From: Trissonchulus latispiculum | Taxonomy: Eukaryota; Nematoda; Enoplea; Enoplida; Ironidae | Direction of reading: 5' to 3' | Assembly: GCA_030248195.1 (NCBI GenBank) | Contig: JASAND010013057.1 | Location: 1-64,000, forward strand | DNA length: 64,000 bases | Part shown: positions 1 to 64,000 of the stretch, piece by piece | Numbering within the stretch: the stretch's first letter is position 1 | How the letters are laid out: every line of letters starts with the position of its first letter | Made by a program: the position numbers and the translations under genes | The notes under the pieces: model-generated | Databases searched by the model: none | The model's input: only the letters and a program-made list of their open reading frames with translations | Told to the model about the DNA's origin: nothing

Positions 1-3000
1 TTGCTTCTATGTTTATGTGCTTAAGCAAACTTAATGAATAACTGATAATTTTGAACAGCTGTTGCAATTTTGATTAATTGCACCTGTTTTTGTACCACAA
101 CCAAACTTACGTAAGCTGTAGTAGCTTACTTCCTCTAACAATTGAATCACACTAAGCATTTATTGCGCTGTTATTTTCTGGGTTATTGATTACTTACTCA
201 TTCACAGTCACAACCCCACGCCCCCCCAAATTCAACCTCGCCCTCCTTAACCTAAATAAGTACAGTAAATACGTTGGCAGCTGTTTCTCCTACACTTGCC
301 TCTTACCGGATTAATACACTCTAAATGTTCTGTTCATCTTTAACCTAACTTCATGAATTTCTTACCACGTACATAACTGCTTTGAGTTTAAACTTTTTCA
401 CCAGCTTCGTGACATCATTTTATTCATTAATTTTAAACTGCTATCTCTAGCGCACATCAATTATTTACCCCTTACGCATATGCTTACTTATTTGTACGTC
501 AAGACGCTACGCTACAACTTATGTAATTTTAAGTTTATTCCAAATTTCCAGCTACCCTTAATTTCTTTAACGTTGAAAGCAGTTGTTAGGCTCGTGCAAT
601 AAACTTTTTTAAAAAGGCTTCTGGCAAGAGGTAAAAAAGCATTTGTCATTATGTCTTGAAAATTGATATTTTCAGCAACACTATCTCGTACCAAGAATGC
701 CTTTTACATTTGGAAGGACTCGTTTTATTGGTTTTTCTCTCCTCCAAAAATATAAGTATTGTTAATGTCCCCTTTTCGATTACTTTTTGAACTTTCCTTA
801 TCCGATATTACCCCTTCAAGAGAATTTTTTGACCTTATGGTAATATAGAATGAAAACTAATCCCTTGGTTTTCTTAGACACTTTCTCAACTAATCCCACC
901 CATCCTTGTGTCTGTGGCCTTCAAAATCGCTTGCATGAATAAAACAAACAAATAGTGCCCTGACACGGTGAACCAACAAATCGTGTGAGTAGATAGCCCG
1001 GTATGACAAATGATCCTCCTCATTGGCAATTTCAACAATAATCTACATTTAAACCTTGTCTACAGCTAATCACGCTTCCCTTCAAATTTGGCTTCCGTGC
1101 GGGTTCTCCTGGAAGGCAGTTTCTCGAAACGGTTTAATTTTACTGGTATGCACCTCTAGACAGATCTTTTGAGACATAAGTAATACCTCCAATGTAATTA
1201 ATTGAGTTCTGCTACAAAATTGCTCCTTACGCTTAGCACTGAGAACAGTTAATAATAGTATGTTTCAAATTAAAACACAAATACGAATGGATTAAGCATT
1301 TACAGTTGGCTCTAGATGGGAACAGAAAAGGCAATCCGGGACCCGATTTTATAAAAACATGAGTTAGGGTTAACAATAGTTTAAGTACATTTTTACTTCA
1401 ACCCCAAAATTTAATGGTTAAGTTAAACTCGGAGCTTACCTCCAGGGGAGAGGGGTTTTGCGGTTGAAACCTTTTCTTGTTGGGTTGTCCAAAGGAAAAT
1501 TGTACCAATAGTTCATCACAAAAAGTGTAAATGTTTGTTAGAATCCCCTCCTTTTCAGTAAAATTTTTATTTTTTTTACTAAAACCCTTCCTTTAATATA
1601 TCTTGGAAACGCCCCTGCTTAAGATTATTGGAACAGATTATATTAACCCGTTTGTCTTTGAGTTAATAGCAATTTCAAGTCCAATTAGTTCTACGAATCC
1701 GCGAACTTAGTTTTTTCAAAGACTTACCCGGTTATTTTTTGGGTTTAACTTCATTTTTGAGGCCAGTTGTCGCCATAGTTATCCGTTGAAATAAAACAAG
1801 TCCACAGGGTCGTACAGAATTTTATAAAATTTGCATATCTTGTACATAATTTCTTTACATTTTTTCTTTTAATTGAAGCTTAAGAAGATACAAAAAAACT
1901 GCGCCTCGTCGTTTTTCACTCCATACTCCCTTGTCAATAAAAATGTCATTTCTTTGATTCAAGGGATTGCTGTCAATTTACTTTTCGGCCAACTCCAATT
2001 TTATGTAATTTTCACCGCTGCTCGTGCCTACACTTGACCTGATGAAATGTTTAACATGTTTTAGCATAAACAAACTAGCAACATTTAAATAATCCTGGTC
2101 CTATAGTTTACATTTAGCATTGCACTTATAACTTTCTTTTGATATATTTTAAACATCAATAAATAGCTTGAAAAATCAGAATATTATGGGATTATTCGAG
2201 AGGTCGTGTCCTCACAGTTGAACCCATAGCAGAACTAAAAATGCCGAAATAAGAAATAAGTAATTTAACCGCGGTTTCTTTCTGTTTAAATAAAAAGACA
2301 AATTATATGTATAATTTAGAATACTACTTTTAAAGAGCAAAGGCCTCTGAAACTTTACTTTTCAAAGCCAGGTCCTCGCTTAAATCTTAAATGATGTTTG
2401 GACAGATCTCTTTAGAAAATAAATTGTATTTGATGCTACTTAACCGAAAATGCGTTTAGAATTATTTTTCCTGGAGAGATTAAGAAAAAAGGGACGCTTT
2501 TCATATTAAAGGATGTATAAGCTGAACTTTGCAAAAGCGTCAACTACGGAGTGAGTTTATTGTTTTGAAATAAGTAATTTTGCCAATCTGCAATCAAAAC
2601 CTCTTGGCCGACAACTGCTCCACTGCTCGTAATCAAATCTCAAGCAAATTTCTAAGTTAAAGTTACACCTCTTTAAACTTAACTTTAATATAATTAAAAC
2701 ATTCTTAAGACTTAATCCTATCATATCATATCATATCATATCCTTGGCACTGTCTTAGAGCTCATAATATATAACTACTCTCCGTGTGCATGAACTTTTT
2801 TTCCATAGATTGAGCAAATGACGGGAATTCACATTATTTCATAACACTTTGCTCAATGACTAAAAATGAGCTGGTTATGTTTATTACTTCACATATTCAA
2901 TTGCTAAACTCTCTTCTCAAGAGACATAATTTTTTGATTACAGGGAATATGGGTCATTTGCATTGACGGTAGGGATATTAATATATACCTCACATTCGAT

Positions 3001-4824
3001 TTAACTATCACATCGATAATTGGATAATCATCTTGGATTTAATTATCCAAGATACAAAGTTGTATTGGTCATTGACTAGAAGTATTTCGTAAGTTTTTTT
3101 CTAAATTTCATACCATTTGTTTTGCAACTTTTCCTATCCATTATTAGATTTCACGGAATCTATAGATTTAAGCCATCTATGGGATCAGCAACATATTAAG
3201 TTCATCTTTTGGCAATGTTTAGGTCTCCTTTTAAGTTGGTGTCAAATCTTTTTGTGCAGGCTTTTTGAAATGTGATAACTTTAGAAAATTTGGAGATGTT
3301 CAGAGATCTATACGGGTACAGATGTCAATGCTTATGATGATCAAACATTTTGATCATATTATCTAAGTAACTTAAAAACTTATAAACAATTAAAATAATC
3401 TACTTTTCAACATTAACCTTCAAAATTATTGCAACTGACCAAAATTTTTTTTTGTGCCATGATATAAAGGACATACAAAAGTGGGGTACTGGATTTCTGT
3501 CAAATTGGTTCTATAGTTTCCTGGGTTCTAGAAATAATACATAAAAATACAAAATTCGACAAAATCAAACTTCATATGCTAAATGTCCGTTGCAATGAAG
3601 TTCCGCAACTTCGACTGAGTTTCCATTGACACCAGGGACCTATGTTATCGGCGTAAACCAGAGTTAACTCACAAATCTCAGTTAGCGTAACCTGGGTTAG
3701 TTAGCTACTCACCTGGTTTTGAAGTGTTGATAACATCAGCCCAGGATTAGTTTTAGCCCAAACCAGGAATCTTTTCCGCCATAATGCGAATTATGGTTCT
3801 GCCAAAAATCATGGAATACGGAAACCGTCGAATGATTTTTGAGAAATTGTGGTTAAAGGTGCACCAAATGGCTGGAATTAAAAACTAGTTATTTGGGATC
3901 AAATCTCCAGCTTCAAAGCAATAGTTATCATGGCAGCCAGAAGGGAATTATTACATGCGTACCCCTACCGGTGTATCGATTGACATCATCAAACCTGTTT
4001 TACTCCCAAGATGTTGTAGTTTATGTCAGAAGCAACTGATTTTCTCAAAGGTGGCGATTTTCCGATCCTGCAGAAAATCAAAAAATTTTCATTGATTTTA
4101 CTTTGTGACATTCCTTATTCAGTATATATATTAATTAATTATAGTTTCAATTTTATTTCGTTTTAAATTTTAGACCGTAAAGAAACACAGAAGTTCACAG
4201 ACTTTATAGACGAGTACACAGAAGATTTTTGTGTAGAGCAAATGCCAATATTAACATTTTTGAAGTTTGCAAGATTTTGCGGGAGAAGAGTACAAGAATT
4301 TTTGATTCTTTTGCAATTTTGACCGATAAGTCAGCGTCTCTGCCAATCATATGTGTAAAATAAATATTTTTTTGTACATATATTTAAGCAGGCTGGCGCC
4401 ATTTACCAGATTTTTTAGCCATCTCCGAATTTTTCCTGGATGTTGTGATGTTCTCAATTATCCTGAAAAATTGCAAGTGAGATTATCTACTTGCAAACCC
4501 CAGTTGAATATGGGAATTTTGGTAACATTTCAAAGTCAAAATTTGGGATAATTGCCTGTTTTTTGGACCACGGCAATGCAACCTGCAGTACCGTTTCTGT
4601 GGTATTGAACGAACTGGTTAAAAGACACAGAAATTACCTTATACGTAACTACTCTTAGTGTGAAAGGTCTTGTCTACCGCCCAGCATCTGGACTTCTCGA
4701 CACAAACAGTAAGCATTTTATCTAGAAAACTAATTTTTTTCAATTTTGACATTCATGTTTAATTGTTAATAAATCACATCAAAGCCGTCAAGTTTTACTT
4801 AAATCATAATGCAACTTAACTTCA
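1..4824. other. Non-coding AT-rich DNA
   Basis: No supported gene on either strand. Open frames are short and lack recognisable motifs or paired splice signals. Only a short ATATC-type microsatellite near 2721-2745 and a small imperfect inverted repeat near 3641-3751 (the 5' half reads ATGTTATC...ACCAG and its complement closes the segment) stand out. The latter may be a mini-MITE but is too degenerate to classify. Confidence 0.6.
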
Positions 4825-4828
4825 CTAA

Positions 4829-5824
4829 GGTGGTGATCCCTTTAAAGAAGCATATTTTTGGCTGGCTGTTCAAATCAAGATGAAATTTGATGAAACTTTC
4901 CAAAATAAGTTCTTTAGGTTCCAACACCCTCCGCGCAATCCCTCTCCAAAAATTGAACATCTGCGTTCTGGGGCTTTTTCTTGCGAATTTTTGACAGTTT
5001 GGCAGCAGTTGCACAGACAGTTATAATCATACTCGTTCGAAAGAACTCATTACGCTCTACAGTTTTGCTTTTTGCAGCAACGTTCCATCTTTTCTTTACC
5101 GCAAGACATAGCCAATTTTCTCATTTTCCGTCCGAAAGTTGTCATTTTTGCAGAAATCAAATAATGCATTGCCACTTAAGCTACGCAAGCCGTAAAAGTA
5201 AACTACGGGTATGATATGAATGTCCCACTGAGGCCAATTATTGGAGGCATGTTTATCTTCCAAATGCTATCCTATGAACGGTACTTAATGTACTTAATAT
5301 GGTTTTTGCAAAAACATGACCAAATATTTTCCAGCAATTGTGGAGAATTTATTATACCACTTGGTTTCTGCCATAGCACCAGTATGTGTTCTGCACAAAA
5401 ATACCCTGGAACCCTTTTTTCAGTTCCTCCGATCTTGTTTTCTAACTAAAGTAGTCGCTTGACAATGTTTGGGAAAAGTAGGTAAAATTCAGGATGCGCA
5501 CATTTTACCAATTTCTCTACAATGACGAGCTATTTCACATTGATTAAAATATGGGTCCCCAGCTGTTTGGTGCAGGTATCCAAATGATGCAACTATTTTT
5601 TCAGAAAAAAGTTACTTCAGTCTGCACAAAAAATCTGAAAGTGGCTTGCACTCTTGAAAAATCTGTTAAAAAATTTTCAGAAACCAAAATTAGTTTTTTT
5701 GTGTATTCACATAAAAAAGAGAAAAATGTTAAGCTATATTTTGACATAAAAATGGCTTTTTTAACTCCAAATAATGAATGAGTAACAATGGTTCAACTTC
5801 GATGTCTCCAAATTAATAACCACC
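4829..5824. mobile_element. TTAA-flanked non-autonomous DNA transposon (MITE), copy 1
   Basis: About 996 bp bounded by terminal inverted repeats (left GGTGGTGATCCC, right a matching ...ACCACC). It is flanked by CTAA at 4825-4828 (one change from TTAA) and TTAA at 5825-5828. The interior aligns along its whole length with the copy at 12447-13427, for example the shared phrase GATGAAATTTGATGAAACTT and the CACCCTCCGCGC block. There is no transposase ORF. TTAA duplications are the hallmark of piggyBac-type transposition, so a piggyBac-mobilised MITE is inferred. Confidence 0.7.
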
Positions 5825-6310
5825 TTAACGCCTGTTAAACAATATAGTGAAAAAAGAAGCATCTTTTCAGGGATGTTTAGGCTTCGATGTATTGGTGATT
5901 GTTCTTATACGAGTAAAACTAGTCAAATTTTGTTTTCAAAATCGTCAGCTGGGAGTTGAAATTTGAGAACCAATGCCGCGAATTAAATCAGCTCAGTTAA
6001 AAGCTTTGATTGTGAACGACTAGCTAACTGCAGGAAACCGCTTTTCCTTTGAAATATCTGCAAGCCACAGCATTAATCAGCATTAATTATTGATCCTACA
6101 TTTATGACCGTTCTTTCCTTCCTTACTTTTCTTACCATAAATAATCTGTCCCAGCTTGGTTTCGAACTCTAATATTGGTCTAGTATTTGAGGTTTTGAGT
6201 TCTTGATTATCAATTTTGGACAAAAACAAGCTCCTTTAAGCTTGATATTGTGTAGAGTGCAGTTAATTAACCACAATAAGTAGCTATGTAAAGATGCGTT
6301 AGATATTATA
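5825..6310. other. Intervening sequence between two MITEs
   Basis: No gene, RNA or clear repeat is supported here. Confidence 0.5.
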
Positions 6311-6898
6311 CACCCGATTGCACCAAGTCGGACTAAGTTAACTCGGTGTTAGCTATTCTGCAGCTGAGCTATTGCTTAGGGTTAAAGTTAGACCGTTGCA
6401 CCAACTTAGGTCTTGTCAAGAATAACAAACCCTAAGCTTCAGCGCAGGGTTACCTTTAACCAATTAGACTCGTTTCTTTAGCCAATGCATCAAATCATCA
6501 TCTGTCAAGGTTAGCTCACGACTAATTTATCCTAAAAGTTAGCTCCGAGCTAATATTAAATTTCCTTAACTCTGAGCTGAGGCTATGACTGAAGTAGTGG
6601 ATCGAATCTCGCGAGGAACATTCAAAACTAAAGTGCGAAAATCTTTTGTAAAAGCTACGAAACATGTATAAACAATAGTTTGAACAGCCAGTGACGATCT
6701 TTTCCGAAAAAACTAAAGCTGAAATCTTATAAATTGAGTTAGTCCTCAGTTAATCTGAACAGGAATCAGGATTAAGTTTCCGCCGCTAAGGACCAAGTTA
6801 GTTCGAAGTTAACCTCGAGGTTAACTTAACCTGATTTGGTGCAACGGATTAAACTGAGAATTATCACCGAGCTAACCGTCATTGGTGCAATCCGGGTG
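6311..6898. mobile_element. MITE with CACCCG...CGGGTG ends and 3-bp target duplication
   Basis: 588-bp element. Left terminus CACCCGATTGCACCAA and right terminus TTGGTGCAATCCGGGTG are inverted repeats differing by one base insertion. They are flanked by ATA on both sides (6308-6310 and 6899-6901). A second, inner inverted pair (CCGTTGCACCAA near 6392 and TTGGTGCAACGG near 6836) suggests a nested or duplicated terminus. Three-base duplications are typical of PIF/Harbinger elements, hence the inferred class. There is no coding capacity. Confidence 0.65.
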
Positions 6899-7091
6899 AT
6901 AGTATTACCCATACGATTTGGAACACTTTTCAAGAACCTGAACATATCTAAAGGTTTTCTCTTTAACTAAGTTTTCCCAAAAAAATTAGCCTGCGGTTAC
7001 AAGTCCGATTAAAGTCCTTTGTAACTGTGAACATTTAGTTCTTGTGTTCATGACTATTTCATCACTATAATTTAATACTTTTTGTTGCAGG

Positions 7092-10000
7092 AACTATTTA
7101 CATGCGAGATTGTAACAAGAAATTTGACGATAGCTGCTCGTTAAGACAGCATCTCAGAGAACAACACAATCGAGGATGTCCTTACTCGCGAAAAAGTATT
7201 CATCAGAGAATCCAACCTCCAGAAATCATATCAGGCTTCGCCACACCAAAATTGTTGGACCTGCTATTCCATTCAGTCAAACAGGAGCTGGAACCAGAAT
7301 TCAAAGGCAAGAAGAAAGTGTTTTGCAGCCAGATCCAGCTGATGATATTAAAGAAAGTCAATATTATTTTCTTTACAAGCTCAATCAGACCAATAATGAT
7401 CAATTTCGCACCACCAATAACGACTACAGTCTACGATTCAAGGACATGGAAAACTTTTCATTGGACAGATCAATTGACGTACTTCATACAAACCTAGATG
7501 TAGTTTTGTTGGAGATTACAAGCAACTCGGCTCCTTATGATAAAATAAGAATTATATTGGAGTCGCCAAGTTTAGACTTTCCAATTGTGGTTCCAGTTAA
7601 AAAAGTAGTCGACTACTCAAGCGAGCATGTTCTTAACCACATAAAACAAGTTCTTCAGTCCTACCAAAGCTTTTGCTTTGATTCCGGCGTTCTGTTGACC
7701 TTAACCCACATTCAAATGCCGCAGCCAGGCAGAGGAAAGCGAGCTGCAGGAAATTTAAATACTCGCAAAATCCTGGAGTTACCAGCTTGGATTAAGCAGA
7801 AGAAATGTATCATCCAAATTACACAGCCTGATAATTGCTTAATTAATGCCGTAGTGGTTGCCGCTGGTATAGTTGATCATAATCTGGCTTGCAAGAAGAA
7901 CACAGTTATTCCGAAGCTTGGAAAACGTTCTCGGGATCGCACATTGAAGCAGTTAACCCGAATGGACCGCAATACCTCTCACCGGAATACTAAAGTTTCA
8001 GAACTACTACTGAAATGTCAACTAAAATCTGGACAAGAATTTTCGGTGAAAGATATTGGAAAAGTGCAAGCAGTACTTAGCGATATTCAAATAAATGTTT
8101 GGTCCCTCGATCAGTTTGGTAAAAACGTTTATTCTGGCCCATATCGTGAAAAACAAATCAACCTACTAATGTTCGGTGGTCATTTCGATGTCATCACTAA
8201 AATGGCTGCATTTTTAAATACGAAGTTCTACTGCCAGAAATGCAAACTAGGGTATGATGCGCCACGATTAACACAAATGTGCTCTCGGTTGCCCAATATG
8301 CCGTTACTCATCTTGTCAGAACACGCAGGAATATCCTGAACCGGGTTTTTACATTTTTGTAGAGATTGCAATCGCTACTGGTTAACAAATGAATGTTTCA
8401 ATAACCATTCACGAGATCTATGCCAAAGACTTAAACGATGTCAAATTTGTTTCCGCATTGTTCGTTCCACAAAGATCCAAAATCATCACTGTGGAGAATA
8501 TTTCTGCTCTATTTGTCGTATGTGGCAACCTGGCGAGCACGCATGCTTTATGCAGCCTATTAAGGAGCAATCTTCCAAGATCTTTAATGAAATAATCGAG
8601 AGTGCAGATCCTAATCAAAATGAGTTTTTTGATTAGAGGGGATGTTTCACAACTTTCTGGAGACGAAGAGGCTGACGGAAAAGCTGACGAATGGAAACGC
8701 CGTGTACATCAGGAAGATGAGGTTGTTTCTGAAGAGAAGACAACTAGACAAAAAAGAAAAGCCGGCACAGATTTGTCAGAAGTATTTCATATTTGATTTT
8801 GAAAGTATGATTTCCGATGATGGAAGACACCACCCAAATTTATGCATAGTTCAATCAATGCATGAAGATTATCAGCAGTGGACATTCAGTGGAGAATCAG
8901 CAGGCGCAAACTTTTGCCACTGGATTTTCAATTCGAAGGAAGTGAGAAATTCAACATTTCTTGCACACAATTTTGGAGGATACGATGGTTATTTTATATT
9001 GGACTATTTACATGATAACGCTGTTAAGCCTAATGTGATTTTTCGCGGGGGCCGTATTCTTACATTACACGTAACTGGGCCCGATATACAGTTCATTGAC
9101 TCCTACAATTTTATACCAATGCCATTAGCCAAATTTCCTAAAACATTTGGTCTTAGTGAACTTAAAAAGGGTTATTTTCCTTACTTGCTGAACACTCCCG
9201 CTAATCAACAATATAGCGGAGAGTTTCCTGATTTAAAATACTTCGATGTACAATCATGAAAGCTGGCGGAATTTTCGGAAATCTGCAATTGGTGTGAAAA
9301 AGAAAAGACTCGTTATGAACGAAACAAGTTAGTCTTCAATCTTCAGAAAGAATTGATGGAATACTGCCAAAGTGATGTAAATATCCTTCGGCAGGGATGT
9401 TTAGCGTTTAAGCTATTTTTTCTGAGGCAACTGGAGGAGTGGACCCCTTTTGCCCACAGCATAACCATAGCATCAGCTTGTAACTACGTTTTTCGAAAGC
9501 ATTATTTGAAAGAAAATACCATTGCCATTTTTCCTCACAAGGGATACCAACCACAGAAGCAGTTTAGCAGATCCGCCATGACATGGCTAAAATGGATAAG
9601 TCTTCAAAACGGAATTAGCATCCGCCATGCCTTAAATGGAGAAGAAGTAAAGATTGGACCATATTACGTAAACGGCTACTATGAAAACAATTCTTCTACT
9701 GATGCGGAAAAGATTTGCTACGAGTTTAATGGATGTTATTATCACGGACATCTATGTTTTGCCTACACGACATCATTATATGAATTACCATAACCGGATA
9801 GATTTGATGGAGAAACATCAGCGTACTCTTGAGAAGAAAAAATTCTTGACCGACAAGGGATTCCAAGTAACAGAAATGTGGCAATGTGAATTCAACAAAC
9901 TTTTACAAACAAATCACGCTCTTAAACTAGTTGCCAAAGATTTTGACTTTATGCCCGAACCGTTGAATCCGAGAGATGCCTTCTTTGGTGGTAGAACTAA

Positions 10001-10320
10001 CGCTGTCAAGCTTTTCCATAGCATCGACACTGATGACTCAGAAATCGGATACACTGACATCACGTCTTTATATCCGTATGTAAACGCAACGTGTTCATAT
10101 CCAATTGGTCATCCACAAATAATAACAGAGAACTTTCAAACAATCGAGAATTACTTCGGCTTTGCGAAGTGCACAATAGTGCCACCACGTAAGCTTTTTC
10201 ATCCTGTATTGCCAGTGAAGATAAATGGAAAGCTTATGTTTCCACTTTGCTTTGAATGTGCGAAGTTGCGAAACCAGAATGACTGTAATCATACCGAATC
10301 AGAGAGAGCATTGAAGGGTA
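7092..10320 (+). pseudogene. Truncated Polinton/Maverick-like protein-primed DNA polymerase B
   Basis: Relic of a family-B (protein-primed type) DNA polymerase of the kind carried by Polinton/Maverick elements and related viruses. In order it shows: a degenerate C2H2 finger just after a splice-like TTGTTGCAG (7083-7091); a long N-terminal region (7176-8339); a Cys/His-rich zinc block in another frame (about 8356-8635); the Exo I motif FDFES (about 8793); Exo II with NFGGYDGYF (about 8970); Exo III with YCQSDVNIL (about 9362); an FGGRTN motif (about 9983); and palm motif A, TDITSLYPY (about 10054). Homology stops near 10318, so palm motifs B and C, the thumb and everything downstream are missing. 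The reading frame changes several times and in-frame stops occur (for example near 8635 and 9257), so it cannot encode an active polymerase. No capsid, integrase, protease or packaging ATPase gene of a Polinton is visible nearby. Family assignment is strong; the exact lineage is uncertain. Confidence 0.85.
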
Positions 10321-11927
10321 CGTGGTGTACTATACTGTACTGTATCCAGTATTGTACGTGTACTGTATCCAGTATCCAATTTTGAAGATAAAGTATATAT
10401 TTGCTTGAGCACTTTCTTAAAAGATCGGTCCATTCTTGTTTTTTCTTACATCTGCATGGTGATTATCCCTCCATCAGGAGTTTTTATGTAAAATGATGTG
10501 TCCATACTTGAATAAGTTCGCTAACATTTTAGCAGTTTACTTCAAATATATTCCTACAAGTCAAAATAACTGTCACTTCCAACTCTGTACTACCTTTGAT
10601 GTAATTTAGGATATTCAACTTTTCTGTGGGTTACTGTATTTCCAAATGTAGAGGGGCACCCTAACACAACACTAGGTAGCCCTAACATAACAAAAGAGCG
10701 CCCTAACGCAACAGTAGTCCTAACCCAAAAAATTGAAATAACCTAAGTTCAAGGGCGCCCTAACGCAACTTTACCTCTAACGTACACATTAAGTACACAC
10801 TAATGTATGCACAGTGTAGATACAAAGTGCAATTGAAAATGAGGGAATGTAATAAATGTAAGTTCCAGTAAGTAAAATTGTCCCCTGGTAGTATAGTGGT
10901 AATGTTGCACAGGTGTGGCAAGTACTGACTAATCCCGGACCGCCTCTTGTCCCAACAGCCCTCTTCAGGACTCCTTTTCCTTTGAGATGGGCGAAACGTC
11001 GCGACCCAAAATTTAACAGCCATGGCAAGAAAACGTCAATCATCTACTCTTAGTCATAACATGGCACGAAGAACATATAGAACGGAAGTACTATAACTTG
11101 CCATTTTGTAAAATAATTTACTCAATTTCTGAATTTTATCATCGTGCACCCCTTTTTTGCAAATATGTGATAATGGGCAAGCTTCATTGTTTGTTTTTAA
11201 TCGCCGGCAAGAAGCAGTAGTACATACATACATTGTTAAAAGCCCTTAAGTTTAAGTATGTTGAAAACATTGAAAATTTAAAACATTAGTAAAATACAAA
11301 TATTGCGCATCTTATGCAAAATCAGTTCACTCTATTATTTAAATTTTTTAAATTAAAAAAATTACTATAAATTTTATTTTTAAAAAACCATTGGGTTTGG
11401 AATTTTTGATCAATAATTATAAAATTTTATATGAGCGCATAGTTCAGGCTAGTGAATTCAAAACTTTTAAAATAAAAAATTAGATAATTTAAAAATAGAA
11501 AATCTTAAATTTTAAGTTTGTGGTGTACTTAAAAACATTTGTCTACGATTTTGCTGAAAACTTGCAGTACATCACTGATAATTTCTAAGGATGCAGTACA
11601 TACCTGAATTTACTACTTTACTACCACTGCTTTACAGTACTACTTTACTGCGACATACACCCAGCGACATCATCAATACAGGCGTTTAACACGATATGCA
11701 GAACTTATTAAAATTGTTTTGCGCCCTGAGTGAACACGTATTTGCTTAAATCAGCCAGTTAGTACAGTATTTACAAATTACAGAAATTACTAGGATATTT
11801 ATAATTATTAAAAGTGAATGTTTCCAAGAGGATTGCCATGCTAAGACAAACTTACCTGAAGCAATGTGATAGTGATTAATTCGGTTTGGTATTTTCATTA
11901 AGTTACTAAAGCCTTACGGTAGTCTCA
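10321..11927. other. Non-coding DNA with a repeated CCCTAAC-containing motif
   Basis: No gene supported. At 10650-10775 a degenerate phrase resembling GCGCCCTAACGCAAC recurs about five times with irregular spacing. At 10879-11010 there is a tRNA-box-A-like stretch (TGGTAGTATAGTGG) followed by GGGCGAAACGTCGCG. This may be a decayed SINE or Penelope-type end but lacks a convincing box B. Confidence 0.4.
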
Positions 11928-12059
11928 CCATTTTGACACACCACTGGCAAAAAATCGGTACATCCGATGTCTTCCACATTGTATAGCACTATATCCAAAC
12001 GCATACAATTCCCAGAGTTATCAGGTTGGTCATCTCCCCATAAACAGTAATAGTTTACA
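11928..12059 (-). pseudogene. C-type lectin-like pseudo-exon (second copy)
   Basis: Homologous to the lectin exon at 37036-37166: both start after GTTTTAG, end at a GTGAGA donor, and encode LWGxDQPD...C.RLDI..YNV.D..C...LPV. Compared with that 131-nt exon this copy is 132 nt, with one extra G in the run that encodes the VVC core. This shifts the frame before the last conserved cysteine. The two acceptor and donor signals survive. It is probably the remnant of a tandem paralogue of the lectin-mucin 7TM gene; no other exon of such a copy is clear to its left. Confidence 0.7.
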
Positions 12060-12446
12060 CTAAAACATCAACTTTTAAGAAAAATATAGGCCACCGATAC
12101 CATATTTCTATCATTCGTCTTTGGACGTCTTTGGAAGTTGCATATATCTGATAGAAATTGCTGTTAACGGCGCACAAAGGGTATAACTGAAAATTGTCTC
12201 AACCGTTGGTCACAGGATTGAAAGCAAACTATTGACATTCCTGCAAAACAATGCCGTTAAAATACTGAAGCGAACGCTAAAACAGCAACCAACATGAAAC
12301 TGAACCACTGGGGAACTGCAAGAGATCCGTAGAGATTTCGTATACGATCTCACAGTAGTTTCGAGTTAAACTTTCGTGTGAACTTCTTCCATTAATTTCA
12401 ATTTTTCAGTCGGGGGAGGCTGATTCGTAAGAACTTTACCGTTTAA

Positions 12447-13427
12447 GGTGATGATTCCTTTTGGGCACATATTGTTATTTGGCGGCGTAAACCGAGATGA
12501 AATTTGATGAAACTTTCCGAAAGAAGTTCTTTTAGCGTTCTAACACCCTCCGCGCGATCCCGATTCAAAATGCGAGATTTCCGGTCCGAGTGGTTTCTCC
12601 CAAGTCCTGAACGTTTGGCAGCTGCTATACAGTTATGACTATATTCATTCGAAAGATCTCATTGAGTTTCACATTTTAGCTTTTTAAAGCAAGTTTCTAC
12701 CTTTTCTCTACCGTGAGATATAGCCGATTTTCTTGTTTTGGCGTCGAAAACTTGTCATTTTTGCAGACATCAAATAATCCAACATTTCTTTAACTACGCA
12801 AGTCGTAAAATCGAACTAAGGGCGTCGATCTGAAGGTCTCACAGGAACAAATTATCCGACGAATGATCGTATTCCAGCTGCTATCCTGTAGGCTGCTATC
12901 ATAGAAAATGTAGGTTTTGCAAAAACACGACCAATTTTTTTCCAAAGATTGTGGTGCATTCACCATGCAAGTTAAAGGGCTGCTACTGAACAAATGTGTT
13001 CTGCACAAATATATCCAGGGACGATTTTTTAGTTGCCCCGATTCCTGCTTTCTAGCTAAAGTAATCGCTTGTCAAATTTTGAAAAAGTAGGCAAAATACA
13101 AGTTACGCACACATTTCAGCATATTTCTATATAACGAAGAGCGATTTCACAATAAATAAAAAATCGTCCCCAGCTATTTGATGGAGGAATCGAATGATAT
13201 AGCCAATGTTTCGCGAAAAAATTTACTTGAGTCTGCAAAAATTCTGGAAAATTATACTTCTTCTAAAAAGTGTTAAAAACATTTTAAAAAGCAAAAATTA
13301 GTTTCGTGTCATGCATTAAAAAGAGAAAATGTCAAGCTACATTGTGATATAAAAATGGCTTCTTAACTTCAAGTAATGAATGAGTAATAATGGTGCAAAC
13401 TTTATGTGACCAAAAGGAATCACCACC
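12447..13427. mobile_element. TTAA-flanked MITE, copy 2
   Basis: 981 bp with perfect TTAA duplications (12443-12446 and 13428-13431). The termini are inverted repeats: GGTGATGATTCCTTTTGG on the left and CCAAAAGGAATCACCACC on the right. It is colinear with the copy at 4829-5824. No ORF of interest. This copy defines the family best because both TTAA sites are intact. Confidence 0.75.
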
Positions 13428-13431
13428 TTAA

Positions 13432-16400
13432 GAAAATATTGATATTAGACTGATAGCAAACATTCTCGAGGGTCGGTTTTTATACCGCCGGAGGCGGTAT
13501 ACTTGTAATGGGTTGACCCATCTGAAATCCTATGTTTTGCATGTAAATTGCTTGGCGCGGAGGATTTCCGTCCTATCTTCAACACATGTCCCTGTTACGC
13601 AGGTTTTTTTGCCCAACAATTTTTCTACGATTTTGCCATTTTTAGAGCATCATTACAGTCAGTTTAGTTAATTTTCAACGCCCTGTAAATTGTTTTGAAC
13701 ACCATCACTCTCTGCCTTTTCTCATATTACCGAAAATCGGGCGTTATTTGCCTGTCACTTGATTGGCAGAGGTTTAACAGATCAATAAATCGCTAAAACT
13801 GATGTTACAATTTTTGTGTGCAAAGACTGATTTTGCGCTTGCACTGTATTTATTTCATTAGTGTTTGCTTTGCTTCAGAATTTAGATAAAATAAATTGTT
13901 TAAAATAAACATATATACATAAATGATAACTTTCTCTCTCGCAGTTTACTCGATAAAATCGCTATAGTCAGAGTAGTGTAGTGGCTAGGGTGTCCACTTG
14001 GCACTGTTCCGGACACAGATCGAATCTTTCTTCCGGTATAATTTTAGTTTCACAATTGGCAGTGGCAAATGGCAATAAAATACTCCCGTCGGGGAGTTGA
14101 AACTAGTCAAAAGCTAATGTCACCGTTCACTAGAACAGTATGATGAAAACAAACATTGAACACATAAATCCCAAACTCTACGGCGGTATTATTCCCCCTT
14201 TAAGGGGTAACTTGTTCCTTTGCAATGGATTGTTTTTAGATAAGCAAATTAATTTCGCACATAGATGACAGTTGTTGTTATTATGACATGTGTATTATCA
14301 TCTGATTTCTGTGCATTGAAGTTTATTCATAGTCATCACCAATACCGGCAACTACAGTTCGCAAAACAAAAGCAAACCTCATACTTGAGATTTGTATTGT
14401 CCGCCATGAAGATATTGTCGCTACCAGATTTGCTCCCTGCTATCCAGCTGGTGCCTATTGCGTTAACTCTATAGCAGTTAAAGTAAAGTTTAAACATTTC
14501 AAGAGTTACAAATGCCAAAGCCTGTTATGCAAATTATGATTTAGAATAGTTTATGGACGTGCCTATGGTCATGCGGTCAAAGCTATATTTACATAAAATG
14601 GGTGGAATGTATAGACGTTCCAAACTTTACACATATATTATTGAATATACCAATTTAAAATGTTTGAGTCTTTGATTTCCACGTCAGTTGTGCTTACGTT
14701 TGTTACTATGTGGTTACCCTAACGTATGTCTTACGTGTGTGTCTTCAAAATGACCAGAATAATATTTTCGAATATATACTCCATTTTTCATCTAATGAAA
14801 ATTCAACCAAACAAACATCGGCATATAATTACTCAAGATATATAATCAATTCTTCGTAGTCTGATCTGCAGTTGAACTTCGGCAGTTCCATACCATCTCG
14901 CACACACTCCTCCTTTGCTTCTGTGTGAGGTAATTCCATGTTTTTGAAAACGTAGATACCTGCAAGCGAAACTGTTTATTCATAACTGTTTATGTTTGTC
15001 CACGTAGCTGTTTATTGGGGACATTTTTCCATAGTGCCACAACCACAGTTGCTTTCGCAATGAAGGGGTGACGCCAGACCAAACTTGTTCTGAGTTCATA
15101 ACCAGTTGCGGCCTACGGCCTATCGCAAATAGCTGGAAATTTGATTTTCAAGTTTGGATTTGATAAAATATCCTATATGCTTACTGAAGTGAAAGAGGGA
15201 TTAATTTTGCTGATTTTTAGGAATATCAGTAAGGTGAATAAATGATGAGTACCTACTTTTGCTGCAATAGACTGTCAGTACAGTGATGCAAACGTTTACC
15301 TGAAAATGACAGTCCAGGAAACAAAAAGCCAAAACCGATCATGCATAGAATGCTGTTCATCTTTATCCGCAATCTGACAGACACCCAGTTGATCAGCCAA
15401 GTATAGATTAGTTAATGGCGCTATAATGCGCAAGATTGCCTAGTAATACAGCTCCCATCTATTGAGGCTTTCCATCAGAGTTGGGGGAGACTTAATATTC
15501 AGCAGGTCCAAGACTTCAAACCCTGCGGCTAAAGCTTTCTGTCATAGAGTCTTTGAGGCTTAGGCTCAATAGTAGGGGCATTGAAACATGAAAAGAGCCT
15601 ACCATATCTGCCTTCCGTATATTTAGTTTTTTTAGCATTGATTTAAAGTTTAGCTTATCGTTATTGTTGCAGTTAGTTGGTGGCATTTCGAAGCTGTGAG
15701 TTTATGACTCCAAAGCACTTTGGCTGAATCGTCTGAAACTTTGTAGATTACAAGGCAGAAAATGTACCAAGATGTGAATGCACCTAAGGTCCCTAAGCCT
15801 CGCTCCTGTGTTCAGACATGCTAGACTGCTTTCTTAAGGTTTGGGTAACGACCGCACCGAAACCTTTAGCTAAAATTCTCAAAATAGTTCTGGAGTTTCG
15901 GCATATTTTGAAAACGCTTTGTCCAAAGTACGCTACGAAAGCATGCTACCAGCTCTGATTTATCCTATTGCTGTGCATACATAGCAACATAACCAGTAAT
16001 TACATGTGAAATTCAAACCACAAAAGATTAGTGAGATTATTCAAAATTTGTGAGATTATCCTAATTTTCTAGTATCTTTGTTCTGTAGTGACTTATGCGT
16101 CCGTCAAAAAATACTGATCCCGATAATACACAAACAACATACTGGTAACATTTTTGTAATATGATCGTGTGTTTTCGCACTTCAACAGCTGAAAACTTTC
16201 GCCGAAAAAATCCGAAAACACTCAACTTTCGGGTTCCAACAATCGTCCAGCTGAGCAAAAAGTGTTATCCCCAAAAAAGAACTAGTCAAAAACGTCAAAG
16301 TTGTAGTATTAAAATTTGGAAAAAAATTTCACTGCCGTTTGGATTACACTTGTTTTAGCCATTAAGATTAGTTTCAGTGTTGCCACAAAGTGGCATATTT

Positions 16401-17270
16401 TGTGGTTGCAAGAGTGATTCAGTCGGTTTAGAAACAAACAACCCTAAATAGCAATTTTAGAAGGATATGACTGGTTTTTCCTTCGATAAACTGAACCTGA
16501 AATTCTGAATGAAACTGAATTCTGGCTGAAACTAATTTCCGACTGATGTCTGAGCTTAAACTGAGAACATTTTGAAACACCGACTTTAAGCTGAATTTCA
16601 GTTGGGAAGCTGAAGGAAACTGAGACTAAAACGGACTATTGACTCTAGTTTTAACAGAAACATTCTTGACTCTTGAAAAGGTACTTTCGGTGAATCCACT
16701 ATTGCCTAATCTACTAGCTTCCAATGGAAGGTTTCCTTTAAGTGCATAGAGACTAAAGTCCGTCTGGCCATAGTTCTAACAACATTGTCCACATGCTCCT
16801 GAATGTTACTCAAATTGCCAGTACATAACTCAGCTGAAATTATAAGCAATAACTTAATGGTAAATAAATTCAGAACACTAATGGTGGTTATCTGCAAGCT
16901 TTATTTGAGGCTCCTTGTTAGAAGCGAAAACATGAGCAGAAATTGATGGGACAAATCTCAACCCACATCCTTTTGAGTCAAAATAGAATTACTTGCAAAA
17001 ATTCTGGAACATTTCATTTTTCAGTATACTTGTGATACCAAGGTACAAGCAACTAAGGTATGATTCTCATGCTCAGTTATGATTCTCAACTCTGCTAGTG
17101 ATATGAGTCCTAGATCTACCTTGCCTAAATTATGCAATAATTCATTAATCAGTCACCGTTCTATCTACATTTCGCATGTTCGATTTAATCGTTGTTATTT
17201 ATTATATTATAACAAATTCAGTTCAAAGACGAAACAACCGACAGTCATACAAATAGATTTAGCTTTAAGC
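13432..17270. other. Non-coding DNA
   Basis: No supported gene. A perfect hairpin TATACCGCC-GGA-GGCGGTATA lies at about 13481-13501. Near 13966-14040 a box-A/box-B-like pair suggests a decayed tRNA-derived SINE, too weak to call. Short open frames here have no motifs. Confidence 0.45.
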
Positions 17271-17274
17271 ATTT

Positions 17275-18788
17275 TCAGCTGTAATCCATGATATGACGCA
17301 TAATACGGTAGAGCTTCTGTTTGACTTTGTCGACAAACTTCCTAACCTAAAACATGTTAGTTGGTGCAATAAATACGCAGCAGATGTTGCAAGGTTTGGT
17401 CAATCAACGATTTTCTAAAAAACCACTGTCGCACGCAAAAGAGTCTAATCCCATTCCCATATTAGAGTAACGTTCCATGCAATGATCTTGACTGCTTTCG
17501 CCGGTTTGCTAATAATTCCCGTTTGCAGAACTACTTAATTTGACAAAACATTCAAACTTTATTCCAGCTGTATTTGCCTTGGCGTCCTTAAGTAATCCTT
17601 GATCAAAGCCAGTTACTGAAGTTTGTTTTATTCCGAGTGGGCTATTATTTGTATTTGATTACTGATCCTGTATTTTATTGATAAGCTTCCCCAAGCAACT
17701 CGTAGCTAATGGCTCGAATTCTCCTTGATTATATGTTAGGTTTGTGGCGAGAGGAGATATTTGAAAAAATTTGAAACTCATGTCTCTAAAATTTCGCGAG
17801 GTGTTTGGAACATTTGAAATCAAACATTCGCACTTAAATTTACAAATATCCCATATAAAACTGAGTTGCTGTGAACTTAGTGTAGAGTTACGATAAAACT
17901 TGTGGGATAACAATAATTTAATGACTTTTCCACTATTCTTTATTAATAATTAAATTAACTAAACGGTGTTCTGTCAAATGAGGTCTTGTAATGCATAAAC
18001 AAAAGAAAGACTGACTTACAAAACCGCAACATGCATGACAAAAGTTTTCGTACTAATTCGGGATCTTTTCAGGATAACCCACCCTAGGCCCAGATTCCGC
18101 AAAACTTGATCAAATGAGCTGAAATTTGGTATAGGTATGTTTACCACGCTGAGTTCAAATATCGCAAAATTATTCGATTTCGCGAATTTCTATATTTTTC
18201 GATTCGTAAGAGGGGACCAAGGGGGAACCGAAAAATTTTTTGTCTTCGATTTTGCTGAAAAGTTGTGTTCATGGTTTTTGAGGTTGCAGAACACGAATCT
18301 CAAATCCGTTTTTTGATTCAGCTTTTCGTTAGCTCAATATAAGCAAAAGGTCTAAGCTTAAGATGTATTAAGCTTCCACTGAGCTAACGAAAAGCTGAAT
18401 CGAAAAACTAACTTAAGATTCGTGTTCTGCGACCTCTTGGTCCCCCCCCCCTTACGAATCAAAAAATTCGAATTTTGCGAAATCGAATAATTTTTTGATA
18501 TTTGAACTCAGCGTGGTCTAAAACATACCCATAACAAATTTCAGCTCATTTGATCAAGTTTTGCGGAATCTGGGCCTGGGGTGGGTTATCCTGAAAAGAT
18601 CCCTTAATTCCAAAAGATCCAAAAAGATCCCTTAAAAGATCCAAAAAGGTGTGAGCGGAAACTGAACAAACCGTATCGTTTGATCTTCCGCTACAGCTGC
18701 GTCGCAAAACGCAAACGCCGCTACGCTGAAGACTATAGCTGGCCCTGTTTTAAAAAATTGGACAGGTTCACCGAATTGAGTCCAGCAA
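17275..18788 (-). pseudogene. Decayed partial copy of the 7TM receptor gene
   Basis: Two exons match the 3' half of the gene at 23.46-37.17 kb. The TM5 exon (18788 down to about 18650) encodes CWTQFGE...TGPA.VFSVAAFAFCDAAV and keeps its acceptor (CTTGCTGTAG). The tail exon (17346-17275) encodes VRKFVDKVKQKLYRIMRHI after TTTTAG and ends in TGA. Intronic stretches between them also align (for example around 17880-17960 with 24380-24450). However, a 544-bp foldback element has inserted just before the TM5 exon's splice donor, and the exon that should carry TM6-TM7 is no longer readable near 17.65-17.9 kb. I see no TM1-TM4 exons upstream. The copy is therefore a tandem duplicate that has lost function. 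Confidence 0.75.
18060..18603. mobile_element. Palindromic foldback element, copy 1
   Basis: 544 bp that is palindromic from end to end: the left arm (starting GGGATCTTTTCAGGATAACC) is the inverse of the right arm, with a centre near 18340. Flanks CTAATTC (18053-18059) and TTAATTC (18604-18610) look like a 7-bp target duplication with one change. It is related to the element at 25898-26493 through shared arm sequence (GCTGAGTTCAAATATCGCAAAA). No coding capacity. Confidence 0.75.
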
Positions 18789-20140
18789 CTACAGCAAGAA
18801 ACTGTCAGCTTGGAACTTGGACAATAAGGCTTATATATAATTTTAATCTGTATGTATGCATGAAAGCCAGTTTAGCTGTGCAGCGAAAGAAGAGAGGAAG
18901 TCAATTTTAGTTCACTTTTTGAGTATAATCTCTCAGAACTGGATCTTTTAATTAAGAGCCCGCAAGCTTCACAGGTTTTTGGGGTCGGAGGTGAATCTTA
19001 AAAGTACCTAATTACCTGGTAGGTAACTACGAAATTGCAGAATTCGAATTTACAGTTGGAATCTATTCACTGGCCTCTGTCAGTCATTAAGTCGGTAAGA
19101 AAGTTAAAATTTCAATTGACACTCTCATTTACTCTATATTTTCATTCTTGGACTACCATCCACAAGAAGTCTCTATAGGCGTACGTACAACCAGTAATTG
19201 AGGCACCAGGTATATAAGAAGGTTACAATTAATTGCAGTTACAAACGGGGGAAAAACAACAGTGTGCAATGCGATAACAAAATTTCCACATTTGAATCAC
19301 GTCCGTTCGGTCAATATTTGAATTCCAAATTCGGAAGTAATTATTTTGTTGTTTTATGGAAATTATTATTTTGTTGTTTTATGGAAATTTCAGCGCAGAC
19401 ACGCAAGCTGAAAAAGGTGAATTAATTACTCGTAACTAAACAGATTCAAAAATTAACTTCCTCACTAGGGGCTATGAGAGCCAGTTTTGTAGAGCAGAGA
19501 AAGGAGAGAGGAGATTAATTTTAGTTTTACTTTTTGGGTATAATCTCTCGGAACTGGATTTCTTATAATCAAGAGGTCGTAAGCTTCACAGGGTTGTGGG
19601 GTCGGTGGTGACAATCTTTAAACTCCTATATAACTTCAAATGTTTCTTCCTTCCTGCCAATGGCCTGACTACACGTCAGATCAAAATATGCCATATGCGA
19701 TACCACATTGAACCAACGGCATTTGTGACCCTAGTTTTCCTAAACTTGTGCCCTCCCAAAATATCCCAAAATATCTAGACTAAGCTATTTATCAAAGCTA
19801 CGAAATCAAGGCTATCTTTTCCAAGTATTGACACAACAGACAGAATTATCTAATTAAAACTAGTAGTATTGGCGAACGGATCTTAGGTAGATTTTATTAG
19901 ACAGTCTAAGGCTTAATTATGAACTGCAAACGACGACAACATAATGTAATGGCGAACAAGTTGTAATAGCTGTAAAGGACAGTTACACGTTTTCAGGACA
20001 AATTACCGTTACTTAGAATTGTAGGAACAAGCAAGAGTTTTGTGCAAAACGTTCCTGCATTGAATTTATTTGCCCTAATATGTCATAACACTGCCAGCAG
20101 ACTACAACAGCCCTATTATAGATTTTGATAGCAGTGAATG
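18789..20140. repeat. Non-coding DNA with a duplicated ~130-bp segment
   Basis: A stretch at about 18880-19010 (TATAATCTCTC.GAACTGGAT...GTAAGCTTCACAGG) recurs at about 19480-19615 in the same orientation with several substitutions, giving a direct repeat spaced about 600 bp. Otherwise no gene is supported. Confidence 0.5.
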
Positions 20141-20148
20141 CTTACAAT

Positions 20149-20154
20149 TTTATT
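20149..20154 (-). terminator. Polyadenylation signal AATAAA
   Basis: Minus-strand AATAAA about 40 nt beyond the stop codon of the small secreted-peptide gene, a normal spacing for its 3' end. Confidence 0.6.
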
Positions 20155-20194
20155 CTGCAGTCTGTTAGCTCCAATTTAGCAAGTCACTGTTCAG

Positions 20195-20464
20195 TTAGGC
20201 GGTTTCGCATCGTTGCACGGCAGCCTGGACAGAGGATTCGCTCTGAGCTTCGGTCCAGACGGCATCGGCTCTGTCGCATTCTGCCCGCAAACAATTTAGG
20301 GTGGATTGCAGAATGTGACACTGGAACGGTTCGTTGTCGTTCAGCCTCACCATTTCTGATCCAAGATTGTCCAAGTAGTTGCTGCAGGCTCCGCCACAAT
20401 CCGCAGCTGTTGCTGGGCCAGCCACTAAGACTAGCACTATAGCTATGACAAGAAATCTGGCCAT
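20195..20464 (-). CDS. Small secreted cysteine-rich peptide
   Basis: An 89-residue protein. The chosen ATG at 20464 gives a textbook signal peptide: MARF, then a hydrophobic core of I/V/L/A, with a probable cleavage after the ATA near residue 20. The mature part is about 69 residues with six cysteines (CGGAC pair, then FQC, LNC, AEC, QRC), acidic and alanine-rich, with no membrane segment. It is probably a disulfide-stabilised extracellular peptide. An upstream in-frame extension exists but would bury the signal peptide, so it is rejected. A TATA-like CTTATAAG lies about 95 bp upstream and an AATAAA about 40 nt downstream, so the gene looks complete and intronless. I do not recognise the family; it sits between two copies of the 7TM gene and may be unrelated to them. 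Confidence 0.7.
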   Translation of the reverse strand: MARFLVIAIVLVLVAGPATAADCGGACSNYLDNLGSEMVRLNDNEPFQCHILQSTLNCLRAECDRADAVWTEAQSESSVQAAVQRCETA

Positions 20465-20552
20465 GACTTTGAAAAACAGGATTCTGGTAAGGATGACTGG
20501 TAGTTTGTAGGACAAAACAAGCTTGTTTTGATTTCTGGACCAAAACGCTTCC

Positions 20553-20560
20553 CTTATAAG
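20553..20560 (-). promoter_or_regulatory. TATA-box candidate for the secreted-peptide gene
   Basis: CTTATAAG (reads TATAAG on the minus strand) about 90-95 bp upstream of the ATG at 20464, consistent with a short 5' leader. Confidence 0.4.
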
Positions 20561-20619
20561 CTGCCCTGAATGCCTGTTATCTGCTGTGGTGCAGACACTA
20601 CTGCAAATTTCCAATTTCC

Positions 20620-21899
20620 AATGCTTTTCGCTTAATTAATACGTTTTACATCCAGAAAATAATTAAATCTCTATCCCTGCAGAAGCAACCCGAACCTATA
20701 AAAAATTTTCGCGGCTTCGCCTTTGTTTTGATGATCTTCAATTATATATGCCACCGTTTGAAGAATGACGTTTGATTTCGTCTTTCATTTTGGACTGAAC
20801 AACGCCGACCTAAAGTCTGGCACAAAAATGTGTGTAAAAACTGTGATCACTTTTATACAGCACTCAGCATTCATACTCATAATACTCATAACATTATATG
20901 TCTTCAGAATCTTCAAGGTTAGGGCGACATTTTTATAAAATGTAAGACTTTGAAAAGTTATAGAATTTTTAAAATAAAATAACAATTTATTTGAGTTTTT
21001 GTCCGGAATATGCCACCTAAAAGTTTCTTTCTTTCAGCTAAATTTTCCTATCTAAGAGCACACACAATGACACAAGAGCGAAGAAATCGCTTAATCGGAG
21101 TTTTCAATATTTAAAATCCTCTTATCTTTGCCGCTTTTCCAATTCTGGCAAACCACTGCTCGAGCAGTACCTAATATATATTTAGCTAGGACATTACGGA
21201 CAAAACGCTAAATAGGGACTTTTTGTAATTTTTCAAAATCTTAGTTTGTGAAAATTTTGCTCTTTTGAGGATTCCGAAAATAAATAGTGTTACGGGCTCC
21301 TGATGGATAGTAGATACTGTATAAGGATCACAGTTTTCCACAGTCATCTTATGTCAAACTTTAGCACTAACGTATTCCGCAAGTATTCTCACTCAAACAT
21401 CAAATTATACACAAAATTCTGTTGAAGAAAAGGGAGGAACTAAAAATTCTCTATTGGGAAAGCCAATCGTCGAAAGCTACGCTAGCACACTATGTGGACA
21501 AGTTTAGGGCCGTATTCACAAGGGTCGCCTGCATTGCCGAGAATGGCATTGCAGAGTATGCACATTGCTGGGAGCCACCAACTGGGTGTGACAACCTGCA
21601 ACATTTGTATCAAAACTTGACATAATGTCGTCAATAATGGTGCGCAAATAGATAGTCTATCATTTTGTAGGTCTGTGTTTCCATTGCTCTATGTTATTTG
21701 CCAAAAACGCGAATTTCTGGAATTTTGAAATTTCTAAAAATTCAGATTTCTCCGCTTTGAGCTGAAATTACTTTTCTACCATAAGAGATCCGACTAAAAT
21801 TTTATAAACTCGTTAAAACTTATTTAGACAACAAAATATCTGAAAATGAGCAAAATCGGATGTCGTCAAAAAATCGGCCAAAAAATGCACCCCGTGTAC
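20620..21899. other. Non-coding DNA
   Basis: No gene or repeat can be supported. Confidence 0.4.
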
Positions 21900-22075
21900 G
21901 GTGGTAATTCCTTTTGGTGTCATGAACTTCAAACCGTGATCACTCATTCATTATTTGAATTGGAAAGCCTTCTTTATATCAAAATGTAGCTTAACTTTTT
22001 TCTTTCTAATGAATGCAATAAAACTAACTTTGTTTTTACGAAATGTTTCTACTGAGAGCACATTTGAGTCCAAAA
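21900..22075. mobile_element. Fragment of the TTAA MITE family (inverted)
   Basis: Begins with GGTGGTAATTCCTTTTGG, the family's terminal repeat. It continues with the sequence found, in reverse, at the right ends of the copies at 4829-5824 and 12447-13427 (CACTCATTCATTATTTG..., then TGTAGCTTAA). Similarity fades by about 22075 and there is no second terminus, so this is a truncated copy. Confidence 0.55.
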
Positions 22076-23348
22076 GGCTACTGACTATGATTTTAAGAGA
22101 TCTGGGAAAATAATTAAGGGACCTTGCATTTTCCTGGTCTCATCTGTATTCTAACAGGGTTAGGCTGACGTATATTCGCATGCAACCGGTCTACCTAATA
22201 ATCGGTGCTTCTCATAGTATTTGTATGTTTTGCCGGACTGGACTTAAAAATGCTAATTTGAAAAATTAGGTTGGCCTCTCTGTTTACTGGTAATTGTTTA
22301 GGCTCATCGAACTTCGAACACCTTTCTAATGCACCTTGAAATTAGAGGACCAATTTTTGTGAGGAAGGGAGATATGTGACAGAGCTAGTCTTGTACCTTA
22401 GTATATAAAAAACTTTGAACAAGTTGGACTTAGGTACGGAATAACGCAGAGCTAGTTAAAGCAATACGTAGTACTTAAAATAACTTGAACTTAAAATAGT
22501 TAGTTTTAAGTTAACTCTCAAGTAATAATCTGAATCATTGTAAAGCGACACTCGGTAACCAAACAAAGTACTAAAGAAAATAATTATACGATAAACGGTA
22601 GAGACTTAATTAACTACGAGGTAACTATTAATATAATTGTTCATTGTATTCTTGTATTGCTCTAATGTGTTAATTATATTTGTCCATACGTGTGATGTCT
22701 CGTAGTTGTTCTGTTGTTACAGTTATTCAATAGAGAGGTATTTGTAAGGCTAAGGCAAAATTGGGCTTCCAAATAATGTTTTCTGCAAAGAGTTGGTCTT
22801 CTTATTTCTGACAATGATAGATTTTATGGAGGAATTGGAAATTGGCTTTAAGCTTGTTGCTTACGTCAACCTGGTAAGGATAAGGAATTTTCTAAAAGCT
22901 TCCTAGTCCAAAAAGCTAGTAGCAAGCGAGAATATTTCTATTGGAAAAGCTAAGAGCTGGAAAATACCTATGGGGAATTTAGAGAAAAACTTTAGACTAC
23001 TTTTGGGATTGGAAATAAATTGAAGGTATTACCTAATCGCAACCGTCTTACGGTACTTCGGCTTGGAATAGTTTGATTATGTGCTATTCATTGTGGTCTT
23101 GGTATTTGTGCTGGTGGAGTAAAGTTGTGTTCAAGTAATCGTGTACTTGCTATAGCGATAGTGAAGTGTACTTATTGCCTAAGCCATCACTCTGAGAGGA
23201 TTAGTGAAGATCCACTGCACTTTAACACTGCCCCCGCTGGTCGTGAACCCACGGCCCGCGACACAACTTACTGCAACAGGAAATATTTAACCATTTCAAT
23301 TTTTGCAAATCTGTACCTTAAAGAAATCAATAACCAGATTGTCTAAAT
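22076..23348. other. Non-coding DNA
   Basis: No supported gene. A polyadenylation signal for the leftward 7TM gene lies at its right edge. Confidence 0.4.
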
Positions 23349-23354
23349 TTTATT
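23349..23354 (-). terminator. Polyadenylation signal for the lectin-mucin 7TM gene
   Basis: Minus-strand AATAAA about 105 nt past the TAA stop of the last exon; another AATAAA-like string lies close by. Confidence 0.45.
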
Positions 23355-23458
23355 CAAATTCAAATTTTATTTTTGTTATATCATAATTAAACCCAGATTC
23401 TGAGGCAAAACAGTTAACGACAGTCATACACCCACAGATTTAGCTTCAGCCAGGTTCA

Positions 23459-37166
<13,708 letters not shown>

Positions 37167-37261
37167 CTAAAACAGCAAATACTGCGGACAAATACTGGCA
37201 TATATGGTGTAATATAAGAAATTAAATTGTCACTTCAGCACCTGAGACCCGAAAAATTCGG

Positions 37262-37333
37262 GCCTCGGGTGGGACTCCAACCCACGACTTTCGGATGAAC
37301 GCTCCGACGCTCTGCCAACTGAGCTACCAACGC
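37262..37333 (-). mobile_element. tRNA-like sequence (pseudo-tRNA or SINE head)
   Basis: The minus strand folds into a fair cloverleaf: acceptor GCGTTGG/CCGAGGC (one mismatch), D-arm GCTC/GAGC, anticodon stem TCGGA/TCCGA and T-arm GTGGG/CCCAC. Position 33 is C rather than U and the T loop is TTGGAGT rather than TTCGANT, so a functional tRNA (nominal anticodon GTT) is unlikely. A hairpin follows. A tRNA-derived repeat is the better reading. Confidence 0.5.
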
Positions 37334-38419
37334 TACAGTCGCAACAATCTAGAAGGAGTTCGTATCCAAACTGACGTACTAATTTTTGGATATTTCTGGT
37401 AGTTTGTGGCTTGGTGCAACTGGATCACAGTCAGTTCAACTGGATTATGATTTCAAACTGTCTCAACTATTACCAAATTAGGAGGGGGTTTAGCACCACA
37501 AGTTAGGAGGGGGTACGCAGTCCACCGCACCACAGCCCCCCCCAAAAAACGACCCAATGCTACACAAACTGCCCTCTATATACTGTCCATCCAGCAGGCA
37601 TGCAATTTTCTACATTGCTACTTTGCGGACAAGTTTATTTGAAATAGTAAGTGAGTAAGTTTATTTTGACTCTGTTCCAGTGTTATTTGGTTGCCCTGTA
37701 CTGATCCTAAAAATTGGCCGTCACAGTTGCACAATACAAACATTCGTAGGAATGTAGTGTCCAACAATTTCTAGATCCATTGGAAAGGGCAAAAGATGCT
37801 ACAAAATTGCCACATTAGTTTTCTAATTGCATTAACCATATTAAAGTAATAACTAATTAAAGAATTGCCAAATAAATTACCTACAGTAAATACAATAAAA
37901 CTACAATAAATGCCTTAGGGCTTAGGCTCATGGGTCAGACACATGCTGCTATGAAAGCGTGTATTAGTGCTAAGTGAAATCCCTCGGAAGTTACGGGGGA
38001 GGGGGTCGCACGCACCGAGCATGCCTTGCATTCTTAGTACATACTAGTGTAAGAGTTTCCTCCTCTAACTATTATGCACTCTTGACGAAGTTAATAGAAT
38101 ACAAACTTGGCCGGTACTATCACTGTCATCAGTAACCGTTTATAAAAAAGTATTGCATATACGTTATATTGATGCTGCCTTTCATGAAACTATCAGTGTC
38201 GTTCAGTTTGTGCCCAAACATCCAGGTACTATTCTTTCCAATACATCTGCAACAAAGTTGAATAAATTTTTACATGGCACTTTCAAACCGTCTAAACAGA
38301 GGGAAGGCAAAACTGCAGCTCCTGACTCAGCTAATTTCTGGGTACATCCGTATCTAATAAGTACGCTTCGGTAGGAGATCTGATAAACAAGCTTACACGA
38401 TTGTGAAAGGTTGAAATCA
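37334..38419. other. Non-coding DNA between the lectin exon and the LTR element
   Basis: No gene supported. G-rich/C-rich stretches occur at about 37480-37560. A missing upstream exon of the 7TM gene could lie here, but I found no convincing lectin N-half. Confidence 0.4.
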
Positions 38420-38449
38420 GGATTGAAAGATGTGAAGAAAAGTGTCTAG
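38420..38449 (-). mobile_element. SINE family B, left part, split by the LTR element
   Basis: GGATTGAAAGATGTGAAGAA and following bases match the same flank at 30319-30340. The SINE resumes at 58653 on the other side of the LTR retrotransposon. The last four bases, CTAG (38446-38449), pair with CCAG (58653-58656) as the insertion duplication. Confidence 0.7.
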
Positions 38450-39228
38450 TGTAATGTGTGAGTTGTGATGTGTGAGTTGTGTGTATTTTTTAGTGAGTCT
38501 ATGTGAATGTGAGATTTTAGTAAGAGTGGTAATTTTAGTGTGAAATGTGTCTTGTGTGAAATTGTGTAGATTTGTATTGAAATTTGTGTGAAATCTAATA
38601 TCTGCTATATTAAAACGCGATATGTTTTATTCAGCCCACTTAGCGACTAGGGGTGTGCTATTGTGTTTTAATTTTGGTTAATTGGTAACTAATATTGCTG
38701 TTTATTTTAGAAAGGGGTTTGTTATGTTATGTCATATAGTTTAGCCAGCCGCGACGGCTTAGGGAATATTATTTGAGATAGTGGTTTTCGGAATGGTTTA
38801 AATAATTTCTGGGTCGAATCTGTGTACGTAAATTGTCCTGTAACTGTACCTAAATTCTATTCATGTCCTGTTTAACTGTAGTATTTCTTAGAATGTATAC
38901 TTGTTTGAATTTTCCCTGTTTCCGTAAGCCTTATTGATGAATGTTCTCCTATACTCGGTAGGTAGGATTTGAGTCCATTCCAATTTTAGGTAGGCTAATT
39001 ATTTACTGAGCGTGTACTTAATTTATTCAAGGTTCTTGCTATAGTCAAAAGTCAGACATTTATTAGTCCCTTAGTCAGTCTTATTTAGCCTTCAGTCAGT
39101 CGTAGCTTATTCTTGGCGAGATCCTGCCCAGGTCGATTGGAACATAAGTCTCCTCCAGGTTCGTCGTTTCCATACGCGTACAGTTTCCACCCGTAAAGTT
39201 TGGCTAGCTATACCCTTCCAGCTTTACA
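38450..39228 (+). repeat. 5' LTR (779 bp)
   Basis: Starts TGTAATGTGTGAG, ends AGCTTTACA. Lacks two segments present in the 3' LTR: 289 bp (3' LTR 57661-57949) at the point after GCGACTAG (38650), and about 125 bp (58247-58373) near 38954. An extra T lies in the early T-run. Confidence 0.9.
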
Positions 39229-39457
39229 TTAGGCTGCTAGTCTTCGACCTTGTTCTTTTCTTTTCACAGTAGTGTCGTCATTTGTTTTTCTTTTTGTCTC
39301 TTGGACTTGATCTCCTAGTATTTTTGTCGTATCTTTTAAATTCAGTTGTTCCTGTAAGTGCTTTGTTTTAACTCGAGTTTCTATTTTAGCTAATTGTACG
39401 TGTCTAATTGTTGTTTGTTTTTACATTTTGCATAACGTTTCTTCGGATATTATATAA
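39229..39457 (+). other. 5' leader of the LTR element
   Basis: Begins TTAGGCTGCTAGTCTTCGAC. A primer-binding site complementary to a tRNA 3' end would normally begin TGG here; none is seen, so priming may be unconventional or the LTR boundary is followed by a spacer. Confidence 0.5.
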
Positions 39458-42013
39458 ATGTCCGTACAACATTCGCCAGTGAAAACGACTAAGGCTTCAA
39501 CTAAGCCGGCCGATACGGCCTCTTCAAGCACGGCCACGGATAACGGGCCTGTGATCCCAGACGGCTTTGCGCGCCTGTTTCCCCAACCAGCCTTGAGCAA
39601 GCATTCCTCTACCCAATCCTCGGCAAGCCAGGCATCGGCGGGCCCTGCTTCTACAAGCGCTACGCTTAGTAGACCGTATTTGCGATCGGACTCGGCTAAA
39701 AATAAAGCCTCCAAAAGGGAGGAACTACTGGAAGAAATTACGGACCGGGGTCAGGAGGACCAACAAGAGGACGAGGCCTCACAGAAGACCGACGAATTCC
39801 TGTCACCTACTGATCAGGGCGAATTTATTGAAGAAGAATGGGATGAACAGGCAAGCCTCAGAGATCAATTGGAATTTCTTCGCCTCAAATTGGCTCGGAT
39901 TGATTCAACTCTCCGGAACAGAGAGTCCGACAAGGAACCGTTAGAAGAGCCCGTGCCAGGTATTTCTGATGTTTCGGACCTGCGAACATTTATTAATCAA
40001 CTGGAACTGAATTTATTCCGGCAGCGACCACGGTTGGGGTCGGATAGCTCTCTTGTGCGTAGGCAACTCGGAGCTAAGCCATTTCCTCCGTTTACCCGCT
40101 CTAAGCCGCGACGGCTAGAGGGGGACGGATCTCTACGACAACAGGGGTTAGCCGGCCCTAGTGAACCAGCGGTTTCAGGCCCACGTTTCCGCTCGACAGC
40201 TCATATTGACCTTACACGGTCAAAAAGCCCGAAACGGGCTAGCAGTAGTCAACGGCCGGACGGCGGCGATCCAGAACCAGAACCGGATCGGAAACCGAAA
40301 GTGCGTGGACCAATGGACGCGTGGGTGGTCCCGTTACGGGACCAACCCACCGTGCCCGCCCGGCACCAGTCCCAGGCGCCGGACACTGCCGGCCTCTTTC
40401 AAGTAAGGGGCCTGACCGAACAGGAGTATGGCGTGATCAGAGGCCTGCTTACAGCATGGATAGCGGAGATCCCGCAAGAAACATGGGAGGCACTCGAGCA
40501 GAATTTTCCTCGAGTTTGTATGGAGCTACTGCGTATGTGGCCCAATCCAAGTATGGACCCGGATGCAGGGGCTCCCCCGTTCCAAATGGGGCAGTCTAGG
40601 CCAGCTCGGCAGTCGAGTCCAGAGCCGGTCCGTAGCCGCAGAGGGAGCCAGCAGAGGGTTCCACCACTTGTAGATTTGGATTCATCTGATGATCAGGTGA
40701 GAGAATCGCCGGTGGCGCAACCCCGTCGGCGCCGAGAGGATATGCGGCGGTCTAGAACCCCATCACGGGCTATCCATCTCCATCACCAGTGCGCAGAACG
40801 CCTAGCCCTAGACGCTATTCGCGGGACCGGGATCATCCTGCCTCTCGGCGAGAGCGGTCGCAACGACCACGTCCTTCAGAGCAGCGAGAACCCTCTTCAT
40901 ACGAGAGTCTTAAACATCTGGGCGAATATTTGAAGGGCTTTAAGGGGGTTAAACTCTTTCAAGGTTCACAGAGCAGCATCAAGTTCACTAGTTGGTTGGC
41001 GAATTTCGAAACCACGGTAAAGGTTCATGATGTGCCTGCAGCTATGAAGTATAGAAATCTATGGACCTTACATGATGACAAGGTCAAAGAGTCTATGACT
41101 CCATGTCCACCTGATACCTTCGAGGACCTAGTGACTAGGATCCGACAGCTGCATGAACCCTTACCCGTTACCACGGAACAATATGCAGAGCAATTTTATA
41201 GCCGGATGCAGGAACCTCGAGAAAAGCCACATGACTATATGGCAGCGCTGCGCTTGCTAGCGGTGCAAGCCTTCCCATTCGAACCTGGTTTTGACCGGGA
41301 AAAGAAGGTGGTGGCTCAGTTCAAAAGAAGCCTGAAAGCGGATTTGCGCTCTAGAATGGCGGCCCCACTGGCCGACATCCAATTCTGGCCCCATGTGCGG
41401 GAGAACGACTTGATAACTCGGGCTCTACATATTGTGGAGTCAGTACAGGTAGAACTAGATAAATAACAGGCTGTTATTGTCTTTAGTGCCCAGAGTCAGG
41501 GACCACGAGGCTATAACGCTACGCAGGGGCGACCACAGCAGGACCAGCAGCGGCCTCAACAGCAGAGCCAGAATCAGAACCAGAATCGTAACCAGGGTTA
41601 CCAACATAATGACGAACGACCACTACCACGCCAGCCTATGGGCAGGTGTTGGTACTGTGGCCTGGTCGGTCATAGGCAACAACAGTGCCCGGATTACCTG
41701 CAATACCTGAATCAAAATTATCAGGGCCAGCAGCAGGCTAGGGGTAATACCCATAGACAGTACCGGGACAGAGGTCAGGAGGGTGACCCCCCCTGCCCGG
41801 AGTCGCTACGACCAGAACCAGCGGAACCAAGGGCAAAGGAACCAGGACCAGCGTAACCAGCAGGAGCCGCAACGGCACCAAGACCAGCAGGATCAAAGTA
41901 ACCAACGACAACAACCGGTTAGACCCCGCTCAATTAGCAGGGGTTATGTAGGTCCACGCCGGTATGAAGGTTTCCCGGAACAGGGAAACGAGAATGCGGG
42001 GCGCGGGCAGTAG
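39458..42013 (+). pseudogene. gag: Gag (capsid/nucleocapsid) region, interrupted
   Basis: Starts at ATG 39458. The first frame (to 40933) is a disordered S/A/P-rich region, then an acidic stretch and a possible coiled coil (DEQASLRDQLEFLRLKLARI). The frame then changes between about 40745 and 40800 within an Arg/Ser-rich stretch. The next frame holds a retrotransposon capsid-type domain (about 40900-41460; YLKGFKGVKLFQGSQ...). An in-frame TAA at 41464 is followed in the same frame by a Q/N-rich linker and a CCHC zinc knuckle, CWYCGLVGHRQQQC (41644-41685). A C7 run at about 41787 marks another frame change to an R/Q-rich tail ending at 42013. Gag forms the particle and binds RNA. The lesions could be decay, assembly error or, at one site, programmed recoding. 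Confidence 0.75.
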
Positions 42014-42051
42014 ACCTGGACCCGTGTCCCGCACCGACAAAGCCATCTGGT

Positions 42052-43808
42052 GAAATGGTCTGTGGGTCCAAGCTTTTGTTGTTACTAATTCTAACCTTAC
42101 TAGCAAGCCCAATAATGAACCCTACTGGAACCACGGTGGTCTATGGAGTAGTGACTCGGAAAGTGAGTGCGAAGGAGGCGACCCCCTTCCCCCACGGAAC
42201 CCAGAACCTGTGTGCCTGTATTTGAAAACAGGCACGAACCAGGATGTGAACCCATGGAAATGTCCGTGTAAAACCTGCAAGCAAGTACGACGACGGGCGG
42301 AATGGTTCCCAGAAGAAGAAGTAGTCCTAGCAAATGGAGGCTTCCCGGACGGAGGAGATGTAGTTTACGATGGCGAAGGCAACCTTCGACCATATAAATA
42401 CTGGAACCGATGGCGTAAAGAAGTGAAACCTTTTGGTGATGGAGGGGCTTCCCAGCGTCCAGTCCCGTATAATAGGCGGTGGAAACGAGCACCGGGTACT
42501 GAATGGAATATGCTTACTACAGTGCGCAAAGCTATGAAGTGGCAAGAAAATTCTGCAGTCATGGCAGCACAGACTCGTGCCAGGCAACCTGGCGCGGGCA
42601 CAACTCGGAGACAAAGGAAAACATCTACCTCGAAGGAGGTGCAAACAGACCCCATCGATGTCATTAGGCCTTTACAACAATGGACGCCAACTCGGACAGA
42701 GAATCAATCGGGAGCCGGGGCTCACAGCACAAGCCCTGGGGAAAACCAGGCCCCTGTAAATGGGGAGCAAGCTAAAAGCCCTGGGGAAAACCAATCCTCG
42801 GGTACTGGGCTTTCAGCAGTAAGCACTGGGGAAACCCCAACGTCAGAACTGGCCGTCACTACTCAGGTGGTGCCGGAAACTCCCATCCCTACGAAGAAAC
42901 CGCCCAGCATTGTGGTTACTGGGGCGTCTCCACCCAAGCGGTCGAGTTCTCTGAAACCTTGGTCAGCAGCGAATAACCCTAGCCGGAGAGAGCTAACAGA
43001 AACGGACGTATCGGATGACGAATCGGGTATCTCGGATCTTACGTTAGCACCAGTTGACGTTCATAGGTCTGGAGCTACTCCAGTAACACCTCTGAAATTG
43101 CGCAAGGACACTCAAGGTGAGTGGGAACAGGTAGAAAAAGGGATGAAACACCCGAAAACACCGGCACAATCCGGTGTACCTACCCGTAACAGATTTGCCC
43201 TATTGGAAACTCCGGAGTATGCCATAATTCGACAGGGTTGGGCAACTGTCAACCAAGCTGTCCAACAAGCTCAGGTGGTTGCCCAGTCTATCGGCGAACA
43301 GATTCAGCAGCTGGCCGTTAATGTAATGTCCGTGACGGACCAGGTATGCCAGTCTACTCAGAGTTTTGAACAACTATTGGCCGAATTCGTACAGAAGGAT
43401 TACGAACGGACCCTAGAACTTCAACAGAAGGGAACCCTCCGTGAACCAGACCAGCCTATCTGGTCGGAGGACCCGCCGCAACCCCGCAAGGGTAGACGGG
43501 GAATTCGCCTAAACGACCCTAATGAGATCATTGTGCTGGATAGCTCACATGTAGACGAGGAACCGGCACTTGTGGCGCAGGAAGATACTCCCACTAATAT
43601 GGATGACACTACTGTACTACAACAGGACGAGGTAGTAGCAACCTCAGGAACGGCCGCTCCGTCTGGAAACCTATTGGAAGGCGGCACGGCTACCGCAAAT
43701 CAGCAAGAAGCGACTTCTACTGATATTTGGGACAAATACGGTATATGGGACTTAGAACAGCAGCTTCGTGCCGTCTTAACCCTGCTCAACGGGTCGAGTT
43801 TAACCTAG
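42052..43808 (+). CDS. Unrecognised ORF between Gag and protease
   Basis: An open frame of about 585 codons (the first 50 or so before the GTG at 42210 are also open and look coding). It has a small CPCKTC cysteine cluster near its start, then a basic region, a disordered S/T/P/G-rich middle with repeated SPGENQ phrases, a predicted coiled-coil-like stretch (about 43230-43420), and an acidic tail. No known domain. It lies between the zinc knuckle and the DTGA protease and runs into the protease frame through an overlap at 43727-43808, so it is probably the N-terminal part of Pol or a separate Gag-derived product. Confidence 0.5.
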
Positions 43809-44330
43809 ACGTAGAAGCCAGCGACAACGAGGAAGATAGTGGGCAACCCACAGCTCAAACTAAGCACCTAAACCGAGCGGTCCTATCTGTATTGAATGGG
43901 ACGGCACCATTCTTTGTCTCGCAGTGTACTCATATCGCATTAAAGAAAAGCCCGTACGTGATTGTGGAGGTCAGAGGCATCAAGACTTTAGCCCTGCTGG
44001 ATACAGGGGCCAACATTTGTTTGATGTCCAAACATTTCTTTGACCAACTCAACAGTAATAAACGCCTACATTTGGACGAAACAAAAGCTACGGAGGTAGC
44101 TACGGCGGCCGACGACCGGAGCCTCGCTATGAGCCAAGATTGCCTTCAAATTGCATGGCGTTCGGTATGAATATACTTTTAATGCAACAAATAGTCTACA
44201 ACAAGATTTCATCATCGGCTATGACTTTCAGGCGGACCACAACTGGGTGATTTTTCCCCATCAACATCTCCTTCTATGTGACAAGAAGAAGGTACCCCTG
44301 CTGACCCCAGGAGACCTGCAGGCGTTAGCT
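43780..44330 (+). pseudogene. Retroelement aspartic protease
   Basis: Catalytic motif LALLDTGANICLMS near 43990-44030 and the C-terminal FIIGYDF signature near 44207-44227, the usual Ile/Leu-Gly-x-Asp-Phe of retropepsins. A one-base frame change near 44150 separates the two halves (first frame ends 44170; second runs from 44151). The protease would cut Gag-Pol into mature proteins; broken in this copy. Confidence 0.8.
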
Positions 44331-45800
44331 AATCGTTTTAGTATAGCCGTGTGCTGTACGGTCTATTATTGTATGCGGGAAACGTGCAAATTCCCCCCTA
44401 GATCAGAAGTTATGGTACCGGTTCGTTGTTGGCTTGGGGGTGCTGTAAAACCAGCTATCAATCAGGCAGTCGTGTTCGAACCATCAGAGGAGGTCCTGGA
44501 TGACTATGAAGTTTACCCAGTGCCTGGGGTCTTGGAAGTATCTTCTCAGGTAAATTATATCAAGGTTTATAATCCATTGGACAGAATGGCTCAATTACCA
44601 AAGGGGCTACCCCTCGGCCAAGCGGAACCGGTCACTACGGTCACGGAACGACAAGGGTTTCGGTATGCTGCTGAGTTGGGTGTTAACTTCGCGCAAGTGC
44701 ACCCTCACCTGGCTAGTTGGGCGACCCATTCAGCCACCCGTATGAACGAGAAAGAATTGCGTCACGCTCTCGAAGAGGTCGAGAAACTGGAATCGTATCA
44801 CCCAGGTGACACGGTACCCATGGTTAATAGCGTGGGTAATGCAATACCAGTTCCAAGGTGGGTCGACCCCACAGTGTGCGTTGCCGAGGCTGACCAGAAC
44901 TGGGGATACGAGGAACCCTCAGCATTGACCGAAAAAGGCCTTCAGGCCTTTAATGATATGCACTATTCTGCGGATGAAATGACTTCACAGCCTATGCCAT
45001 CATTAGAGGAACGTCAACAATTTATTGATGAGAACGTGGATTTTGATTCTATGTTTCTTGATGACGAGGGTAAAGCGAAATTAAGAGATATATTGATCGA
45101 CTTTTATGATGTGGTGGCCAGACCGGGCAACCCGGGACGGACCAAAGTGGACCAACATGTGATTGATACTGGTAAGGAAGGGCCAGTTAAAGGTAGATCT
45201 TATCGATATAATCCCAAAGATAAAGCGGAAATCGAGAAGCATATACGGGCAATGTTGGATGAAGGGGTCTGTTCCCCCTCTACTAGTACTTGGTCCTCAC
45301 CATGCATCTTGGTCGGCAAGAAGGACGGGACCACACGTTTAGTCATTGATTATCGTCGGCTAAACAAAATCACAAAGAAGGATACCCGCTGCCCAAAATT
45401 GACGAAATTTTGGATCAACTCCAAGGGGCAGTGATATTCTCAACTATCGACCTAGCGGCTGGGTATTGGCAGGTTGAGGTCTACCCAGAACACAGGGAGA
45501 AAACGGCCTTCATGTCTCATATGGGCCTTTTCCACATGAATGCCATGCCGTTCGGGTTGTGCAACGCACCCGCAACGTTCCAACGTCTAATGGAAAAGGT
45601 TTTGACGGATTTGCCTGTTTATATTGACGATGTATTGATACCATCTACAGATCAAGAGGCCCATTTAACGATGATCAGGTTGACCCTGACTCGTTTGCGC
45701 GACAATGGATTACGCATCAAACTTAAGAAATGTTGTTTCGCTCGTGAATCAGTTCCCTTCCTGGGCCACTATGTGGGGCCGGAACGGCATTAGTGTGGAC
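44331..45800 (+). pseudogene. Ty3/gypsy-type reverse transcriptase
   Basis: The N-terminal RT motifs (WSSPCILVGKKDGTTRLVID, then YRRLNKITKKD) lie at 45289-45380. After a frame change near 45383 come PLPKIDEILDQL, motif A FSTIDLAAGYWQ, motif B FGLCNAPATFQRLM and motif C YIDD (about 45622). The residues normally found between the helix before motif C and YIDD are four to five short, pointing to a small in-frame deletion. Another frame change lies near 45775, just after PFLGHYVG. A roughly 300-residue region before the RT (44331-45100) has no recognised domain. The enzyme would copy the element RNA into DNA, but this copy cannot make it intact. Confidence 0.85.
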
Positions 45801-46440
45801 CCGGATAAGGTTAAGGCTGTGTCTCAGCTTAAGCCACCAAAGGACGTGAAGGGTATTCGATCTTTTCTAGGAATGTGCGGTTATTATCGACGGTTTGTAC
45901 TTAATTATGCTAAAGTGGCCGCCCCTCTAACGGACCTATTGAAGAAAGGTGTGCCATTTGTTTGGTCAGAAGCTTGTCAACACGCATTTGAGGAGCTGAA
46001 ACGGCACTTGACTCAAGCTCCAGTATTAGCTTTTCCCGATTTTGACAAAACTTTTTACGTGTCATCTGATGCCAGTAAGCAGGGTTTTGGTGCTATTTTG
46101 GAGCAACAATTTTCAGTGCCACGTAGCGCAGATAAACCTAATGGACCACGGGTGCTACGTGAGCGACCGGTCGCTTATGCCAGTAGAACCCTGACCCAGG
46201 GTGAGAAGGGTTAGTCCGCGACGGAGATGGAAGCGTTTGCAGCATTATGGGGCTGTCAGAAATTCAGGCATTATTTGTCATGTAAGCAGTTTATTCTCCG
46301 AACTGACCATCAAGCAGTCAGGGATTTACTGAATAATATCAAGGCGTTGGGCCAAGGAAAGCTTGCTAAGTTTGCTCTTAGTATGCTAGAATTTGATTTT
46401 ACGGTGGAATATCGGCCGGGGCGTGAGAATGTGGGTCCTG
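45785..46440 (+). pseudogene. RNase H domain
   Basis: RT connection (IRSFLGMCGYYRRFV) then RNase H: first catalytic Asp in FYVSSDASKQGFGAI (about 46060), Glu in SATEMEAF, second Asp in RTDHQAV, and the RPGRENVGPDCLSR end. An in-frame TAG at 46212-46214 sits exactly where the family has a Tyr before SATE, a single-base nonsense change. This domain degrades RNA in RNA-DNA hybrids during reverse transcription. Confidence 0.85.
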
Positions 46441-47768
46441 ATTGCTTGTCAAGACTGGATCCAATCGATGAGCCTGAAGATAGCGAGCATGAAGCAACAG
46501 CGGCAATGTACCCACCAGAAGTGTACGCCTTGACGGCGGCACTTCCTGCGCCACCTACCCTGCTTACTTGGAAACGAGTGCTTCGCGATGAAGAGGAATT
46601 CGCGGTCTTATTGGATTTCCTGGAACAGAAGAGGTTACCAACTCATCGACAGGAAGCACAAGAGGTGAAGAAATTACGATCTACATTTTTTATTAGAGAT
46701 GGGGTGTTATATTGTTGGCACCTGAATAAACATGCAGAGCGTAGAGGGCTACCCTTTCCTACCGTGGTAGTGCCTAAGGTCCAGCGAGAGCAGCTCTTGC
46801 AGGAGGTTCACTCCGATTTCACGACGGGTGGTCATCGGGCCCACCAAAATGCAATGGCCAGCCTGGAAACAAAGTATTGGTGGCCTCGCATGTCTCAAGA
46901 TCTAGAGGACTTCATTGCTCAGTGTAAGCCCTGTGCAAAGTTTAATCAAGGGCCACGTAGACACCAAGCTACCATGCAGAATACGGTGGTGGTACGCCGG
47001 CCGTTAGACGTCGTGGCCATGGATGTGATGCACTTTACACAGAAGGAAACTAATAGAGGTAATACATGCGTGCTGTGTATAGTCGATTACCTCACGCGCT
47101 ACGCGGAGGCTTTTGCTATGCCCAACGATGCCAGTGGCTCTGAGCGACTCAGAACTACTGCATATCACCCTCAAACGAACGGCGTAGTGGAGCGCTTCAA
47201 CCGGACAATACGTAGCCTGGTAGCCAAGTACGTGAATTGTTTTCAGTCCGATTGGGACGACTATCTACCGTGGGGGCTGTCCATTTATAGAGCAACGATT
47301 CACAGTGCCACGAAGGAGACACCTCATTTTCTGATGACAGGTAGAGACTACCGATATCCACTGGATAATTTCTTTCAGCTTCCTGGTGAGGAAGGCACTA
47401 CCCAAAATTATAACGACGCACGTAGCCAGCTACTGGCCCGGATGAATGAAGCTCGGCAGCTGGCGCATGAAGCCTTGCAAGAGGCAGCATTGGTTAACAA
47501 GGAAAGGTACAACTTGAAAGCTACACCTGTCGAGTATAAGCCAGGTACCCTGGTTATGCTTAATATTGAGAACAAGAATGTACCTACAGGTTTGAGTAAG
47601 AAGTTACGGCCTAAATACGAGGGACCTTATCGGGTTTTGGACAAGATTTCTGTAACGAATTATCGTATTGCTCGCACTAACGGGTTAAGTGACCCGGTGG
47701 TGGTTAACATCAACCGATTGAAGCCTTTTCTGGATGCCCCGGTCAAATTGCCAGTTGTGACACTGTAG
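46441..47768 (+). pseudogene. Integrase with internal deletion
   Basis: Part of one open frame (46227-47768). The zinc-binding HHCC domain is intact (HSDFTTGGH ... CKPCAKF, about 46808-46940). The DDE core has its first Asp (VAMDVMHF) and its Glu (HPQTNGVVERFNR), but near 47135 MPNDAS runs straight into GSERLRTTAY. The roughly 55-60 residues that normally lie here, including the second catalytic Asp, are gone without loss of frame. A GPY/F module (LRPKYEGPYRVL) follows near the end. The protein could not integrate DNA. The GPY/F module places the element in the Ty3/gypsy group. Confidence 0.88.
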
Positions 47769-48880
47769 GCAACCTACAATGTACGTAATTCGCAGCACTA
47801 GTTTACGTAATAGGCCTTGTGTAATGCAAGGGCCCTTGCAATTGTATAATAATGTGTGTTAATTTTTTCTTTTAGGGACGTCCTATTTTTGTATTACCTA
47901 GGGCTTTATCCCTAACAATCGGTGTTGGCATTATTGGTGTTATCTAACCCTTTGAATAGGGCGGGGTTAAATTTCTTAAGGGGCCTCCTTTATGATTTAT
48001 TCTTTTCGGTGTAAAACGGGGTTTCCTTTTCCTATCTAGTTTTCTAATTCTTCATACTTATGGCTGTAAAATCTGGCCATAAGTTTTCTTTTTCTTAACT
48101 ACCCTAACAGGGGGATTCTTTCATTCTTTTCCAAAATTTACCTATGGGGGTCTTCTTTTAAATCAAAGGGATTGCCTTTCGTTGCAAATTGCTAAGGGGG
48201 CCCTATCATATCTTTCTGTACATATAGTGTATGCCTTAGTGTATACGCTGGGTGTGTGTGTGTATGTCTGCCTTTAACTTGGGTATGTGTAGTGTTCTTT
48301 CTTTTCTCCCTTTACGTAGGCTAACTATAGGTAGGTCACCCTCTCCTGTGTGTGTAGTTTTTCTTCTCCTCTTTCTATTTTTTCTATCACACTTATCATG
48401 CTTTCACCTTATGTTAGTTTTTGCACTTTTTTCTGAGGCTTATTTTAGATTCTAGTGGCTGCTTGAATGTTTGGTTGGGGGAATTCAGTGGACGGGCATA
48501 TGAGCCTGTCAGCTGGAACCTATTGAAATGGTGCCTAAACATGTGGGGATTTTTCTTACGGAACTTGGCTGCGGGAGGGCCACAATAAGGCTGCCTTGTT
48601 GTGCTCATCCGCCTGGTTCACTGAAGATTGGGTCATTAGTCTAGGCCAGCGCTTCCTTTACCACATTTTAACCGTGTGATGCTTTTATACTTTCAGATTT
48701 AATTCGTGTGTGCGATTTGATCAACTATATTACGATTGGTGCCTTATTCTACTGGAAGAATAACTTGGTGATTAGTACTGGGAATCACCTCATTTCATAT
48801 CGGACAATTACTTACAAGCTAACTGTTTGCGCCTACTAGAGCAACTTACGCTACTTTGATCCATCCGATTGCCCCGGTTT
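47769..48880 (+). other. Non-coding spacer of the LTR element with splice-acceptor-like sites
   Basis: 1.1 kb without a coding frame, T-rich. Two good acceptor-like strings occur, TGAGGCTTATTTTAG (ends about 48449) and TTTTATACTTTCAG (ends about 48700), 180-430 nt before the next ATG. They could serve a spliced subgenomic mRNA for the downstream ORF, as in env-bearing retroelements. There is also a short GT-repeat near 48251-48262. Confidence 0.45.
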
Positions 48881-51220
48881 ATGGGCAATCAATTCGCCTT
48901 TCGCGTTCAGAAAGACTTTCCAGAAAGACATTCTCCCGTTCCGCGAGACCCTGACCAACAGATGAAGGTCCTCCTGAAGCGGGCCGGTACTCCTGCCCTA
49001 CCTAGTCCAGCCTCAGTATTGTCTGACCCTGGCGATCAGCCTATCTTGCCCACCCCTCCACCCCCTCCAGTGAGCGAACCACAGCCTGGCCCGAGCCAGG
49101 CTACAATCAGTGCCAGTCGGTCTATCCAGAATTTACTAGATCCTACGACAAATCCTAGCCCTCTGACCAGAATCGTGACGGTTCCTGGTGGGCTCAATCT
49201 TCTAGGACTTGCGGCCTCGTCGGCATTACAACAGGAAGGGCAGCAACCAGCTGCGTCACCAGCCCAGATGGAAACTTCAGATAAGGAGGAAACCTCCTCC
49301 CAGCTTGAGCGCGACGCTAGAGCACGAGCAGGAGCCGATTACGAGGATGTGTCAGATGAGGAGAAGGAATCGGAAGATTTGTTTTCAGAGGAAAATCAGC
49401 CGGCTGATGGGGAGGATGATGCGGCCTCCGATGACATTCGCGTTCTGGAGGAAGTACAGGGAGACGCAGAACCAGTAGTGGCCCAACAACAAGGTATGGA
49501 TATTGATCAGGTAGTTGCTGCTGTGGCTAAGGCTGCCATCGCAGGGGGCTATATGGTACCACCGGCACAAGCGGGCGTGGTCCCTCCAGTCCCGCAGCTT
49601 CGCCCTATAGCGACGGAGCTGGACCGTTTGGACCCGTTTCGCAGGGAGCGAAACTACGAGCGACTCGAGGCCCATCTACGGGTGTATACGGACGCGCTGC
49701 TGCGTCATCGCCAGTTCGGCGTTGAGGCATTGGGAGAAGAGTATGAAACAGCAGCCCTAGCCTTGGGGACTATGCTGACGGAGCAATTGACGGGATTACC
49801 GGCACCTCGTCCGAATTTTGCTAACATTCGATTAAACGATAATGACGACGATAATACCTTCGTGATCGACTCACTGGGTCGCTTCTTCTATCTTCTCCCG
49901 GATTTGATCAGTCTTTTAGGTGAAGCCCCTCTTGTCGCCTTTGATGTGGAAGGGGGTAATGACATTCAGTTCGCAGTGCCACAGGATGGAACGATTACAA
50001 TGTTGCAGTTCATGGGCCCTGTAGGCCAGGTCTCAGGGTACCGCAGGCCGGTGACCTTTGTTATCATGGTAGCGTACATCTTAGCCCAGCTGAAGGATTT
50101 CGGACCGTTTCTCCAGCTGCTGGAGCTGTTAACGGATTCTAGTTTGCAAGCCCGTTGGGGTTCTGTGGATATTAAAGCTGATGCCTTACGCTTGGCACGG
50201 GCCTACGGCCTTCAGGGTTTGGAACATCGACTAGTAGAGGTCCAGGAATATTGGATCCACGCTTGGAATTTACGACGGTCCAGTCAATATCGAGACTTGA
50301 ACTACCAGAGCGACCTGCGACCACCTGACCCCTATGCGAGGGACCGCTATGGGTTTATCAATAGCACAGGCGCTGGCCTACGGAGGATGGCGGGTATTTG
50401 TTCCGTTGCCAACCCAAAGCTGAAGCGTTGCTGTACCCGGGGTATTCCTGTAGTCCCTCATGAAGGGGATGTGCGCTACGCATTAGCGGACGTGGACGCC
50501 ACCTATCACATACTACGCCTTATTCGGGAGTTATTGGATGAACGAGATAGTGAACTGGCAACTCAACTGTCTACACTCCACAATGCCTATGGACCGGAAG
50601 TGGAAGCGGCTTTGGAACACGAGCGGCGGAAAGGTCACGGCCCTCATGCTGGGGTACGGAACGTAACCCCACTTCAGGGTCGACCAACCCCGGACCAAGA
50701 ACAATTTCAGCAGATGATTCATCAGCGCCTGCTACCTACGGATGATGTCCCTGACGCGGACCTGCCACGACAGCGGCCGTTGTGGTCATTTAGCTTCCAT
50801 ATGGGACAGAATATCAATGTGGTTCACCCGCTGCGGGAAGCGATTTATCAACGATTTTTGGTTTTTATGCGAGCTTGGACCAGATGGCGATTTCAGCCGC
50901 GTGCACTACCGGCCATCGACTGGCGTCGGGTTAGGGTTTCGCAGGATGGCAGATACCACGCTATAGATCCAGAAAGGCCACAAGATCAGGTGGAATTACA
51001 ACCAAATGCGGAGTTAGTTGAACAGTTGCATGCGGCAGGAGCCCGGAGAGTTCAGGACTACATTCCATCGGATGGTGAAGGCTTCCCGGAAGAGGGCGAA
51101 ACTCCAGCCTCGGCTGCTTTGGTGGTGCCTGACCGCGACGGTAGGCACAAGGAAGTACAAATTGTTCCTCATAAACCGCCAGTGTCGAGACAGCGGGGAC
51201 CTCCTCGGCCACCCCATTGA
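48881..51220 (+). CDS. DEDDy 3'-5' exonuclease protein of the LTR element (ORF3a)
   Basis: Intact 779-codon ORF from ATG 48881. The N-terminal 330 residues are disordered: Pro-rich, then strongly acidic. Residues about 335-560 form an RNase D/EXD-WRN type exonuclease domain: Exo I VAFDVEG (Asp and Glu at about 355 and 357), the beta strand TITMLQF, Exo II VDIKADALRLARAYGLQ (Asp about 430), and Exo III YALADVDATYHI, giving YxxxD (Tyr about 533, Asp about 537). All five DEDDy residues are present. The C-terminal 200 residues are basic and unrecognised. It lies downstream of integrase, where env usually sits; the next frames continue without a real gap, so it was probably the start of a longer polyprotein. 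Likely activity is 3'-5' trimming of RNA or DNA; its role in the element is unknown. I know of no standard Ty3/gypsy lineage with this domain. Confidence 0.85.
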   Translation: MGNQFAFRVQKDFPERHSPVPRDPDQQMKVLLKRAGTPALPSPASVLSDPGDQPILPTPPPPPVSEPQPGPSQATISASRSIQNLLDPTTNPSPLTRIVTVPGGLNLLGLAASSALQQEGQQPAASPAQMETSDKEETSSQLERDARARAGADYEDVSDEEKESEDLFSEENQPADGEDDAASDDIRVLEEVQGDAEPVVAQQQGMDIDQVVAAVAKAAIAGGYMVPPAQAGVVPPVPQLRPIATELDRLDPFRRERNYERLEAHLRVYTDALLRHRQFGVEALGEEYETAALALGTMLTEQLTGLPAPRPNFANIRLNDNDDDNTFVIDSLGRFFYLLPDLISLLGEAPLVAFDVEGGNDIQFAVPQDGTITMLQFMGPVGQVSGYRRPVTFVIMVAYILAQLKDFGPFLQLLELLTDSSLQARWGSVDIKADALRLARAYGLQGLEHRLVEVQEYWIHAWNLRRSSQYRDLNYQSDLRPPDPYARDRYGFINSTGAGLRRMAGICSVANPKLKRCCTRGIPVVPHEGDVRYALADVDATYHILRLIRELLDERDSELATQLSTLHNAYGPEVEAALEHERRKGHGPHAGVRNVTPLQGRPTPDQEQFQQMIHQRLLPTDDVPDADLPRQRPLWSFSFHMGQNINVVHPLREAIYQRFLVFMRAWTRWRFQPRALPAIDWRRVRVSQDGRYHAIDPERPQDQVELQPNAELVEQLHAAGARRVQDYIPSDGEGFPEEGETPASAALVVPDRDGRHKEVQIVPHKPPVSRQRGPPRPPH

Positions 51221-52548
51221 ACCAGCCTGGTACCAGTCAGCAACGAGACGCGCGACGCGATTCCAGGCAGAGGCAGACTTCGCCGGAGTTCTTGCGGTTA
51301 CCGAAATCCCCTCCCAGATCCCGACCCCCACAACAGGTGTATACCAGTAAACGGTATTACCAACAATCGGCTCCACCTACGTCTCGGCAGCAACCGCGAG
51401 ACCTGTCACAATCGGACGCGTCTAAAACACGTAGCCAGCCAGCAGTGACTGCTGAGAGCCGGTTCGGCGTGAAGCCCTTGCCGACGTGGAGGGACCCAGC
51501 AGAGTTGTATAGGAGAGCTCAAGCGCAGCCGCAGCCCCAACCTGGCCCGGTGTGGGCACATCCAGATCATGAATATATGCCACCTATCCCGGACGAGTAT
51601 CTAAGACAACAGGAGCGACAAGATCGACAAGAGGGCGTGACGCCCTCTACCTCCCAACAAGCCCGTGAATCAGAGGCAACACCACCTAAAAGCCACAGGG
51701 CGGTTACATCCGAAGAAGAGCGAGAACTGCGGGAACTCATGAAGTGCTTCCCACATATCCAGGACCCTATGGACCTGCTTGATGTCGACCCTAGTATAAT
51801 GGAAGCAGTCCGGATAGTGCTGAGAGAGGAGCGAGCCAAGGCTTCAGCCGTGACGGCACCGCCAGGCCTAACCCAGGTTCCTGCTCCGCCAGGAATTCAA
51901 GCTGCCCCAATAACAGTGTCGGCACCCATTGCCGGACTTTCGGAACTGCAGGCCCAAGTTATGGCTGAGCCACAAGGAGCTGCTCCTATGGAGGTTCAGC
52001 AGATTCAACAACCAAGTGGTCTGGAACAACCGCTCTTACAATTGATGCCATCAGCAGAAGTTTTGCACCAGATCGGATTGACTCCGGCGATTTATGAAAC
52101 TATATCTCCTCAAGTGTGGCCTATGTTCAGTCATTTTGTGCAGGCATTGACTCATTTGACGGCTAATGGCCGTATTGGACCTTCACGCCATATCTTCAAT
52201 CCTGTGGCCATGTACCATCTAGCCCCAACACCTAACCCACAACCCACGGGACCTAATGAGAGATTCATGGTGCCGGAATATGTGGCAGTGATGGACACAC
52301 GACAAACAGCAGAGACGCGTCGAACTGGGACGACCCAGGTTCGACAATTTATTGTGGTTCCTAAGTTGGATCGCACAGCGGCAGGCTTTGATCCGTCAGC
52401 CTATCTGATCGCCATCGACCAAGGGCTACCAGTGCACTGGCAGGTCATGGAGGCTTACCTCCCTGGTTTGCCGTGGTTCCGTCAGGTTATGATGTGGCGC
52501 GACGCCAATAATGTGGTCCATATGTCCATATTACAGTCAATCCTTTAA
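51217..52548 (+). pseudogene. ORF3b, unrecognised continuation of the third polyprotein
   Basis: 443 codons opening directly in the overlap with the exonuclease ORF, without an ATG (TTG at 51217). A one-base shift in the CCCCATTG stretch near 51214 would link the two frames. Content: Q/R/P-rich disordered part, an acidic-basic region (EEERELRELMKCFPHIQDP), and a C-terminal part (about 52030-52548) with aromatic residues. No known domain, signal peptide or membrane helix. Confidence 0.55.
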
Positions 52549-54116
52549 TACAAGGGGATGAATATTTTAGCCAGGTGACGATGCCTTTGGTGTTGTCCCC
52601 TGAAGATCAACAGGAAGCAGAGCGTGTTCGTGACCAATTAGACATCTTGATGATTCCACCTGGTCCTACGCTGCACCAGCGAGGCCAAATTTACCGGGGG
52701 TCTCGGGCTGCTGGCATGCGTATGCCCTTGTCTGCAGCAGTTCCGTGGGGAGTGCGCACTAACTACGCCCCTCGACCACAGACGCAGTATATGGCTGCGT
52801 GTGTTGCGACTACAATCTCATCTGCTTCAGTCATGATGGCTCCACCAATTCCGGCCGCCCCAGTTTTTCGACCTGTCCCATCTCAAGGTACGGCCCGTAC
52901 AACGCCTGTGACTACAGCCTCGTCCAATTACCCGCCACGGTTCGGAGCGCCTCCGACCGGACCCTTACCCCCTAGAAGGGAGGAAAGACGGGACAGTTCT
53001 ACATCATCTCGGGCATCTGGATATGCAGGGCCACCACCTAAGAAATGGGCGCAGGACCGTGACGGTCGCGGAGCCCTGGGCGATGATTATGGTGCTTCAG
53101 CATCTAGAGATGCAGGGTATCAGCGGAGAGATAGGTGGGACTCACGTGGTTCCGACTACTATACCTGTCGAGATGACGTGGGACATGACTCTCGGTCCAG
53201 AGACAGAAAACGACGAGATGAGGGAGATCAAAGACCATCAACCAGTTACCAAGAATGGAGGCCGCTGCGGCCCACCCAGTTTCAAGGACCCCAGTTTAAA
53301 AGCAGAGGTCGTCCTGCCGAACCGCCCTCAAGGGAACCTAGATCGGTTTTCTCACCACGGACAGCAATGGCCCAGGGACCCCAGATCCCTGATGATCAGC
53401 GACCCGGTACTAGCGGATACTGGAAGGCCTCCTATAATTGGAAACCAGCGTCTGCCCCTGTAGAGTACCGACGTCGTGAAGGTGACCAGTATGTTCCGTA
53501 CCGTTCCCAATCATCTACCCAACAGCACCAGGTCCGGGTCTACCCCGAGGAGCCACCGCGTAAGAGGAAAATGGAGCCATTACCACCTTTTGGAGTTTCT
53601 GCTACATACGAACAAGTTCGGGACGCTCAGCGTAAACGGACAGCAGGAAATTTTCCGTCATTCCGCGAAATCCTTCATGAACAACATATTATCGCAAAAC
53701 GCGATCAGTTTGGTAAGAATTTATTGCATGACCATAGCGATCCGGTCTATCCACCATTCCAGTTGCAGCAGCCATACCCGGAACAGGTTGGCCACCTTGC
53801 AACCCCCGCACCGGCGGTCTACTGGCAAGATTTTTGGGGCAGATGGCAGGGGCAGCAGCTACCTGTCGCTGTAGGCAGAGAAACGCCCCATCCAGCGCTG
53901 GTTGCTTTCCGTCAGGTGGTTTTGCAATGGTTTGTTAACGTGAGTCAAACACCGGTGACCATGTCTATGGAACTTTTGGACAAGCTGAAACAGATGTTTC
54001 GGGAAGATCACCCCGACATGTATCAGTACTTTGAGACAGGCGATCGTCGCACGCCGGATCGCTCCGGGTTTATTGCAACTTGGAAGTTCAAAAACAATCG
54101 TTCGTTCACGCTATGA
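52549..54116 (+). pseudogene. ORF3c, RS/RG-rich unrecognised region
   Basis: Open from about 52530 in a new frame (first ATG 52581). The middle (about 52970-53560) is rich in R, S, D, G and P (RRDRWDSRGSDYY, RSRDRKRRDEG), typical of disordered RNA-binding segments. The end (53620-54100) is more ordered-looking. A frame change lies between about 54080 and 54110, leading to the next ORF. No domain assignable. Confidence 0.55.
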
Positions 54117-55281
54117 AGACCCAGAACCAGAGGTTGAGATCTTTAAAGTGGTGAACTCCGCTGTGTGGGGTCACGCGGAGCTGCTCCGACGGTGTGTCCC
54201 GGAACTGACACCCTATGCACATGTCTTTTCCCGCCCAGCTTCGAGAGGTTTTCGAGATGTGTACCGCGCTGCGGCTCAGGAACTGGACCGAATGGAAGCG
54301 GTGCGGAGAGCTTTCTGGTACTGGTACCAACCACCCGTGCAGGGTATTCGAGCTGTGGCTCCAAGGGAATTTCTGGTTCCGTGTTTCCGCCATCATTGTA
54401 GGAACTCGTACATGCATACCGTCGAAGGCGGATTGCGTACAGCTCAGAAACCTGGCATTGTCTTTCCTATGCCGGAATACATTTATCAATATCGAAAAAG
54501 CGATTTCGCGTGTCATGCGGAGGCGCTACGCTATATTACTCTTGAGCCTAACCGCTTGGGCACCGAGATCAAACTGGGGGTGCGACACCGCCTAGAGGTG
54601 GAACCGTATTCCTTTGCAGTCGATTCTTGGCAGGGCGGCTATCAGGTGCGAACTATGTGCCGCATTCATTGGGATACCTTCTACCAGTCAGAGGAGCTCC
54701 GGGAATACATGTTGCGTCATCCAGCGGCCCTCTACGACGAAGCCTCAGGCGAGACGTTTTGGGGCTTTCGCCCGGCTTTGCCGGCACAGGTTATTGTGCG
54801 TGGAGTGGAAGATCTCCAACATGAACAGTTTGATCAATGGTTTCAGCGTGAGGCATGGTTTAGCGGAGCGTCTATCCATGGTACCTATTGGACCGTGACC
54901 CTCCTCTGGTTTACCCAGGGAGGACCCCAGGACTTCTACTCGGATTGGCAATCTCCAACTCCGCTTTCATAGGCGGAATATGACGCGTTCATTCAGGTCA
55001 TCCGGCGACGGATTGAACATGCACGGGAGAATTGGATGAACGGCAGAATGGCCCCGCCATTCTTCGCAGTGGATAACCCGCCCACGGAACTGCGAGCGGC
55101 TGCGCTGCGCATGCCGGTGAATCGCACAGGAGAATACATTGATGGTTTGGCACCACCTGGACAGGAGAACAACGTCTTCTGCCCGTGTATATGCGTCGCT
55201 ATCTTTGATCCTTCCGCCCCTCATCGTGCTGGCTCCCGCCTCCCCATCGACCGCCAGAGCCCGGTTTGGAACCGTTTCTAA
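54090..55281 (+). pseudogene. ORF3d, aromatic-rich C-terminal part of the third polyprotein
   Basis: The frame runs to a TAG at 54970-54972, then continues in the same frame to TAA-type stop at 55279-55281; the TAG is thus probably a nonsense change. The protein is folded-looking and rich in W, Y, F and R (for example RRAFWYWYQPPVQGIRA; FWGFRPALPAQVI). No transmembrane helix, so not a classical envelope. Unrecognised family. Confidence 0.55.
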
Positions 55282-57460
55282 ACCGTTCCCCCGCCCCTAG
55301 TTACTACCAGCGACTGGTGTAACCTTACGTAATTAGCTCAACTTACCGCGACGGTGTAGTTGTAGCTTAATGTCCCTTTCATTATCATTGACGGTGGATG
55401 TAACATCATAACGGCGGAGGTATCATTATGACGGCGGAGGTATCATTATGACGGCGGATGTATCATTATGACGGCGGATGTATCATACTAACGGCGGAGG
55501 TCTTGTATCATATCATATCATTCTATCATTCCATCAATCCAGCGACGGTGCTATTTACTATGTCATTCCATTTCATTGCCTTATTCCATCATTGCCATTC
55601 CTATTGACCTGAATCTTAATTACTGACTACCTCTATTTGGATTACTACCCCTGATTTGATTGCTCAATTATGAAGACTGCCTTACGATGACTCTTTCCAG
55701 AATTCTAACCCCGATTGTGACGACCCGATGAAGACTAATTGCTCGATCTATGCCTTATCCCCGATCTGTGCCATTCCAGCGATATAGACGCTCTACTGTA
55801 TATAGATCTATCCCCGATGAAGACGATTCCCATTTGGTGACTTTGAAACTAGTTTCTTTTGTGCTTTAACTATAGATGTACGTATTTTATTTCTTGTGCC
55901 GTATTTTTGGTGGTCTTAACATTTAAAAACATAACCTTTTTCCGAGCTTTATTCTAAATTTTAGAATTTCTCTATTTACCTACTTACATTTTACCATTTT
56001 CTTGAGCTTTCTTATTTAAAACATTAGAATCTCTAATCAATTATTTAACTTTTTACCATTTTCATGGAGCTTTATTTTAAAAATTAACCAAAAATTCTGT
56101 GTATTTTGTAGTGATTTTGACTGTGTTCCATGCATAATATTGCTTTTTATATGTGATTTGCTGTACAGTTTTACATGCCATGTTCGTATTCTGTTCGCTT
56201 TAATTATGTAACCAAAGTTTTGTTCAAAAGTTTTTACTAAAACCGGGTTTATTCTTTTCTTGAAGCTTTCATTTTCATATTTTTTATTAACGGGTTTGAT
56301 TGCGGGTTTTGTGTCCTTTAACGAGTATTTCGTAACCTGACGCAACGTCAGAAGATGTGTGACGCACCAGCCATGTCCCACTTTATGTCCTTTACTGCCG
56401 CCACATTTTTATCAAAATTATTCTCTTTTACCTACATCTTTTAGTTGTCCCAACGGTTCCTGTCCATGTTTGTACCTGTCAGTCGATTTTTGTAAAAATT
56501 TTCTTGGTAAAATGTCAGTTTTGTTTCCCACTCCAGAGCGCCAAAGTAGTTCCCGAATAATATGCCCCTATTCCATTGTAGGGCCTGCATGCGCGGTTGG
56601 GAGGATCTTCTCCAAAATTCTTATTTTAAGGGACTTTCTACTAATATTTTAACCAGTGTTTCGCGTTTTTAGTAACTCTAAGACTTCATTTTAACCCCCT
56701 CCTAATTTAATTTACTTTATTTTTATAAGTACCACGAGGGTATTTGGGGACTCTCCGTACCCTTTTGGTCCTTTTTATACATGCTTAAGCATGTTTAGGG
56801 TTACCTTGTAACTCTTTTAATTTAATTTAATACTTATATTTTACTTAAAGACTCCACAAACTTACTCCTACTTACACGCGAAACACTGGGATTAAATTCA
56901 TTTCATTACCTATTGCTCTAAATTATTTTATTAATTATCTTTCGTCTTTCTAATTTTGCAGGAGATCCGCAGGGCACTGAGTTAGCGATGCGAGGCTAGG
57001 CCCACCCACCCACCCAGCCGGAGATGGCGCACCCTACATTTGGCGGGAGGTTACCTCCGTACCTTAGTTTGAATAGACCCAGACGAAGCTGACATTTCGG
57101 TTCTTATTTTGTTTATTTGATTTCCTAGCAATGCAGGTACGAGATCCCCACCGCTGCGGCTGGAGGATCATGGGTCGCCCATTCACGCACCGTCCCGTGG
57201 CATTAATAGGGCAGTTGTCCATGCGTGTTTTTATGGCTGGTCTTCACTAGTCTTTCGTCGCCATGTCATTTTTATTATGTTCCGTACTTAGTCAAGTTTA
57301 GTTTACTTTTGTCTTTTGGTATTTCTTTTTGTATCGTGACTTATGTACTGAGACCCATTTACCAAAATTCAGTCAAAAATTTTCACTGTTGGGTAAATTT
57401 CTTCCTTCTTTTTGGTTGATGTGTCCCTCGCGGGAGCTCGGGCGGTAAGCCCTGGGGAGA
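55282..57460 (+). other. 3' untranslated region of the LTR element
   Basis: 2.2 kb non-coding sequence, AT-rich in the middle, ending in GGTAAGCCCTGGGGAGA immediately before the 3' LTR; the GGGGAGA is a short polypurine-tract candidate. It contains a tandem repeat at 55395-55500. Confidence 0.6.
55390..55503 (+). repeat. 20-bp tandem repeat (GACGGCGGAGGTATCATTAT)
   Basis: About five and a half copies of a 20-bp unit, with G/T alternation at GGCGGAGG/GGCGGATG, inside the 3' untranslated region of the LTR element. Confidence 0.8.
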
Positions 57461-58652
57461 TGTAATGTGTGAGTTGTGATGTGTGAGTTGTGTGTATTTT
57501 TAGTGAGTCTATGTGAATGTGAGATTTTAGTAAGAGTGGTAATTTTAGTGTGAAATGTGTCTTGTGTGAAATTGTGTAGATTTGTATTGAAATTTGTGTG
57601 AAATCTAATATCTGCTATGTTAAAACGCGATATGTTTTATTCAGCCCACTTAGCGACTAGGTGGCGCTGCTGAGCTAGCCTTGTTGAAGCGCATAGTCGG
57701 GTCTGCAAGAGGGTCTCAAATTCAGCCAATCAAAATTCACTAGGCATCTCTCTCAGCCTTCACTTTAAAACTAGTCAGTCTCGTTTAAAATTTCTTAGCG
57801 TGCGGCCGTCTCTAGCTCTGTGGCCTTATTTTCAAGTGTGCTCTTTTTGCCTTTCACCTTGGACCCTCTTGGTAACGTAAGTTATTGATTGTTTTTACTT
57901 TCTATTGCAGGCTCCGAGGCGACCTCGTGGGTCAATCTAAATTTATTAGGGGTGTGCTATTGTGTTTTAATTTTGGTTAATTGGTAACTAATATTGCTGT
58001 TTATTTTAGAAAGGGGTTTGTTGTGTTATGTCATATAGTTTAGTCAGCCGCGACGGCTTAGGGAATATTATTTGAGATATTGGTTTTCGGAAGGGTTTAA
58101 ATAATTTCTGGGTTGAATCTGTGCACGTAAATTGTCCTGTAACTGTATCTAAATTCTATTCATGTCCTGTTTAACTGTAGTATTTCTTAGAATGTATACT
58201 TGTTTGCATTTTCCCTGTTTCTGTAAGCCTTATTGATGAATGTTCTAGTGTCAAAATTCCTTATACCAGTTTGTGTAATTTTCGGGAGTCTCTCCCTTTG
58301 CCTGTTTCTTTATTAAATGCGGTCTCAGTAGCTGAGCCGTTAGGGTGTCTTTATTTAGGTTTTGTTAGAATTGTATACTCGGTAGGTAGGATTTGAGTCC
58401 ATTCCAATTTTAGGTAGGCTAATTATTTACTGAGCGTGTACTTAATTTATTCAAGGTTCTTGCTATAGTCAAAAGTCAGACATTTATTAGTCCCTTAGTC
58501 AGTCTTATTTAGCCTTCAGTCAGTCGTAGCTTATTCTTGGCGAGATCCTGCCCAGGTCGACTGGAACATAAGTCTCCTCCAGGTTCGTCGTTTCCATACG
58601 CGTACAGTTTCCACCCGTAAAGTTTGGCTAGCTATACCATTCCAGCTTTACA
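57461..58652 (+). repeat. 3' LTR (1192 bp)
   Basis: Same ends as the 5' LTR but 413 bp longer because of two segments: 57661-57949 (289 bp, begins GT and ends AG) and 58247-58373 (127 bp, replaced by CC in the 5' LTR). Inside the first is a GTAAGT...TTTCTATTGCAG pair 34 nt apart, too short for a normal intron. Confidence 0.9.
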
Positions 58653-58770
58653 CCAGGGCCGGGATCGAACCGCCGAGTTTTGAATTAGGAGTAGAACGCT
58701 CTACCGCAGCGCCACTGCCACACCCCCGGACAGCGAGACTAGATTATTACACTGATTTCAACATTTCAAA
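58653..58770 (-). mobile_element. SINE family B, right part, split by the LTR element
   Basis: Minus strand carries box A TGGCGCTGCGGTAGAGCG and box B CGGTTCGATCCCGG. On the plus strand it is followed by GCGAGACTAGATTATTACACTG, matching the flank of the intact copy at 30.4 kb (GAGACTAGTTTGTTACGCTG). Confidence 0.7.
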
Positions 58771-60470
58771 GTGGGTGATAAAGCAGCATGCTTTCTTTAG
58801 TCAAAGCAAAGCTGTGTATGTACTGCACGGCATCGGCTGACCCGCCACAAATTGAACCCGTCTTATCAACTAAATCCGCCCGCTATGCTTGTGCGCTGAA
58901 GTTCGCAATAACAGCTCGTTGCATCAAACGAGCAACTATTGCTGAGAGTGTTCAGTGTGTAAGCGTGGAAGCCAACCTTCTCTTATTCACTAAGTGCCTG
59001 GGTCGGGTGCGATGATTGTTGTTGGCCGGCCGAAAGTTTTGCTAATCACCGGAGAAGCGAGTAGCTCACTCGCTACATCAGTCAGGTCTGGCGGGCGACC
59101 GTTCGGTTGAGTGTCCATTTACGTTCCGTTTCGTATCTGACAGCTCAACAATACTACTGCCGACAAGAGTGCAGTACACACACAGCCTGATGACTGTCAC
59201 TATAACACTCTTAGGGTCTTTTCAAGAAAGAGTACAGTAGAGTTATAGTTAATTGGATCCTTTTCATGACGGGGTTAAAAGAGGAAAACTCAAGCCTGAG
59301 TGGAGGCAAAGCGAGTTATACGGTTAAATCTAACTCTACTCTACTCTACTCTACCCTTTCTTGAATTGTCTTTGTGTCTCCTGTCATTATGAACTCCTGC
59401 CAATAGCCACCAATCATAATCAACGCTTTCGTTGTTTGTTTGTTTGTTTGTTTGTTACCCAGAAGTATACGAATGCTTTTGAGAATAACCTGAGAATAGG
59501 ATGTCAGTAGTATTGTTTTTGGGCGTTCTGTATAAATTGTGGTCCCCTCTATTGTGGTCCCCTAATAATAGAAAATATCATGTACATAGACTAAACTTTG
59601 GACCTCGTAACCGACGTATTTCAAGAGTGATCCCCTAACTGTGGTCCCCTAATAATTTGATATGCATAACCATTGAACCTCATATGTCAAGTGTGGTCCC
59701 CTAAGTGTGGTCCCATTTAAAGACTTGAACTACAAAATACAGTGATCTCTAAAGTGTTGTCCCCTAAAAAATCATGCGTATCCCCTAAGGTTAGGCCTAT
59801 TAAATGAAGTCTCTCAAATGTGGCTCTTAAGGATAATGTAATTGATTATGTTATCCAATAGCAAATGTATATGAATATCATAAAATAAAAACATTGAAAA
59901 TTGTTACTTACTCAAAATATGATGAGTATGTGAAAATGAAAATCACCCCAACCACCAACATTACAATTAACTGGAAACAATTGTTTATTTACACGTCTAG
60001 TGTAATGTTTTGAAATTTAAAGTAAATTTAAAAATTTCATTTTCTAGTCTAATCGTCTGCTATTTCTGTTTCAGCAGAAAGACATCTAGCAATACTAGTT
60101 TTGAATAATTAAGAAAGGGCTATAGAAAAAGAGAAATTAGATTGTTGATAAGAAGATCTACTTAGGAAAATTAATGAGAAGATCATGACATAAAAGTTTC
60201 ACTTTCTTGTTAAACTAACCTTGTTTTTCTATAAAACAAAAGGGAAATCTAGTCATTCGTACTGCATTACTAAAAATTGACAGAAACCTACAAAAAATAG
60301 GTTATTGGTTGGGATAATGTTTTATTATTGCACTACTTATGAAAAAATTAACAAGTTTTAAACATTGAAAACATTGGATGTTGGAAAAATTCAAAATCCT
60401 ATGCTCCAAATACCTCTTTTTAAATTGAATTCACCCCATTTGGATGAACCAATTTATTGTCAAAACTTAG
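58771..60470. repeat. Intergenic DNA with a dispersed GTGGTCCCCTAA motif
   Basis: No gene supported. At 59538-59795 the phrase GTGGTCCCCTAA, or a close variant, recurs about eight times with irregular 12-60 bp spacing. There are also short CTCTA (about 59333-59355) and GTTT (about 59432-59455) microsatellites. The remainder is AT-rich. Confidence 0.5.
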
Positions 60471-60478
60471 TATAAAAA
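60471..60478 (+). promoter_or_regulatory. TATA box of the glycine-rich repeat protein gene
   Basis: TATAAAAA 35 nt before the ATG at 60513. Transcription would start very near 60500, giving a 5' leader of only about 10-15 nt. Confidence 0.6.
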
Positions 60479-60512
60479 CACCAAAATTCTTAGCACTCAT
60501 AGGATTTTCGTC

Positions 60513-61934
60513 ATGAGCACTCATACTGAACAGTACTTGATGGATCAAATGTTTGAATCTGACGGCATATATTGCGTCTTCGATTCACAGATGCCCAATC
60601 AGACACCAATAGAGCTCAACTCTCAAGGCTATGAACTCTCAAGCTCGATTCTGAACGGTGCTGTATTAAGTAATGCCGATCGCAATGGCTTCGGGGTCAG
60701 AGGTTCCGGGTTCAACGGCTCTGAGCTCCGCGGATTTGGTGCTGGGGTGAACGGTTCCGGGTTCAACGGTTCCGGGTTTGGTGGCTTTGGACTCGATGAC
60801 TCCAGGTTCCAAGGTGCTGGGGTGAACGGTTCCGGGTTCAACGGTTCCGGGTTCGGTGGTTTTGGGTCTGATGACTCCAGGTTCCAAGGTGCTGGGGTGA
60901 ACGGTTCCGGGTTCAACGGTTCCGGGTTCGGTGGTTTTGGGTCTGATGACTCCAGGTTCCAAGGTGTTGGGTTGAACGGTTCCGGGTTCGGTGGTTTTAG
61001 GTTCGATAGCTCCGGGCTGCAGGGTACTGGATTCGGTGTCTCCAGCTTTGGTGTTTCTGGGTTCAACAGCACCGGAGGGTTACATGGTGCTGGGTTCAAC
61101 GGTTCCGGGATCGGTGGTTCTGGTTTCAGCGGCTCCGGGAACCATGGTGCTGGGTTCGGTGTTACCGGGTTCGGCGGATTTGGGTACGACGGTTCCGGGT
61201 TCTATCATACTGGGTTTGGTGGCTCTGGGTTCAACAAAGCCAATTACTATGGTTCCTGGATCGGTGGTGCTGGGTTTCCCGCTCATGGCTTCTGCGGTGT
61301 TGGGTACGGTGGTTCAGGTTTTGATGGCTCAGGAATCGGCAGTGTTGGATTTGATGGCTCCGGTTTTGGTGCCTCAGGGTTCTACGGTGATGGGTTCGGT
61401 AGTACCGGTTTCAGTGGCCCTGGATGCAACAACTGCGGATTCAAAGATATTCGTATTGATACATGTCAGCAGCCACCACCTCCACCGCCTCCGCCACCTC
61501 CGCCACCTCCACCACGATCTCCTCAGCAACCCCCACCCCCACCCCAACAACAACAACAACAACAGCAGGATCAGGAACAAGTAATGACGGCAATTGCTTG
61601 CTCTAATTGTCTTTCGAAAACTTATATTAGTTTTAAGTCAGAAATTGTAAATGTTGTTGAGGGACCAAATATCACTGACAAAATGGCTGCTAAAAGCAAC
61701 ATGTCAGTCCCTCTAAAACGAGGCAATAAATATTTTCGACCTATTTCACGCAAAACCATGTTTAGCTTGTTCTGTGGTATGAAAAAATGTAAATCTGATG
61801 AAGTTGTTGTATTATATTCAAAGTATAAATGTCATCAATTTGTAATTGATACTGATGAAATAGCCTGGCTTAACAATGTTGCTGTAGCTTGTAAAATGAA
61901 GCCATTTTATGAAGCGCTGTCTGCACTGTTTTGA
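60513..61934 (+). CDS. Glycine-rich pentapeptide-repeat-like protein
   Basis: 473 codons from ATG 60513. Residues about 60-315 have a strict five-residue period with F (or L, I, V, Y) at one position, a small residue (S/A) two before it and G just before: SGFNG, SGFGG, SRFQG, AGVNG. This is the layout of pentapeptide-repeat beta-helices (A-D/N-L-x-x), here unusually glycine-rich. Three near-identical 75-nt (25-residue) blocks lie at about 60740-60970, showing recent internal duplication. Then follow a proline run, a Q run (CAA repeats) and a non-repetitive C-terminal part (about 360-473) with cysteines (CSNC, FCGMKKC, YKCHQF). No signal peptide is evident. A structural or adhesive glycine-rich protein is the alternative. 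Whether it splices to exons at 62503 is unknown. Confidence 0.65.
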   Translation: MSTHTEQYLMDQMFESDGIYCVFDSQMPNQTPIELNSQGYELSSSILNGAVLSNADRNGFGVRGSGFNGSELRGFGAGVNGSGFNGSGFGGFGLDDSRFQGAGVNGSGFNGSGFGGFGSDDSRFQGAGVNGSGFNGSGFGGFGSDDSRFQGVGLNGSGFGGFRFDSSGLQGTGFGVSSFGVSGFNSTGGLHGAGFNGSGIGGSGFSGSGNHGAGFGVTGFGGFGYDGSGFYHTGFGGSGFNKANYYGSWIGGAGFPAHGFCGVGYGGSGFDGSGIGSVGFDGSGFGASGFYGDGFGSTGFSGPGCNNCGFKDIRIDTCQQPPPPPPPPPPPPPPRSPQQPPPPPQQQQQQQQDQEQVMTAIACSNCLSKTYISFKSEIVNVVEGPNITDKMAAKSNMSVPLKRGNKYFRPISRKTMFSLFCGMKKCKSDEVVVLYSKYKCHQFVIDTDEIAWLNNVAVACKMKPFYEALSALF

Positions 61935-62502
61935 ACTGTTTCGAAGCATAAAAAACCTGGTATTTCGTTGTGAAATAATTGTAATTTTTAAGATGAAAGG
62001 TTAATGTATGTAAATATAGGAATATATACTTAAGCAAATGTTAGCTTTACATTTTCAAATTATTATCACAATGCATTTTAAGTAAAACGTTCAAATTCTA
62101 GCCATCTAATCCACTTTCGTTGCTATTGAATTTTATCCGACTATAAATTCGGTATTTCTAATATTGGATTTCGAATACGTACTAAAGTATTGAAACGTTT
62201 CATAAAAACTAATTTTAAAAGATGCAAACGGGGATTTTATATCTTCAGAATTATTTTTATGGAATAGTCGTCCTACAAATCAGCTTACTTAAGCACAATT
62301 CCACAAACACTCAGTGTTTTATCAAAGGTAGTAGATTGAAACTAAAGCATTTTTTAAATTTCACTTCAAACTTTTAATAAATGCTAAACTTCAATTAAGT
62401 CGGTTATATACTTCTAAAGCTACTTTTAAACGTTTCAGTATGCAATAAAATGTGAAAATCAACTAAAGCGAATTAGTGGAAAATTCACAATAATTTGTTT
62501 AG

Positions 62503-62939
62503 ATACCACTTGGACATCTTATACCGCATTGGACAAGAGAATGCATAGGGCATGATTTAATGAATCTTAAGGACGATGTTGTTGATGGATTGAAAATAAT
62601 AAAAGAGCACTATCCTTTAGACCATGATGAACATAAAGAACTGTGGGCAGACCAAGTCTTAAATTTGTTCATTAATCCTCTCAACGAGGAGCTAAAGAAT
62701 AGTAAGACCTAGTAGTCTTATTCAAAGTTTTATTTTGATTAAAATTTTGTAGTTAATATCAGCGTCGTATCATTCACAGTAGTGCTAAGTGCAGTTTTAA
62801 TATTTTACCTGAATATTAAAGACTTCAGTTAATATTTCCCATTTTTTGTATTTCAGTGGGAAGTGCAGCGACAGCTACTGAAGTCATTCAGAAGCTTTTA
62901 GCTGAAAGAAACTTCGAATTGTATGCAAACAAATTCTAG
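62503..62939 (+). CDS. Two spliced 3' exons of an unrecognised gene
   Basis: Exon 62503-62701 follows TTTGTTTAG and ends AATA|GTAAGA; exon 62857-62936 follows a good acceptor TTTTTTGTATTTCAG and ends TAG (62937-62939). The 155-nt intron joins in frame to give a continuous 93-residue segment (opening IPLGHLIPHW; then DDVVDGLKIIKEHYPLDHDE; ending NFELYANKF). Without splicing the first exon hits a stop five codons later. The upstream exon is not identified; it must end in phase 0. An AATAAA lies near 63059. No family recognised. Confidence 0.5.
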
Positions 62940-63058
62940 AAAGTACTATGTGTTGGCGAAGACGCTTTGAAATTGAAGTATAACTGTTGTCAAACGTAAC
63001 TATATATGTTGTATTGCTTAATAACAATGATATACTTAAGCTGATTGATTAATGTGCT

Positions 63059-63064
63059 AATAAA
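63059..63064 (+). terminator. Polyadenylation signal AATAAA
   Basis: AATAAA about 120 nt after the stop at 62939, suitable for the transcript ending there. Confidence 0.4.
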
Positions 63065-63175
63065 TGCAATAATTCGTTTAATTCTGGTAAGCATAAATAA
63101 TGCATAGCGGGTAATGCAAATGCAGAGAGCTACAAGAAAGCATAAAAACCAGTCCGTAATAATAATAAAAAATAG

Positions 63176-64000
63176 TTACTGAGACCAATGCTTCTTCGGT
63201 GGCTCCACCGCTTCAAGATCCAAAACTGCGCTGGCTGCGCATTTTCTTTTCATCGACTTGCTCCGTGCACCCAATTTAGCCTTCGTTCCACCAACCGAAC
63301 CACCCTTATTGCTGTAACCACTATTGCCACCATTACCACCAACACAACCACCACTACCGCCACGACCTCCAACTTCGCTGCCACCTCTGCTGGCACGACT
63401 ACCGCAATTACCGCTGCTGTCACCAGCACTACTTCCACTGCTACCACCGCCACCGCTACCACCGTCACCACCTTCACGTCTGCCATCCTCTCCACCGCAG
63501 TTTCCTAGACGCTGAGGTGCAGCATCTATAATTTGAGAAATTTGCCCAAAAAGATCTCTCAGAACCACCCATTCCACAGGCGTAAGGGCAATGCCAAAAC
63601 TTCGGCTAGGTAATTCTTTTCCGTCCGACACCCACCAACATCTTAAGTGCACCATCAACTTATCCTTGAATGAAGAAACTGTTACCCACTTATGTCGACC
63701 AATTTGTGGGGCACACTTCCTCCCAAGTTCTTCTCCGCTCTCTAACACCCCAGTGATAACATCCACACTGGCAACCAACTTTTGAAATTCCCAGGGCATT
63801 AACCTGAAGGTCTGAGTGAAATTATGGTTTCTAGTCCACGAAAATTCAAGAAAGGCGCGCCGGCCTAGAACACCCTTTACCTTCAACATTTTATCAGGAC
63901 TGATACCAAACTCAGCAAGGATCAAAGCCATGATTGCTTCCCTGTTTCTCAGAAGAAATTCAGAACTTAAGTGATTCAGCAAACTTTCAGTCTTATTTAT
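63176..64000 (-). CDS. PC4-like (SUB1/p15) domain protein, 5' end off window
   Basis: Minus-strand frame open to the window edge (first in-window ATG at about 63932). Residues HKWVTVSSFKDKLMVHLR, then WWVSDGKELPSRSFGIALTP and EWVVLRDLFGQI match the PC4/SUB1 single-stranded-DNA-binding fold: VTV..FK.K..V.IR.YW...G...P...GI.L.P..W..L. The preceding part (LGRRAFLEFSWTRNHNFTQTFRLMPWEFQKLV) looks like a second, degenerate copy. A Gly/Ser-rich disordered tail and a basic KSMKRK cluster (possible nuclear signal) follow; stop at 63176-63178. PC4 proteins are transcriptional coactivators. Tandem PC4 modules plus a glycine-rich tail are unusual; it could also be an element-borne gene. Confidence 0.65.
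   Translation of the reverse strand: MNKTESLLNHLSSEFLLRNREAIMALILAEFGISPDKMLKVKGVLGRRAFLEFSWTRNHNFTQTFRLMPWEFQKLVASVDVITGVLESGEELGRKCAPQIGRHKWVTVSSFKDKLMVHLRCWWVSDGKELPSRSFGIALTPVEWVVLRDLFGQISQIIDAAPQRLGNCGGEDGRREGGDGGSGGGGSSGSSAGDSSGNCGSRASRGGSEVGGRGGSGGCVGGNGGNSGYSNKGGSVGGTKAKLGARSKSMKRKCAASAVLDLEAVEPPKKHWSQ

What the first reader, a model, noticed from the sequence alone, without database searches (positions are those of the whole stretch)
48881..51220. LTR retrotransposon with its own DEDDy 3'-5' exonuclease in the env position
Seen: an intact 779-codon ORF between integrase and the 3' LTR with all DEDDy motifs (FDVEG, VDIKADAL, YALADVD). Known: Ty3/gypsy elements carry PR-RT-RH-INT and sometimes env; RNase D/EXD/WRN-type exonucleases are host RNA- or DNA-trimming enzymes. 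I recall no named gypsy lineage with this domain. Inference: the element captured a host EXD-like exonuclease. Possible roles are removing RNA ends, proofreading or repair of reverse-transcription products, or interference with small-RNA defence (EXD1 is linked to piRNA biogenesis). It is also the only long ORF in the element without a lesion.
Basis: partly seen in the sequence, partly recalled or inferred. Interest (0 to 1): 0.88.

Follow-up and report, generated by a model that had tools for sequence, protein, structure and literature searches.

The report
Retrotransposon ORF3 pairing exonuclease with NADAR
A 20-kb mobile element that copies itself through RNA carries an extra protein joining a DNA/RNA-end-trimming enzyme to an enzyme type that removes ADP-ribose from nucleic acids, and other elements in the same genome carry the same pair, which hints at a defence the elements have to get around.

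Summary
The window holds a 20.2-kb Ty3/gypsy-type element (38450-58652; LTRs 98.5% identical). The "intact 779-codon ORF" is residues 1-882 (about 100 missing) of a ~2,240-residue ORF3, broken in this copy; other copies keep frames of 2,112-2,250 codons, in five lineages 27-56% identical. Asp-Glu-Asp-Tyr-Asp is invariant in 31 of 31 aligned rows; Foldseek's best matches are RNase D, Nibbler, WRN and EXD2; dN/dS of the domain is 0-0.07.

ORF3 ends in a divergent NADAR domain (ADP-ribosyl-guanine hydrolase family) with the Glu/Lys pair kept. Two other gypsy-type elements of the genome carry exonuclease-NADAR after an integrase.

Published before: DEDDy ORF3 in bdelloid Juno/Vesta and Terminons; NADAR in Ectocarpus Gypsy and oyster Tx1. 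Searches of an open-access library found no paper with the pair. Best reading: an auxiliary protein that trims 3' ends and removes ADP-ribose from the element's RNA/cDNA. Architecture well supported; mechanism inferred.

The parts
38450..39228 (+). 5' LTR (TGTAATG...CTTTACA)
   Evidence: 766 of 778 aligned bases identical to the 3' LTR
39458..41856 (+). gag region in several broken frames, ending in a CCHC zinc knuckle (41467-41856)
   Evidence: ORFs; zf-CCHC E 0.0075, below the cut-off; gag also upstream of ORF3 in 4 of 6 loci examined
42054..43808 (+). 584-aa frame of unknown function between gag and protease
   Evidence: no Pfam; relatives in 5 of 6 upstream loci at 30-88% identity
43724..44170 (+). 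aspartic protease
   Evidence: Asp_protease_2 E 0.00067, below the cut-off
45350..45793 (+). reverse transcriptase core
   Evidence: RVT_1 88.1 bits
46215..47768 (+). RNase H end and integrase; this copy is about 41 residues shorter in the integrase than other copies
   Evidence: RT_RNaseH 38.2, Integrase_H2C2 57.9 bits; 558 versus 517 residues
48881..51220 (+). N-terminal part of ORF3 (the reported 779-codon ORF), residues 1-882 of ~2,240 with about 100 missing near the N-terminus; starts MGN
49847..50569 (+). DEDDy 3'-5' exonuclease domain (D at 49943, E 49949, D 50180, Y 50477, D 50489)
51175..52548 (+). ORF3 continued in another frame; runs into the conserved domain of unknown function (about L013 residues 1170-1400)
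52512..54116 (+). ORF3 continued in another frame
53989..54972 (+). ORF3 C-terminal part with the NADAR domain (Pfam match 54418-54768, below the cut-off)
54973..55281 (+). last stretch of ORF3 after an in-frame stop in this copy
55389..55508 (+). array of ~20-bp repeats downstream of ORF3
   Evidence: D9
57461..58652 (+). 3' LTR, with two segments absent from the 5' LTR (57658-57946; most of 58247-58373)

Best explanation
The window carries one decayed copy of a ~20-kb Ty3/gypsy-type LTR retrotransposon clade whose third ORF encodes a ~2,200-residue auxiliary protein: an N-terminus beginning MGN, a DEDDy 3'-5' exonuclease domain, a conserved domain of unknown function and a C-terminal NADAR domain. 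SHOWN: architecture, conservation of the exonuclease active site and of the NADAR Glu/Lys pair, purifying selection among long-frame copies, and recurrence of the exonuclease-NADAR pair in two other gypsy-type elements of the same genome. INFERRED: ORF3 is made from a spliced mRNA and travels with the element's ribonucleoprotein. There NADAR removes ADP-ribose from guanines in the element's RNA or cDNA, which would otherwise stop reverse transcription, and the exonuclease trims the 3' end of RNA or nascent cDNA so that copying can go on. It would be an anti-restriction and quality-control factor rather than an envelope.
For: Exonuclease: D82, E84, D161, Y260, D264 invariant in 31/31 rows. PF01612 is the only Pfam family matched, by 13 of 31 members. 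hhalign aligns motifs I-III with RNase D-type exonucleases at score 43.3 versus at most 23.3 in 100 column shuffles. AlphaFold pTM 0.81; Foldseek's top hits are RNase D, Nibbler, WRN and EXD2. NADAR: 9 of 10 C-termini match PF08719, best E 1.2e-5; hhalign 48.1 versus at most 25.5 in 100 shuffles; an E-x6-K pair is kept in 7 of 7 rows including E. coli YbiA and by spacing and place corresponds to E88/K95 of E. coli C7 NADAR (my mapping; residues from PMC11543638). Selection: dN/dS 0.04-0.07 in exo (0 in the lineage C pair) and 0.03-0.16 in NADAR, against up to 0.44 in linkers. Recurrence: L057 and C6677 (L060/L062) encode exo + NADAR after an integrase, and 4 of 4 fetched long-frame NADAR loci (of 15 such rows) are relatives of the L057 protein. 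Substrate: NADARs reverse guanosine ADP-ribosylation in DNA and RNA (passages of PMC11543638, PMC11125620, PMC11833690). Splicing: a C/T-AG ends 3 nt before the ORF3 ATG in 12 of 14 copies of three lineages.
Against: No enzymatic or expression data. Pfam scores of ORF3 are below curated cut-offs for both domains, and four full-length ORF3s scanned whole gave no Pfam match at all. The exonuclease model has pLDDT 76, and Foldseek TM-scores by query are 0.29-0.48 with rmsd 4.2-22.9 over the 23 best hits. One YbiA-type catalytic Glu of the last strand appears as V in lineage A and L in L057 (my reading). In the exo-NADAR fusions, L064 has lost motif II Asp and motif III Tyr and L067 the Tyr, so the exonuclease may be non-catalytic in some relatives. 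The serine of the recalled myristoylation consensus is Ala in 3 of 14 copies and in the window, and the window copy lacks the AG before the ATG. Copies for dN/dS and A1 were picked for long or unbroken frames, which lowers dN/dS and favours conservation. Substrate and interplay of the domains are inferred.
Confidence: 0.45

Rival explanations
1. The exonuclease acts against small-RNA silencing: it trims or destroys piRNAs or their precursors (Nibbler/EXD1-like), and NADAR has a separate job.
For: Nibbler EXO domains and chains of the Egalitarian-BicD complex are among the best fold matches; EXD1 and Maelstrom in piRNA biogenesis are discussed in PMC5408684 (passages).
Against: Does not explain why NADAR is fused or linked in several elements; WRN exonuclease matches as well as Nibbler.
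Confidence: 0.2
2. The domain is a non-catalytic RNA-binding platform (EXD1- or Egalitarian-like) that packages or localises element RNA.
For: Egalitarian-BicD complex chains in the fold hits (that these are the Egalitarian chains is my inference); two of six exo-NADAR fusions examined lack one or two active-site residues.
Against: All five active-site residues invariant in 31 of 31 ORF3 rows with dN/dS 0-0.07.
Confidence: 0.12
3. NADAR acts on small ADP-ribose derivatives or damaged nucleotides (as YbiA does on riboflavin intermediates), not on the element's nucleic acid.
For: Ribosyl N-glycosidase activity on riboflavin intermediates and the soluble-ADPr proposal for viral NADARs (passages of PMC9503650; YbiA annotated N-glycosidase).
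Against: Physical coupling to a nucleic-acid exonuclease domain in several elements; the NADARs tested in PMC11833690 reversed guanosine-ADPr RNA (passage).
Confidence: 0.15
4. ORF3 is an envelope or structural surrogate whose enzyme domains are incidental.
For: Env position; possible membrane targeting through an MGN start (consensus recalled).
Against: No 19-residue window above Kyte-Doolittle 1.6 in 4 of 5 lineage representatives; the enzyme domains and one unknown domain are among the most constrained parts.
Confidence: 0.06
5. A one-off insertion of a host exonuclease gene into this copy.
For: None found.
Against: 123 matches in the genome in several lineages, with pol genes upstream in 5 of 6 loci examined.
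Confidence: 0.01

Closest known systems
Bdelloid rotifer LTR elements Juno and Vesta with DEDDy ORF3 (Rodriguez et al. 2017, PMC5408684; passages read)
   Same: LTR retrotransposon with a DEDDy exonuclease ORF after pol; active-site residues described as kept (motif DEDD changed to DEED there)
   Different: No NADAR mentioned in the main text (0 occurrences); there intragenomic evolution showed no significant departure from neutrality, here dN/dS is 0-0.07 among long-frame copies.
Terminons (giant Athena PLE elements; PMC6431247, passages read)
   Same: Giant retroelements with DEDDy exonuclease among several accessory ORFs
   Different: Penelope-like RT; no NADAR mentioned in that paper (0 occurrences)
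NADAR-bearing Ectocarpus Gypsy families and Crassostrea Tx1 LINEs (PMC12477816, passages read)
   Same: NADAR domain in a retrotransposon
   Different: [quoted passage not shown] 'exonuclease' does not occur in that main text
E. coli YbiA / E. coli C7 NADAR (PMC11543638, passages read)
   Same: E-x6-K pair and other motifs
   Different: Stand-alone bacterial enzymes; ORF3 NADAR is highly divergent with an insertion and a C-terminal extension
Burro giant gypsy-like elements of planarians (PMC6431247, passages read)
   Same: Giant gypsy-like elements with captured accessory domains
   Different: Other domains (BCL2, BIR, MATH etc.), in one giant polyprotein ORF plus accessory ORFs

Membership tests
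Ty3/gypsy (Metaviridae-type) LTR retrotransposon | Two LTRs with TG...CA ends | tested here: met
Ty3/gypsy (Metaviridae-type) LTR retrotransposon | Order PR-RT-RNase H-INT | tested here: met
Ty3/gypsy (Metaviridae-type) LTR retrotransposon | tRNA primer-binding site and target-site duplication | tested here: inconclusive
   no TGG-type site seen next to the 5' LTR and no self-priming match at 10-13 nt; flanks TCTAG / CCAGG do not match
Ty3/gypsy (Metaviridae-type) LTR retrotransposon | RT phylogeny with named gypsy clades | not tested
   no named RT set was at hand
DEDDy 3'-5' exonuclease (PF01612 / RNase D-like) | D-x-E, motif II D, Y-x3-D | tested here: met
   31 of 31 rows
DEDDy 3'-5' exonuclease (PF01612 / RNase D-like) | Fold of RNase D / WRN / EXD2 | tested here: met
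   (E 4.5e-5 to 7.1e-4; TM by target 0.18-0.71, by query 0.29-0.48 over the 23 hits at E<=0.001)
DEDDy 3'-5' exonuclease (PF01612 / RNase D-like) | Pfam score over curated cut-off | tested here: not met
   13 of 31 match, best E 0.03; in L057, L058 and L060 the cut-off is met
DEDDy 3'-5' exonuclease (PF01612 / RNase D-like) | Metal-dependent 3'-5' exonuclease activity | not testable with these tools
   needs bench assay
NADAR (PF08719) | Catalytic E-x6-K pair | tested here: met
   7 of 7 rows
NADAR (PF08719) | Pfam score over curated cut-off | tested here: not met
   26 versus 35.1 bits for the best ORF3 row; met in L057, L062, L064-L067
NADAR (PF08719) | NADAR fold | not tested
   structure job for A2 never accepted
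Juno/Vesta-type DEDDy ORF3 elements | Common descent of the ORF3 exonuclease | not tested
   Juno/Vesta sequences were not looked up; no tool here names them

The most novel reading that the evidence does not exclude
Exonuclease-NADAR is a recurrent retroelement module that undoes a host nucleic-acid ADP-ribosylation defence: the host marks guanines in element RNA or cDNA, NADAR strips the mark and the DEDDy exonuclease resets the 3' end so reverse transcription can resume. This would imply an ADP-ribosylation-based anti-transposon immunity in animals; I know of no description of one.
Probability: 0.22. Interest if true: 0.92.

Novelty: new variant of a known kind. Interest (0 to 1): 0.72.

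Why it matters
The accessory enzymes of retrotransposons that I met in print are described singly, and in the bdelloid case without evidence of selection. Here two enzyme domains of known chemistry occur together, in the same order, in gypsy-type elements as far apart as 33% integrase identity, and in the window's clade both are under strong purifying selection. A nucleic-acid exonuclease coupled to a family that removes ADP-ribose from guanines points to a definite, testable substrate and perhaps to a host defence that puts the mark there. The roles of NADARs found across animals are called unclear in PMC11125620 (passages; C. elegans SNA-3 in trans-splicing is one lead); mobile elements may be a major home for them.

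Tried and rejected
Rejected: one-off host-gene insertion; intact single-gene ORF; env. Led nowhere: homologue searches of exo, NADAR ORF and the L057 protein in the protein database (none); PDB by sequence (none; the A1 profile gave 9 rows, all hemocyanin or geminin, best whole-sequence E 1e-4 from summed short stretches, none significant alone, taken as chance; the A2 profile gave 4 unrelated rows at E 0.53-2.1); IMG/VR scan (none confirmed); PHROGs (weak hits only, mostly in the acidic N-terminal stretch); primer-binding site and target-site duplication (none clear). One lineage E upstream locus (L055) showed only a protease match and is counted as a miss. I did not identify the host species; its assembly is unnamed. 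No tree of exonuclease or RT sequences was made. Whether L064-L067 lie in elements with an integrase was not looked at.

Limits: copies were chosen by eye for long or unbroken frames. A1 holds the window plus 30 of the 40 ORF3 loci fetched; L049 (short) and L011, L012, L015, L017, L021, L022, L024, L028, L029 were left out, mostly as near relatives of rows kept. A2 holds 10 of the 20 loci. dN/dS used 17 of 20; L012, L028, L029 were left out. The MGN/AG check used 14 of 20, those whose frame contains MGN. Genome counts are lower bounds by the tool's own statement.
Full report
1. What is in the window. A pair of long terminal repeats bounds an element at 38450-58652: 5' LTR 38450-39228, 3' LTR 57461-58652, 766 of 778 aligned bases identical (98.5%), the 3' copy carrying two extra segments. 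No target-site duplication and no clear primer-binding site were found. Inside, on the + strand, lie gag frames with a CCHC knuckle, a 584-aa frame, protease, RT, RNase H and integrase, spread over several frames. The reported ORF (48860-51220; ATG 48881) lies about 1.1 kb after the integrase, and the 3' LTR starts another 6.2 kb beyond its end.

2. The ORF is a fragment. In the window's own assembly (G000, 733.8 Mb) a translated search with the exonuclease stretch gave 123 matches, falling by eye into groups of about 82-100, 57-66, 50-57, 40-50 and 33-36% identity to the query; the frame holding it is 2,112-2,250 codons long in a number of copies and 2,367 in one. Twenty ORF3 loci were fetched and their longest frames read. 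Between the five lineages the proteins are 27-56% identical. Mapping one of them (L030, 2,241 residues) on the window shows the reported ORF to be residues 1-882 less about 100 near the start, continued in window frames 51175-52548, 52512-54116 and 53989-54972 with an in-frame stop before the last hundred residues.

3. The exonuclease is real. The window protein alone matches nothing in Pfam, PDB sequences or the protein database. An alignment of 31 rows (A1, the window and 30 copies chosen for unbroken frames) has the DEDDy residues invariant in 31 of 31. Scanned singly, 13 of 31 match PF01612, best E 0.03, below the curated cut-off; no other family appears. A profile comparison with four exonuclease sequences (two from other elements of this genome, an Rrp6/RNase D-like protein of the assembly, E. 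coli RNase D) scored 43.3 with motifs I, II and III aligned; 100 column-shuffled versions reached at most 23.3 and the reversed one 11.4. AlphaFold2 gave mean pLDDT 76.0, pTM 0.81. Foldseek against the PDB returned 23 chains at E<=0.001: T. brucei and E. coli RNase D, Nibbler, WRN, EXD2, four chains of Egalitarian-BicD complexes and one chain of a nuclear exosome (that the last two kinds are Egalitarian and Rrp6 is my inference). TM-scores are moderate (0.29-0.48 by query length) and rmsd runs from 4.2 to 22.9.

4. A second enzyme domain. The C-terminal frame of the window matches NADAR at E 0.002, below the cut-off. Of ten C-termini from five lineages, 9 match NADAR, best E 1.2e-5, again below the cut-off. 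Four whole ORF3 proteins scanned at full length gave nothing and two of a further three long frames gave NADAR. The profile comparison with an element NADAR plus E. coli YbiA scored 48.1 against a shuffle maximum of 25.5 in 100. An E-x6-K pair is kept in 7 of 7 rows; by spacing and place I take it to be E88/K95 of E. coli C7 NADAR, reported as needed for guanine de-ADP-ribosylation (PMC11543638, passages). I could not fold this domain.

5. It is a constant part of the element. Six stretches upstream of ORF3 were examined: in five, one from each lineage, protease, RT, RNase H and integrase related to the window's precede ORF3, with gag as well in four; the sixth showed only a protease match. 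Among 17 ORF3s with long frames, dN/dS within lineages is 0.04-0.07 in the exonuclease (0 in the lineage C pair), 0.04-0.07 in a middle domain of unknown function, 0.03-0.16 in NADAR and up to 0.44 in linkers; choosing long frames biases this downward. In the 14 of 20 copies whose frame contains an MGN start (lineages A, B, D), a C/T-AG ends exactly 3 nt before the ATG in 12, which looks like a splice acceptor; the copies are related, so these are not 12 independent events, and the window copy lacks the AG. MGNxxS fits the recalled N-myristoylation consensus in 11 of 14; 3 copies and the window have Ala.

6. The pair recurs. A search of G000 with PF01612 gave 13 matches, six of them with near-equal scores; three of the six were fetched and are alike. 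One of these (L057) lies in another gypsy-type element: integrase, then bZIP-like and kinase-like ORFs, then a 752-aa ORF with PF01612 (28.9 bits, cut-off 23.6) and NADAR (119.7 bits, cut-off 35.1). A third (C6677; L063, L060, L062) has RNase H and integrase, then PF01612 (28.6 bits) and NADAR (116.1 bits). Integrases of these two are 60% identical; one from the window's lineage is 33% identical to that of C6677. A PF08719 search of G000 scored 150 of 2,478 candidates, all 150 over the cut-off. Fifteen of the 150 rows have frames of 552 codons or more; I fetched 4 of those 15 and all 4 are relatives of the L057 protein in both exonuclease and NADAR parts. Two keep all five exonuclease residues, L067 lacks the Tyr, and L064 lacks motif II Asp and the Tyr. 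Only L065 of these four shows PF01612, at 22.1 bits, just below the cut-off.

7. How it probably works. NADARs reverse ADP-ribosylation of guanine bases in DNA and RNA and did not act on phosphate ends in the assays reported (PMC11833690, PMC11543638, PMC11125620; passages). DEDDy enzymes trim 3' ends of RNA or ssDNA (PMC5408684, passage). Joined in one protein of an element that must be reverse-transcribed, the simplest joint role is nucleic-acid clean-up: taking ADP-ribose off guanines of the element's RNA or cDNA and trimming 3' ends. That the host makes such marks is not known here. Rivals are piRNA interference, a non-catalytic RNA-binding role, and hydrolysis of small ADP-ribose compounds.

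8. What is known. DEDDy ORF3s in bdelloid Juno/Vesta and Terminons (PMC5408684, PMC6431247; passages) predate this. [quoted passage not shown] NADAR is reported in Ectocarpus Gypsy Pol and oyster Tx1 ORF1 (PMC12477816; passages). I found no paper on the pair: 'retrotransposon' with 'NADAR' held 104 papers, 20 listed and one of those opened (the word also begins author names); 'NADAR domain' with 'retrotransposon' gave 1 paper, the same one; NADAR with exonuclease and transposable element gave 0. The library is open-access only. So the exonuclease alone is known; the coupled module, its recurrence and the selection on it are what I would call new.

Noticed in passing
G000: NADAR is very abundant in this genome: 2,478 first-look candidates, 150 scored and all 150 over the cut-off, 135 of them in frames of 140-296 codons, so there are many other, probably repeat-borne, NADARs.
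   Followed up: partly
L069:747-1271 and 1321-2199 (+): A NADAR ORF directly followed by a YqaJ / viral alkaline exonuclease-like ORF: a different nuclease family next to NADAR.
   Followed up: no
L068:169-693 and 671-1210 (-): A NADAR ORF whose frame overlaps that of a TATA-binding-protein-like ORF (PF00352, 125.9 bits).
   Followed up: no
L057:2361-3452, 6567-7775, 1437-2012 (+): Two protein-kinase-like ORFs (67.9 and 86.9 bits) and a bZIP-like ORF beside exo-NADAR, downstream of a gypsy-type integrase.
   Followed up: partly
window 42054-43808: Conserved 584-aa frame of unknown function between gag and protease, with relatives in all five lineages (5 of 6 loci).
   Followed up: partly
ORF3 residues ~1170-1400 (L013 numbering): Unknown domain with dN/dS among the lowest of ORF3 (0.04-0.07).
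   Followed up: no
window 35033-36696: Inverted-repeat element: three arm pairs, 84-97% complementary, about 1.25-1.5 kb apart.
   Followed up: no
window 37260-37333 (-), 58653-58715, 30340-30402: tRNA-Asn match, and two 63-nt stretches 76% alike that look tRNA-derived, one abutting the 3' LTR end.
   Followed up: no
window about 32100-34000: Long AGT-type microsatellite tract with strong GC skew, 0.60 over 32001-34000.
   Followed up: no
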